A stretch of 64,000 nucleotides of DNA from Trichaptum fuscoviolaceum (lineage: Eukaryota > Basidiomycota > Agaricomycetes > Hymenochaetales > Trichaptaceae): assembly GCA_910574455.1 (NCBI GenBank), contig CAJSYZ010000008.1, forward strand, positions 434,001-498,000, in the 5' to 3' direction. The notes under the pieces are model-generated. The model was given only the letters and a program-made list of their open reading frames with translations. It was not told the DNA's origin and made no database searches. Position numbers and translations under genes: made by a program. Below are positions 1 to 64,000 of the stretch, piece by piece. How positions within the stretch are numbered: position 1 is the first letter of the stretch; each line of letters starts with the position of its first letter.

Positions 1-3000
1 GCTCGCATCCGCGTCTCCAACGTCAAGATACAGGGAGAAATCCCTGCCAGTGACACCCGATCCAACAAGTTCGGTGTTCTTTCCCGCACTAAAATCTTCA
101 ATGGAATTGTAAGCTGCTAGGCGGGATCGGACCTTCTCCCAGTTTGATTCAGTAAAAAACGAGGAATTCGACAATAAGTTAACATAGTCGTCCGTATGAG
201 GCTGCCACAGAGCACTGGTGAAGTACCACTCAGCGCCACCAAACTCTTCTTTGATCTTTTGCAACCGGGCCACTTGCTTGTCGATTGCAACCTTGACCTG
301 TTCATGAGAAATTCAGCGAATAAAGCCACTATAAGAACTGAAGTAGATAGATACCGCGGTTGCCGCAAGAGCGAGGGCACCGATAGGCTTTCCTATTGTG
401 TTTTTATCCAGTACTTTATGCCGACCCAGGGCCAAGACTAGGTGTACGGACAACACTGAGATTACAAGATCAGAGCAGAACAACCCTTGCTTCTGTACTT
501 TCAGAGTCAATGCAGGGATACGAAGGGTGACATGGGGCAAATTTTTACATACCTTATCCATACTATGCCAGCTTTCCCAGAGGAATGGTTCAGCTTTCTT
601 CTTGTCGACCATCGTCTGCAACATCTTCACAATTTCTTCGGTCTCCACCGACTTAGAACGCTCGTTGCCGACGAAACTCGAAATTGATTGTTCGGCTTTC
701 TCGAACAATTTCTTGCGCCAACTATCAGAGCATCTCTGGGCTGCCTACAGGGCAGATCATACTTGATTCAAAATGGCCGATGAAAGACAATAAGGGATGA
801 CTCAACTAAAGAACAGATGTCGGCCAATTGCGTGTCGTAACTAAGTTCGACAGAATCAAACACCTTCCCCCACAAGGCTCCGATGGACTTATTGTCCGGG
901 TTTTGCCATGGAGTTGTGGACTTTCCAACTGCGCGATACAGCGAAGGCAGAAGAATGTGAGTCCAGCCTGCCTGAGTTCCGGGAGGGAGACACTGATTCG
1001 TTGCCCTTTTTTTGCCGGGAGCGCGGGATCCCTCCCTTCCGATACTATTTCTATCCTTGTCCTCAAGCCCTACAGATGTCTGCATTTCTGCAAGTTAGTG
1101 GATGTATATCATAGACATGATTTGATTAACGCACAGAGCTAGTAGTCCGAGAGACTTTGCGATGACCAAGATGAGCCTTGGTTGCGAGCACTTCGGGTTC
1201 AGGACTGATGGATACTGTCGTCATCGCAGGTGATTGTGCTCGTGGTGTTAGCGACACCTCACAACCACTTGCCTGTTAAAGGAGCCTTGAATTAGTACAC
1301 GAATCAATTGCAGCAATTAGCTCACACTTGCAATATGTTGCGCATGAGCCGCCAGAGACCTCTTCAAATTGCGAATAGAAGTAGAAGATTTCATCTGTAG
1401 CAATTAGAGGAATTGTTACCAAGAAAAGCTCGAAGAGAATTGAATACCAGTATATCAGCCTGAGAATGACTGTCTTGCAGTTTACTCTTGTTACTAGTAG
1501 TGAGGTTCAAATCCTTGTTGCTTAATCAGAAATGATATGAAATGGAGATTAGAAGGATTAACACTAACTGTCGAGGCAGCCTGTGATGACGGCTTCTTCA
1601 TATACACGTTCATGCTAGTCTGTTTTAGATAGTAAGGAAGTGATCTGAATATTGGGTGGAAATGCAAGAATTACCACGGCATGCGAGTTAGAGTCCGGCG
1701 GTGACTTCCTCTTCTTATTATTCGCGATCATGCTGTCCTACAATAAGCAAAGCTTAGTAGACGACCAGATCCTTGCCAAAGAAAGGGGTGCAGAAAGTTG
1801 TCCTATTGAGTGTCGATGCCTACACATACCTGCATCTGCAGATACAACGCCGGCGATTGCTCTCTATGTCCATCGACAGTAATACCCTCCTGACGAGATG
1901 ACAGGTGAGTAGTGAGGGGGTAAAAGCAGAATAAACTTACCGTTACATCAAGCTGGGAGTTGGCGATTCTCTGCATTTTCGCGCCCTATTCAGAGTACGG
2001 TTTGGTAAGTAATGAAGTAAAGATATGTCGACGCCGAAGGACACAAGAAAGTCCGGCACCAGATCCATGCTTTGATGTGAAACACTCACCTGAACGGCCG
2101 ATTGTCTCCTGATATTCTTCTTCTCCAGAGCACAAAGAAGGAAGGATAAGTAGCGCGAACGAAGCAAGACATTATGATGCCACTTACCAACGTTGTAGGA
2201 GCCTGCAAGTCGGAGAGAGTGTCGCGGGATAGCTTCCTTTTCTTCGATTTATTGCTGGCTCCATCCTGATACGATACAGAAACATTGTTAATTAGCCATC
2301 GTTGTGCATGGGACTCCACCGATGCATAGTCTCTGTGAATCGAACGATTTCTTTGAACTTTAAGCGGCACTCACATTGGCTTGGGGCGGTATTGTAAGTC
2401 TCCTCGCGTCCTAATTAAACGCACAATCAAAATATTAAGATTTCATCTGCCAGTCTAATGAATGCTTTAACCAACTCACATTATCAGTGTCGGAGTCAAC
2501 AAGATGTGCCGTCTGTCGCTCGCTCGCAAAGCTATTCTTTACACCTTGAAAACTCGTGAGGGTTACTGTCTCTCCTTCATCCTCCCAAGGACTAAAGTTT
2601 GCATCCTCTTGCACCGAGGCGGGGAGCCTAAATTTTCCTTGTGTCAGCCAGGCTCACAACTTGAAACAAAGATAAGGATGTGAGCATTATAAGTGAAGAA
2701 GCTGCAACGTTCGGGTTCATGATGATCTTGAAGAAGTGTGGCACGGCGGTGACCCGCCGGGCCGCCACGGTCGCTGCCACTGGCAGTGTCACTGGCGCAC
2801 GCGTGGCACGCTCAAACTGCCACTGGCAGTGGCGGGCGCATTCAAGCTATCAGTACTAGTACTACTAGTAGTAGTAGTAAGTAGTACTACAATGATAAGC
2901 TTCAAGTAGCTGAGTTTAAATCAAGCTTCACACTTACTATCAACTTGAATTTGTTTGAATTTGAAACTCATCTTTCGTACTATGATGCGAACGGTTGAGT

Positions 3001-4039
3001 AGTACGACTTCAAACTCACAAGTCAATATCTTCTACTATCTTCCTTGCGATCTCAGGATTTCTGCCCTCTCCGCCGAAGAAAGTGGATCCATCTGTGTTG
3101 CGAAGTGCCCTGACAGGTCGCTTTGTCTTATCGTTCCGTTTCGACGTATTGGGCGAGTCTATCATGTCTGTATCCTCACCAGAAAGACTGCTGTCCTGTC
3201 CTGCAAGCGTACTATGATAGCCAGTGCCTCCTATGATACGACTTGAAGCCTTTGCGCCCTGCACACAAGTACGGAAAGGAAGTGCACCTCTGGTGTCCTT
3301 TTTCCTCGCCTTTTTTGCGCGCTCTCTATCTGGTCCATCGGAATTGGCTGCATCATAACGTGAGTCAATATGTTCATCTTTCAAAACCTAAAGTCGTAAA
3401 GGTAATGCAACTTACGAACATAAAAGTTTGCATTGCCTTCAGCTTCACAAAAGCTGTCTTTTTCCTCGTTCGTTGAACCTGCAATGCCAATATCTGGTAA
3501 CTCGACTGTCGCTGTCTTGAAGATAAGGACTCACTAGCTTCAGGAGTGTCTTTCGGTTTTTTTAGCCCTCGTTTGTCAGTGCCAGCCAGCTTAGGTGCAG
3601 TTGAGCCCATCTGGGTGCGAATGTCAAGAGCCTTCGACAAATTCTTCTCAAGCTCCATCGTCTCCAGTATTGCTGTTTCCTGTTGCTCTGCTGCAGCTCT
3701 CTTTTTGCGTACCTTCTCAGATGCCTCTTGTTCTTTTGCTGCCCGTTTCTGTTCCGCATCAAGTTTTCTCTTCTCTCTCGCATCCGCGGCTTGTTGAGCC
3801 GCAGCTTCGCGCAGAGCTGCCCGTTCTTCCTTCTGTTTTTCCTTCTCCTCCTTTTCCCTCAATGCCTCACCACGCTTTGAGGCCTGCTCTTCTCTCCTTC
3901 TCTCCTTCTCTTCTTTCTCCCTCAATACCTCCTCTTTCGTTCGACGTGTTCTGAGTTTATTGACTATGGCTCCCGGGTGCTGATTGCTATTCTTAGCCCG
4001 CGTTTGTCTTCGAGTTGACATTCTTGTGCAGTGTTTCAA
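1..4039 (-). CDS. DUF6532-domain protein, multi-exon, 3' part cut by window edge
   Basis: Minus-strand gene reconstructed from about a dozen exons. The 5' exon (4039 to about 3500; likely start is the second ATG, MSTRRQTR, near 4021) encodes a basic/acidic coiled coil rich in KEEKERRR-type repeats. Later exons carry an NLS-like KSKKRKL near 2250. The DUF6532 domain begins near 1000: LLPSLYRAVGKSTTPW, then after an intron at about 800-745 AAQRCSDSWRKKLFEKAEQS, then PFLWESW, KQGLFCSDLVISVLSVHL, IGALALAATA and FGGAEWYF. These blocks match the order I know for DUF6532, a domain widely expanded in agaricomycetes with no established function. Introns fit GT-AG rules, for example 356-304 and 580-522. 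The frame stays open to base 1, so the C-terminus is outside the window. One junction near 3520 needs a very short intron or carries a small indel. The gene is divergent from the transposase and shares a 460-bp upstream region with it. Confidence 0.72.
2632..3016. repeat. Palindrome-rich large intron inside the DUF6532 gene
   Basis: Between the exon ending ARKIVEDIDL and the exon beginning LPASVQEDANFS lies an intron of about 385 nt, several times longer than its neighbours. It holds dense inverted words: CTGCCACTGGCAG near 2774, TACTACTAGTA at 2860-2870, a run of TAC/TAG steps to 2888, and TTCAAG/CTTGAA words. The flanking exons lack them, which fits insertion of the words into a tolerated site. 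Confidence 0.6.
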
Positions 4040-4498
4040 GTCGAGGCACGCTGACAGGTGCTATGAGTTTCGATGGTGAATCGAGTTGGCAAAGGTGCAA
4101 GTTGTAGTTGAAGTTGGAGATGAGGGCGCCTATTCAAGGAAAATTTACGCCCACTTGCACTTGCTGGCACTGGCAGTGCCAGTGATTGGCAGCCTTCAAG
4201 TTAGGCTGACTCGGAATGAGCCTGACTCAGACTCGGACTTGGACACTCGGATACTCAGGCTAGCTCTATTACTAGTACTATCACAGTGCTACTGGTACTA
4301 GTACTACTCACTGGCACTTGCAGGCTCACTGGCAGGCTGGCGGCGGTGCCACTGAGTCACTGACAGCCTGAGGCTGTGGCTACTCAGGCTACCGGTACTA
4401 CTACTAGTAGTACTACTAACTTCAAGTTGTTACTACGCGGGCGTCACCGCTGAGCGTGCCATTCAACTTTAAATTCAGCGTTCAATTTACTGGAACTA
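4040..4498. promoter_or_regulatory. Shared divergent upstream region, palindrome-rich
   Basis: This 460-bp stretch lies between the starts of the DUF6532 gene and the transposase gene and must hold both promoters. No clear TATA box was identified. Much of it consists of the palindromic words: CACTGGCAGTG at 4168-4178, GACTCGGACTTGG-like words near 4225-4245, and TACTAGTACTA-type words at 4270-4305 and 4390-4415. Confidence 0.5.
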
Positions 4499-7400
4499 AT
4501 GCCGGTAACTCGGCGAAGGCCCAAACCCGTTCATCTTACAGATATCTTCCCCCCGACTATTCGATGCACCTTCTCCTTCTGCAGCAGGAGGTTCAAGAAT
4601 CAATCCGCAAGGACAAGACATGAATATTCAGCTCACCCGTCATCATTTGCAACAAGACCTGCTGCTTGTGGTTACGACTTGGATTCCTCACCCAAGCGAC
4701 CCGCACGACCTTCGACACCTCAAGCTCTTCCCGGCTCTCCTGAACTTCCAACAGACTTGGAGGGCCATCATGAAGATGAAAGTGGCTGCAACTCTTCAAG
4801 TTACGACTACGACATTTCTATACTCACACAGGATATCTCGATGCTTAGCATAGGCCGAGACGAGCTGCTTCAAGATTTAGACGGTCCTGATTGCCTGTCC
4901 CATGCTGACACTGGAGATGACGAACTTGAAGACCAAGACCTATCTTCTGCTGATCTGGACTCCGACATTGGAGATTATGAAGAGAACAATGATAACTTAA
5001 AGGTGTATCACAGATATTTAAATGGTGCGCGCTAAGTATGATGTCCCCAGTTTACTTTAGCATTCTGACACCAAATATCGTGCAGCCACTCCATGCGATG
5101 AAGAAGGGAACTTCTTAGAAAAGGAAGAACCGCCCGTTTCACGGAACGAACCTGCGTCAAATGACTGGTTTCCCTATTCGTGCCGAGCAGATTTCGAGCT
5201 CGCAGATTTTCTCTATCGCGAAGAGCAAATGTCTGCTGGCAACATAACAAAGCTTCTCGGAATTATGAAGGCTTATCAACTAATTCAGTCCACGGAGAAC
5301 GCAAAATCTATTAGATATCCCGAATTGGACGCGACAGATCCCAATGATGACTCAAGTCTGGATACAGCTGGTGCACTGCTCGATGGAGATGCACAAAATT
5401 TGTACAAGATCATTGACACTACAAAAGTCGGTGATGTATCTTGGAAATCCTTCAGTAACTTCTACACTAACGACAATGGCCAAAAAGCGACAAACGAGAA
5501 CATCGAGTCATGGAAGAGGAAAGAATATGATGTATGGTATCGGGATCCTTTGGAAGTAATCCGAAATTTGGTGGATAACCCGGCTTTAGAAGGCGAATTT
5601 GACTTTGTCCCGTTTCGTGAATTTCAGACAAAGGAGGACACCAATAATATCAATGACAAAGAACGAGTTTTCAGAAATTACATGTCCGGGAATTTTGCTT
5701 GGGAACAGGCTGTAAGTCATGACTCATTAACTCGCACAGATACTTATTATCCTTGACTTAGAACAAGATCTACGCAGAAGATAAAGCAGTCCATGGATCT
5801 ATGTTCGTCCCGGTCATTTTAGGGAGCGATAAGACAACGGTTTCTGTTGGAACTGGCAATAATGAATACTATCCTTTGTATCTCTCGATTGGGAATGTAT
5901 CAAACAAGGCCCGGCGGTCCCAGAAACTGAATACAGTCCAGCTCATAGCATTTCTGGCAATACCAAAGAGTATGTGTTAATAGTGATCTATTCAATTGAC
6001 TTCTGATGCTTTGCAGCTGAGCGGCAATACGAAAAGTCAGATGACTTCCGGCACTTTCGACATCAGATCTTTCATTCGTCTATATCGAGGATCTTAATCT
6101 CGCTGAAATCCGCAATGATCATGAACACTCAGAAAACCATTCTCCGGTGCCCTGATGGTCACTTGCGTAGGTCGGTTTTCGGACTCGGCTCATATATAGC
6201 CGATTATCCGGAACAGGTCAGCCTTTGCGCCATATGTACTGGATGGTGCTGCAAGTAAGTACTACCGCCCTCAGGCTTTCCTGAAATCAAGCTCTGTGGT
6301 GATGACTTACTTTCGACATTATAGATGCACAGCGCCTCACAAGGACCTCGATAATCCGGAATTTGTATCAATTCCTCGAACAAAAGAGCTGCACGAACGA
6401 TTGATAGAACAGGTAGACGCCAACAACATGAATAAAGCAACAATTCGGAAAGAGTACGGATTCCACCAGGACATTGTGGTACGTGCTTCAAATTATTCAT
6501 TGGATGCGTATATTGCAACTGATACGTTGCTCCGTAGCCTTTCACCAATGACATTCCACGCGCAGATATATGCGATCTCATATCTCCGGACCTGCTGCAC
6601 CAAATCATCAAAGGCGTGTTCAAGGATCATCTTGTCGAGTGGATATGTCAGAGCTTGACCACGTCAGAGCTGGATATTGTGGATAAAAGGTGATTTTTTT
6701 CGCAAGTTGTTTAATGTAAATACCATTGCTAACATCCGCGTAGAATCAGAGTTGCTGCTCCTTTTCCTGGACTTCGCAGATTCCCCGAAGGCCGAGGCTT
6801 CAAGCAATGGACAGGCAATGATTCTAAGGCACTTATGAAAGTATGTGACCTTTTTATCTTGTTCGAGGCAGTGGTTTGCTGATATTTGATGCAATTTGCT
6901 TAGGTGTATCTTCCGGCTATCGTGGGCATTGCACACGATGATATGATTCGCACATTAAGTGCATTTCTAGACTTCTGTTACCTTGTGCGTCGGTACACGA
7001 TTACAGCCTCAACTCTTGATCAAATCAAAGCCTCTTTGGATCACTTTCACCGTTATCGGCAAATATTCATAGCTAAGGGCATCCGGGATAACTTTTCACT
7101 ACCACGACAGCATGCTATGGTCCATTATCCAACATTGATCCCTCTGTTTGCTGCACCGAGCGGGCTGTGTTCATCGATTACAGAGAATAAACATATTTAT
7201 GCGGTCAAAGAAACGTGGCGACGCTCGAACAGAAATGATCCCTTGGGCCAGATGATCACAGCAAACCAACGACTCAGCAAACTTATTGCATCGAGGTCAG
7301 ACTTCAAACGGCGTGGAATGCTAGACGATACGCTATCCGAGGCTACGTGGAAAGTTTTGCGAGATGTTCTGCGGAAGAATATGTCAGAGCCGGAGGAGGA

Positions 7401-8582
7401 TGATGCTGAGAGGATCCCGAATCAGAGGGAGCAGTTGCAGTGTATTGGTGTGGCAGGAGCAGCAGCCAATGATACAGATGATTTCTTCGATGGCACTGTG
7501 GGTAATCAAGGGCACAACGAAATTGCTGACCTGGATGATTTCAGCACTTCATCAGTGGAAGGACTGCAAAGTAGTGTTGTTCTTCATGATGTGGAAAATA
7601 CAGAACATCGGTTTTGCTTAGGTGGTAGAAGTGATCCTTCGAGCTTGATGTTAATGGCTTCGAAACAACGTCAGTAACACGAGCTTCAAATTGTGGCGCT
7701 GGATATCTGACTTATTCGTTGCTATCCTTACAGAGTCCAGTAAGCTGTACCCCAAACAGCTCAACGCTCTTGCGGCGATAAAAGGCCATCCGGAACTCCG
7801 ACAGCTCCGACGACTCATCAAAATATACTTATTCTGCAAGTACGAAAGGTGCAACTTGAACGAATTAGGATACTATGACCTCGGAAGCGCTTCTGAAAGC
7901 CTGATAGCCGAACAACAGTTTGCACTGGACATGGGCAATGACATTGCCATCTTCCATTCAGCTACCGCGTATTTCGCCTACCGCGGCGAATCAATTCCTA
8001 TAGAGCAAGCAATGAGGGAGGTGATCAGGTCCAATCCCTCTTGGCGCGGAAAACCACGACGTGATGTCGTTCTTGTCCAAGTTAGTTCTCGCAAAAAGGG
8101 GTTTGCAGGGATGCGAATTGCTCGGGTTATGCTTCTTTTCTCCTTCACCGCCAATGGAGAACGTCAGGAATGCGCCCTTGTCCAGTTTTTCAAGAACGTT
8201 GGAGACTCACCTGACAGAAAAACAAGAATGTGGATAGTCGAGCCAGAGTATGAGTCAGAGACCTCTACCGCGTGCCAGCGTAGTACTATTGGAAGTTGCC
8301 GTCAACCGCTGACTCGGACTCGCCGGAGTGACCTGAATGACACCTCCGACTCGGAGTCAGGCTACCCCCGTCACGGTGACTCAAAAAACTCCAAAGTTAT
8401 CCGTGATAGCTCTAGGGAGTATCTTCCGTTTAGCTCACCTCCTTGGGGTTCCAGAGGGTGATGAATGTCCTCCGAAGTCATTGACACCTGAGGAGTCCCT
8501 GGACTTTTACAATAGATTCTATGTTAACCGATTTGCTGACATGCACATGCATGAAACATTGTACGAAAGTAGGCAACAATAA
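4499..8582 (+). CDS. Plavaka-type DNA transposase, apparently intact, about 9 exons
   Basis: The protein has a single N-terminal C2H2 finger (CTFSFC...H-x4-H, residues ~22-45), an acidic linker, then the conserved Plavaka block order. These blocks are ATPCDEEGNF, DWFPYSCRADFELADFLY, YDVWYRDPLEVIRNLVDNP, FAWEQA-NKIYAEDK, VILGSDKTTVSVGTG, YYPLYLSIGNVSN, CPDGHLRRSVFGLGSYIADY, RADICDLISPDLLHQIIKG, RRFPEGRGFKQWTGNDSK, KVYLPAIVG, FSLPRQHAMVHY, GLCSSITENKHIYAVKETW, and near the end NPSWRGKPRRD and YVNRFADMHMHE. Introns at 5030, 5711, 5969, 6255, 6479, 6691, 6841 and 7670 all join in frame. A further intron near 8270-8380 probably removes palindrome-rich sequence before KLSVIALGSIFRLAHLLG. Plavaka elements are fungal cut-and-paste elements usually grouped with CACTA/EnSpm; the protein would bind element ends and catalyse transposition. 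I cannot assign the catalytic acidic residues by eye. No internal stop or frameshift outside splice sites was seen. Confidence 0.88.
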
Positions 8583-9353
8583 AGATAAACCCTCATTTAG
8601 CTCACAAAGTACCTTGAAACTTATGAAGTAAGGATATAACATTTAAATGTTCAGTGACGGATTATGGTACTAGCTATACTAGAATTGTAGTGTTACTAGT
8701 CGGTGCATCTTAGACTTCAAGTTCAAGTTGGATCATGTCGGATGCCACTGTCAGTGGCAGTGGTCAAAATTTCCCACTGCTGCAGTGCACTGGCAGCCTC
8801 AGGCTGAGTACTACTACTACTGGTACTAGTACTACTAGTATGAACATAGAAAACTTCAAGTAAAAAGTGTACAATAACATGGAACTTGCCAACAACTGGA
8901 AATGAACCAATAACCTGCCTCAGGCTGCTACTACTACTAGTACTACTTCAAGTTCTAATTTAACCATCTTGAAGTTGAAGTTCAAGTTGAACACAGACTA
9001 CTAGTAGTACTAGTCACGGTAGTACTATCAACTTGAAGCATATGCTATGAATAAATAAATAATTTTTTTGCAGTATATAGTAGTAATCAAGAAAACGATG
9101 TCACATAGTTGCTACTAGTACTAACTACCAATAGTGCAGCATAGTGCGAGAGGAGCTTTAAGTTAAACTTGAAAAGGGAGTAAGCACTGGCATAGAATGA
9201 GTAGTACTAGTACAATCCGAGTCCTTGACTTTTTGTCATAAACATAGTAAAACGAAATAAAAATTTAACACGGCCACAACTTAAACTTGAATCGCGCGCT
9301 GGTGAACCCTAGAACACTTCGTGTCGGGGAATGGTCCAATATGCAACCGCCAG
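8583..9353. repeat. Palindrome-rich spacer between convergent genes
   Basis: This is the 770-bp 3' region between the transposase gene and the next minus-strand gene. It contains CTCAGGCTGAG at 8798-8808, CACTGCTGCAGTG near 8775, several TACTACTAGTACTAC tracts, and AAGTTGAAGTTCAAGTTG near 8975. No gene is seen. Confidence 0.65.
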
Positions 9354-11179
9354 TTACATCGCCGAGCTCATATTGACATCCGAGTCGGTGTCCGTGATGG
9401 GATCCAATTTGTCGAGAAGAGCAAATAGGATTCCATAATCTGTTAAATAAAATGGACCATAATTACGAAGTAAATCGTCGACTGTCTTCAGGAGTAAAGA
9501 GTCAAAAATTTGCTCTGCCGGAATAAGGGCATGATCGATGTGTTCCATATCTTCGTGGAGAAATTCGGCGGCCCTGTCGAGTCTTTCCTTGTCTATATCT
9601 TTGCGATCAGCATCGTCAAATTGCCTAATGGCTCGAGTCACTTCGATAATGCCCAGCCTAGCAAAGTCCATCTCCCTGGAGAAGCGCTGCATTGCACCAT
9701 CATTCATGAGCAACAGATCCAGAAGCGAATCATCACAGAGGATGATTAAACATTTCCTGATCCAGTTGAACCTGCGCAGAACAACCGAATAATTTCCGTA
9801 TTCGCGCTGGATTTGTCGATTATTCTCCAATGAGGACGTTCCACCATCAGCCGAGTCGACGCCAAGAATATCCATTGACTTCTGAATGAGTCGATGAAAG
9901 TCAGCTAGAGCAGCTTCTCCACCGGCACGTTCAAGTTCACGTTTCCATCGACGCCGAGCCTCTCGTGCTGTTCCGGATTGAAAGACAGTCGGAGTCGCCT
10001 GAGTCGCAGAACAATTGACTTCTGCTTCTGAGAGTTGACCAACGGGCGACTTTGGCAATTGTTCCGCACGGCATTTGTCTAGGAAGACGATCCAATCCTT
10101 GCACTCGTTATATGACCAAATAAGTAGGGGGAGAAAGAACTTGAGCGCAAGCCTTGGGTTTCGGGGCCTGCTTGTAGAGCCTTTAAGATTCACGCCCACG
10201 ACTGGCGTAAAGTGCTTCAATTGAGCAGAGAGTTCACGACGAACATTTTCCTCGAGCTTTGTGCCTTTGATGTCGATCCTTATGGCAGAAAAGACAGATT
10301 TTGTCTGTATCAATCGATTGCCGGCCTCCTCATCCTCAAATTTACGTTGCCAACGCACGATTGCATGGTGTGAATGATATCGGGCGACTAAGCAAGACAA
10401 GAAATTATCCCAGATGACGTCCCCAGTGAAAACATTGATGAGTTTCCCTGACGGGAAAAAGCCGGGAAGAACAGATATGAACGCCGTGGCGACAGCAAGT
10501 CTTGATTCCTCCACACGCTTGCGGATAAGCAGCTCAAGTGGCTCCTCGGGCTATAGCGCATTACCATAAGAACAAGCGGTTAGAGACGTGCATTCAAGCT
10601 TTTGATTTAATTTGCAGCTTACCGTATAACGCATCAGGATAGCTAGTTCTTCACCTAGCTTGAAGATCATGTCCGTGTACTGGTATGTACTGATCCGAAA
10701 CTGGTCTAGCATCACAGCCGTCTTCCTCTGCAGAGCCTGTGCTTCCCTAACCCGGTTACTGATATACTGATTTGACGTATCAAAGTACCTCCCCAGCCGA
10801 TCAGCCAGAACAAGTGTTTCCTTGAAATCGTTCGACGAAAACCCGAAGCGATTTGCATGCTCTAGCTTGGACTCTAAGCTTTTGGTGATTGACTGGACCA
10901 CCGTGCTATCGATATATGCTCCCGAGCGATAACCAAAGGGTAGGTCCTCTGACAAGTCATTGAAGATAAGCCAAACCACACACTGAAATATAGATAATAT
11001 GTGGTCCTACCGAACTTAACCTCTACAGGATTTGTATACACTTCGTATTCGCTCTCGTCTTCGATGATCGCGGACTTTGAGCTGTGAGTGTTGAGACCAA
11101 AGCTGGATTCTGAACCGTCCTCGTCCTCGTCTGTGTCCAAGCAAGAGCTTGGAGTATCCCCGAGATCAGAACTTGACAT
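9354..11179 (-). CDS. Unrecognised long helical protein, three exons
   Basis: I do not recognise this protein family. Exon 1 (11179 to about 11032) encodes a Ser/Asp/Glu-rich start, MSSSDLGDTPSS followed by DTDEDEDGS. A 44-nt intron ends with TTTCAG near 10987. Exon 2 (to about 10621) encodes a largely helical stretch containing TVVQSITKSLESKLEHANRF. The intron 10620-10552 is followed by a long third exon beginning PEEPLELLIRKRVEESRLAV and ending DTDSDVNMSSAM. Total length is about 600 residues, all frames joining cleanly. There is no signal peptide or clear membrane helix. It is convergent with the transposase and divergent from the gene at 13126, both across palindrome-rich DNA, so it may be cargo of the same element. 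It could alternatively be a host gene that the repeats surround. Confidence 0.6.
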
Positions 11180-11730
11180 TTTGGAGATTTGATAGTGACT
11201 GAACGAAGAGCCTGAGCTACTTCAAGTTGGCAGTGCAGTGAGTACTACTACTAGGAATACTAGTAGTAGTAGTACTAGTAGTATGCCTGAGAGGAAAGTA
11301 ATGGCAAGGGTTATTCAAACGGTGAGTGAAGTTGGAATGAAGGTCAAGTGTCGCCACCGTGGCATGCCACCGGCAGCCTGAGTAGTACTAGTAGTAGTAG
11401 GCTATTACTAGTACTAGTAGTAGCCTGAGTGAGCCACTGGCAGTGAGTGCCACTGGCAGTGAGCCTGAGGGGCAACTTCAAGTTATTACTAATACTACAG
11501 TAGTAGAAAACGGGCCGAGCTTCGCCGGCAAGTCCCTTACTCCGAGTCCGAGTCCCCCATTTGTCAACTTGAAGACGTTCGCACGGGAGGCAGATTTCCC
11601 TGAGCGTTATCACGCAATTCCGGAACGCAGTGCCCTTCCTCCCAGAACTAGTAGCCTCACTGCCACTGGCACTGCAGTGGCAGCCTCAGGCTCAGGCTGA
11701 GCCTGAGTCACGGTATCACTGCCAGTGGCG

Positions 11731-12152
11731 CCACTGGATGAAGGATTTAGGACACCCGAAATTGAAACCCATAAGACCCCGCTTGGCACTCAGGCTGGCA
11801 AGCATTTAGGGAGGTTGAAGCCACCCGTCCACCGCCGGCCTTGAGCAGAAGTTCTGCCGGTCCATGGAGACCCGCGGTATAACTTACCTTTGAACTTGAA
11901 GGTAAGGTATCAGGGTGTACTTATGATATCTTACCTGATACTACTACTAGTACGGTAAGCAAGGCAGGCATTTAGGACGACTGTCCTAGACACGGACCAT
12001 CTGGCAGACCCTTCCCCTCTGCTAGATCCTGGAAATTTAGGGCCCGGGCAAGACGGAGAGTTTGGCTCCGAGCCGTGCCGTTTAGTACTAGTACTACATA
12101 CTACTTGTAGGACGAAAAAGCCGTTCTAAATCCTTAGTACGGGAAGCATAGC
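11731..12152. repeat. Degenerate copy of the ATTTAGGAC terminal-repeat family
   Basis: The left side, ACTGGATGAAGGATTTAGGAC (with the middle of the repeat missing) near 11732, faces an inverted partner at about 12121-12145 (TTCTAAATCCTTAGTACGGGAAG read on the plus strand). Several more ATTTAGG or GTCCTA words lie between them. It looks like an older, eroded relative of the adjacent MITE. Confidence 0.4.
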
Positions 12153-12207
12153 CTGAGTATGGTGGCTTCCGACTCAGCCTGAGCCGCAGGCTGCGTCACT
12201 ACTCTAG

Positions 12208-12592
12208 TGGATGCCTTCCCGTAAGAATTTAGGACGGCGGAGGCTGTCCTAAATCTTTGAAACTCCGTCAGGTACAGGTTTAGGACAGCCATCCTAAACC
12301 GTAAGCAACATCTAGGACGGGTCCTAAATTCCTTTCCGGTTGCCACGGTGAGGTCTGCCGGATTATTTTCATAGATAAAATTGCTTAAAATGGAAGCGGG
12401 TGCGTCACATAATCTTCACTTCTACTAAATATGGTATGTGAGAACGCTGCTGTAATGTTTAGAGCCCTTCCTTGATCTCAGTAATTTAGGACGACCGACG
12501 TCGACCGGAAAGTTGGCTCCGTTCCCGGATAATATTCGGAAGAGGATTTAGGATAAGAATCGTCGTCCTAAATCCTTACGGGAAGGCATCCA
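12208..12592. mobile_element. 385-bp MITE with about 30-bp terminal inverted repeats
   Basis: The left end reads TGGATGCCTTCCCGTAAG then AATTTAGGACG. The right end is its inverse complement, ending CTTACGGGAAGGCATCCA at 12592, with one mismatch over about 30 bp. The interior has more inverted ATTTAGGAC words (for example near 12250, 12285, 12318 and 12485) and no ORF. No convincing target-site duplication is seen (TAG on the left, GTA on the right). It is presumably moved by a transposase in trans; nothing in the sequence proves that this is the neighbouring Plavaka enzyme. Confidence 0.6.
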
Positions 12593-13125
12593 GTACCATC
12601 ATAATGATGATCACGGTGCCTCCGCATCATCATGCCGTGAAACACAAACAAGTATAGTACTACTATAGTACTATCCGGCGAGGACTCGGACTCCGAAGCG
12701 AACTGCGGCGGCCGAGCTGTCAAGTTGCTGAGATCATCAACTTCAAATTCGACTAGTAAGTACTAGTAGTAGTAGTAGTAGTACTAGTAGTTACGGTAGT
12801 AGTACTACTCGCAGCGGGTGCACTCATGCTGTGGCACTGCCAGTGCCAGTGAGGCTGGGAAGTCCTACTACTAGTAGTAGTAGTATCACTGGCATAGTAG
12901 TACTAGCCTGAGTACTTAAATTTAAATATAGTACTACTCTTCACGGCACTCCGTCAGCCTGAGTCACGGTGTGGCCTGCTGGCAGCGGTAGTATCCGACT
13001 TCCATCAACTTCTTCAAGTTCACGTTCCGACGGTGAATAGCTTTTAGTTGCCACTGGCAGCGGACCCCATCATGATGCCCCCCACATCATCTTGAAGCCA
13101 GCAACTCAACGACTATCCCTTCAGA

Positions 13126-16100
13126 ATGTCTGTTGTCCCTCACGCTAACATGCCAGTGCTACCTGAGCCTCCCAATCAAATCCAAATCAGGCTGCTACTG
13201 GGTCCAGATGATGCCAGACGAGCTGGTATGTAGTACATGTCTCAAAAACTAGTATTAGTAGTAATTTCAATTCTTTCACAAAAAGTCCAAACAGGACTAG
13301 TTTCTTCCGGCGAAAATGGAGCCCATCCGTGGCCCGAGCTTATAAAGACGCGGTCAGACATGGTGAAATGGATTGAATTTCTCATTCAGTTGGTACAGCG
13401 AGATGACAGTGGCAAATCAGCAATCAAGTAAGTGTCATTCATGTTGCCAGCCTTCAAAGTATGTGACCAGGACATTCTCTTGACAGCCTGCCAGTGAATG
13501 GGCCCGGCGTCTCCATGTCCGACTCGGAGTCTCTTGCAAGTGCAGGGCCCGGGTTGAGGTCACAATCGGAGTTTGAGGTCGGACTAGGAGTTGGCAGTGG
13601 CAATTTGACGTCTGCCACTGAGGCGGAACCAGACACATCCAATTTGGAATTGTGAGTAGTGTTGCCAGCCTGAGCTTAATTGCATCTTGATGACATTCCA
13701 TTCTACTGTCAGCGAGGCCGCCAGTGCCGGTGCCACTGGCAGTGGGGTGGCAAAACCTGGGTCGGACGTGGACTCCAAGCCGTCAAACAGTGTCGAAGAC
13801 TTGAAAACGAACCTGTGAGTGACATTGCCAGTCTGTGTAGATTGCTTCTTATCTCTTTCCTATACCCAACTAGCGACTTGTCAGTCACCATGCTCAATGG
13901 GATAGGGGGCGACTTGGACAAAGCGGGCAAGGAATGGACGGACATTGGAGGAAAGCTGGTCGAGACTGCCAAAGTTCTCAACCAGGTGATAACAAAACTC
14001 AAGGATGGAGCGGCAGCTCGGGCGGCGAATCCTGATGAAAAACAGAAAGTGGATGAACGGCTGGATCGGGCGATGCGGAATGTTGGATCTCAAGATCTTG
14101 AGAAAAAAAGGGAAGATCTGAAAGCCACGAAAAAAAAGGCGGCCAAATCGGAGAACACGGATTACTCGGAGACAATAAAGACCTTGCAGGAGAAAGTCGA
14201 TTCTCTCTCCAACGAGATACAACATATAAAGGACCAGGCAACCCTGAATTACCCGATGCTTGCGAGGGCTGCAGCTGAGGAGGGCATCCATGCGCTACAC
14301 TCCGTCATGGCAGCTAATGTTAGCAAAAGGCTTGACAGTCAATTTGATATGATTCGAAGCACCACCGACAAGGTGCTTCAAATGAACGAAAAGCTGGCTC
14401 GTTTGGAGACATTGGATGCTGAACGGAAGGCGGACCAGACATTGGATGCTGAACGGAAGGCGGACCGCTCCAAAGACGACCTTTTGACGCGGACTATAGC
14501 ATCGTTCGCTGTCATGATACGCGAGCTTCAAATCATTGCCGTAGCAGCTGAATCGGTAAGTCATCTTGAAAGCTATTGCAAAACAAATTAAACTCATGAG
14601 TTCTCACATAGAGCGAAGCGGCAGCTTGTAGTATTAAACTACGACACGTCTTCGAGGACGCCAGGAACATTCTTTATATGGCTTTTGCCATTGTTTTCCC
14701 AAACAAATTCAAGATCGAATCGGTTGCCCCTTTTGACATTACTGGTGATGGCGGTGTCAAGACAGCGGGGCTCATCAGAGGTGTAAACGAGCTTTACGCT
14801 GAGTTCACTGCCCAACCAACCATGCGCCGGGACGGAAAGGTTCCCATTGCAAGGCATCTGTTTGATGACCTGCTCACCGCTTTACCTGAAAGCCTCATAT
14901 CCTCAGAGGAAGCACGCTACGAAGAGTGGTTAGCAGGGATTGAAGACAAGTTAGCAGACTTCCGCGAGGAGGATACGACATACAAGGACGCGGATAAGGC
15001 GAAAAGCAAAGCAATGGCGAGGGTGGAGACGACAAATGACCCAAAGTGTGGTGACAAAGAGAAGGGCCGGGCCTCCAAGACGCTGAAGGAAGCCGAAAAG
15101 AGGCTGGAGAGCTTGGTAGAGGACGCGAGAGCAAAGCTTAAATCCAAATACCCCTTCACAAACTCCTGGCAGCCGTCGCCTGACGCAAAACCCATCGAAA
15201 AGTTCCGTTTCTTTCTTGTGCGCTTCTATCTTATCTTCGAATTCCATCGAAGGTTGTATGTCATCCTCAATCGCAAGCTGAAGAAGTTGGATTCACAACA
15301 GCCAGCCACCACACTTGACGAGCAGGAGTCCACATGGGATGCCAGCATAGATGACTTTACGTGCAAACCGTTCCCAAATCTTGATCCATCAGAAGAGGGT
15401 GTCCTCGATCTGAAGGACCTGCCTAAGTTCTATTTCGAGGAATTCTTTGCAAAGATGGCCGAAGAGGGCGACATCGAATACTATGGCTCTGAGGACATAC
15501 CCCATGCGTCGGCCAAAGGTTTTCCTCCAAAAGCTCTCCCAGCTGATATACAGCGCAGTTTTGAGGAAGTCTCAGCTTCTTTCGACCAATTATCCTTGAA
15601 CACACTAGCGGAAGTTGTCAAGCAGGCGAATCTCACGGAAGTCCCGGTGCCAGTGCGAAAGTGGCCGGAAAATGACGAAGACCGAAAAAAATTATCGAAG
15701 ATCCTGCATCTGGAGAAGCGGCGAAATACGCACAGGGAGAAAGCTGTTATCCTTTCCAACGCGATGCAGATGATTACGTCTTCTGAACATGTCGTTTTTG
15801 AGGTGATGAACGAGACTCCACTCAGGCAACATTTGAATAAACTTATCCACGACCGACATTATTATGGTGACGACGAATCTCTCTTCAAATTCATAGAAAA
15901 CGCACCATCCGTACTGCACCTGACAGCGGGGGAACCACTCTTTACCTATGAACAGCAGGACGTGCTTAAAAGGATATGCAAGATAGTGGGGAACCATGGC
16001 CCTTATGGTCGGGCACCTCAGTCTTATTTGGCTCTGCGCATGGACTGGGCAAAGGAAGTGCGTGAGCAAACACGGAAGCCTCCTAGTTCCAAGGAAGGAT

Positions 16101-16198
16101 TTGTGAATCCTTCCAATCCTCATTACAAAGAGCCATTTGAGTTTCGGATTACCGGCGAAGGCGTATCTCGACTCAAATCTTTGACGCCCTTGTCCTAG
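13126..16198 (+). CDS. Unrecognised large coiled-coil protein, six exons
   Basis: I do not recognise the family. The start at 13126 (MSVVPHANMPVLPEPP) is followed by introns near 13229-13284, 13429-13482, 13652-13712, 13815-13872 and 14556-14611, all GT-AG and in frame. Order along the protein: a short N-terminal helical block (MVKWIEFLIQLVQR), a Gly/Ser/Ala-rich linker, a long coiled coil (ATKKKAAKSENTDYSETIKT and IKTLQEKVDSLSNEIQHI) that includes a perfect 10-residue tandem duplication, and a large C-terminal domain of about 500 residues from NILYMAFAIVFPNKFKIESV to RLKSLTPLS. Total is about 900 residues. The linker exon coding ASAGATGSG is itself built from the CACTGGCAGTG word (13734-13744), and three successive introns start with related sequence. 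A cytosolic or nuclear scaffold-like role is only a guess. Confidence 0.65.
14407..14466 (+). repeat. Perfect 30-bp tandem duplication inside the coiled-coil gene
   Basis: Two identical in-frame 30-bp units (14407-14436 and 14437-14466) encode TLDAERKAD plus one residue twice. Identity without third-position changes implies recent duplication and keeps the heptad-like character of the coiled coil. Confidence 0.85.
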
Positions 16199-17140
16199 TA
16201 TACTACTACCCGTAGTATATGGTCACGGTATAAACTTCGTCGAGTCTATCTGTCTTCCTGATAAACAATGATGTTTCGACTTTGTCTTTCCGATAATAGT
16301 AAACAATGATGTGTCGTCTTTTTCTTGAATAAAACGCCTATGTCTTGCTTGATTGTGTGATGATATGACCTTCAACTTGAAGATATTTTGTAAATACTGA
16401 TCACCACATCTCATACGATGCAGCGCATCCCCAGGCTGCCAGGAGTATCTACTAGCCTACTAGTACTCGTACTAGTAGTACCCGAAGGCTTGTTTGTGTT
16501 GTGCTTCTACTTTAACATTCAAGTTTCGGGGACATACACCGTGTTAAAGTTCCTCTGGCTCAAGTTGCCTTCAACATCACTACTTCATCCCTTCAATGTT
16601 CCGGGGAGCAAGATGAAGAGGACATGGACGGCAAATTCTTCTGCCAGTGATGTCTGAGTCGGAGTCACTCAGGCTCACTGCCACTCAGGCTGCCAGTGCC
16701 AGTGGCACGCCGGTCACTGGCACGGTGACTTCAAGTTCAACTTGAAGTTGTGGCACTCACTACTAAGGCTGGCAGGCTGGCACTCAGTTGTCGACTTCAA
16801 CTTCAAGTTGTTGCTACCACAGGCATAGTACTTGGTGGACATTGAAGATGCTCAACACTGGCCGTAGTCACCATGCCATACAACCAGGCTCGTTAACAGA
16901 GAACTTCCTCAGGTTGTCTTACGTCCTGGTGTATTTTCTGTTTAACACTACGTTCTGCTCTCCAGGATTACATCTTGGCCCGCACCCTCCACTATTGATC
17001 GCATCCTACGCAATTATCGGAAAAAGGAACAGCCGCTGCCGTAGGATGTACAGTTGAGTTGACACGGGATCATCTTACACACTGGCACTGGCAGCCTAGG
17101 GCAGGAACCACCTTACAGACACACTTTAACCAATCATCCA
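16199..17140. repeat. Right-hand palindrome-rich flank of the transposon block
   Basis: Dense words occur at 16440-16475 (TACTAGTACTCGTACTAGTA type) and 16640-16830: GAGTCGGAGTC, GCCAGTGCCAGTGGC, AACTTGAAGTT at 16739-16749, and a CTTCAACTTCAAG run near 16795. After about 17095 (CACTGGCACTGGCAGCC) the words stop. This makes 17.1 kb the apparent right limit of the block. No gene is supported here. Confidence 0.55.
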
Positions 17141-18089
17141 AGATGAGTAAGCTCTATAATATCGTTGATGGCCTCAAGTGACTTTTCAGTAGCGAACTGA
17201 CGTAGTCATGGCCTCCTCCTCAACTACCACTGTATCCCAACGCCCAAGTCACCGCAGATTCTCTTCTTCACTTTTCTACCAATTTTCAACATCGAATTCC
17301 TCCTGCACGTCCCGATTCTCTCCCAACACCATGCGGGACCTTGTACAACTCTGATAGACCTCTTTCTTCCGCCGCGCATCTGCCGACTCGCGCTTTGCCT
17401 GTCTCGGCACGCTCAAATTGTTCTATCGGTTTCAACGCCTCGCGCAGCTCGCGTAAAACGTCTGCGCCTTACTTTGTTAGCTCCCTGTGGGTCGACGCGT
17501 TTCTACTCGTGCGCCGCTCTAGGCTCGTATGGAAACCAAGGGGGTAGGAGTTCGACCGCTTTTGCAGAGGAACGAAACCACTGCCGTCTACGCAATTTAC
17601 TGCGCCCACAGCAGGCGCCCCAATTCTTGACCCAGGATTCTCTCGCAGATTTATGCCGACGCGTATCCCCCCACCGACTAAAGCAATGGCGAGCACACAT
17701 GCGCACGCGTCCACCTCCACAGTTGACAACACAAACTTCTTCAGCGATTTGTGATGGTAGAGTGGTTACATCCGTAACCATATATCATGAGTGAACCTTC
17801 TCCGAGGGACAGGGCTATGCCAGAGAGCTCATCGTCAGTGGTGGCTGATGACCAGCTCAGAGAGCAGGACATTAAAACTGGTTTGCTGCACTTGCATCCG
17901 AGGTCCGCTCCTCTCAGGTTTTGAATTGCGAGACGCATCACCGACGTTTCGGATGTGCAAAGAGGCAAGTTACTGAACCGGCCCTCACAGGCACGAGGAG
18001 AGGATGTATGCGTGCAGTAATCAGTGAGCGAAAGCTACTACTGTACTTCTCGAGTAAGTTGTTCTTTTAATTTTTGAATCATAATACTC
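17141..18089. other. No supported gene; transition into decayed region
   Basis: The plus-strand text around 17209-17360 reads like a Ser/Thr-rich protein start (MASSSTTTVSQRPSHRR), but it hits a stop and no homologous continuation was found. The rest has no convincing coding signal. Confidence 0.35.
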
Positions 18090-18400
18090 ACGGGCTTCTT
18101 CAGCTTTGGAGCATCGGCACGGGGAATGTCTATACGTTCTCCGAGAACATCTGCATAAGATTTACGCCGAAAATTATATTGTCTTCTTTTCTTGGGGTGG
18201 GGGTAGGGGGATTGGACACATCCGTTCGCGTATGGAATCTGCAAATGGGTATGATTTTCTTCACATTCCTGTATCCCCGACTCATCAGTGACAACTTTCC
18301 AGTATGACTCCGACTTTCTTGTCACCGGAAGGAACGATGGCCGCGTCAGCTTCTTCTCGTTCCATCGTTCCTCTTTTCCTCGACCATCTCAAGCTCAACA
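18090..18400 (+). pseudogene. WD-repeat (F-box/WD, Cdc4-like) remnant
   Basis: Fragments of beta-propeller repeats appear in shifting frames: LWSIGTGNVYTFSE, then DTSVRVWNLQ (a typical WD strand d), then GYDFLHIP in another frame, then YDSDFLVTGRNDGRVSFFSF. Order and motifs resemble the last repeats of F-box/WD proteins. At least two frame changes and stops separate them with no intron that explains all of them. The assignment rests on short motifs only. Confidence 0.4.
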
Positions 18401-19651
18401 ATAAGCGGCCACAGGACTCGCGCTGAGCAGTCAGTCGGGACGAGTCTCTATCCCTACCGTCTACTCTCACTTCAGGGATCCCTGCTCAATCGACATCTAA
18501 TCCTAAGTTCGCCTGGCCTGAGCGGCGTAAAGAGCCCAAAAACATGGGAAGGATGCTGGAGAGGGAAGGTTGCGAAGTTGCGCGGTCGGATTCGTATATA
18601 CGGGGCTATGTATCACCGGGCAGTTTGATGCATCCCAATATTCCGCTTGCATGCACAAAGGTCGACAAAGCGACTCACAACTCAATTTGCAAATGCCGCA
18701 AAGGGAAAAATATAACTGCATTTTCGACATCATCCAAGTTGTTGTCAACTTGTCGTGTTCCCATTCCTTGCCAAACACCTCTGCCCCGCCACCATTGCCG
18801 CCTAAACGGAGAACACTCGGTTTCAATGTGCAGTATGAGTCCATCATCGGCCGACAGCGCAATTCCCTCAGCTCCGAGGACGAGAAACGCGCCTTCATGC
18901 AAATTACTCCTTCCGAAGCGGGTTGGGATGCATTCAAGTTGGCCCATTTCCCATTTTGGCACGGTTCTAGTTCAAGTTTCGGGTTGTGTACAGGGATGAC
19001 TGTTGTATGGTGAGTTACTCATGGCTTTCTTCGAAATCCTTCTAGAGCTGATGGAGCAGCTTCTTGTGCAGTGGGTTGTATCCTCCCGACTTCTTCGGAG
19101 TTAACATGACTCATTTTCTTGTTCGTTTGTGCTTAAAATGAAAAGAAGCCTTATAATCAAGTCATCCGGAAGAAATCATTTGTCATCTCCTACTATCAGT
19201 TCAACTTGCGGTTTATCCGAGTCATAGTACAAAAAAGCACTAATAGCTCCCTCTCTCTTTCTAGAAGAATGGGAAATCAGAAAACTGACTTCAACTACTT
19301 TGTATAAGTGTGAAGTGGGAGCGGGTATTGTCCCCAAGATCATCATCAAGCCATTCCACCGTGAATCATGTTCTCAAATCTTCGTACTATCCTTCTCATC
19401 CTCCTCTCCCTTGATTACGCACGCCTGCACCTCCGCACCGTCCTCCGCTTTCAGCTCGTTCAACGGTGGACAGCAAGGGCTCAAACGAAGGTACTTGTTT
19501 CATTCATATCAAGATCTGTACACTGACTTGTTGCTAGATACACAAGAAACTGCAAACGTTTCTTGATCTTCTCGGGGTACCACCAACACCTCTCTCCGAA
19601 TTACATCAATATAGGCTCCATAATATAGTTCCGATACAGTGTCGCACGGGC
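18401..19651. other. No recognised gene
   Basis: A 147-codon plus-strand ORF (18570-19013) and a 144-codon minus-strand ORF overlap it. Neither shows a family motif. The plus frame contains APPPLPPKRRTLGFNVQYES and a Trp-rich end and may be a decayed exon. The remaining sequence is AT-richer intergenic DNA. Confidence 0.3.
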
Positions 19652-20409
19652 TTGGATGTGGACAATGCAGTGACTGCAATATATGCATCATTGCCACAGG
19701 TACCAGCTAGTAGATTTGTCTCGATCGACATCGAGTGGGCAAGTGGCGGAGAAGGGCCCAATCATCGCGTGGACCTCATCCAACTCGCAGTTCAACACCA
19801 CATTTATCTAGTCAGGACGCATACTCTTACTGACCTTCCCCCTACGTTGGCGCAACTCCTTGGGGATGGTACAGTCATGAAAATTTCCGCAGGAATCAAC
19901 GGTATGAATAACTTATCTTTTCTCCTGCGAGGTGGCCTAACAGAAGAAATGGCAGGTGACGCAGTGCGTATAAAGCGCAAGTTTCGCACCTCTGTGCGCT
20001 CCTGTGTCGATCTGACAGATTGGGCACGCGTTGTCTACCCGGAAGTCTGGCCCAAAAACCCGACCTGGTCCCAACTGCTCTTAAACCCTCGTCTCTGGTT
20101 CCAGCATCCGACTCCGACTGTCAAGCTCGAAAAAATAGTGGGAGAAGTATTGAGGGTGAACGTCAAGAAGAGTAGTGAGGTCACAATGAGTGACTGGGCA
20201 GCTGACGAGCTATCAGCGGCACAAAAAGAGTGTAAGTTATCATTCTGTTGTTCAAGATCAACCATCTTCAAGTTCTCACTTGCATGATCTGCTGTACTGG
20301 AATACTAGATGCAGCTATTGACGTTCACAGCACGTTTGCTGTAGCTTTGGCCCTGAGCCAAAGCCACTCACCCTTACCGGATAAGTACATCAAGAACTTC
20401 GAGGCTTGA
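19652..20409 (+). CDS. 3'-5' exonuclease domain protein (RNase D/WRN-type DEDDy)
   Basis: Exon 1 runs from ATG 19652 to about 20230. An intron (GTAAGT to TACTAG, ending about 20309) leads to a second exon finishing with YIKNFEA at 20409. The DEDDy motifs are visible: motif I VSIDIEWASGG (Asp and Glu), VDLIQLAVQ, motif II MAGDAVRIKRKF, CVDLTDWARVV, then after VTMSDWAADELSAAQKE motif III YAAIDVHSTFAVAL (Tyr and Asp). This is the order found in stand-alone WRN-like exonuclease domains, which remove 3' nucleotides from DNA or RNA. Length is about 225 residues, the size of the bare domain. No helicase follows. All catalytic-type residues are present, so it may be functional despite decayed neighbours. 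The insertion ISAGINGMNNLSFLL before motif II is unusual and could be an unspliced short intron. Confidence 0.72.
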
Positions 20410-20659
20410 TCTAGTAGGCTGAGGCCCACCAGTAGCAGGTTTGACCAAATGTGCTTGAGTTATCGAGTAAATTGTTGTGCGCATGCTCTTGTCTTTCAAA
20501 GTTGCCAGGAGATTCATGATTAAAATTTATTATTGAATTGCCTTTTTTTCCCGAATGATCACCGTAGTCTGAGGTATCAAAGTGGTTTGGAAGATGTCGC
20601 CAATGGTGTCTGTCTGCTGTTCGGATTGCTTGCCATGATGATGCTTCCAGTGGAGCTTT

Positions 20660-20750
20660 AAATCTAAAATTGGAACTTGAAGAGTTCAAGTTCAAGTTGC
20701 CACCGTGACTCGGACTGCACTTGCACTTGAACTTGAACTTGAACTTTTTA
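20660..20750. repeat. Imperfect inverted repeat of TTCAAG/CTTGAA words
   Basis: AAGAGTTCAAGTTCAAG (about 20676-20698) faces ACTTGAACTTGAACTTGAAC (about 20724-20745), separated by a GACTCGGACTGC word. This is an isolated island of the palindrome vocabulary 3.5 kb beyond the main block. Confidence 0.6.
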
Positions 20751-21186
20751 CCACTGCGTCCCCTCAACGACACAGTGTACGTTCTCCAGTCTTGTTATGA
20801 GCACTTCTCCGCCATCCCCCACCCATTCCATAAGACCACTTATTGGCCTGAACAAGTTATGTTTTATCCTACCCTCAAGCTTGTATTGAACTCGCCTAGA
20901 CTTCAACATTTCCGAATGAACCAAAAAACGATAGTGTACGTCTGAGAACGTGCTTCTTGCTTGATCTTATCACTCACATTTGTCTTTAGTACCTGGAGAG
21001 GAGAAGGTGGGCGGCCTTGTTATAGTGAGAGGAGCTCCGACGTGCACGCTGAAGCGAGCATCTTCTACCTTTCGAACGACACCCGCTGAGGATAGGCCGA
21101 TACATGTTGCATCACCAACTGTTGTGATCTTCATCAAAAATTAGTAACAATCCTTCGTCTTCAACTAGAGTCGACACCGCCTTATA

Positions 21187-21574
21187 GGAAAGGAAGGGCA
21201 AGGGCCGTCCGCTGACGATTGAAGAGGTGGCAGAGGACGCTATTGATGAGGGGGCAGATGAACTACACGACCGATCCCGCGCCAGCCTTGCGCATGTGTC
21301 CTTGGATGCCCCTCGCTTCACATATCAGTTTCCTGCGCCGAAACCGCCATTGCAACGTAGTAAATCTCGCGTCCGTCAATTGCAGGCTGACGGCCCCGGC
21401 CCCGGCCTCGGAACACCACCTCATACCGTCTTGCGAGACACCTTCATACCTCTAGTTGAATGTGATACACCTCCGATAGTGAAAAACGCGATGACGCGAG
21501 GCGAACATCTTTCCATGAAACAGCTGCCAGCATCTCCCGGCCAATCTCTAGCAAGTCGCCGGAAGGTAGCGTGA
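21187..21574 (+). CDS. Exon-like ORF of unknown function
   Basis: After a plausible acceptor (TTATAG at 21186) an open frame reads ERKGKGRPLTIEEVAEDAID, followed by PRFTYQFPAPKPPLQRSKSR and HTVLRDTFIPLVECDTPP, ending at a stop at 21574. Composition is protein-like (acidic, then proline/basic) but no family is recognised. The upstream exons were not found, so it may be a remnant. Confidence 0.35.
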
Positions 21575-21839
21575 ACCTAGGCGCTACATCTAGTTCACAA
21601 GCATCGGACTACGGTGGCGAACATCTATGAGGGCATGCGAGGGAAGAGAATAAGCGCAACCTTTGAAGCCTCTGGAACTATAAGTACGGACTTCTCTTCT
21701 TGCTATTATATTACTAGGCTTATACTGGTTTATTCATCAGCGAAACCACATGCGTCTATTTCGGATACTTTGCTCTTCAAACATATCATATCAACACAGA
21801 TCTAACCGAAGCTAAATGTGTTAGACAATTATTGATCTG

Positions 21840-23750
21840 GACAACTTCGCGGGGCGATGGAGCTCGAGACTGTGACTACTAGTACAGCAAATGGGCGGTC
21901 AACCTATGCTGCGCTTTTGTCTTGGAGAGAATTGTCTCACTTTTCTTTGACGCAGGTGAACTTTCAAGTGCGTACCATTGTTGTCGCGACTACGACCGTC
22001 GCTCGTGGCGACTTGACGCAGGAGATCGTGGGCGTGTCTGTTCAGGGTGATATTCTGGACTTGGCCTCAATGGCATGGTTGACCAGTTGGCTCTCTTCAC
22101 TGCGGGGGTGACCAAAGTCGCGCGGGAAGTCAGAACGAAAAAACTCGGTGTTCAAGCTGAAATCGAGAATGTTCATGTCACAGCAAAAAATCACGTATGT
22201 TTATTTCACTAGCATTCCGCTGAATTGTGTAGTGTGGTTTTTACTGAACGCACTCCGAATAGAATGGCTGTTGACACCATGGCCGGAAACTTGACGACCG
22301 AAGTGCGTGGTTTCGCGCAGATCAGTACTGCAGCTACTAGTATAAACGGCGACTTCACGTGTTTCATCACCGTCAAAGGCTCAGGCGAGATGGAATCCTT
22401 TGAGACTCATCAAATCAATTAAATTGTGCACTACTTGCGCGAGTCGATTTAGAAGAACGCCGCCGCTCGTGAAGCTGCCGAACTTGCCAGTCGCTCCAAG
22501 TTGGAGTTCTTGGCGAACACGTCTCATGAGATTCGACCCCTATGAACGGTATCATTGGCATGAAAGAGTTTACGCTGGATAGCAATTTGAATAAGAGTCA
22601 GCGCGAGAGTCTTCTGCTGGTGCATAGTTTGGCTCGGAGTCTGCTATTGATTAATGTCGATATTTTGGATATCTCGAAGAGTAAGCTAATCCGCCGCCGA
22701 TGCTTCCGAATTCAGTTGCTAATATTTCGATTAATTACTACGTTCGAAGCAGGCAGGATGACGATAGAGCAAGTTTGGTATTCACTGAGACACACGGTTT
22801 TCGGTAACCTCAAGACTCTCGTTGTACGACCATCGCAAAACAACCTCGACCTCACATATGATGTTTACCCAGACATTCCTGATCAGCTCATCGGTGACTC
22901 GCTGCATCTGCGCCAGGTCATTACGAACATTGTCGGCAACGCTATCAAGTTCACCTCGAGCAAGGTCGTGTGGAACGGACATGCTGCGCTGTCGTGCCGT
23001 CTGGTTGGCATCAAGGACTCGATGGTGAAGGTAGAGTTCTGTCTCACGGATACGGTATCGGTATTACGAAAGGTACAGTGAACTTGATCTGTGGTACGTT
23101 CGTGCGAGGGGATGGATCAACCACTCGAGTGAGCTCTTCTCGAATAGTCATTTGTTCCGGCCTGTAGTGGTCTTACTTTCTTAAATCTAGGACTACGGTG
23201 GTGCTGTCCTTGGTCAATCAGTATCGAAGTGAGTTGTGTCGCTGATGAATAAGACGATGTGAGTTGAGAGCGAGCTGGGCAAGGGAAGTTCACGACCACC
23301 TCCTAAATCAGCCAGTTGTCCACCGAGAACGTACTTTCGATGATCCAGGCATTCGCGAAGCAGAAAATCCGGCTTGCCAATACGCTGGACGACCGAACAG
23401 GTGTAGTGATGCGTATCACAAAGCTTATTCTGAAGCCTTACGACGTGAGCGAAGTTGCAGATAATGAGTGTTGCCTACATATCGATGGGATACTTGTTGA
23501 TTCGCTGACGGCCGTAAGTCATCTTGTTAAAGTGCATTCGAGCTACAGTATAAAGCCTTACTCAAACACTTTTCGGATGATCCAGAAGGAACAAACCAGG
23601 AGTATGAACACTTGCGATATATACCGATCGTTCTGGCGTCAGACCAAAACTCCCTATTGAACAAACAACTTCCAGACCGAGATCTACCCCCACTTCCCAC
23701 CGGAGGCAATCTGCTTCTCAAGGATGTAGAAGCAGAGCTAGATCGATAGG
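21840..23750 (+). pseudogene. Group III hybrid histidine kinase (Nik1/Os-1-like) pseudogene
   Basis: Homology is clear across HAMP repeats ([71 protein letters not shown]), then AAREAAELASRSKLEFLANT and the H-box SHEIR with its phosphorylatable His. It continues with MNGIIGM, LLLINVDILDISK, LIGDSLHLRQVITNIVGNAIKF and traces of the G-box and catalytic end. Intact family members sense osmotic stress upstream of the HOG pathway and are about 1,200-1,400 residues with a receiver domain. Here a one-base deletion directly follows SHEIR, another destroys the DTGIGI region near 23055, more stops and shifts follow, most HAMP units are missing and no receiver domain is seen. It cannot encode a working kinase. 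Confidence 0.85.
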
Positions 23751-24266
23751 TTGCGGTGACGAGAATTGACACGAGCGGCTACGGCGGACCATTCAAGGTG
23801 GAGGGTAATTCAAGAACATGGACCTTGAGGGAAAATGATCAGAACGTGCGCAATCGGACAAGAGAGAAATTGCTTTCGGAACAGATTGAAAATAGTATGT
23901 CCGAGTCCTCCGAAAACCCGTAGTAAGAACTCTGGAATTTATGTTTGACAATTGTTTCAGGCGTCAGGAAGAATATGCCACTTGGGCGGAAGTCGGACAA
24001 TTCTCGAAGCGCACAAGGCAAATGTGCTTGAGTCGCTCAGCCAACAACGAAAAGCATGAAATCCTTATCAGCGAAGTCGAGAGGAAAGCAGCGCGCAGCC
24101 TACAATACTGGCGTACTGAATTACTGGTGTACTGATTTGTACTTACTATGACATTTGAATTGTACATGCTTGTACTTAGTCTTTACTTATGCTTGACTGA
24201 CCTCCTGATGTACTGACGTACTGAGTGTGTCCTGAAAATTGGCTTATTTCAGTGTGTTCAGGCCAT

Positions 24267-24328
24267 CAGTTGATTTCAGACAGGCATAGCAACATATCAG
24301 TAGATTTCAGACAGGCATAGCAACCCTT
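24267..24328 (+). repeat. Two tandem 31-bp units
   Basis: The unit CAGTTGATTTCAGACAGGCA + TAGCAACATAT at 24267-24297 is repeated with four changes at 24298-24328. A third, weak CAGTCCATTTAAGGCAG copy follows. There is no coding role. Confidence 0.75.
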
Positions 24329-24413
24329 CAGTCCATTTAAGGCAGCGTCAGGACGCGTCAGTCGCCTTAAGCAAAAAGTAGTTTCCCTGATGTGAGATAG
24401 CATGACATAATCA

Positions 24414-24436
24414 TTCAACTTCAACTTGAAGTTGAA
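24414..24436. repeat. 23-bp near-perfect palindrome
   Basis: Arms of 11 bp (TTCAACTTCAA and TTGAAGTTGAA) flank a single C, so the whole 23 bp can fold on itself apart from the centre base. It is another isolated member of the AACTT-S-AAGTT family. Confidence 0.9.
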
Positions 24437-24946
24437 AAGTTTGTCGCTGGCACAACGACTAGTACTATGCGTTCGAACTTCGAACCCATTGTCTGCATCT
24501 CTAATATCCACGGTACGTATCCTTTCCATCTCTTTTACTAATTGAGGTGATCGATTTCATCTGCGAAGCATTTATTGTACCCCGCGGGAGGTTATGAATG
24601 AGGAAACGGCCTACTACTACGCTGGCATGTATTTGCCGCAGCTAACGTTCTCAGGCCAAGGTCTATCTTCGAAGAGACAACCGGAGAGCAGTATGCTGAC
24701 CGCGATGTCGGATACATCATTGAGGACTCCAAGTACCATTTTTCCTCATGGAACTTATCCTTCCGGAAGGAGACGGGCGGTGTCGTTTCTTACAAAAACG
24801 TAGAAGAAAAGTACAGATAAATCAGAGCTGCATACGCATGCACTCCATTTCCCATCCCAGCTCTCCCCTCGACCAGCTAACAAGTCGCTTCTCCTAACAC
24901 TGGTCGTCGATTCTCATTACTGTACTCAAAGTTCACTTTAAAACCG

Positions 24947-26279
24947 ATGGACCCAACATATCCGCTCGTTCCCATTGCGAACTTTATCGGTTGCGTTCTT
25001 GCTCTGGTTCCCCTATTCCATATGGACACTCGATTATGGAATACAGGCGTATATGTTTTCGTCCTATGGTCGTTTCTGGCGTGCTTTCAGACCGCTATCA
25101 ACACCGTGGTCTGGTCGAAAGATGTAGAGGATAGAGCACCAGTGTGGTGCGATATCTGTAAGTGTCCCGGTTTACTTCCTCTGTATCGCGGACAATTCTA
25201 ATCTAGCTGAAAGCAATACGTTTGCAAATACTTGCAGAATACGGAATTCCGGCCTGCTCATTGATAATCACCCGAAGACTCTGCAAAATTACAAGACTCG
25301 AAGATGCAATAGTTAGCAGACGACAGGTAAGTGTATCTTCCCCAATTATAAGAAACTGATCTCACCTGAATTAAAAGAAACGTGCCGAAATTCTCATGGA
25401 ATTAGCTGTTTGTTTCGGCATTCCTATTGTCATTGCGATTCTCTGTGAGTGATCGGGCATGGTAATATCTTCTTTTGCTAAATACCTCTCAAGTCTATGT
25501 CGTTCAAGATACACGTTATACAATAGTTGAAGAACTGGGGTGTATCTCTGACGAACGGTTTTCTGGAATGAGCATAATATTGGTCGATTCTTGGTCAATC
25601 CTGTTCCCCATGATGTCGCTCATATTCTATTCACGTAAGCAAACACACATCGTGATCTATAAACACACATCTTGAGGCTTACAAAGCATGAACAGCACGG
25701 ATTATCTACACTTTCTATCGCAATCGCAGAGAGATGAGGGAATTCCTCGATAGCAGAGAAGACGGACCGAGCCAAAACTATTATTATCGGATGCTTGCTT
25801 TGGGATGCTTCGATATTTTCACCATGCTGCCCATTGGCGTGACACAACTTGCAAGCAGTATCATCTCTGAAGAAAGATTACAGTTCTATCAAGGTTGGGC
25901 AAACGTTCATTCGCACATGGACCCATTTTTTGTGACAAAGAGTATGTGGTCCACGGAAAAGTGGGACGTCTTCACGGTGCACTGGAATGACTGGATCTAC
26001 CCTTTCCTCGCACTAGCATTCTTCTGTTTGTTCGGCCTCACTCCAAGTGCCATCTCAGGCTATCGCAGGTTCTTCCACATCTTTGCTAGAAAGCTTGGTG
26101 CCAAACAGAAAGTCAGCGTGGAGGAAGAACTACCGGAAGCAGCTTTTAAGAGTGGGCGAGGAACCAACGCAACTATCATGTCAAGCACTTCGAGCAAGTG
26201 AGTATCGAGCATATCCTATGTCGAATCCTTTCATATTGATAACATATACTGTAGCCCTCAACCGAATAGTTTGGCATAG
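24947..26279 (+). CDS. STE3-type pheromone receptor (receptor A)
   Basis: This is a seven-TM receptor of the fungal STE3 class, which binds farnesylated peptide pheromone and signals through a heterotrimeric G protein at the plasma membrane. Start MDPTYPLVPIANFIGC (TM1). TM2-3 contain WNTGVYVFVLWSFLACFQTA and PVWCDIS. After an intron, SIRLQILAEYGIPACSLIIT RRLCKI follows (the acceptor GAAAG restores phase). TM4-5 contain RYTIVEELGC and SWSILFPMMSLIFYS, TM6 ALGCFDIFTMLPIG, and TM7 WIYPFLALAFFCLFGLTP. A short tail splices at AGCAA|GTGAGT to end ...PQPNSLA at 26279. The same last exon in receptor C supports that splice rather than the in-frame TGA at 26199. Five or six introns sit at positions conserved in all three receptors. 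No internal stop is seen, so it is probably functional. Confidence 0.9.
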
Positions 26280-27516
26280 CCTTTCAATTCTTAGACAACA
26301 TGTACACGTACGGTGAAGTGCCCGCTCCGAGAAGAAGGGATAGAATACTTAATCTTGGAAAAACGACGGTGTGATCTACAGCAGCACATGAAGTAAAGCT
26401 GTCGACTTCTTCTCAGGACGCAAGGTTCTTACTGCCAGTGTATGAAATTGAAACTGCAATCGAAGGACACCGGATATCACAAACCTACTTTTAGCCCCTC
26501 TTCAACTGCAGATCTTCCAATTCGTCCTGTATCATGAACGTCGATAACTAGATTTATTATGAGGTTAGATGTGACAGAAGCAAAGCCATCGGCGCTCATG
26601 AGCAATGTCTGCTGCCAGTGAGACTTATACTGAAAATTGTAGAGGTTGGTTGATGAGGTACCGTTCCCAGGTTAAGACGGAAAAAGGGCAAACATTCTCA
26701 GGCTTCCTGAGTGCCAAGATGACGTAATCAAGCAATTCGGCCAAATTTAAAGGCCAACGGCGCACTTTCGTAGCTTCCACTTGACAACCTGAACCAGTCA
26801 AAGAGGAAGCCCGTCCTCCGGGTCTCCTTCATTCATTACTCTGCACTCCATAAACGCACATTATGGTTGGAATGGGGGTTTTGACTTGGCCAGTTCATGC
26901 CAAGGATCCAGCGCTCTATACTCGCTTACTACGCCGGCGAGCGACCTCAGCTTACAGGTGAGGATAGAAACTTGAAATTTGTGGTGCAAACCAGCTTTTA
27001 AGTCGGATTCGAGCGAACAGTTACTTGATCGTTAGACGACTACAGGAATTAGCTCCTTGGAACGGTACGGAGTTGCAATATCATCGATCCATCAGGAAGC
27101 ACGACTTTCGCATTGAAAGGTGCGCCGGCTTCCCTTCTGCGTTCATTGATGTTCGTAGATGTGGAACTTCATCATTTGATGCATAGCTTTGTTCAGTTAC
27201 ACCTACCTTCTTGATCAATCACTGCGATGGAACCTACGGGGGCGGACATTACGCATCTTCATGGACGAAATTGAAATGGATGAGTGAGTTTGGTAAATGT
27301 GAATTAGGTTTATGGGCTTCTAAGGTAAGAACCAAGTCCTTCGAAGCGTTCTAAAGTAGATGGTGAGAACATAAGGACAGAAATAGATATGTGGCTTCAT
27401 GATGCGCATACAAAGGAGATAAGCAGCTATGGGGTTTGTTCACTCTTAAAAGGACGTGATTGAAGAGAGTTCTTTGCAGAAGTCAAGGTCATTCTTCAAG
27501 TTATTCTCAGGCGATT
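26280..27516. other. Intergenic region between receptors A and B
   Basis: Positions up to about 26880 are similar to the DNA downstream of receptor C (31941-32535), including CTCAGGCT..CCTGAG and GATGACGTAA. I checked both strands for a short ORF ending in a CaaX box (Cys-aliphatic-aliphatic-X-stop), as expected for a pheromone precursor, and found none with an upstream ATG. An ATG at 26862 opens MVGMGVLTWPVHAKDPALYT, of unknown meaning. Confidence 0.45.
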
Positions 27517-28960
27517 ATGGATCCTACGTTCCCTCTGGTACCAGTTGCAAACTTCCTGGGATGCATTCTCGTCCTCATACCTCTGATGAATTTGCTCACT
27601 CGACCGTGGAATACCGGAGTTTGTATGTTTGGAATATGGATATTTCTAGTTGCAATGGAAACAGGTGTCAACACCACAGTGTTCTCGGATAATGTCAACG
27701 ACGTTGCACCAGTCTGGTGCGATATACATATGTGAGCACTGCATGTAACATTATTTGCATCTGAAATTTGAGATAATCATCGTTCTTTCCAGCGACTCAC
27801 TTGAGCATCGGTTTTGACGTAGCATTACCTGCGTGCTTACTTGTGATAACCCGAAGGCTATACAAAATTGTATGCCTCAAGGATATCGTTGAAACAAAAT
27901 TTCGAGTGAGTCCTGTTTCATCTCCCATATATACATCAGCGCTGACCGAAGACTTCAGAAACACTTTAAGCTTTTCTTTGAACTCTTTCTTTGCATCGGA
28001 CTTCCTCTTATTGTTGTCGGGCTTTGTAAGTATATATATCTCTTTTCCCCCATGCTTCCATTCACGCTTTCCAGACTATGTTGTTCAAGGTATTCGCTAC
28101 GAGATCTTGGAAGAACTTGGCTGTGCGGCAACTGTAACTGCCTCTGGGGTAACAATTATCTTGATCGACCAATGGCACATTCTATTTCCTTCAATCTCGC
28201 TGATATTTTATTCTCGTAAGCTCACTCCAATGCATAATCCGTAGTATGAACTACATTGATACGATTTCTCGGATATCCTAGCGAGAATAATATGGGCTTT
28301 CTATCAACACAAGAAGGAAACGTCTGACCTTCTGCACAGCATGAGTCAGTAACCCGAAGTGACTTCTATAGGCTTTTCGCGCTAGGCTGTTTCGACATCA
28401 TAGTGACTCTTCCTCTCGGTATAATAAACGTCGTATCAGTCCTTCTCGAGACAGACGTAAGTATCCAGTTCTATTCTGGTTGGGGAGTCACACACTCGGA
28501 TCGGTTTGAGGGGCCGTTCTTCCTTACCAAGGACGAGTGGTTTGAAGCTGGGTTCTGGACCTGCTTCGTCGTGTACTTGGATGAATGGCTACCTCCGTTT
28601 CTCTGTTTGGCCTTCTTCTCGATATTTGGGCTTACCAAGGACACCCGCAACATGTACCTGCGTGTCTTCCGGAAGATAACAAAATCTTCCCCAAAGCTCA
28701 ATGATGAAACATCACGAATAGAATTTCGTTCTGCCAACGCCAATGCCGTACTAACACACTCTCATTCGTAAGTCAAGACCCCAGAAGTGTGTGTTAGAGA
28801 TTTTTGACGTTGTGGTTTGTCTAGGTATGGGACAAGGATAATTGATCCTTTCCACTCCGCTATGAGTATTCAGTCAATCCATTCAAAAGTGTAAGTATTT
28901 TATTTTCCGCCGCGTGATAACTCGCTCAAAATTATTCGAAGGTTCGGTGAAAATGTATGA
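27517..28960 (+). CDS. STE3-type pheromone receptor (receptor B), apparent frameshift
   Basis: Start MDPTFPLVPVANFLGC. Same exon order as receptors A and C: WNTGVCMFGIWIFLVAMETG, APVWCDIHISTHL, PACLLVITRRLYKIV, RYEILEELGC, QWHILFPSISLIFYS, ALGCFDIIVTLPLGI, and EWLPPFLCLAFFSIFGLT. The tail is extended through two more introns (28770-28824 and 28893-28942) to YGTRIIDPFHSAMS and VFGENV, stop at 28958-28960. Between PRIIWAFYQHKKETSDLLHS and RSDFYRLFALGCFD the frame changes by one base with a TAA at about 28350. No normal-length intron repairs it. Alignment to A and C suggests one missing base in intracellular loop 3. Either the gene is a recent pseudogene or the sequence has an error. B is more diverged than A and C are from each other, so it is the older paralogue. 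Confidence 0.82.
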
Positions 28961-30584
28961 GGATCCGCTGTCCACATTTTATACTTATCTGTATCATGCT
29001 TGCGAGTTCGGCTACTCATATATAGGAAAGTATTTTCCTTACGATATTATGCAGCACTCATATTCAAACACTTGACTTGAGATCATCGTCATTCTTCTAT
29101 AACTACCGATAGAGACTTCTTGCGTCTGTGCGCCAGATTAAAACTCCAGCCTCGAGGCCGCAGAACAGGGTGTGGCAGTTGCTGTCATCGGGTAGAAGGG
29201 ATGAATGGCACGACCATGGTTTACAACCATATCAGCAGAAAATAGAAGTCTATAGAAACAGATGCTGAAACAAAGCAACCATGATACTCGTAAAGATACA
29301 CAAACGGTTTAATGCCTCCCTCCTCTACACGAGTAACGTAACAGCGGATCACATATCTTCAGCGCCCCTCCGAGTCGTACTTCTACATCGTAGGCGCCCA
29401 ATGATAGGGAAGGCTCAAATAAACCCAGCAGATTCCGTGGAAACTTCAGAGACCTTTCCAAAAGTTGCGTCACGTTATTAAACAAATTATGAGAGCACGA
29501 GAGCCACATTAGTTCAGTTTTGAATACGAACTTGAAGTTCTTTGCAACTTGAAGGCCTTTCCGTGCTTCGAAACCGAACACCGGGGTTGAACCCGCTTCT
29601 CGTGTCATTATGATGAGGATATACCACACACGTTATACCATGTGTAGATGCGTAATCTATGAGTACCCATTACCGATTGATAGAGGTATCTGTTGTTGAA
29701 AAGGCAAGTTGTTATCTCTGGACAACAATTTAAGATCATCCTGGAACATGAACGCACTTTCCGCAAAAAAGTTCCCTGAGATTGCAACTGCAATTCCTCC
29801 ACTCCTCTCTAGATCATCGATTTAGACTCGTAGCCTGTCGCAACTTATCGGCTGGTTGGGAACCTATCATTAAAAGCATTCTGATGATGGAAGGCGTTAC
29901 AGAATCGGAATCATCGGCACTGGAAAGTTCACGGAAAAAATGTATGACGTAAGCATTTCAGACATTGATTGCCGAAACACGGCGGCGCGCGTCCGGACCT
30001 TCGGAGCAACCTTTGCTATCCCTCCGCCAGTCATTACATTCTGGGGACGCAGGGTATACCTCGCCAGTTCAAGACGAACCATCAGAAACATCAATTGACA
30101 CGATACGGACCTCACCATGTTCGAAAAGTAAGCATTGTCCCACACGCACTTACTCGTTCATTTATCTCGTAAATAATCAGTACGCACTCTTTCTGTCTTT
30201 CTTATGTATATGATTCTTTCTCTGTGAGTCCCGAAGCAGCTAATTAGTCTCGCGTCTGGCGAGAGATTATCAAAGAGGAAACGGAACTATGAAGCAACGA
30301 ATGGGACGGGAGGGGTATGTTAGCCGCAACTCCAAATCCATCATAGAGGGCTCCAACTTCCATCTTTCTTCGACCACTGGGCGCAAAGGTGCAGTGTTCC
30401 CTATACTTAGATGTGGGATTTATGCCCTTTTTCGCTTCCGCGCATCCTCGAGCTCAGTTTAAAACGAAGTTTAAAACGAAAGATACAAATAGCTCGAGGG
30501 ATGTATAGACATACAAACCAATACCCATCCCAACTTCGATTCATCCTGTTAATCCGTAGCTTCTTCTTACTTGATCCGGATACG
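28961..30584. other. Intergenic region between receptors B and C
   Basis: A 106-codon minus ORF (29309-29629) and Ser-rich plus-strand text near 29890-30130 (SGPSEQPLLSLRQSLHSGDA) have no recognised family and lack splice support. From about 30285 the sequence resembles 24590-24730 upstream of receptor A. Scanning for CaaX-ending short ORFs gave only frames without an ATG. Confidence 0.4.
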
Positions 30585-32535
30585 ATGGACCCGACGTATC
30601 CGCTCGTTCCCATTGCAAACATAATTGGATGCGCGCTTACTCTAATTCCCCTCTTCCATATGCATGCTCGATCTTGGAATACTGGCGTTTATGTCTTTGT
30701 CCTATGGCTCTTCCTATCGTGCTTTCAGACCGCTATCAACACCATGGTCTGGGCTAATGATGTGGAGGACAGAGCACCTGTGTGGTGTGATATCTGTAAA
30801 TACCATCCAATCCATTGCTTGTCCATTATGGACGACTGATATTCTGCGTTCGTTGAAAGCAATACGCCTACAAATACTCGCAGAATATGGAATTCCCGCA
30901 TGCTCATTGATAATTACCCGAAGGCTTTGTAAGATTACAAGACTTGAATCTCCAATAATTAGCAAACACATAGTGAGTGTTCTTTTATTGATTGTACGAG
31001 ATACTGATTTTGTATGAGCAAGGGAAAACGCACCGAGCTACTCATAGAATTGACTGTATGCCTCGGCATTCCTACGGTCATTGCGGTTCTATGTGAGTGT
31101 TTGTGCATATATGATTTTCTCCTTTCTCAGATCTCCTAAGTCTATGTTGTTCAAAACTCACGTTATGCCATAATTGAAGAACTGGGTTGTGTTCCTGATG
31201 AACTGCCTTCTGGATTAAGCATACTTTTGGTTGATTTGTGGGCAATACTATTGCCCATGATGTCACTCATATTTTATTCACGTAAGTGGACATACATTTA
31301 TATCACTCACCCACACCCTGAAAACATTATGTTCGCATGTACAGCACGGATCATCTACACTTTTTACAGACATCGCAAGGAAATGCGCGAGTGTTTCGAC
31401 AGTAAGAATGATGGGCCGAGCCAAAACTATTGTTATCGGATGATCGCTTTGGGATGCTTCGATACTTTCGCCATGCTGCCCATTGGCGCATTGCAACTTG
31501 CAAACAGTATCATCTCAATCATCTCTGAGGACAGATTCCGGTTCTACCAAGGATGGGACTCCGTTCACTCGGAGATGTACCCACGCAGGGTTCCAAAGAA
31601 TGTATGGCGAATGGCGACAAGTTGGTCTGCCTTCACAGTGCAATGGAATAAGTGGGTTTACCCCTTTCTTGCACTGGCATTTTTCGTTTTGTTCGGCCTC
31701 ACTTCAAATGCCATGGCAGGATATCGTACATTCTTCCAAAGGTTGGCTAGGAAAGCTTATGGTAAACAGGACGTCGGCGTGGAGGACGAGCTACCGGAAG
31801 TAGCTTTCCAAAATGAAAGAGGTACCATCGCAACTAACCTGTTGATCACTTCAAGCAAGTGAGTATTAGCATGTCCTGCGCCCAGACCCTTTAAAACCAA
31901 TAAATTATCCTTCAGCTCTGCAACAAATAGTTTGGCATAGCCAATCACACGCACAAGCACGGCGAAGTTACAGTGATGCAATGTCTCGCCTCGTGATGAA
32001 GGGATATCATGCATAATCTTGGAGTATGAAGGTATGAACGACGGATGCACATAATGTATAGGCGACGATAGCTGCTCTAAAGGAGACATTTGTTGTTGTA
32101 AGTAATCCGAATAGTAATCTAGGGACATCGGACATCCTGAACGTACTACATCAAGTTTCAACTCATCAAAAGTCCTTTTCTACCGCGGTCCCTCCGAGTC
32201 CACCTGTATCACGAACGTTAGACCTTTGACTTAATGATTTGATGCATTCTCAAGGTAGATGTGACAGACGTCGGCGCTGGCGAGCAATGCGTGATGCTGG
32301 CGAGAGTTAGAGTATGAGGTGCGCCGAAAAAGTCAGGTTCATTCAAACTTGAACTCAGGCTGTCCCTGAGATGACGTAACTTTTGCCAGTGGCCGGACAT
32401 CGGCGGCGACTCGGACACATTTGTGACTTGAAGTTTCCACAACTATGCCTTACTAAGGTCGACGGCGAAGCTCGTCTTCCGCATCTTCTCTATCCAGTAC
32501 ACTGCACTCCGGAGATACACACTATGGTTTAAATG
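30285..32535 (+). repeat. Second copy of the receptor segmental duplication (first copy about 24590-26880)
   Basis: Both copies contain upstream sequence, a complete STE3 gene and about 600 bp of downstream DNA that remain alignable by eye: GATGTGACAGA, GCGAGCAATG/GAGCAATG, CTCAGGCT..CCTGAG, GATGACGTAA, then CACTGCACTCC/CTCTGCACTCC and ACACTATGGTT/ACATTATGGTT at the right end. Many substitutions and indels show that it is not recent. Confidence 0.65.
30585..31940 (+). CDS. STE3-type pheromone receptor (receptor C)
   Basis: Close paralogue of receptor A: MDPTYPLVPIANIIGC, RSWNTGVYVFVLWLFLSCFQ, APVWCDIS, then SIRLQILAEYGIPACSLIIT, GKRTELLIELTVCLGIPTV, RYAIIEELGCVPDE, DLWAILLPMMSLIFYS, MIALGCFDTFAMLPIG, KWVYPFLALAFFVLFGLTSN, and a last exon ending SATNSLA at 31940. 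Introns match those of A (acceptor GAAAG before CAATACG; donor GTGAGT at 30974; last intron 31860-31915). No internal stop or frameshift is seen. It sits in the duplicated segment shared with A, so A and C probably arose by one duplication of about 2.2 kb that jumped over B. Substitutions in the extracellular loops (for example DELPSGLS against DERFSGMS) could change ligand preference. Confidence 0.9.
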
Positions 32536-32796
32536 CAGCTTCTGAGCGGCTCAATCATCACCGAGGGTCCTTACGCCGAGTGTCTGCATGTACATATCAT
32601 TTTTACAACATATTATCATTCTGGAGGCATTGTGCGAGCTGTACTATGCGCGAATGCAAGAGCGGCTATGTTAGTGTTGCAACTCCACGTGAAAAAGGTG
32701 TTTTACATAGGACCTGATCCCATCATATACTTATTAATAATTCGTTTACGAGTTCTTTCAAATCGTTATTGACTGACTGGTGCATTTCTTTATAGG

Positions 32797-34555
32797 TTTG
32801 TCTCCTTTATATGGATGACTATCCGGATATGGTGGACCGTAAACCCATTCTCTTCTTTTCCATCTTCGTCTTCCTAATGGGATCCGCGCTATGCGGAGCG
32901 GCACAGAGTTTTATATGGCTTGCACTGTGTGAGTCAATAGTGTCTTGCACCCTTTACACTATATAACATAATCCAGTGGCGTACAAGGTATCGGAGGCGG
33001 TGGAATACTGCAGATGACAACGATTATTTTCTCTGCTACTAGTACGTTTACATATATCAGTGTGTTAGTTTATCACTCCTGACCACCTCTCAGCGTCTCT
33101 CGAGGAACGAGGAAAGTACGCCGGCTTGATCGGCGCAACTTGGGGTATCGCCAGCGTAGTTGGTCCGCTCGTCGGTGGTGTACTGGCAAACCATGTCTCT
33201 TGGAGATGGTGTTTCTGGATCAATCTCCCCACAGGAGGCGCCGCCGCACTCATTTTGCTCGTGTTCCTCCGTGTTCCTTCCCACAAACCACATCCTCTTC
33301 GTGATGTAGCCTCGACATTCGATTTCATTGGGTTCGTCCTCCTCATGGGCGGACCCGTACTGTTGCTTATTGGGTTCCAGGGCGCACAAACGGCGCGGAA
33401 AGGCTGGAGAGCTCCTGTTACCCTGGCTCCCGTAATTAGTGGCGTGGTCATGATCTGCGCTGCGGGTGTCAACGAGTTCTTTACGAAGAAAAACCCAATT
33501 TAACCGCTTAGGTTGTTCAAGACACGTACAACGACTGCACTTTTGGTGTCGGTGTTCCTGTATGCAATGACGCTCTTCTCGGCCAGCTATTATGTCCCGC
33601 TTTACTTCCAGATTCTTGGGTCGAGTGCAACCATGGCTAGCGTGTGGGTGCTTCCGTTGTCGTTCGGCTCATCCCTCTTTGCTATCATCAGTGGTCTCGT
33701 TGTAGCGAAGACGAGACGTTATCGACCTTTCATATGGTTCGGTTGGTTCGTGTTGACTCTTGGTTATGTCAGTGTTATTCCTTTCAAGAAAAGGAATGTT
33801 GATGCTGATGTATTCTTTTAGGGTCTGATGATAATGCTGGAAGAGAATACTAGCCAAGCCAGGCAGGAAATCTTTATCCAAATCGCCGGTATTGGCATCG
33901 ACTGTCCACACCAACCACCTATGATTGCTCTTCAAGCGGCAATGCCTCTCAAGGATATGGCTACCGTCACCTCAGCGTTTGGCATCGTCCCGTAAGTGTA
34001 TATGATTCCCTCTTATGCATCTTATTAATACAAACTTTTTTTTTGCACTGGCAGGACGCTCGGAGGTACAGTCGGTACGGGTATCTTAATAGGCGACACT
34101 ATTTTCTCTCCAGAGCTTTCTCAGTGCATCGCAAGAGTTTCGGGATACGAAGGTCCAGTAGGGACACAGGGTTCGACTAGCTTCACCGGGATCGCCTCCA
34201 TCCAGCCTGTTTCCCTTCGTGAACAGGTACTACACGCGTACACACGCAGTCTCGCGACAATCTATATCGTCGCGCTTCCCTCGGCGTTTGTGGGCTTGTT
34301 ATCTGGTTAGTAATAGCAGTCCTTAAGTTTTGTATAATTTTTGCCCGACTGCTTCGTGTAGTCCTAACTCTACGTGAATACTCCCTCAAGCGCACTATTG
34401 ACCGTGGGGCAAAGGGCGCGCATAACGGTGACGAAAAACAGGGTACACCGGACCCTGTGCGACATCGCATCCGACTACCGCAGATCGAGCTAGCGTTGAA
34501 AGGAGCGGTCGGCCTTAGACATAACACCGATCTATATTGGAGTTTTGCGGCTTAA
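32797..34555 (+). pseudogene. MFS drug:H+ antiporter (DHA2-type, 14-TM) pseudogene, N-truncated
   Basis: Recognisable from TM3 on: [86 protein letters not shown], then FKTRTTTALLVSVFLY, ASVWVLPLSFGSSLFAIISG, ARQEIFIQIAGIGID, LQAAMPLKDMATVTSAFGIV, LGGTVGTGILIGDTIFSPEL, and a tail ending YWSFAA. Family members export drugs or small molecules across the plasma membrane. The first exon or exons (TM1-2 with the D-Q-T motif) are absent. PLYGR-type motif A is altered to PLYMDDYPDMVDRK. An in-frame TAA at about 33501 interrupts the NPI-PLRLF junction, and GIGIGxxFQTP has decayed to GIGIDCPHQPP. It is therefore most likely non-functional. Confidence 0.75.
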
Positions 34556-35012
34556 ATCAGGTGGACGTTCTATATGTTTTAGATATTATAGTCATCCAAG
34601 TTGGACATGGTCCCCCTATCCATCTGCGTCGTGAGATTATCGGCTGCTCTTGCGAACCAGGTCAAATAGCGAGAGGGTGCTTGAGTCTCGGGTCGATTAT
34701 CCCCGTATGCATGCAAGTTGAGTATGAGCCGTGAGATGACTGTAACAGAAATTCTAGGGTGCATGTACATATGAGCAACGCTCTTTCTCAGCTAACGAGA
34801 AGAAAAGCCTGACATGTGAGAGAGAATGGAGTCGTTTCCGGTACTCTGCGTAACAAAGCTAATTTCTAACTTCTGCAATTCAAATCAGTGCTGGCCGTAA
34901 AACACAAACACTCAGTATCCCCGTACCATGAAAAGGATCATATTAATGGTTCTCGCTATAGTTATTGTCCTAAATAAGATTGATGTCCTAAGTAGAATAA
35001 GTGTGAAATACT

Positions 35013-36110
35013 TCAATGTGTTCTACCCACGCGAAATACATGAGACCTTGACAAGAAGCATTCAGTTGGAAATACATTTCTACGTCTTAAAATACTGTAT
35101 ATTTCCTCACCATCGTGTAGCAAGAGTGACAGAATGTCTGAGCCCTCTGCGCTATTTCCTACTATCACCGGAAAAGACTTTGCCAATGTAAAGAGGAATA
35201 CGAGGAGATCGAATGCAAGCATTATGCTATTAGTAATTAGAAAGGCTGCGAAGGCATTAATCTCAATACTCAAGGAGTCGGGTCTAAACGAGACTCACGA
35301 TTAGTGCTGGATTGTACACTCTCATCAGCTTCAGCCAATTAGAATCAGTATTATGAATCTACGTGCGTTTGAAGATCACCGGGAGTGCATATGCGGGTTC
35401 CATGACCTTCTGTCAGGAGAAGTCCGTCAAGTGCATGCATAGACCACTTGTGTGAGCGGTGTGATGAGCAACTTGAGAGTTTACGCGATATAAACTATGC
35501 GACCTACGAGGGACCAAGCCACTCCGCTCAGGGAAAGAAATAACAAGGAGAACAAAAGTAGTTTATTATTGCCATACAAGGCGTAGGTACGCATCGAAAG
35601 TATGACTAAAAATATTTGTTAGTCTTCTGATTTCAAAGCTGAGGCAATGCGACGTACCCCCGACAATCATCTGGGAGAATGAATTGAGATATCCGGGAAA
35701 TTTGATAAAGCCTTGACACCTTTACAGGTACATTAGACAGGCGCGGGATCGGACTATGGGTACACACTTCTAATGTGACCGAGGAGTTGTGCAAAGCATA
35801 AGCTTATGCGTAAGAGGTTGATATGACTATATTCCACTCACTTCTTGGCTTTCTGGCGGCCAGAATGTGAACACAAGGACAGGGATGTAACCAAAGAAGA
35901 CACTATATCGATTGATAACAAAAAGAATGCTGCTTAGAGTCAATCTTCGCTTCCATACGCAAGAGTATTCTGCGGGTATTGTGATGAGATGATCGAAATA
36001 GAGAATTTCTGGTAAACTATGTGAGACAGGTGCCCAAGCCTCGTGGAACGAGAGAATGTGCACACTTAGTGAAGCGACGACGTAGTACTTGAAAGCAACC
36101 CTGGGATGCT
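35013..36110 (-). pseudogene. DUF6533-type membrane protein remnant
   Basis: On the minus strand near 36100-36070 the text KYYVVASLS is followed, after a possible intron ending TTACCAG, by EILYFDHLITIPAEYSCVWK and RRLTLSSILFVINRY. This is the usual DUF6533 signature (YDhLITi..E...VWKRR.....LF..NRY). Near 35270-35080, FLITNSIMLAFDLLVFLFTL and LLLHDGEEIYSIL resemble the later TM and LLLRDG segment of the same fungal family. The middle exons between 35850 and 35280 were not recovered, so it is likely decayed. The function of DUF6533 proteins is unknown. Confidence 0.5.
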
Positions 36111-39100
36111 AAGCTTCAGATTATAATGGAAGAGTTAATAGTAAGGGGTCCCTCACTGCTGTTCCACCGTTTCTGAGTCCGGGAAAAGACTATTTCGAGG
36201 CATGTTTTGTGGTAGGGTAAAGCGTACTTGCTCATACACTTGCCAAGTCGGAGAGGAAGACAGGAGGGCCGGAACGCAAGTTGATCTGAATGTTTAAATA
36301 AGGCGCGCCAATCGTCTGATAGGATGATGGGAGAAAACACTCATCAGATGGCCAGGACAAATCGGGCATTAATGCCCCCCTGGCTCTGATGAAGCGTTGT
36401 TCGACGGACATCCAGGGAATGTTTGGTCGTGATTAGATCCAGCGAGCGATGAGAGACGGCACTGCTTGTTAGTTGAAGCTTCGATTGCGCGGACTTATTC
36501 GAAGATCTGCACTTGCTCGAAACGGAAATTCTCTATCTTTAAGTTGTGTCGATGCTGGTAATGGTTTGAAGAATGTGAGTCACTACGGAAACGATCGCAA
36601 CGTCCGTTGCCAGTGCAACATCCATGTGCGATCAGAAACGTGCTTGAAACGTGCTTGATTCACTATGAGACCATATCTCACACATGAGGTCGCACAGCGG
36701 AACGGCGCGTTTAGGACCTTACATGAGATCTCACATGAGGCGAAAATGGGTAGTTGGATGATAGCAGGGTTCTGCAGTTGCAGGGTAGGTCGTTACTAGT
36801 TTGATGAGAGGGGCCAATTGACCATGGCGAACATCTAGTTGTTCCGTCTGAAGACCCAGACCTACTACCCTATCAGGATGCTCGGCAAGACACTCAGTAT
36901 TTCCGACGTCTTTTAGTTAACGCTGCCCTATATTTTTTTCAACGAGATTTGTTTGTGGATAAAGTAAGTAGCGGTCGACCTTACCGGTTTCTGATGACTT
37001 ACTTTATTCTTTCTTCGTCCACTCCACTTTTCGTCACGAACTGGTGCCAATTTCCAAAGGGGGCTGTACCTCGGTATTGAACTTGACAAGAAGTACGGGT
37101 CATTCCCTGCCATCTTTGAAGGTATTTATTGTTAAGAAATGCCGATTATGACTGGAAGTCACTCTTCAACGTGTTGAATCATTTCCTTCGTCAGTCAATC
37201 GCTATCAGCTGAAAATCGAGCTCAGTAGTCAGACTTTGTGTCACTAGAAAAGGAGACACTACACACAGATATCGAAAACCGAGGCTGATAGTTCCCATTC
37301 TCATTTATAATCGAGTCTCAAATTCTTGGTCTGCCGCGAGATGCACATATACGTTGTCTTGTTGATTCTTTTGGCCCTATGGGCCATACCTACGTTAGAG
37401 CTGGGTTATATACCGCATTAAAGCCTAAATCAATAGTTTACTTACCGCTTACGAACTCCTTTTACTGCCTTTTGACTCAGAATTAGAAAATGGACCGCCG
37501 CAGCGGCTAGCTCCCTTGTTTACTTGAGGATATTTTGCATAAATTTAATTCGAGATGTCAGAAGTCCGGTTGACTTGAGGGCAAGACTCACCCGTAGCAA
37601 CTGGAACGTCCTTAGAGTCGACTCATTAAGGAAGGCGTTTCATAATTATCTACGAGTTTTGAACTTCGAGATATAGCCTGTATTGAAACCAAGATTCCTG
37701 TGACTTCGGTGAGGTATCAGCGTGCAAACCAGCTCAACGGTCATTGGAGGTCAACCCTTGTCCATGTCTTCGCAAGTGAAAAGTAGAAACGACCACTCAA
37801 GACGTCGGTCTCGACTGTTGCTCATTGGGTGACTGAATGAGGTGGCAAACATCGGTATTTGTTCTATGTCCCACCGATCTGGGATCCCCGAGCACGCCGT
37901 GCCTCGTCCAGAACAAAACGACAAGCCCGAAGCGTTTGTTTGTTCGGCGCAAACTCAGAGGTTATAAAGGAGTGCCACGCTGGTCGTTAATGCCCCACCT
38001 CCTCTTGACCTTCCACACCCACCACTGTTGACTTCAAGCCCAACGACCTCCGCAACCACCTTCGCCGAAGACGTCCTACGCGTAGTAGTCCCGCCGATTC
38101 CCGACATCGGTGCGCTCGCACTCTCCCGTAGGGACTACTTTATCTCCTGTGTACTTCACGTCATGCCTGTACGCCGTCATGGTAGCACTGGCAATGCCAC
38201 CCTCTGTACTGTGGAACACATGATGGAAGACGGCCGTCGGTCTCCTGCATCAAGCAGGGCAACATATCCGATCGATGGCCACCCCGTACTCCCAAGCCGC
38301 GTCTGCATGTCCGGTTTCGATGAAATGAAGAGTGCCGAACTTCCGAGGGGAAGCAGTCTCTGCGGCGGGGAAACATGCGTAGAAATAGGTAGAAATAGTG
38401 TTCTGGATGGTGGTGGAGCGAGTCCTATCCTCGTTACCGGGAGTTTTTCGCGATCAGCAAGACCCAAACGGGTCTAAACTTGAGTGTCGGTTATCCCCCC
38501 AAGGCTTGCGCGTTTTTTCCTCCCCATCCTACCTTCGATGGCGAGAGCTTTTTTTTTGCGGGGACAAAGGAACAAAACCCACCACCGCATCCCATTCGTG
38601 TGATCGTGAGAGTGAAAAGCGGCTAACACACCAAAACTTGAAACGATTAGTTTGCGATACAGAACGTAGTCTGCAGTTGTCTGATTTCTGTCGAAGTTTG
38701 GTTCGCAATGGCCAGGAGTTGGAATAGAAGCCGTCCGTCGCATGGATAGTCGATATGCAGTAGATAGTTGACAGAAGCTGGCGTATACTGAATGTCATTA
38801 TCTGAATGTCAATTCATGGAGGCTACTCATTCACAAACCTTAGATATGATGCTCCTCGAAGAACGAAAGCCTAGAAAGATTGCTGAACTCATCAACACCG
38901 CGCACACCTTACTCTTCGGAGGGGGTATCACGACTGACTACCCCGCAGTCAAGCCATTGTCCTAGCCACCAACTTCAGCAGCCCGCAATACTAGCATAGT
39001 ACCAACGCGGTCAAGCAAGAGAATGAATAGTGTGCGACGAAGAACGTATTCTTCAGCGACGTAAGCACTTCAACTATCAGCAGGACTCCCTTCACCTTAC

Positions 39101-39794
39101 TGGTCTTACAAAGTCCCATATCGCTTAAGCAGGAGTCTCGCGTTAGAGACGATAGTGACTTGAACACATGTCGTCATCTTTTTCCTCTCGCTATGAACGC
39201 AGCTGAGGCCCGATACACTGCACTGGATATCGTACGACAAGCCAGGGGACATCCAAGGAAGCCTGAAAGCTCCTTACAAATATTTTAGCTCTCGAAGAAG
39301 ATCATTCAGATTTAGTGTCTGGATGCTTTCGGCGGTTTCTTTTCCTTCCAATTTCATTTTGAGTAATGTGAGCCTTGAATCAGCATGATACTAGACGTAC
39401 TAGACTCTTGATCTTGGTGGTGAAAAGGAGAAACTTAACACGATTTTTTCGCAACTTTACCCGGAAAATCCCGGGAGCTTACATAAGACTCAGACCCTAC
39501 ATATATTTATTCATGAATTCCCTTCAAAGTTTTCCAGAAAAAAGCTTTCCAAAGATTTAGAAAAAATAAAGGCTGAGCGCTTCTAGCGCCGGCACACTGT
39601 AGGTTGTCATTGTGGAGATGTCGACATCTTTACCGGTTGATGAAACTGAAGAAGTGATCACATGACGTCACAGCCCTGGTTGCCATTTTAGTCCAACCAC
39701 GAACGCCGCTCGACAAATTACAGAAAGCTATCACTCTTGCTTCCGCTCACCATCAGCATCGTTCCATTGCCTACGGAACTCACCATCTCCTGCG
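36111..39794. other. Gene-poor stretch with small unassigned ORFs
   Basis: No supported gene was found in 3.7 kb. Protein-like text occurs near 38030-38160 (SRRDYFISCVLH) and a 49-codon ORF at 38816-38965 (MEATHSQTLDMMLLEERKPR). Both lack recognisable motifs or splice context. No CaaX-ending ORF with ATG was found on the plus strand. Confidence 0.35.
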
Positions 39795-41472
39795 ATGGCA
39801 TCAACATCTAATGACTTTGGGACCCTCGTTATCGTCGTTCTGAAAGCTGTGAGTTTCAACAGTCATGTGTCCCTTATATGCACCACTAGTATTGACAGCG
39901 CGGTTGTTCGTTCAGAGGAATCTTCGCGATAGACATACTTTTACCAAACAGGACCCGTACGCATCAGTGCAGCTAGGGAAGGTTACGAAGAAAACAGAAG
40001 TAGATAAAAGAGGAGGTCAACATCCAGTATGGTACGTGAGCAAAGCCCGGGCCTATTATACTTCATGGGCTCCAGCTAACAAGTCTTCCGTCATCTTATC
40101 TGGAATCGTACTTGATGCAGGGATATGGACTTGCATATCCCCGTACCAGCTTCTTCTTCGAAAGAAACTCGAACACTAAAGGTGTCATGTTTCTCGAAAG
40201 AACCGAAGGAGGATGAACTCATTGGTGCTGGGGAAGTTGATATAACTGAAACCCTACAAGCGGGCGAGTTTGATGGTGTGTTCCATTCCCATTTAATTGG
40301 TTATGATCTTCTTAGTTGACCTCGCCCAAGACTGGGTGAAGCTCGAAGAGAACGGGCAATACCGTGGAGAAATCTATCTAGAGATGACCTTCTTTGCTGC
40401 GGGCCCTAAGCCTCTAACACGACGCGCATCAAAGATGCCTGCAAGCGAACGGCTCTGGCGTCCCCCTGCCCAGTCTCCACCAAAACCAGCCCCTCAGAAA
40501 CTCCCACCGCCGAGTCTTCAGAGTGGGAGACCACCACCAGCCAACGCTTCGACCTCTCCGAAGCAGAATCACCTCGTCCCGCCACGATCCTCTCGCACAC
40601 CTTCTCCAAGTTCCAAACTAGATGCGCTTCCTCCCTTACCCGAAGAAGTGTATCATCCTGGAGGTCTCCCAGACCCTCGCTTAGCTCAGGAACCGATACC
40701 TCAACCCGCAGATATCCCGTTGATATTGAAGCCAGGAGGCGGAAAGCCCCCCAATCGATCACCTCCGAGTCATCCAGCATCTTTAGCTCCTCGTGCGCCC
40801 CCTGCTACAGCTTCCCAGACCACAGGGTACAACACTCCCCACAATAATTACAGTATTCCCGTCGATAGACACACTCCTGCTTTCAGAAACGACCCTTCAG
40901 CTTCACCCTATCCACCTCCAGCTGCTAGCTACGCCCCAATCAACTTCCCTGAACCCCAAGCTCAACAATATAATCCAACAACTGCTCGTCCAGCTCCGAC
41001 GTATCCGGACTACATTCCGGGCTCAGGCGGAGAACTAGGCACGGATGAGAGGGATCGACTAGCGAAGCGATACGGATCTCCACTACCGGTTCCAGGTGGA
41101 TCTTATCCTGCAAGAACGAGTCCTATCGGCGCATACACAACGCGTCCGATTGTGACAAGCCCACCACCATCTCGTCCGGCCCCTGCACCCGCGCCAGACC
41201 CGGACCCCTACCTCGAACGCGAGCGCGAAGTGCTTAGTCGCGCAAGTCAGGAAGAAGCAGATGCCGAGTTTGCGCGATCCCTAGCGCAGGAAGAGGGAGT
41301 CGACTTGGAGCAGCTGAAGCGTGAGGAGGCGGACAGAGAGCTGGCTCGAAAGCTCGCGAGAGAGCTGAACGCGCCCATCATTGAGAACGAAAGGCAAAGA
41401 ACGTTGCGTGTGAGTGACGTGGAGGGAGAAAGGCGGCATATACCCGGAGAGTGGAACGGTCGGAATCGATGA
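39795..41472 (+). CDS. C2-domain protein with proline-rich tail (Inn1/Fic1-like architecture)
   Basis: Four exons: MASTSNDFGTLVIVVLKA | RNLRDRHTFTKQDPYASVQL GKVTKKTEVDKRGGQHPVW | DMDLHIPVPASSSKETRTLK VSCFSKEPKEDELIGAGEVD | DLAQDWVKLEENGQYRGEIY LEMTFF. Residues 8-130 form one C2 domain; the first calcium loop (KQDPYASV) is present but the usual multi-Asp set is incomplete, so membrane binding may be calcium-independent. The remaining 330 residues are disordered and rich in Pro (PPAQSPPKPAPQKLPPP type), offering SH3-binding PxxP motifs, and end in a charged helix (REREVLSRASQEEADAEFAR). This layout matches yeast Inn1 and fission-yeast Fic1, which link the cytokinetic ring to the membrane. The functional transfer is inferred from architecture alone. 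Stop at 41472. Confidence 0.8.
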
Positions 41473-41749
41473 TACATATTGTATCCCATACCTCTTTTCA
41501 ACAACGAGCGAGGTCGTCAATGGGGTTTCTAGTATTGTATAGTATACATAACTTATATGAACTTAAAGATTATTTATAGGGCCCTTACTATGTTATGTCT
41601 ACGGGCAGAAGTTTTGTATGAACTACACTCTACAGAAGATGAATACACCAACAAAATATGAATTGGCAATCTGATGCGCTTTCGTAACAAAAATAATGGA
41701 CGATCATTCGCACCTCTGTCGATCCCTGTCGGAGTTTACTCGGCATTAA

Positions 41750-42032
41750 CATTCTAGGCAACTTGAATTCGTGTACCTTGCTTGATTCTTCTATCGTTAA
41801 TTCTTCTCTTCGCTCTGTGCATCTTACACCACATACAAAGCTATGCATCCTGGTATCAGCGAACCAAGTAACCCCTTGAATAACTTATCATCCATGGCTG
41901 TGAAGTCCAAAGGCTGTTCTCTGTGCTATCGGATCAATCGGGAAAGGGGCACGTCAACTCGGATGCGGTGCTCATTCACTGCCAGTGGCATCAGGCACGC
42001 GGAAATTTAATAATCAAGCCGAGTCACTGTAT
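41750..42032 (+). repeat. Outer part of left inverted-duplication arm
   Basis: Similar in inverse orientation to 55371-55650, including GCATAGCTTTGTATGTGGTG, the AGCTGTTC/GGCTGTTC words and GGATGCGGTGCTCATTCA. It carries one extra 12-bp palindromic unit (41979-41990) absent from the other copy. Similarity stops abruptly at about 42032 (GAGTCACTGT) and resumes at about 49742. Confidence 0.85.
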
Positions 42033-43095
42033 TGCAATATGGGCCACCGTGGTGGCAAGCTCCCTGGCTTTACTTGGGACCCTTGTGATCTGGACTTGTG
42101 TTCTGTTGGGGCATGTGCGTAGACGTGGCCGAGGGCAAGTGTGGGCTAGGGTTTGCGAGGACGAAGGGGTGTCTTGGTTGGGACATGTGAATGAAATTTA
42201 TTGATAGTGCTGAACCCACTAACAGAGGTGGGTATTTCTGTCATACAATGTATTCAATTTCTGTACTTAGCAGAAGAGACAGAGAAAAATTCTTGATATT
42301 GAACGGTCTTGTAGGTCACCAGGAATTCCGAGTGGTAGGTATGGTCCAATACTTAACACAGCAGCAAAGATTTTGTTACAACAGATAGAGTATATATTCT
42401 AATTCTAATAGGTCGAAGCCGTGATAACCAGCCACTCTTCATGCATATGGTAGGTCACAAAACTCCTTGACTATCAAACATCACCCAGCTGCACATTAGA
42501 ATGAGACAAGTCCGGTTATATGACAGAAGAAAAGATGGATTGACTCAGAGCAAGACTCAATTTAGGCTGCTTTCCAGAGCTAGAGCTATCCCAAGGTCCC
42601 TAGGTGAGAGGGAAAGGACTACAGAAGTAAAGCGAGTAAAGTATCCTACAGAGCTAGGCAAGAGTGGCAAAGAACAGAATGTCCAGGAGTGGTGGTCGTC
42701 ATTGCAGTCTTCGGTGTCGGGATCCCCCAGGACCCCAACATGTCTAAGGCAAACCCGAACAGAACCCGGTATACGGAAACCCGAAATCGCGACCTTGGCT
42801 AGATCCCGAAAGGATCCCCCGCTCTCTGATCCCGGAAGAACCTCTGCTTCGCCATGCATTCTCCTGCTAAGAGTTCCGCCCCGCTACGACCTCCTCGCCC
42901 CTGCTTGTCCTCGCCCACGTCTCCTCGTCAGTCCCCCGCCTCGTCCCAGCGTCTCGATCCATCCCTAGCCCGCCTCGTCGTTCCCCCGACTCTAGGATGA
43001 TCCCCCGCTCGCTCCCCGCTCCCGTCATGCTCTGTTCCCCGCTCCAGCGAACCCCGTACCTCGCCATAGTCCCGAAGTCACTCACCATAGCCACA

Positions 43096-43139
43096 GCCAT
43101 AGCCATAGCCTGCCACAGCCATAGCCATAGCCATAGCTA
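43096..43139 (+). repeat. CCATAG hexamer microsatellite inside the LTR
   Basis: CCATAG/CCACAG units are repeated about eight times with minor variants. Confidence 0.85.
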
Positions 43140-43797
43140 TCCCAGACCTCGTAGGTTCTCGACTATGCCCGGATACCAGATCCCGGCCTCGCGTCCACAG
43201 TCATGAAGTGCAGTTAGGAGATTGATCCACTGCGTCCAAGCCGACCTCTGTCTGGCCTTGAGTAAGCCAACACGACAGCGGTCAAGGATTGCTGTCCCGC
43301 AATCCTGCCCGGTCACGAACCCTGCCCTACGCTCGTCCTGCCACGGTGCCCTAGCTAACCCCTTCGACATCCTGTGCCTCTCGACCTGCCCTAGTTCGTC
43401 CACAGCCTGCCCCGCCAGGAATCCCGCCTCGCCGCGAACGCTGTCAAGCGTCCCCTCTGACAATCCCGCAACCCACGCTCGTTCACGGTTGGAGTCCTGT
43501 CAAGACTCCCCCACTCGTCCCGGTTGGAGTCCCGCCAAACTCCCCCCGCTCGTTTCCAGACTAGAGTCCCGCCAGACTCCCCCGCTCATTCCCGGTAGAA
43601 ACCCCGCTCGCTTCCCGGTTGGAATCCCACTCCTTTCCCCCGCACGATCCCAGTCGAAATCCCGCTCGTTTCCCGCCTCGCGTCCCGTCTCGAATCCCTG
43701 CGCAAATCCCCCGCAGGATTCCCGCCTTCGATCCCGCCGCGATTCCCATCGCAACCCCAGCTAAGTTCCCGCTCTGATTCCCGAAAGATTCCCGCTA

Positions 43798-43922
43798 CGA
43801 TTCCCGGTCGAACCCTGTCTCGATTCCCGGTCGAAACCCGAACTCGATTCCCGGTCTAAACCCGAACTCGATTCCCAGTCGAAACCCGAACTCGAAACCC
43901 GGTCGAAACCCGAACCAGATTC
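43798..43922 (+). repeat. Degenerate ~24-bp minisatellite inside the LTR
   Basis: CTCGATTCCCGGTCGAAACC + CGAA units occur about five times with substitutions. GATTCCCGG alternates with GGTCGAAACC. Confidence 0.75.
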
Positions 43923-44809
43923 CCTGCATGATCCCGTCGCGAATCGCGCGAGTTTCCCGTCGTCCAAGGGAAACCCCTTAGCTTCCCGCTCCTCGATGCT
44001 AACCTCGTCTTGAGATAGCCCCAGGTGATTGGCCTGGCCACGCACGTGCCAGCCAACTAGTCTCGCTAGTAGCGTCCTGTCCCGGCCCGCAGACCACATT
44101 CCCGCCACCCCGTGTGCGGGATTGATCTCATTGTCCGCAAGGACTCGAACCCCGTCCTTAGTCGCCCTGCCCCGCGCGCGCCTCGCGATTAGGCTTCGTT
44201 ACGACATCGAAGCACCGGCTTCTTCGAAGTTGGTCCCTGTCGATCTCCCGCGACCCTGATCCACGCCAGAAGTTGCCTGCAACTTATCCCGAGACGATGT
44301 ATGCATTACATCCGCCCCCCACGCTCGTTACCCCGCTGCCTGTGCGCCAGCTTGATACCTCGCGCACAATTACATTCCTTTAGTTCTCTTTGTTTCACTT
44401 GACCATGCTTCACGCTCGTTCCCTTAGATCTTGCCCAGATGTCCCCCGCACCGAATCCCGAATCCCGGATTCACGTCACTGTATGCGCGGCCTTCGCCCG
44501 CAAGATTGTGTAACTAGTTAGTTGCGCGTTTGTGCATGCCCGTTCCCTGTAGATTCTGCCCAGTAGATAAATACCTGTCGCCACCGTAAGGAGCACTCAC
44601 TTTTGTCCTCTTGTCGAGTGCTTCCTTAGGTGTGTTTCTGTCTTGTCTCTAGTGTAGTTTTACAATGCTAACTTGTCGAGTGCTTCCTTAGGGAACCTCC
44701 TCCTGATACAGAAGTGTTGCCTTGAGATCCCGGTTATCCTGAGCTCTCTGCTCCCGTCCTGAGCACGCCTGCTCTCTGGCTCTCTTGTCTCTGTCTTGTC
44801 CCGGATCCC

Positions 44810-44995
44810 GCTCTGCAAATCCCGCTCTGAGTCCTGCCCAGAATCCCGCTCTGAGATTCCCGCCAGAATCCGCTCTGCGATTCCCGCCAAAGTCCCGAAC
44901 AATTCCCGCTCTGCGATCCCCGCACGAATCCAGATTCCCGCACGAATCCAGATTCCCGCGCGAATCCAGATTCCCGCCAGAATCCCGCTTTGCAT
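44810..44995 (+). repeat. 19-bp minisatellite inside the LTR
   Basis: CGCACGAATCCAGATTCCC occurs three times at about 44921-44978, preceded by looser ATCCCGCTCTGAGATTCCCG units. On the minus strand this gives an artefactual AGIWIR peptide repeat. Confidence 0.8.
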
Positions 44996-45247
44996 TTCCC
45001 CGCGTCTCGACTCTGTTCCCCCGCGCCTCGACTCTGCCTTCCCCGCCTCGACTCTGACTCCGTCCCGTCCTCGCCTTGAGCCCCCTTGCGTCTCGCCCCC
45101 GTAGCCCCGCTCCCCGCGCGACTCCGTTGGCGTTGTAGCATCCTTAACGGTTCCCCTTCGCCTTCTCCGCTGCCGCGCGCTCTCCCCGGCCTTGCCCCGG
45201 AAGCCGCTAACGCGCCCCGGCCCCCAGGTTCCCCCCAGGTCGTAACA

Positions 45248-45840
45248 TTCGGTGGAATTGTTATGTGGAAAGCTGGAATTGCAAGCTCGAGAACATGTGT
45301 GCTTCCTGGGCAACCTTGACGCCGACGAGACTGAGCCTGGCCTGGGCGCAGTCTGTCAAGTCAAACCTTGCAGCATTAAATCTGGCCTAGATCTGCCGCT
45401 GATGAGGAAATGCCTGGCCTAGGCAATCCCCCCAGCAGGACTGTGCACGGTGCTGCTGTTGACAAGGTACCACAGGGAGTGGCTGAGAGGGTCGATTGAC
45501 TACTCGAGACTCATGGGACCTCAGGACAGGGTGGCTCTACTCTTGATGACTTCTTCGGTACTTTGCTTTCTTGGCTGCTGAGAACTGCTGGAATGGGTCC
45601 CTTTCGATCACTGTTACGAGAAATCAGGATGTCAACGTTAAACAATAGAAAGGTGGACATACAATCTTGAATAGGGGCAGCAAGTAGCAAATGTCGTGCA
45701 TCACGGGACTTGACACGACGCTCGCTAGTATCCTTGTGACTGACAAGCAAGGGTGTGTTTGGCGCTAGCCCGACAGGTCGTATGTATCGTAGGTCGCTGA
45801 CAGGCGAATGTCAGTAAGCCGAGGAAACTGTCGAGGCTAG
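45248..45840. other. Spacer between solo LTR and TIR element
   Basis: No gene is recognised. A 79-codon minus ORF (45511-45750) has no motif. The DNA is presumably part of an older insertion. Confidence 0.35.
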
Positions 45841-47382
45841 GGCATGACACAGGTGCACCTGCAGGTGCACCCGGACCCGTGAAGCTCAGGTACCTGCGAC
45901 AAAAAATCGATACCTGGATCCGACCCGGAACCGTGGGAAACGGATCCGGGTCTACCTGGACCCGTTACCTGCAGGTATCGCAGGTACCTGATACGACCTG
46001 CAGGTAATAACAGTAAGTAGTGTAGTAATAAGATAAAAATACAAATAACAACATACCATGTATCCCGGAGACGGGAGTGTAGCAGGAGTGGGGATGGGCA
46101 TGGGTGCGCCATCGTTCGATACCTGCTCGGAGAGTGGGATGGAGAAATGAGATGTCTGGCGTGCAGTCTTCCATGTCCAGCACGGGGTTTCGAAGGGCTT
46201 CTGCAAACAGATGCACCGCTGCGGAAGCGTCGCCCTGCGCTGGCGGGGCAACAGCTGCCTTGCCGCCAGAGGATTCGGACTTGGGCGAATCTGGATGGGC
46301 TTGAAGAAAGCGAGGAGGCAGCGGGGCTGACGAAGGCAGTGAGCGCCGAGGGTTTGCGACAGTGGAAGTTGGCTGACGATGTGTACCGCTTGTGGGGCGG
46401 CATCATGAGTACAGGCGACGGCGGGTGTTGCGAATGCTGGACGAGCGGCATGTCGAGAGCGACGAGCGGGATCAATGGCGAGATTAGTGCGAAGGTAAGA
46501 AAAAAGCAAGAAAAAGACGCACCAGAAGACCAGTTCAACCTCTGCAGTACGAGATTCTAGCTTGATCTTCGCCGCAATCCCATTTTGACTAGCGGTCGTC
46601 CGCGCAAACGAAAGACAAGCGCGCAGTTGGCGAGGAGGCGGCCATTGGGCGCATCGTGCCGTCATCGTGGTAGGCGGCTTCGAGTCTTTCAAGTATAACT
46701 TCCATAGGGTGCTTCAAGAGAGTGGAAGTTCGAGTGATGGGACTGTCTTGCACATGCGCGCTGCGTCAACGGCACCCTCCGTCAGTTGCGCAGGCACACC
46801 GCGGCCATAGAGCAAGATGTCGAGCTCATAGAGGTTGGGACATACGATGACTGCACAAGCGAAGGAGTGGAGGGGAACCTGATCTGGATGGTTGTAATCG
46901 AGTGTGCTGCGCAGGCGTGCAACGGCATCACCGAGCTTGCGGCCTCTGCCAGTGTCATGCGGTCGACCGCGCGGGCGAACGACTTGCAGGCGGTCTCTGA
47001 GCGCAGAGTCGAGTCCGACGCCCAGTTGGCGAGCGCGCACTTGGCGGGGAGACGGTCATCGGGCTCGAGGTTGTCATCGAAGTTGGCAGGGGTCAAGAAA
47101 TCAAGTATAACTTCCATAGAGAGCTTCGAGATAGCTCGGAAGTGGTCATGTCGAGTAAAAAGTAATGGCACATCGTTGCATTCGTCGCGCTCAAGGTGAG
47201 CGCACGTGATTTACCGGGTACCTGCAGGTACCCGGTCAGGTACCTGGGCCCAAAAAATCCAAACCTGGACCTGCAGGTAACCGTGGGAACCAGGTACCTG
47301 CGCACAGGTGCACCTGGAACTGCAGGTATTTGAGCGCAGGTACCTGCAGGTACCCACGGATGACCTGCACCCGTGTCATGCT
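45841..47382. mobile_element. 1542-bp TIR element with subterminal ACCTGCAGGT palindromes
   Basis: The left terminus GGCATGACACAGGTGCA and the right terminus (inverse) AGCATGACACGGGTGCA match at 15 of 17 positions. Both are bordered by CTAG (45837-45840; 47383-47386), a possible 4-bp target duplication. The first and last 170 bp are crowded with palindromes, GGTACCTGCAGGTACC- and GGTGCACCTGCAGGTGCACC-type, typical of subterminal protein-binding arrays. The interior has overlapping ORFs on both strands (best minus candidates 46782-47171, with NFDDNLEPDDRLPAKCALAN, and 45952-46692), but no transposase motif. A motif AAGTATAACTTCCATAG occurs twice (about 46690 and 47104). It is probably non-autonomous. 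Confidence 0.65.
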
Positions 47383-48119
47383 CTAGTCGAGGCGAAAGCG
47401 GTTGATCAACGAGGTCGCTCAGTGGACGCAAACTCGGGTGCTTCAGTAACTGCACCAGAATGGTTGTTGAAGACTGGATGGCAAACTTCCCAGACTGAGG
47501 GTGAGAAAGGTAGCAAGCAAATAAGAGTGTAAATGCTCACATTCTCAGAAGTGGTTTGCTACTTAAGAGATTGGACTCAAGATTGGACCCAGGAAAATGG
47601 GTGGCAACTTCCTACACTGAAATTGAGGGTGAGAATGGCATTCAAGAACAGATGGAAGAAGAATATGCTTACGTTTTCGGAAGGGGACCTGCCGTCCAAA
47701 CTAATGGACCCAAGGCGTACATCCTAACTCTGAAGTTCAGTGAACGATCGAGCGTCGAAGAAAAGGTACCTACGATGTAATGAAAAAGCCTCTGCTATAC
47801 TGGCAATGTCAAGTAGACGATGCCAACTCTAATTACCCTGTAAGTGAGTGTCCTCAACAATCGTTTCGGAGGATATGCTGGCGCGGCGGATGCAAAGGCG
47901 TAGATCGATGATGGTCAGATCGATGGAGGGTTGTCCAGGGTGCATCGGAAGCAACACCCTGTGCGCAGAATCGTCGAAGGAGGCGAATCAGTCGACGAGT
48001 AGCACAAGAACTAGGCGGACGTTTTGGGATTGGGGTGCTTGAATAGCGAATACTGGGCTGGTCCGGCCACTGATCGGGTGGCACGGGCGGCGAAAACAGG
48101 CTGTCGAGGAACAGGGGTA
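47383..48119. other. Unassigned sequence between TIR element and glucan-synthase fragment
   Basis: Two overlapping plus ORFs (47533-47727 and 47556-47780) contain near-duplicate words (GGGTGGCAACTTCC, ATGCTCACATTCTCAGAAG / ATGCTTACGTTTTCGGAAG) 90-130 bp apart, indicating an internal duplication. No family is recognised. Confidence 0.35.
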
Positions 48120-49254
48120 CTTTCTATTGAGGTTCAAAGGTCGAATGAAAGGTAGTGTCCATCCCAAGCAATGGCAAGTACTGGCACTTGGCTCGGTAGC
48201 TGATAATATCAATGACATATGGGGTTGTCCTTCGGATGACTTCTCATTGGACGAATAAACATCTCGAATGGCGTCGGTTTCCGCAAAGATACTTACTATC
48301 CCGTTGGTCTGGGATCCATCTTGGGTTGGGTCGTAGTCAGGTGGGCTGTAGGAGAACTCCGGCTCTCCAGTTGACATAGCGCACCCGCAGCGTCCGTCAA
48401 CTGTATTGTGCATCAGGAAGTTCACTCCTCTGTTGAAACCCCACGTATTGAGCGGACCATGGGCGAGGATGTGAGGGACACGGCGCTGGTGAGCAAAATT
48501 CCTGTCCGCATGCACAATAGTATAGGCTGATGCAGCAGACCAGTCGCTCGTCACACCCTCATATGCAGCCCATGTCGTCCGGTTCTGTCCGTACTTCCAC
48601 GAGTACCTGAACATATCCGCGCCCAGCGCCTGGTGTATGAACGCGTATTTCCCAGAGCCCAAGTCGAACGCGAACGCATCGTTGTCATAGTCCACGGAGG
48701 GGAAGACCATGGGATTGCGGGCGGAGCCCTTGTGCACAAGGAGATGGTCGCGTGCGTTCGTTGAGGAAGTACTGTCCGTCATGCCCGTCAGTGTCGCATT
48801 CCACACCCGCGAGCTAGTCCCAGCGCCCGAAATCGTCGCAGGATCGGGGTTTGCAACCGCTCCGCAGTTCATGGTGGTGATCGAGGGGCTTCCACCTTTG
48901 CCCGAGCTTGAGACGTTGAACGAGATGCTCGCCGTCACCTGGACACAGTTCATCGGGATGTTGAATTCCAAGCTGATATCGACCGTCGTTGCGTTCGCAT
49001 CGCCCAACTCCGGCTGTATACGAGCATCGTGGCCTGGCCTGAACTTCATCAACTGCGGAGGGACACTCCGCCTCAGGCACAAGCAGCTTGAAGCTAAACG
49101 GATCCATCGTGATACTATTCAAGCGTCCCTGGAACGGCGCGTTGCCGTTGTTGAAGAACGATGACAGCGAGTCTCGCAAAGTGTATGTGTCAAACGGCGC
49201 AAACAGAGAAACAAGACGAAAAAGCAGCCTCTGTGCTGGAGCCGAGGCAGACAT
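48120..49254 (-). pseudogene. Alpha-1,3-glucan synthase gene fragment
   Basis: The minus strand reads PFDTYTLRDSLSSFFNNGNA, ITMDPFSFKLLVPEA, then after a frame change near 49070 PPQLMKFRPGHDARIQPELG DANATTVDISLEFNIPMNC, SSGKGGSPSI, NPDPATISGAGTSSRVWNAT, MVFPSVDYDNDAFAFDLGSG, LGADMFRYSWKYGQNRTTWA, VVHAD-like IVHADRNFAHQRRVPHILAH and WGFNRGVNF. This is the segment right after the N-terminal amylase-like domain of fungal Ags1-type enzymes (normally about 2,400 residues, plasma membrane, cell-wall alpha-glucan). Only about 330 residues are present. The catalytic amylase-like and glycosyltransferase domains and the membrane spans are all missing, and the 3' end loses similarity after about 48350. 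It is a captured or stranded fragment. Confidence 0.8.
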
Positions 49255-49477
49255 TGATGAACGAAGTACATAGGCGGAAGTTGGAGTGATTGGAGAGCTG
49301 TGAATAGCTGATGAAAAGTAATTTAATGAGACGTGAGTTACCCGGAATTTCTGGGACTTACATACTTATTCTAGTGACTACTTGGACTTGTTTCCTAGGG
49401 ACCTTTGGACTTAGCGACTAGCGACCAGCGTCTGTGGGACTTAGCGACTAGCGTCTGTGGATTAGCGACCAGCGTCA

Positions 49478-49660
49478 GCGACCCGGGACCAGCGTCTGAG
49501 CGACCGGGGACCAGCGTCTGAGCGACCGGGGACCAGCGTCTGAGCGACCGGGGACCAGCGTCTGAGCGACCCGGGACCAGCGTCTGAGCGACCAGCGACC
49601 AGGGTCCAGCGACTCAGCGACCAGGGTCCAGCGACTTAGCGACCAGGGTCCAGCGACTGG
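49478..49660 (+). repeat. 22-bp minisatellite
   Basis: Five tandem units GCGACCSGGGACCAGCGTCT + GA run 49478-49587, followed by about three units of a related 22-bp form (GCGACCAGGGTCCAGCGACT). Upstream 49415-49477 holds looser versions. Confidence 0.88.
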
Positions 49661-49741
49661 TGCGGAGAAACCTCGGACCAAGTAGCAGTTCCCACGGAAT
49701 TATGATCAGCATGTCCCCAGGACAAGCCAGGGGATACAGGT

Positions 49742-51345
49742 TGAGCTCAAATAGCGTCTGCGAGTGTTTTCGATAACTTCCTTCTCGTCGCGTACCAACA
49801 TGGACGGCGTCGAGTATACATCCCCGGTGCGGCCCAATAGCGGCATCCATCGCATTCTCCAGGCGAATGATTCGGGTCACCACATGTTCATATCGCATCT
49901 GGACAGAACGCCAGTTGCTGCAAAGAGGTTTGAATTGTGTATAGCTGCTTGGTTCAGAACATGGCACTCAACGTCCTCGACCTGACAGGAGACTTTTTTT
50001 CCTTTACGGAGTCACTTACTCCCTTTTCGCTGCCTTTATACTATGGCGGTTCTTCAATGGCTCGACGCGCTACCTGCCCATGCTCATACCAGGCTTGGAA
50101 TGGGCGGGGTTGATGGACAGACCGGGTCGGAAACCTTCCTCCTCGTTACTCTGGACCATGATCAACATCGGTATTGATTCCTTCGTCGCCACAAGCCTTT
50201 TACCCGCCGTACGATCCTTCCTCAGCGAGCAAGTCTGGCTACGCGTCAAATACGGCTTCCGACCCGTTGAAGTTGTCTTCCGCACGCCGACGAACTGGGA
50301 GTCGGGAAACCTCAAGAAGCTGGCACCCGAAGCACGTGAGAGCCAGCTCTTTAGCTCGATCTACGAGGCTGCGAATTCGAAGTGGGTACATTCGCGACCC
50401 GGCGACTCGTCATGGACATCGATCTGGCGTATTGAGTGTGGACCGACGGGGGCGGTATATGACGCCCTAGCGAGCGGCAGCGCGGACTTTAATCTGGAAG
50501 ATTGGCAGTTGACGGTGTGGCAGAGGAAGCCGGACGGAAGCTGGTTTGGCTGGGAACTTTGGAAGATTAGCAAAGCGGCGGACAACAATGAATTCCAGAA
50601 GGTGTTGGATAAGATGAAGGTGTGTCGTCTTGTTGTTGGACTTCATGCTCATATTCACAATCATCCCTCATTCTTTTAGGAGAGGCTCGAAGAGATGGGG
50701 AAAGGGGATGTCTACAACCGCTTCATTCAAATCTTCAGCAATAAATCTGGGCCAGCTACACCCGCACGTGAGCAAGAGATCCAGCAGGTGTTCGAAAGTG
50801 CAGGGCTCGACTTCCTGCAACTTTGGAATGATGCTCGGATCGCAGCTAATATACCCGCTTCCTGAAAATAGCTCGCATGTACTTCGTGAAAAACTCTAGT
50901 TGTCGTATATCTTATCACTGCGCGCAAACATTATTGGCATTGGGGTGAATTCTTACTGTAAGGAACTATGATTAGTTAGACGATGGTGTGGGTATCTGAT
51001 GTGAGAAAGCTAATAAGTATTATGCATCAAGAAATTCTATAGCTTCGATGCCGCTTGAGCTGCGTGTCTGCTGTGGTTTCGGATCCTTTCTCCATAGAAC
51101 CAGAAGATCCAAGTTCTACAAATGTGTTAATAACTCATCTCAACTTCCATATCTAAAGAGACTCACGCAGGACATCCAACGGCGAAGGCAATCGCAGCAA
51201 GAATAGTGTTGCCTTTGCCGTACCCGAGGGCTTTGTACATATCACCGGCGAATAGAGGGAACGCGAAACCTGCGACCGATCTTAAGCAGGTGGCAGCGGC
51301 GATGGCTGAACAACCGAATATCGCGAAGTTAGTAAGATCGATTTA
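49742..51345 (+). repeat. Left arm of inverted duplication
   Basis: Matches 54095-55370 in inverse orientation. It includes a complete membrane-protein gene and, at 51293-51345, sequence from the C-terminal exon of the MFS gene. About 300 bp (50990-51290) is present only in this arm. Confidence 0.88.
49800..50865 (+). CDS. Uncharacterised membrane-anchored protein, copy 1
   Basis: Three exons. MDGVEYTSPVRPNSGIHRIL ... AAKRFEL is joined by a 52-nt intron (GTGTAT..TGACAG) to RLFFLYGVTYSLFAAFILWR FF, a single clear TM helix. This is followed by PMLIPGLEWAGLMDRP, LLWTMINIGIDSFVATSLLP, FRPVEVVFRTPTNWESGN, SIWRIECGPTGAVYDALASG and DWQLTVWQRKPDGSWFGWEL. After an intron near 50620-50679 comes ERLEEMGKGDVYNRFIQIFS. 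The family is one I know only as an agaricomycete protein of unknown function. An extra base relative to copy 2 near 50856 creates an early stop (NIPAS), removing about a dozen C-terminal residues. It lies in the left arm, convergent with the MFS gene. Confidence 0.7.
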
Positions 51346-53359
51346 CAGTATCAGCAAATACCGGAACGTATACCAGATGCCGCGTATCGAGTGAATGCGT
51401 CAATGATATATGTTTGGATTGAAAGGTTGGAGAGGACGATGCCAGACGAAATGAGAGTAAAGCCCTACGCAGTTTTTCTTGGGTACAGGACAGTAGATCT
51501 GATGAGCTGTGCTTACTATGTCAACGACAATCCAATGAACATGCTCTTGTGCGCACCAGCCTGTTATGATCAAACCAGCGGGAAGTAAGATTGATCCAAC
51601 GAAAAGAAACGCTGCAGAGATTGTCTTGTTAGAGGTAATAAACAAGCTGGCGATAACAATTGAGAGTGCACGTACGCAAACGATACTCCGGCTTCCCCGC
51701 ACCGCCATTCTTTGCCTTCAGCCTTGCGTACAGACCGTCAACTCGACGCGCCGCAATCTGCGATGTACCAGTGAACCCGACGCCCAGCGCGATATAGTTC
51801 AGTCCGGCTATTCCGACATCCTCTTTGTAGATGCCCAGGAAGATACCGGGGATGGTCGTAAGGACGAGGTAGTTGAGGCCGAACGTAAATGCGAGGTATA
51901 GGGCCAGGACCTGGAGGATGGGTTCATTGAAAAAGAGCGTGAAAGGTCTGATGATACCGTAAACCAGAACGTGATCCAAGCTAAAGGACAGAGTTCTTCA
52001 GAAAGTGGTTGCATTGAGTATACAGTATCACTTCTTGGACGCACCCATTTTCATTCACATCACAGACTGTCACTACACGAGAGTATTCCTCAGGCTTTAC
52101 ACCCTTCTCTTTTCGGAGACGGTCAGCCTTTCGGGACAAGATGACTGGGGCATACGCTAAGGAATGCAATGAGCAGGAGACAAACAAATCAGTTGAAGCT
52201 GCCACGCACTTTCTTGTAAAAAAATGAAACCCAGGATCTGCACGACCCCGCAAAAGATGCTTGTCGACCAAAACTGAATTCAACGATCAGCGCCAGGCGG
52301 ATAGCCATACGCGGTAGCAACGTAGCTTACCACCCATTTCCAAGTCGACTTCTCCGCTATCCAGGATCCAGTAATAGGTCCGAGGACGGGCCCGAGCAAT
52401 GGAGCCAAGGAAAACAAGGCTATGGCATATCCACGTTCTTCTGGCCTCCATAAGTCACTGATGGTCCCAGCACCGATCTAGTCTGAATATCAGTCGACGA
52501 TCGCGCACAATACCGCACGGCCACAGAGTAACTCACAGCAAGTGGAGCACTCCCACCAAGTCCAGCAAGAAACCGAAAAACTATCAGTTGGGCTGGGGTC
52601 TTGGCAAAACCGCAAACTAAATTCCAAACTGGTGAGAAAGTCAGTTTTTTCATCGAAATCAGGCACGACATTGTCTACTAACTGAGGTAGAAAAGGTTTG
52701 CACTTTGCAAAACTCGGATGCGACCATAGATCTCAGAGAGTGGTCCAAGAACTAGCGGTCCAAAAGCTGGATCGCCAGAAGACCACATGAGAAGAAGCAT
52801 AGTAAAGGTTAATGTCATAGACCCGTACCATAACCCAGCACGAAAATGCTAATAATAGTGGCAATTTCCGTTGAATTGGTTAAGTGGAATTCGGCAGCGA
52901 TCTGCGTCTCTGCAGCGGGTGCGATCATCGACGATGAAATTGGAGAGAGAACAGTAAATAAAGAGAAGATCCCAGTTGCAATCCACTTTTCTCTTTTCGA
53001 CCAACTGGAGATAGTCAATAGGAAAGTCTGAAGCATGAGTATGGTACGAACTTGTATGGATTGGCTGGATCCTCAGGTTCATCCCAGTCGACGATGATAG
53101 GCTTTGTACCATCGATATCTCTGGCTGCTTCGAGATCAGCTCCCGAATTCACGGCTCCTGTCAATTCTGCTGAGTTAGGGGAAATCGTTTTTTTGGACCG
53201 CTGGACAGTATTCTTGGCAAGAGCAGTCTTCTCGCCATTTTCAATGACAGTTGACGATGGACTACCGCGAAACGATGATATAGGGGGATCGGCCTCGAGC
53301 ATGGTGGTCACAGCAGACTGGGATGAGCCAGGATGAGATGGTCTGCCTTCGACGACCAT
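51037..53359 (-). CDS. MFS transporter, DHA1-type (polyamine/drug exporter-like), complete
   Basis: Multi-exon gene. A cytosolic N-tail (MVVEGRPSHPGSS ... PIIVDWDEPEDPANPYNW, the family's DxxxPxNPxNW hallmark) precedes TM1 (ATGIFSLFTVLSPISSSMIA), AETQIAAEFHLTNSTEI, motif-A-like FGPLVLGPLSEIYGR, VCGFAKTPAQLIVFRFLAGL GGSAPLA, RPEERGYAIALFSLAPLLGP, VLGPITGSWIAEKSTWKWV, the central loop (SRKADRLRKEKGVKPEEYS), SILLPAGLIITGWCAQEHVH W, TNFAIFGCSAIAAATCLRSV AGFAFPLFA, MYKALGYGKGNTILAAIAFA, and a last exon ending FWFYGERIRNHSRHAAQAAS KL. Frames join at every intron checked (for example 53058-53012 and 51156-51110). This is a 12-TM plasma-membrane proton antiporter of the Tpo1/Flr1 group; substrate cannot be told from sequence. 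It sits between the two inverted arms, and its own 3' end lies in the left arm. Confidence 0.82.
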
Positions 53360-54094
53360 GCCGGTGGTTTACTAAGAGAACACAAGTTAGCATGCGGCAT
53401 GCTTCCATAAATCGTACGGATACGTACGTTCGCTCAATGAGAGATCCAGATGCTTCGATCACATCACGTCGACGTTATATATATAGGAGATGTGATGTGC
53501 TTACACTTGAGGTTGAGTGTAAGAACATATTGAGTCGGTGCCCAGAGCGTTGCAATCGCGAAATGACCTAGAATGGTAATACTGTAGTACTTGAACAGCC
53601 CGAGGTTTCTGTTGAAATATGTAGGAGCTAAGCATTAGACTCTCATGTCCAAAGCTGCGCAAAATACCACGTAAATAGTGAGACAACGTCTGGTTTTTCG
53701 TCGGTTCCTAAGAATTCAGTTCGTATTGAAGCCATTTTCTTAGTTGAACCTGGCGCATTACCTTCGGCTGGCCTCGGCCACGCCGGACATACATACATTG
53801 GGCAATTTACTCTGTGTAAGTCATTAGGAGATCGAGACTCCGTTTGGCTCGAACGGGAAGTATTATGTTCTCGGGAGACAGAGAAAGGATAAAACACTCA
53901 AAGTGATGATGGACTCGGATGATGGGCCGCCAAACTCCCTCGAAGGTTGGATTTTAGTAACCTCAAATTAGATCTCCGACTCAGGCTCAGGCTTACATCA
54001 TGACGCGTTCACTCGACTCGGATACGCGGCATCTGCCTCAGGCTCTGGCAGTGCCAGTGGTAAAACATCCGGTGTTTGTTGTTAAATCAGTATT
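53360..54094. other. MFS promoter region and arm spacer
   Basis: No gene is supported. Isolated palindromic words occur at 53970-54065 (GACTCAGGCTCAGGC, GACTCGG, CTCAGGCTCTGGCAGTGCCA), next to the right arm border. Confidence 0.4.
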
Positions 54095-54150
54095 ACTAAC
54101 TTCGTGATACGCGGTTGATCAGCCATCGCCGCTGCTCGTCTAATTAAACG
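54095..54150 (+). pseudogene. Duplicated fragment of the MFS C-terminal exon
   Basis: The plus strand reads TNFVIRG-stop-SAIAAA, matching TNFAIFGCSAIAAA of the complete MFS gene (51293-51345, minus). The right arm therefore once included at least part of the MFS 3' end. Only about 50 bp survives. Confidence 0.65.
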
Positions 54151-54217
54151 CAGTGCCTTACAGTTATAATTCACCCCAATGCTAATAATCTCTGTGCATT
54201 GATGATATATACCTCCA

Positions 54218-55308
54218 TTAGAGATTGTCACGAAGTACATGCGAGCTATCTTCAGGAACGGGTATGTAAGCTGCGGTCCAAGCATCATTAAATAGTTGCA
54301 CGAAGTCGAGCCCTGCACTTTCGAAAACCTGCTGGATCTGTTGGTCACGTTCGAGAGAAGCTAGCTCAGGCGTTTTGCCGAAGATTTGAATGAAGCGGTC
54401 GTAGACATCCGCTTTACCCATCTCTTCGAGCCTCTCCTACAAGGATGAGGGGCTCATTGTGAATATGTGCAAAAGCCAACGACAAAAGACACACCTTCAT
54501 CTTATAAACCACCTTCAGTTTGTCCTCCGTCGCTTTGTTTATCTTCCAAAGTTCCCAGCCAAACCAGCTTCCGTCCGGCTTCCTCTGCCACACCGTCAAC
54601 TGCCAATCTTCTAGACTAAAGTCTGCATTGCCGCTTGCTAGGGCGTCGTAGACCGCTCCCGTTGGTCCACACTCGATACGCCAGATTGATGTCCATGTCG
54701 AGTCGCCAGGTCGTGAATGGACCCACTTCGAATTCGCAGCCTCGTGAATTGAGCTAAAAAGCTGGTTCTCGCGTGCTTCGTGCGCCAGCTTGTTGAGGTT
54801 CCCCGATTCCCAGTTCGTCGGCGTACGGAAGACGACTTCAACGGGTCGGAAGCCGTATTTGACGCGTAGCCAGACTTGCTCGGTGATAAAGGATCGTACG
54901 GCGGGTAAAAGGCTTGTGGCGACGAAGGAGTCGATACCGATGTTGATCATGGTCCAAAGTAACGAGGAGGAAGGTTTCCGACCCGGTCTGTCCATCAAAC
55001 CTGCCCATTCCAAGCCTGGTATGAGCATGGGCAGGTAGCGCGTCGAGCCATTGAAGAACCGCCATAGTATAAAGGCGGCGAAAAGGGAGTAAGTGACTCC
55101 GTAAAGGAAGAAAAGTCTCCTGTCAGGTTGAGGACGTTGAGTGCCATGTTCTGAATCAAGCAGCTATACACAATTCAAACCTCTTCGCAGCAACTGGCGT
55201 TCTGTCCAGATGCGATATGAACATGTGGTGACCCGAATCATTCGCCTGGAGAATGCGATGGATGCCGCTATTGGGCCGCACCGGGGATGTATACTCGACG
55301 CCGTCCAT
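54218..55308 (-). CDS. Uncharacterised membrane-anchored protein, copy 2
   Basis: Inverted paralogue of the gene at 49800, nearly identical in exon 2 (MLIPGLEWAGLMDRPGRKPS, LLWTMINIGIDSFVATSLLP). It has the same 5' intron (GTGTAT..CTGACAG) and a 3' intron near 54495-54437 before ERLEEMGKADVYDRFIQIFG. It differs by scattered substitutions (SFLSE to SFITE, KKLAPEARESQ to NKLAHEARENQ) and a changed 3' exon (KTPELASLERDQQIQQVFES). The full C-terminus PEDSSHVLRDNL is retained, so this copy is the better model of the ancestral protein. One N-terminal TM helix, otherwise soluble; function unknown. Confidence 0.7.
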
Positions 55309-55370
55309 GTTGGTACGCGACGACGAGTGCTATCGAGAACAGACGCTATATGAGCTCGACAGCGACTCGG

Positions 55371-55650
55371 CTTGATTATTAAATTTCCGCGTGCCCGATG
55401 AATGAGCACCGCATCCGAGTTGACGTGCCCCTTTCCCGATTGATCCGACAGCACAAAGAACAGCTTTTGGACTTCACAGCCATGGATGATAAGTTAGTTA
55501 TTCAATGGGTTACTTGGTTCGCTGATACCAGGATGCATAGCTTTGTATGTGGTGTAAGATGCACAAAGCGAAGAGAAAAATCATAATGATTGAAGAATTA
55601 AGCATGGTACACAAATTGCCGAGAATGTCAGTAGCAACCCTCGGAGTCAG
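55371..55650 (-). repeat. Outer part of right inverted-duplication arm
   Basis: Inverse match to 41750-42032. The junction GAGTCGCTGTCGAGCTC near 55360-55375 is uninterrupted here, whereas the left arm has about 7.7 kb inserted at this point. Confidence 0.85.
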
Positions 55651-55975
55651 CGAATAAACGAAGGATCGATTTTAATCTCAAATTAGATATCCGATTAAAC
55701 CTGAGTTTTTTCCCGAGTTTCGCTTTCAATGCAACAAGTTCGAACTCGCAACACCGAAGCTAAGTGACGGAGATCTTTCATTCAAGAGTCGCACATTATA
55801 TCACTTAATCAATGTTTCCTTCCTTCAAAAAGGGAGACCAATTGATGATGGACACGTCTGCGCTGGCAGGCTCAGGTCTTTGTGCAGTTGTCCCTTTCAA
55901 GTTGTTGGGAGATTTTCTTTGTTTCCATCTTCTTATAAGCGTATCTACTATCAACTTGGCAAGGTCACAGCTCAC

Positions 55976-57080
55976 ATGAAGCATCTTCAACTCGTCAATA
56001 TGCACACGCCAGCAGTTAACCCCCTCTTAAATACATCTACCCGCAAGTATTGGGCTCTAGTAGTATCATGGCCAATTGTCATCATGTTTGTGGCATGTCT
56101 TTGTGAGTGAAGTTTCACAGCACTCAGATTCCCGCCTACTTATGTTCCATATTCAGTGGCCAAAATCGTCGGTCCCAAACATATCATTCAAGCTCTCAAT
56201 CGCGTGCCCTTCCAGTTGTCGTCGAACGACGTAGAACATTACCCACAGATCGACTACCCTCTCCTACTCATGAATCAGGAAAGGTTTTTCAAACGCGTCC
56301 TCTATCAGCTTAGGGTCGATAATGGATCACTCGTCGATCTGGCTGAGGTTTGTCGGATGAATCTCGACCACATTGTCGAAGCTATCGATCATGCAGCCGC
56401 TTCCAGCGGAGTCCAGTTTCCTGGATACGATGATTTGCGAGATAGCAGAGAGTCTATGGCCTTGATTCGTCAGTCATTAGAAGAGCTGGAAAACATTATC
56501 AAGAACTCAACGAAGCGGTGCGAGTTTTAGCTTTTAAACTATATCCATTATCGTGCTTAACGGTTCTGATAGACATAGTCTCCATCTGCTCTCTGTCGCA
56601 GACGAAGTTTCCAACTCCTGGGTCTGGATGAGAAGGCACCATATCGAGGATAGCTTTCGGACGTCGCTTTCCCTCCCCGATGAATATCTTGGGAGACTCT
56701 CAAACGTGCTTGAGGACGTGATCTGCAAGACGGAGTTTCAGAAAGTATGGGCAACTGGACTACGCGCAATCGAACCTTCCGACTTTGCATGCGGAGATTG
56801 CACACCGCATTATGTCTTTATACTTTCCAAGATGGGTCCTCAGACTCTGGAAGAGGCGATCAAATTGCTGAAGTACGATGGTGCTGATGATCTTGAAAGA
56901 CTTCTCTGCCCTTTAAGATCCATACAAAATTACGTGGCAGTCTACCGCGATGATTTACGCATCTTACGAGAGCGCGCTCTTCAACCGACCTTCATCAGCA
57001 GTTTCTCTCGCTTCAAATACGCGGAGCTGCAAATAGATTCAGTCAGAAACGCAGTGAAGACCTTCTACGACTTGCTATGA
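55976..57080 (+). CDS. Unrecognised protein with one N-terminal membrane helix
   Basis: Three exons: MKHLQLVNMHTPAV..KYWALVVSWPIVIMFVACL (signal-anchor helix, residues ~24-46), then after an intron 56103-56155 LAKIVGPKHIIQALNRVPFQ, DVEHYPQIDYPLLLMNQERF, LVDLAEVCRMNLDHIVEAID and MALIRQSLEELENIIKNSTK. After a second intron (about 56519-56570) it continues HSLHLLSVADEVSNSWVWMR, SLPDEYLGRLSNVLEDVICK, PQTLEEAIKLLKYDGADDLE and a terminal NAVKTFYDLL. About 345 residues, helical after the anchor. I do not recognise a family. It could alternatively start at the second ATG (about 56000). It is convergent with the downstream transcription-factor gene across 510 bp. Confidence 0.65.
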
Positions 57081-57590
57081 GATGTTGAAGAGGACTTTGT
57101 GCCGTTTCACGTCCGTACCATCCCAATGCCTTGGTCAATCGTACATGTTCTCACTTTACTTTTAGAAAGAGTCCGGTCGTGGGCCGATCCTCGTGGGGAT
57201 ACATGTTGACGTTGACAGGAAGTAGGGGTTGAACAGAAAGTAGAGAGGCTCGTGAATATGAGCATCGCGTGCACACATGCAATTACACATTAAAACTTTA
57301 TAAATTCCAGTCTAGCTTGGTTTGTCTATTCTCAGATGTCCTGGTACATACGATAGTAAATACATGTTATACAACAATAGTACAATTATTAAGTAATGAA
57401 GGCTGATCAATTTCAGATCATTGTAGTAGACAAAGCGATAACAGACAAGAAAGCTTGGGGGCAATAGGTCAAGATCAGAGAATCGTAATTTCATAAGCGC
57501 CAAGAATGGAATAAGACTGAAAGAAAACCGTAGACAGGAAGATCAGAACGACGTTTAATAATGTACGTTGTCTACTAAGCATCAGCCATT
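57081..57590. other. Convergent 3' intergenic region
   Basis: AT-rich DNA between two gene 3' ends, presumably both 3' UTRs. No other feature seen. Confidence 0.4.
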
Positions 57591-60500
57591 TTAGTATTGA
57601 TTTCCGGAGGCAAGAGGTTGATTCTGGATGTAATTAGCAGACGGGTCTTGCATGATTGTATCTGCCTCTGGTGCCTGTAAAACGCCCATCCAGTTGAATC
57701 CTAAATTGCAACAGGTTAGTCAATCAGATGAAGAGTGGAGATCGTGACTACCTACCGGGCATGTTCATATCCTGCCAGATTGACGTATCTGGCATAGCTT
57801 GCATAGTCTGGAAAAGATCGTTGTCGAATAAAGGTAGGGTCTGGAAAACCTCCCCAACGTTCATCTGCAGTGCATTCTGCCCGCCTGCCCCGCCTTGTAT
57901 ACCATGCATTTGCTGTTGCTGCTCCGGAACTTGTGCGCCAGCCTGCATCTGATACATTTGATCGCCCTGATCATACGAATACTGAGGGACCGGCGTCTGC
58001 GCAACTGAACCTGCAGCGTTCTGTTCTTCTGAAACAGGTGGAAGTACTTGAGCTTGTGCTGACAGTGACGCAACATCGCTTGATGGCGACGATTGCATGA
58101 CTTCTGGGCTGAGGCCTCTTTGTGATCTTGGGCTCGCATGCGAAGAAGCGGGTGAAGCGGAACCGCGTTTCTTCTCAGTAGCCCCTGCGCTGCCTCCTCG
58201 CTGCGTCGTACGACGCCGAGATTTTGACGGCAGATTACTAGAGCCTTTCAATGCGCTTGGTGAGAGTTGCACCTTCGCCATTGGCGTGGCGAGCAGACCA
58301 TCCAAGAAGCGCGCCCAAAGTTTGGGGCTATGTCTCTCGTCAACGACAACCTCAGGGTCACTGAGAAGGTCGATAATAGCTCGGACCAGATTCTGAATCT
58401 CCTCGCGTTGAGCAAGTTGCAAATACGACGCATACTTCGGATGCAGCAACTAATTCAAACATGTCAGGTCAGTGCAAGCGAAAAGCGATTAAATGACTAA
58501 CCTTGATTAAGAAAGATGATGCAAAAGTGATGAAGATGCACTGAGCTTCTGGACCATGCTTCAGATATACTTTTTGAGTGCTCAATTCATCAATGAAGAC
58601 ACGCAAGACATCCGAAGCAGCGTTGTAACACTGTAGAGAAGTTAGACCGAAGAAGTTCGTCGAAGAAAATATACGTACTCGGTTAAAGAAAATTGTTTGG
58701 TCGGAATGGGCTTTCCCGACAAACGAGTGTTGGAAACCGAAAGAAAGCACGATAAGGCGTGAGTAACGATAGGCAAGTTTTACGAGGCTGTTTCGGAAGC
58801 GCGCTTGGTCGTCGCCAGAGTCCGTATTCTGGCCCAATCGCTCATTCCATTCTGCCTCCATATTAACGAGCTTCTCATCGGTTTCCGCAGCAAGCTTGTT
58901 TATTTCGAGACTCTGTATGAACAACAGTTCATTAGCTATCGTATAGCAGAGCCGAAAGAAGAAAACATACCCTGTCCAAACCTGTGGGACTGCTCGCACT
59001 GCTGTAAATCTTCTTCTTGAACTCATTCATGACGCGCAGCTCCGCATTGTATCCTGCCAGATGTATGTCAAAGTTCCGGAAGTTGTACGGCGACGATTTC
59101 CACCACTCTGCAGAGTGCGTTGCGAGATAGTCGCTGTCGGCAATCGTGCTCTGCTTGCCGTGCCAGCTACTTGTCGATCGGTCCAAGTTGTAACAGTTTA
59201 GCCATACGCGGGTACGGTTAAGCAGTTCTCGTGCATGCGTCTCGTTTCTTGGACGGACTGAAGAAGGTACGTGAAGGTTCAAATCGGTTGCTACACGGAT
59301 GGCAAGTCCAAGGTAAAGCCAGGTCCGGTCTTCCTCCCATCGCCGCATAGGAACCGGATATAATGAGAGTAAGATGTACGCAGAGACTGTCTCCACTGTT
59401 TTTGGGCCACTGATGAGGGCAGTACCTGCAGCAAGCTGAGCATACGTTATCAATTCTTCATACAGTCCGGGACGTCCCGGATAGTATCGTGAAGAGATAG
59501 CACAGACTATATTAAAGTCAGATATCGCAGAGAATAAGTTTAGAAAATTGTCACTCACTAACTGTAAATAAGAATGGTGAACGCCAGTATGTCTTTTGAG
59601 CGGTGTAGAGAACAGGATCGAGGAGTGAACAAGATAAGTTCATTTTATCGAAGTATCTATCAAAAGCACATATAAGTTTGCTATCAGATCGGTATGCAAC
59701 AAAACTCACATTCTGAACAGCTCTTCCACTTCGCTCGGTGCCACAATACCTCTCATCAAGATATGCGGTATAGGATGTCTTGAAGGTGCCAATTTGCCTG
59801 GATCCGGGACGCTTCCGCGTCGTGCTTCGAAGAAACCAGGAGCAGTGGCTCCATACGCAGTTTCGTCCTCCAGCTTAACTACCACTTGCACCTCGCCGTT
59901 CTGGACGTTTGCCCCTTCCTGATCTCCACTAGCAGAACGAGGAGAGGTCGCACCATGGTCACTTGCAGTGCCTGCCGGAGAAGGATGATCTTGACTTTGT
60001 ACTTCAACACTTCCGGCACGACTGCTCCGCGGGCTCCTACTCCTCTCCCTTTCCTTCGCGCCTTTCGTCGCTAGCGTCATTTGTGCGATGAGTCCGAAGG
60101 GAGCTGCGGATGTTGCGGGTAGAGGAGCAAGCCGTGGAGGTTGCGGTGTCTTACGCCTTCCACCTGATGAACTATGTTGGGAAGGATGCGCCGACCCTTC
60201 ACGAGCCGACCCGGCAAGCGTTGAAGAGGGTGAAGCGTGCCTGACAGTTCCCGTCTCTACTCCCTCGAAGCCGTCTTCATCTGCCACCTGAACAGTGATT
60301 TCGTCGTCGAACTGATCCTCAGCATCCGCGTACTCAGAAGCACTTCCTGACGGTCCTTCTCCGCCACTTGAAAAGTAGGCATTGTCAACTTCATCCCAAT
60401 CATCCTGCTCGTAATCTTCCGTGTCCCATTCCTCCTCCGCAAACGCGCTGTCGTCAAGCAGTCCGCCGATTGTCTGAATAGATTCCCTTGCACGAGAAAT

Positions 60501-62177
60501 CCATTCCTGAACTTCTTGGCGTGGCTTGGGTTGAATATACGAGCCTGACGCGCTGACGTTCCCAGACGCAGAAGAATTGGTGCCCGGGGTGGTTACATCA
60601 GACATATTTCCAGGCGTAGGTGTTGTTCCCCCTGGCGGAGGAAGGGGCGTATTGGAGAGTGAAAGGCGTGGAGGTTCGCCGTGATGAAGACGCTGGCGAC
60701 GATTAGCTTCCTCGAGTTGCTCCATTAGCTTTTGTATCTGCGAGGCCTGATCTCTTATTTGATTGAGCAGATGCTCGCGTTTTCTGACAAAAGAAGAATA
60801 TTCAGCGAAAAAAATCGATCGAGTCATTAATTTAAGAAAGACATGAAATGTACACTTACGGTGGTTGCCTGCGCTTTTTCCGGCCCGGTATCATACATTC
60901 GTGATTCCCATTCAAACAACGCCTACAAGTATTTGGATCTGTCGTGAACTCGCAACGCACTTTCAAGTTCTTGCATCGAACACAAGCACCCCTGTTTAAC
61001 AAATTTATCAGTCGGTAAAAAGCGAAAGCAAGACGAAATCCACTTACGCTTTTGGCTTCTGTTCTTGCGCTGACTGTCCGATCTGACCACCCTGTGCATC
61101 CTGCATGGGGATGTTACCCATTCCCGGAAGCACTCCTGGCATCATGCCTGGTTGACCCATCTGCTGATGGTAACCCCCCTCATAACCCGGTCCATCTTGA
61201 TATTGACCCTCGTACTCATAAGCATCTCCGTACGGTTCATAGTTCGGATCCATCGTGTATCCCTCGATGCTGCCGGAGCTTTGACCTTGGTATTGTTCGT
61301 AGTCTGAATCCGGATCAAGACCTTGGCTACCGGTCTCGGCCGCCGTATCTGCACGCCGACGCTTGTTCACGCCTGGTGTATGTTGAGGGCTGTAGCCCGC
61401 AGGGTGGAGGTAGTCTTGCTGCTGCTGCATGGGCTGAGGTTGGGGACGAGATTGGTGAAGGCCAGAGTGTGGAGCTATACCCTCGACGAGCGGCGCGCCC
61501 GTCACAACTCCGGGCTGATGTGGAGGCAACCCAGCTTGAGCGGAAGCAAATGTGAAAGATGCATTAAACGGATCTGCTCCATGCGCATTCGGGGAACCGC
61601 TTGCTGAAGGTGATCCGCGCCCATGATGTGACGGCGATCCTGATGGCGACCCTCCGCGTGCACCTGCGAAAACGAATTGGCTTGGATCGGTCGCAGACAG
61701 AGCAGTTGCAGTCGCTGCGGTGTATTTGGGAGAAGCGTTTCCTGGGCCTTGTCCGACACCTAAGATAGGCGGCGCCGACGGTCCGGCAATGTTCCGCACC
61801 CCGTTCAGCCCCGGTGGAGGTAGCTGTGGCAAGGCTTGTGGAATGGAACCAGAAGACATCGATTGTTGAGGTAAAGGCTGAGGAGGGCTCATAGGAAGAT
61901 GCCCAGTCAGGCCTTCCAAGCCAGCAAGCTGGTCATAATGGTGTTCCAGTTGAAGCTGCGGCTGATGTTGTTGGTATTGTTGGTGGACTTGGGAAGGATG
62001 TGATGTAGGTGGGAGGAAATGTTGCTGCTGCTGATGGTGTGCCTGGTATTGCGATCGATGGTGGGGATGCGATTGTTGAGGTAGGCCTTGGTGTTGTTGT
62101 TGTTGTTGCGGCTGAGATATTTGTTGGGCATAAGGAGGAGAAGTGGGTACCCAGTATCCGTTCTGTTCGGTAGACAT
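57591..62177 (-). CDS. Zn(II)2Cys6 fungal-type transcription factor
   Basis: Multi-exon gene with start MSTEQNGYWVPTSPPYA at 62177. An upstream in-frame ATG exists, but this one begins the Gln/Pro-rich region. Order: a 370-residue Q/P/H-rich disordered region, then across an intron a binuclear zinc cluster CVRCKNLKVRCEF..CRRCLNGNHEC (C-x2-C-x6-C-x8-C-x2-C-x6-C) with basic tail PGRKKRRQPP, a leucine-zipper-like coil (LLNQIRDQASQIQKLMEQLE), a long acidic/Ser-rich linker, and the fungal-specific TF middle region. That region contains YFDKMNLSCSLLDPVLYTAQ, VSAYILLSLYPVPMRRWEED RTWLYLGLAIRVATDLNLH and TRVWLNCYNLDRSTSSWHGK. The C-terminal linker is QM-rich with a terminal exon ending IQNQPLASGNQY at 57591. 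About 1,150 residues, nuclear. The zinc cluster followed by a coil resembles mushroom PriB-like regulators; target genes are unknown. No gene symbol is assigned. Confidence 0.88.
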
Positions 62178-64000
62178 GGCGGTGACAGTCAAAGTGAGTT
62201 TTGTCGTAAAATTTCGTGAAAAGTGGGATGAAAGGTGCCAGATAAGTTCACAATGCTTAGACGCTAGCAACACAACGATATAACGCGCTTTATACGCGAT
62301 TATGTATCTGGAAATGACAATAAGAAGTCGTGAATAGAATGGAGATGTTTCGCCAACGAACCAGTGATCCTCAAGCTACCCAACCTTTACTGCTACTCCC
62401 TCTCAACCTTCCTGGTACGAGATTTGGAATGGGTGCAGTAGTGCTTGAATCAGCCCTGAAACTATGGAAGTGAATTGTAAGCCTAATAATGCGCACAGGC
62501 CACGGGAGGCAAAGAGTGACAGCTCACGCGTTTGGAAAAATGGTGAGCCCGCAATTGATGAGTCCTGGGGTTGAACTGCGAAGATAACGGAGCTCAGCGC
62601 TGCAGTGCACCTGATTGCTCCGAGGTGAATGGCAATGGGATAGCTGCGAGGCACGGCGTCTGTGTCTGCGTGGAGGGTATGACGAAGATGGAAGAGACGC
62701 TGGCGACGGAATACGAATAGGACTTCCTTTCGTTCACTCGCCAAAGACAGACGATCTGGATGGTTAAAATAAGCCTGCCTGTCCCCGTCGACCAGGACAG
62801 TTTGTTGACTGGCTGCTCGAGCAGTGGGAGAAAGCAGGAGAGGCCCGCTAAGAATAGCCTCTCTGGGCAACTGCAATCTATCAATCCGATCTCGCGTAAT
62901 CTAGGCTTCAGCCAGAAAGGGCAACAGGTGATATGGAACTTGCGGTCGATGAGCACGTGTGGTCTCGGCGTGGTCTCGGCTCGCCTTGCACCTGGGACAG
63001 CTGTTGAGGCACGTCGTGCTCGTCGGAAAGGTCGGGAGGAGCGGCCGATGGATAGAGGGTGTAATCGTCGAGTCGATGAAGATTGTCTTCAACTTCGGCG
63101 AACGGTCTTGAGGTTATAACATCTCTGCCCGTAGCACAGTTCCACCGGTTCGGGGATGATGTTCTAACCGAGCTGACGCGGAGAAAACGGCGTCTAAGAC
63201 AAGTACAAAGGCTTGCGAACAGGATGGAATCGTGGGCAATCAATTCACCAAGGCGATGCGACGAAGCCTGAGGCCGTGTAATCTCCAGGCTCCGGAGTCC
63301 GGTCCTTTGTTCGGGAGACTATTCAGTCCGGAAACTTGAAGGCAGGACACTAAATCCGTCAAGGTGCTGTTAGACTTGGACATAGCCCATAGATTAGCTA
63401 CTAATCAGAATCAACAAATAAGGAAGAGATCACTTTGGCTCATGATCGCCAGAAGTGCATATAGTCTCCTAGATGGTGTAGCTGAGGAACAGACTGCCCA
63501 TAGTATATTGTTGGACTATTTTGATGCGCATATACACGGATTTTCTTGAGGTCTGTTAAATAATTAACGAAACTGACCTTCTAAGCATGGCTTGAATTTA
63601 CAGCTGAGTTCATTCCAGATACAGCCAATGAATGTCGCCACCGAAAGTTACATCGGAGTATGTGAACGTCGCAAACTATGTCAGGGTCGGTGATTGCAGG
63701 AGGAGTGATTCGGTGAACACTCTTGAATCAAGTCAGATGCTTCATATGAACAAAAAATTATCATGTTTATCATAAGTCGTAGATATTTGAACCTACTTTG
63801 AGACAAACATAATCCGCATATCCTAACGATCAATGTAGTGTCCGAAGCTTCTCTTCATCTTCAATTACGACCGTCCTACTAGTATGGATGCTTTCAGCGT
63901 TCCTCACCATCGTGACAATATTGTCAATTGAATATGCTTTGTGAGCGACAAACATTGGATATTGCGCTGTGGCACGCATGCATCGTCGCCATATTGCATG
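62178..64000. other. Upstream region of the transcription-factor gene; no supported gene
   Basis: Several overlapping 100-160-codon ORFs at 62400-63250 on both strands have no motifs and could be 5' UTR or promoter sequence. The last 700 bp are AT-rich with no coding signal. Confidence 0.35.

Follow-up and report, generated by a model that had tools for sequence, protein, structure and literature searches.

Short inverted words that obey a strict rule of complementarity are packed into the intergenic gaps of a DNA transposon of Trichaptum fuscoviolaceum and recur throughout its genome. They form tracts of the type D S D' S D..., where a dinucleotide D alternates with its reverse complement D' and the linker S is C or G. 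We propose, tentatively, that such words may well arise from template switching, during replication, at very small odd palindromes, in combination with slippage by 3 or 6 bp.

Grammar of the words

The window analyzed is a stretch of 64,000 nucleotides from contig CAJSYZ010000008.1. Matches to Plavaka, to STE3 and to named sequences of Boletales and Polyporales species point to a mushroom-forming fungus. An earlier note had listed six 11-mers from it, each a pentamer, a C or G, and the reverse complement of the pentamer. All six lie where it placed them, at frequencies far over chance, and the observation is confirmed under a narrower rule. In-class S-centred 11-mers with S inside the arm numbered 65 in 2690-17130, against 0.22 expected. 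Off-class odd palindromes in the same region were close to chance, with 8 S-centred and 9 W-centred examples (6.6 expected for each; 17 vs. ~13 together), and the pentamer formula does not hold as a general rule. Tracts of at least four alternating dinucleotides with C/G linkers, summed over ten classes, occurred 55 times vs. ~0.9 in order-2 Markov controls, and equivalent tracts with A/T linkers twice vs. ~0.5 (both 2690-17130). Expectations for single classes (7.0, or 3.5 if self-complementary) presuppose equal bases.

The same note had read the words with ACT and AGT as one grammar for all four variants of the adjoining base. This was borne out, as complementary counts in the frame ACT-N-S-N'-AGT were 26, 10, 21 and 22, and combinations that were non-complementary or A/T-centred reached at most 5 each. 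The further statement that the non-coding DNA is built from these words was too strong, although the words are dense: in 4354 bp of non-coding gaps, drawn by eye from the ORF list, tracts of at least four dinucleotides cover 17.7% and tracts of at least three cover 28.6%. The idea that the words never decay was dropped; the ACT frame has no excess of A/T centres, yet near-misses over all linkers amount to 72 vs. 17.4 expected. Arithmetic on the near-miss counts gives a mismatch excess of ~6% per site.

One reading of this order is selection, with the words kept because a protein of the transposon or of the host would bind them. Dyad symmetry about an S is typical of sites bound by dimers, the words are dense in the intergenic gaps of a gene-bearing transposon, and the mismatch excess is small. 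However, N is free while complementary N and N' are required, several classes occur together, islands of different families hardly align, and the repeats near the transposon termini look by eye like another motif. Half-sites ACT..AGT with a free spacer are ruled out, as non-complementary spacers are rare, and an array with fixed contacted bases does not fit the occurrence of all four N, each with its complementary N'. It is hard for a protein to require that arbitrary N and N' be complementary; a single recognizing protein is therefore unsupported, and we consider selection for binding improbable. The earlier note had offered one protein, or one replication or repair process, as the source of the words; a process remains plausible in light of the length differences described below. 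Whichever of the four bases stands at N, the grammar asks only that N' be its complement, and this is one reason why we favor strand switching during DNA synthesis.

The carrier transposon and its word islands

Word islands occupy intergenic gaps of their carrier, and word density is highest inside transposons. Placed by its transposase domain, termini and target duplication, the carrier is identifiable as a 25.35-kb PlavakaB-type DNA transposon, of which the genome has many nearly identical copies. Features of the element and its islands are as follows (coordinates, strand, feature; a dot marks features without strand).

1..24392, +, part of the element in the window (borders of alignments between copies; target duplications of 2 bp)
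G000:C8:433046, +, start of the left terminus, CATCAGGG, outside the window by 955 bp on its left side (copy alignment borders)
24383..24392, -, right terminal inverted repeat TTCCCTGATG (termini of copies)
24393-24394, target duplication TG, adjoining the right terminal inverted repeat
4454..8461, +, Plavaka transposase gene in ORF pieces, exons approximate (PF18759; similarity to L023)
2775..2879,., island with CA/TG and TA tracts; L006, a ~96.5% identical copy, shows differences of 6 bp and of 3 bp here
4165..4428,., island with CA/TG, TA, AG/CT and AA/TT tracts; copy L008 differs by 6, 9 and 59 bp in the island and by 27 bp just before it
8311..8380,., word segment of GA/TC and AC/GT close to the 3' end of the transposase ORF, mostly gapped against the relative L023
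8716..9212,., island between the transposase gene and the next gene (tract scan)
11243..11952,., islands between two cargo genes, left part (tract scan)
12083..13059,., islands between the same two cargo genes, right part (tract scan and copy comparison)
13518..13744,., words in the 5' part of a cargo gene (tract scan)
16371..17093,., island 3' of that cargo gene (tract scan)
20685..20746,., outlying AA/TT tracts within the element (tract scan)

The transposase domain was recognized by PF18759 on 5061-5756 (E 5.2e-24, 85.5 bits, cut-off 26.3), and L023 is 81% identical to the window over 6010-8269. The termini CATCAGGGAA...TTCCCTGATG match the PlavakaB definition, 5'-CATCA..TGATG-3'. PlavakaB elements are described with these termini, a 2-bp duplication and a Plavaka transposase (PMC12730594), as in the window, and the passages of that source on PlavakaB are silent on words of this kind. 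A 2-bp target duplication of variable sequence, in line with the 2 or 3 bp expected of PlavakaB, matched by eye in 16/16 copies with both termini read (13 copies, the window copy, C11:2446 and C8:2173). Twenty left and 20 right flanks had been taken, of which 3 left and 3 right lacked a terminus, and 4 left and 3 right a readable partner. Repeats close to the termini resemble another motif by eye, and words occur near some insertion flanks, for example the left flank of the window copy. The inverted-repeat stretch 12205-12595 was considered as a separate mobile element; it has 40 scored full-length copies, shown at 100%.

The words are not the ends of the transposon. Their likeness to CACTA ends, raised earlier, fails on the element's own termini and its variable 2-bp duplication; CACTA/EnSpm identity would entail CAC..GTG termini with a 3-bp duplication, and ACT/AGT is likewise ruled out as the carrier's target duplication. 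The same duplication bears on the possibility that the words are footprints of repeated excision, in which hairpinned ends leave inverted bits resembling P nucleotides. The carrier is a DNA transposon, and hairpin opening leaves small inverted additions. No constant duplication is seen in the words, though, and the tracts hold a 3/6-bp period with alternating orientation, which makes footprints, judged on this element, a very unlikely source.

Genome-wide occurrence and C-before-G polarity

Genome-wide counts exceeded expectation, which the earlier note had made one touchstone of its proposal. CACTGGCAGTG was found at 863+937 places and the reversed word at 18+17, counts that are raised by transposon copy number; many loci are paralogous. 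With A/T linkers the CA/TG form falls to 53, against 2782. In 190 kb sampled as 19 stretches, with preset coordinates blind to the words, in-class palindromes numbered 40 vs. 2.9. Assignment of places was by reading: of 100 listed, all on C1, 30 lie inside young copies of the 25.35-kb element, 10 belong to an additional fragment and a diverged copy, and 60 fall outside all of these but may include more copies or fragments. Words also occur in other, hardly alignable element DNA and in ordinary genome stretches. A literature search by title and abstract start, with subscription papers mostly outside its reach, found no reports of such words in fungi.

Thousands of places, part of them transposon copies, might suggest remnants of one satellite or tiny mobile element copied genome-wide. 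Enrichment, however, extends to all four variants of N and to several classes, and island flanks barely align across families. Of the loci compared, L001-L008 were picked by a word match. No larger satellite unit with a fixed order, the other outcome by which the earlier note would have been refuted, was seen, and the word islands of other families hardly align, with the exception of one 73-bp stretch of L002 at 75%. A single copied ancestor is therefore extremely unlikely.

In the outer linker pairs C usually lies 5' of G. Over four informative classes, C..G made up 43% of pairs, G..C 7.5%, and C..C and G..G 25% each, with both strands included in the counts. In 59 Mb, CACTGSCAGTG occurred at 1800 places and CAGTGSCACTG at 113. 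The polarity is weaker in TA, the commonest class (56 vs. 24 in one count, 56 vs. 48 in another). Hairpin stability is ruled out as its cause: predicted energies of the 11-mer word hairpins are weak (-0.3 to -0.8 kcal/mol) and the same for C..G and G..C words.

These linkers also bear on ordinary tri- or hexanucleotide slippage, by which the words would be microsatellites whose C/G differences came from point mutation. Pure microsatellites such as (GCC)n are present in the genome, and C..C and G..G together account for half of the outer pairs. In simulation, by contrast, neither C..G nor G..C pairs result from direct duplication on its own, and random toggling would equalize these two, at odds with 1800 vs. 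113 places. Linker bases were mixed, by eye, in 2/50 listed (GCC)/(GCG) places vs. 83/100 listed TA places. A classical microsatellite, with direct tandem repeats of one unit, does not describe tracts in which C and G linkers mix and outer pairs are polarized. In CNG-type hairpin-forming triplet repeats, every 3 bp likewise comprise one mismatch and two bases that pair; the present tracts have C or G in third place, mixed along the tract, and many kinds of dinucleotide pair.

Length differences between copies

Some length differences between copies consist of extra bases that are exact inverted copies of their neighbors. In a family of eight copies, 2/8 read CACTG[CCAGTG]GCAC and 6/8 read CACTGGCAC, a 6-bp difference. 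The extra CCAGTG is the exact reverse complement of CACTGG (inverted fit 6/6, simulated p 0.003; direct fit 4/6, p 0.46). This is the clearest case; its reading as a gain, made without an outgroup, rests on the gain being the rarer state. It would be a loss if the root fell on the carriers' branch, and slippage between imperfect hexamers could yield such a loss. L006 differs from window 2815-2835 with an inverted fit of 6/6 (p 0.0085; direct 5/6, p 0.10), and L008 from 4390-4412 with 9/9 (p 0.0003; direct 8/9, p 0.0035). In all, 3 of the 12 short indels tested for inverted-copy fit gave p<0.01, one of these fitting a direct copy nearly equally well, and one more gave p 0.07; the other 8 were unremarkable, and self-complementary context itself favors inverted fits. 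Among these eight are the 8 extra bases of L100 beside the tract at 12832 (5/8, p 0.39) and an addition of 6 bases where L006 is coding (4/6, p 0.18).

In the ~96.5% identical copy, two islands (~680 bp aligned) hold ten indels, at least 7 of them multiples of 3, compared with four in ~3.7 kb outside those islands (a 2-bp gap at the alignment end omitted). The many multiples of 3, and 3-bp differences in TA and similar tracts (copy L099 is 3 bp shorter in the TA tract 12761-12789), are what slippage would produce, and the 2/8 difference could itself be a slippage loss; its extra bases, on the other hand, fit an inverted copy in full and a direct copy only at 4/6. Slippage as the whole explanation is thus unlikely, though it deserves serious weight.

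Fast tract change was not seen: island 2690-2960 was unchanged in 10 other young copies (12 loci, less L036, which is the copy in the window itself, and L038). The identity of island 4130-4450 among copies was selected for, as this island served as the search query. Related element segments diverge by 19-28%, against which the ~6% mismatch excess makes the tracts look younger than the families that hold them.

A proposed strand-switch model

In the model that we favor, the words would be very short inverted duplications or triplications, made when DNA synthesis briefly changes strand. At an odd palindrome D-G-D', a growing 3' end (ending in D) would pair with D' on the same-sense strand, copy ~6 nt backwards and come back at the identical dinucleotide, inserting the neighboring 5-6 bp in reverse-complement form. 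A single step would convert XG to X-C-X'-G (X' being the reverse complement of X) and yield an 11-bp odd palindrome with a C/G center; repeated switches, with 3- and 6-bp slippage, would build D S D' S tracts. PlavakaB elements, whose non-coding parts hold the dense islands, multiply them in turn. We infer that the length differences are gains, that the switch has two steps and belongs to replication, and that the majority of tracts came about in this way. The absence of A/T linkers and the polarity are not fully explained by switching: the simulated rule gives 21-34% G..C vs. the 7.5% seen, and one step yields no C..C or G..G.

REV1 is a deoxycytidyl transferase that prefers to insert C opposite template G. 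Were a REV1-like copying activity to write the vocabulary, with the first base added at the switch always C opposite template G, the C/G-only linkers and the position of C 5' of G would be explained together, and the tracts would be a genome-scale fossil record of REV1-dependent template switching in a fungus. We regard this as a long shot.

Related events are described elsewhere. The passages of PMC5677150 on rad27-deletion yeast report template switching with palindrome elongation at 21 loci, in one case with a 1-bp spacer. As proposed here, one event of synthesis across a strand switch is enough to create an inverted repeat or lengthen one; those are single events in a repair mutant, whereas the present words are genome-wide 5-bp units with C/G-only linkers and polarity. 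The small inverted triplications (DUP/IN/DUP) in the relevant parts of PMC13334657 share the direct-inverted-direct order and junction microhomology, but have medians of 148/160/148 bp and 30-bp spacers, compared with ~5-bp units, 1-bp spacers and tracts here. For RNA hairpins, the corresponding text of PMC8794818 has one template switch creating a perfect stem, with loop inversions as well; these concern rRNA genes and longer loops, in contrast to DNA words with predicted 3-nt loops.

If the model is correct, a replication error known as isolated events in repair mutants has produced self-reinforcing words by the thousand in a normal genome, and their strict base rule (linkers C or G, with C ahead of G) points to the preference of one enzyme. 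The mechanism would be testable by strain comparison. Dyad-symmetric DNA, usually taken as regulatory, could then arise without selection and be spread by transposons, and a copying error may leave an unusually regular mark on a genome.

The words follow a dinucleotide grammar

All six 11-bp odd palindromes ("words") named by the earlier note were present where it had placed them. Odd 11-mer palindromes numbered 156 in the 64-kb window (62.5 expected), with C or G central in 116. The surplus is concentrated in 2690–17130, where 9-mer palindromes comprised 127 S-centred (S, C or G; 35 expected) and 34 W-centred (W, A or T; 30 expected). In the tracts that were read, every word was a piece of a longer pattern in which a dinucleotide (D) and its reverse complement (D′) alternate, with a single C or G base between them; repeat units include TGSCAS, TTSAAS, TCSGAS, TAS and AGSCTS. 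The design rule proposed earlier, X-ACT-X′ S X-AGT-X′, spans four of the ten possible classes of this pattern.

Palindromes outside these classes occurred at about chance, both in 2690–17130 (8 S-centred and 9 W-centred; 6.6 expected each) and in a 190-kb sample made up of 19 stretches at preset coordinates (83 and 81; 87 expected each). In-class S/S words numbered 65 vs. 0.22 expected in the former and 40 vs. 2.9 in the latter. Across the window and the 190 kb, ACT-N-S-M-AGT with complementary N/M pairs was found 26, 10, 21 and 22 times; the 12 remaining S-centre combinations totalled 27, and complementary pairs with a W centre (ACT-N-W-M-AGT) totalled 5. The word pattern is real, and sharper than the earlier note described.

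The words lie between genes of a carrier transposon

The carrier is a 25.35-kb repeat that begins 955 bp left of the window and ends at 24392; three copies compared at the left border and two at the right border defined these limits. Its ends are CATCAGGGAA..TTCCCTGATG, and the two flanking bases (TA, TT, AA, TG, AT, CT, CG or CA) match, by eye, in all 16 copies for which both ends were read. The termini, the 2-bp match and a Plavaka domain together fit PlavakaB by the definition taken from PMC12730594. Words are located between the carrier's genes: tracts cover 17.7% of its intergenic gaps vs. 0.39% of the rest of 2690–17130, and 0.19% of 24394–64000. Three cargo genes, with limits drawn by eye, gave no Pfam match above cut-off when ORF pieces were tested:

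3016–4060 (−), cargo gene
9354–11180 (−), cargo gene
13150–16198 (+), cargo gene

Also within the transposon borders, the ORF at 19538–20287 has a weak 3′–5′ exonuclease match (PF01612, 20.9 bits against a cut-off of 23.6), and 22530–23081, possibly a captured host gene fragment, weakly matches histidine kinases, with neither HisKA (20.0 bits) nor HATPase_c (18.4 bits) reaching its cut-off. A 391-bp stretch at 12205–12595, with 51-bp inverted ends (82%), shares a gap with words and contains several ATTTAGGAC/GTCCTAAAT stem pairs, a second and distinct palindrome vocabulary.

The word vocabulary is shared, in DNA that is hardly alignable, by two relatives of 72–81% identity (L002 and L023) and by L022, which aligns with the carrier in only 97 bp near the right end. 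L002 was picked through a CA/TG word, so that its other classes alone are independent evidence.

Beside the transposon, two segments (24945–26398 and 30583–32061) are 74% identical, the second with an STE3 pheromone-receptor domain (31140–31862, E 1.4e-27); together they may represent a mating-type pheromone-receptor locus. Several tandem arrays, with units of ~11–35 bp and of 22 bp, lie outside the element at 43478–45061 and 49413–49659. An inverted pair (49740–50983 and 54136–55360, 89% identity across 1.2 kb) encodes two proteins that resemble each other (244 and 249 aa), with no Pfam match for the one copy tested.

Genome-wide distribution

In-class 14-mers in the 59.09-Mb genome numbered 6213 (TA), 3177 (AA/TT), 2782 (CA/TG), 1569 (GA/TC), 1007 (AG/CT), 298 (AT), 111 (CC/GG), 105 (AC/GT), 75 (CG) and 51 (GC), where equal bases would give ~7 per class, or 3.5 if the class is self-complementary. 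The CC/GG places listed are mostly one sequence, found also at 21392 inside the element. With A/T linkers, the CA/TG form, the sole class searched in this way, occurred 53 times. Transposon copy number accounts for much of the genome-wide count: the element part within the window holds 15 CA/TG and 34 TA 14-mers, and two element segments each gave 40 scored matches, shown at 100% identity, among 90 and 98 first-look candidates. Once simple AT runs are set aside, the 8-mers with the strongest over-representation in the preset sample include AACTTGAA, CACTGGCA, TACTAGTA and GACTCGGA; its 17 sparse stretches contained 26 tracts of four or more dinucleotides, and a Markov control for all 190 kb gave ~4.8.

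Differences between copies and a possible template switch

In a ~96.5% identical copy (L006–L008), two word-dense islands differ from the window by indels of 5, 3, 6, 3, 27, 59, 6, 9, 3 and ~78 bp; outside those islands there were four indels over ~3.7 kb. In the L002 family, a comparison in which L090 is noisy, two of eight copies carry an additional six bases, which exactly reverse-complement the six next to them. Column 259 is A in these two and in three copies lacking the extra bases, and G in two others. The difference is a single gain if the root lies anywhere outside the two copies; in this outgroup-free comparison it may also be a loss. When 12 short indels, one further 3-bp coding event being omitted, were compared with random insertions, the inverted-copy fit reached p < 0.01 in three, one of which matches a direct copy nearly as well, and p 0.07 in one; eight were unremarkable. 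Two young and otherwise near-identical copies depart from window 12720–12850, L099 by a 3-bp TAG unit and L100 by 8 additional bases adjoining a word tract, which shows that recent copies do acquire small indels.

The six-base difference could arise if a 3′ end TG paired with CA lying just past a G, back-copying added C and then CAGTG, and synthesis resumed once the new TG end matched the departure point. The same path fits a 6-bp difference between L006 and the window, and it is from these two differences that we infer it. Because D would be needed at both switches, the path would explain growth of D S D′ S classes only. Precedents come from rad27-deletion yeast, where template switching and elongation of palindromes are described (PMC5677150), and from small inverted triplications (PMC13334657); hairpins produced in one event are described in PMC8794818, and PMC7954356 is cited beside the template-switch precedents.

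Linker polarity

Outer linkers of 11-mers, counted for four informative classes in two phases each and on both strands, were C..G in 174, G..C in 30, C..C in 99 and G..G in 99. Genome-wide, CACTGSCAGTG occurred at 1800 places and CAGTGSCACTG at 113; the TA class is weakly polar. A simulated switch that always added C opposite G gave the right tendency (C..G, 41–66%), with G..C too high (21–34%). Without a base preference the simulated switch produced no polarity, and direct duplication produced C..C and G..G only. Polarity therefore speaks for a base-specific switch acting together with slippage, although the model is incomplete. REV1 has a base preference for C, and there is a slim chance that a REV1-like enzyme fixing the first base as C would account for the absent A/T linkers.

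Age and origin of the words

At the inner sites of 11-mers, near-misses exceed expectation by ~6% per site (arithmetic from the counts), as compared with 19–28% divergence between related element segments. On this measure the tracts look younger than the element families, which would mean either that they are still being made or that selection keeps them. The earlier suggestion had included a single protein recognizing the words. In this one species, the words are likelier to be the signature of a mutational process than the alphabet of a protein.
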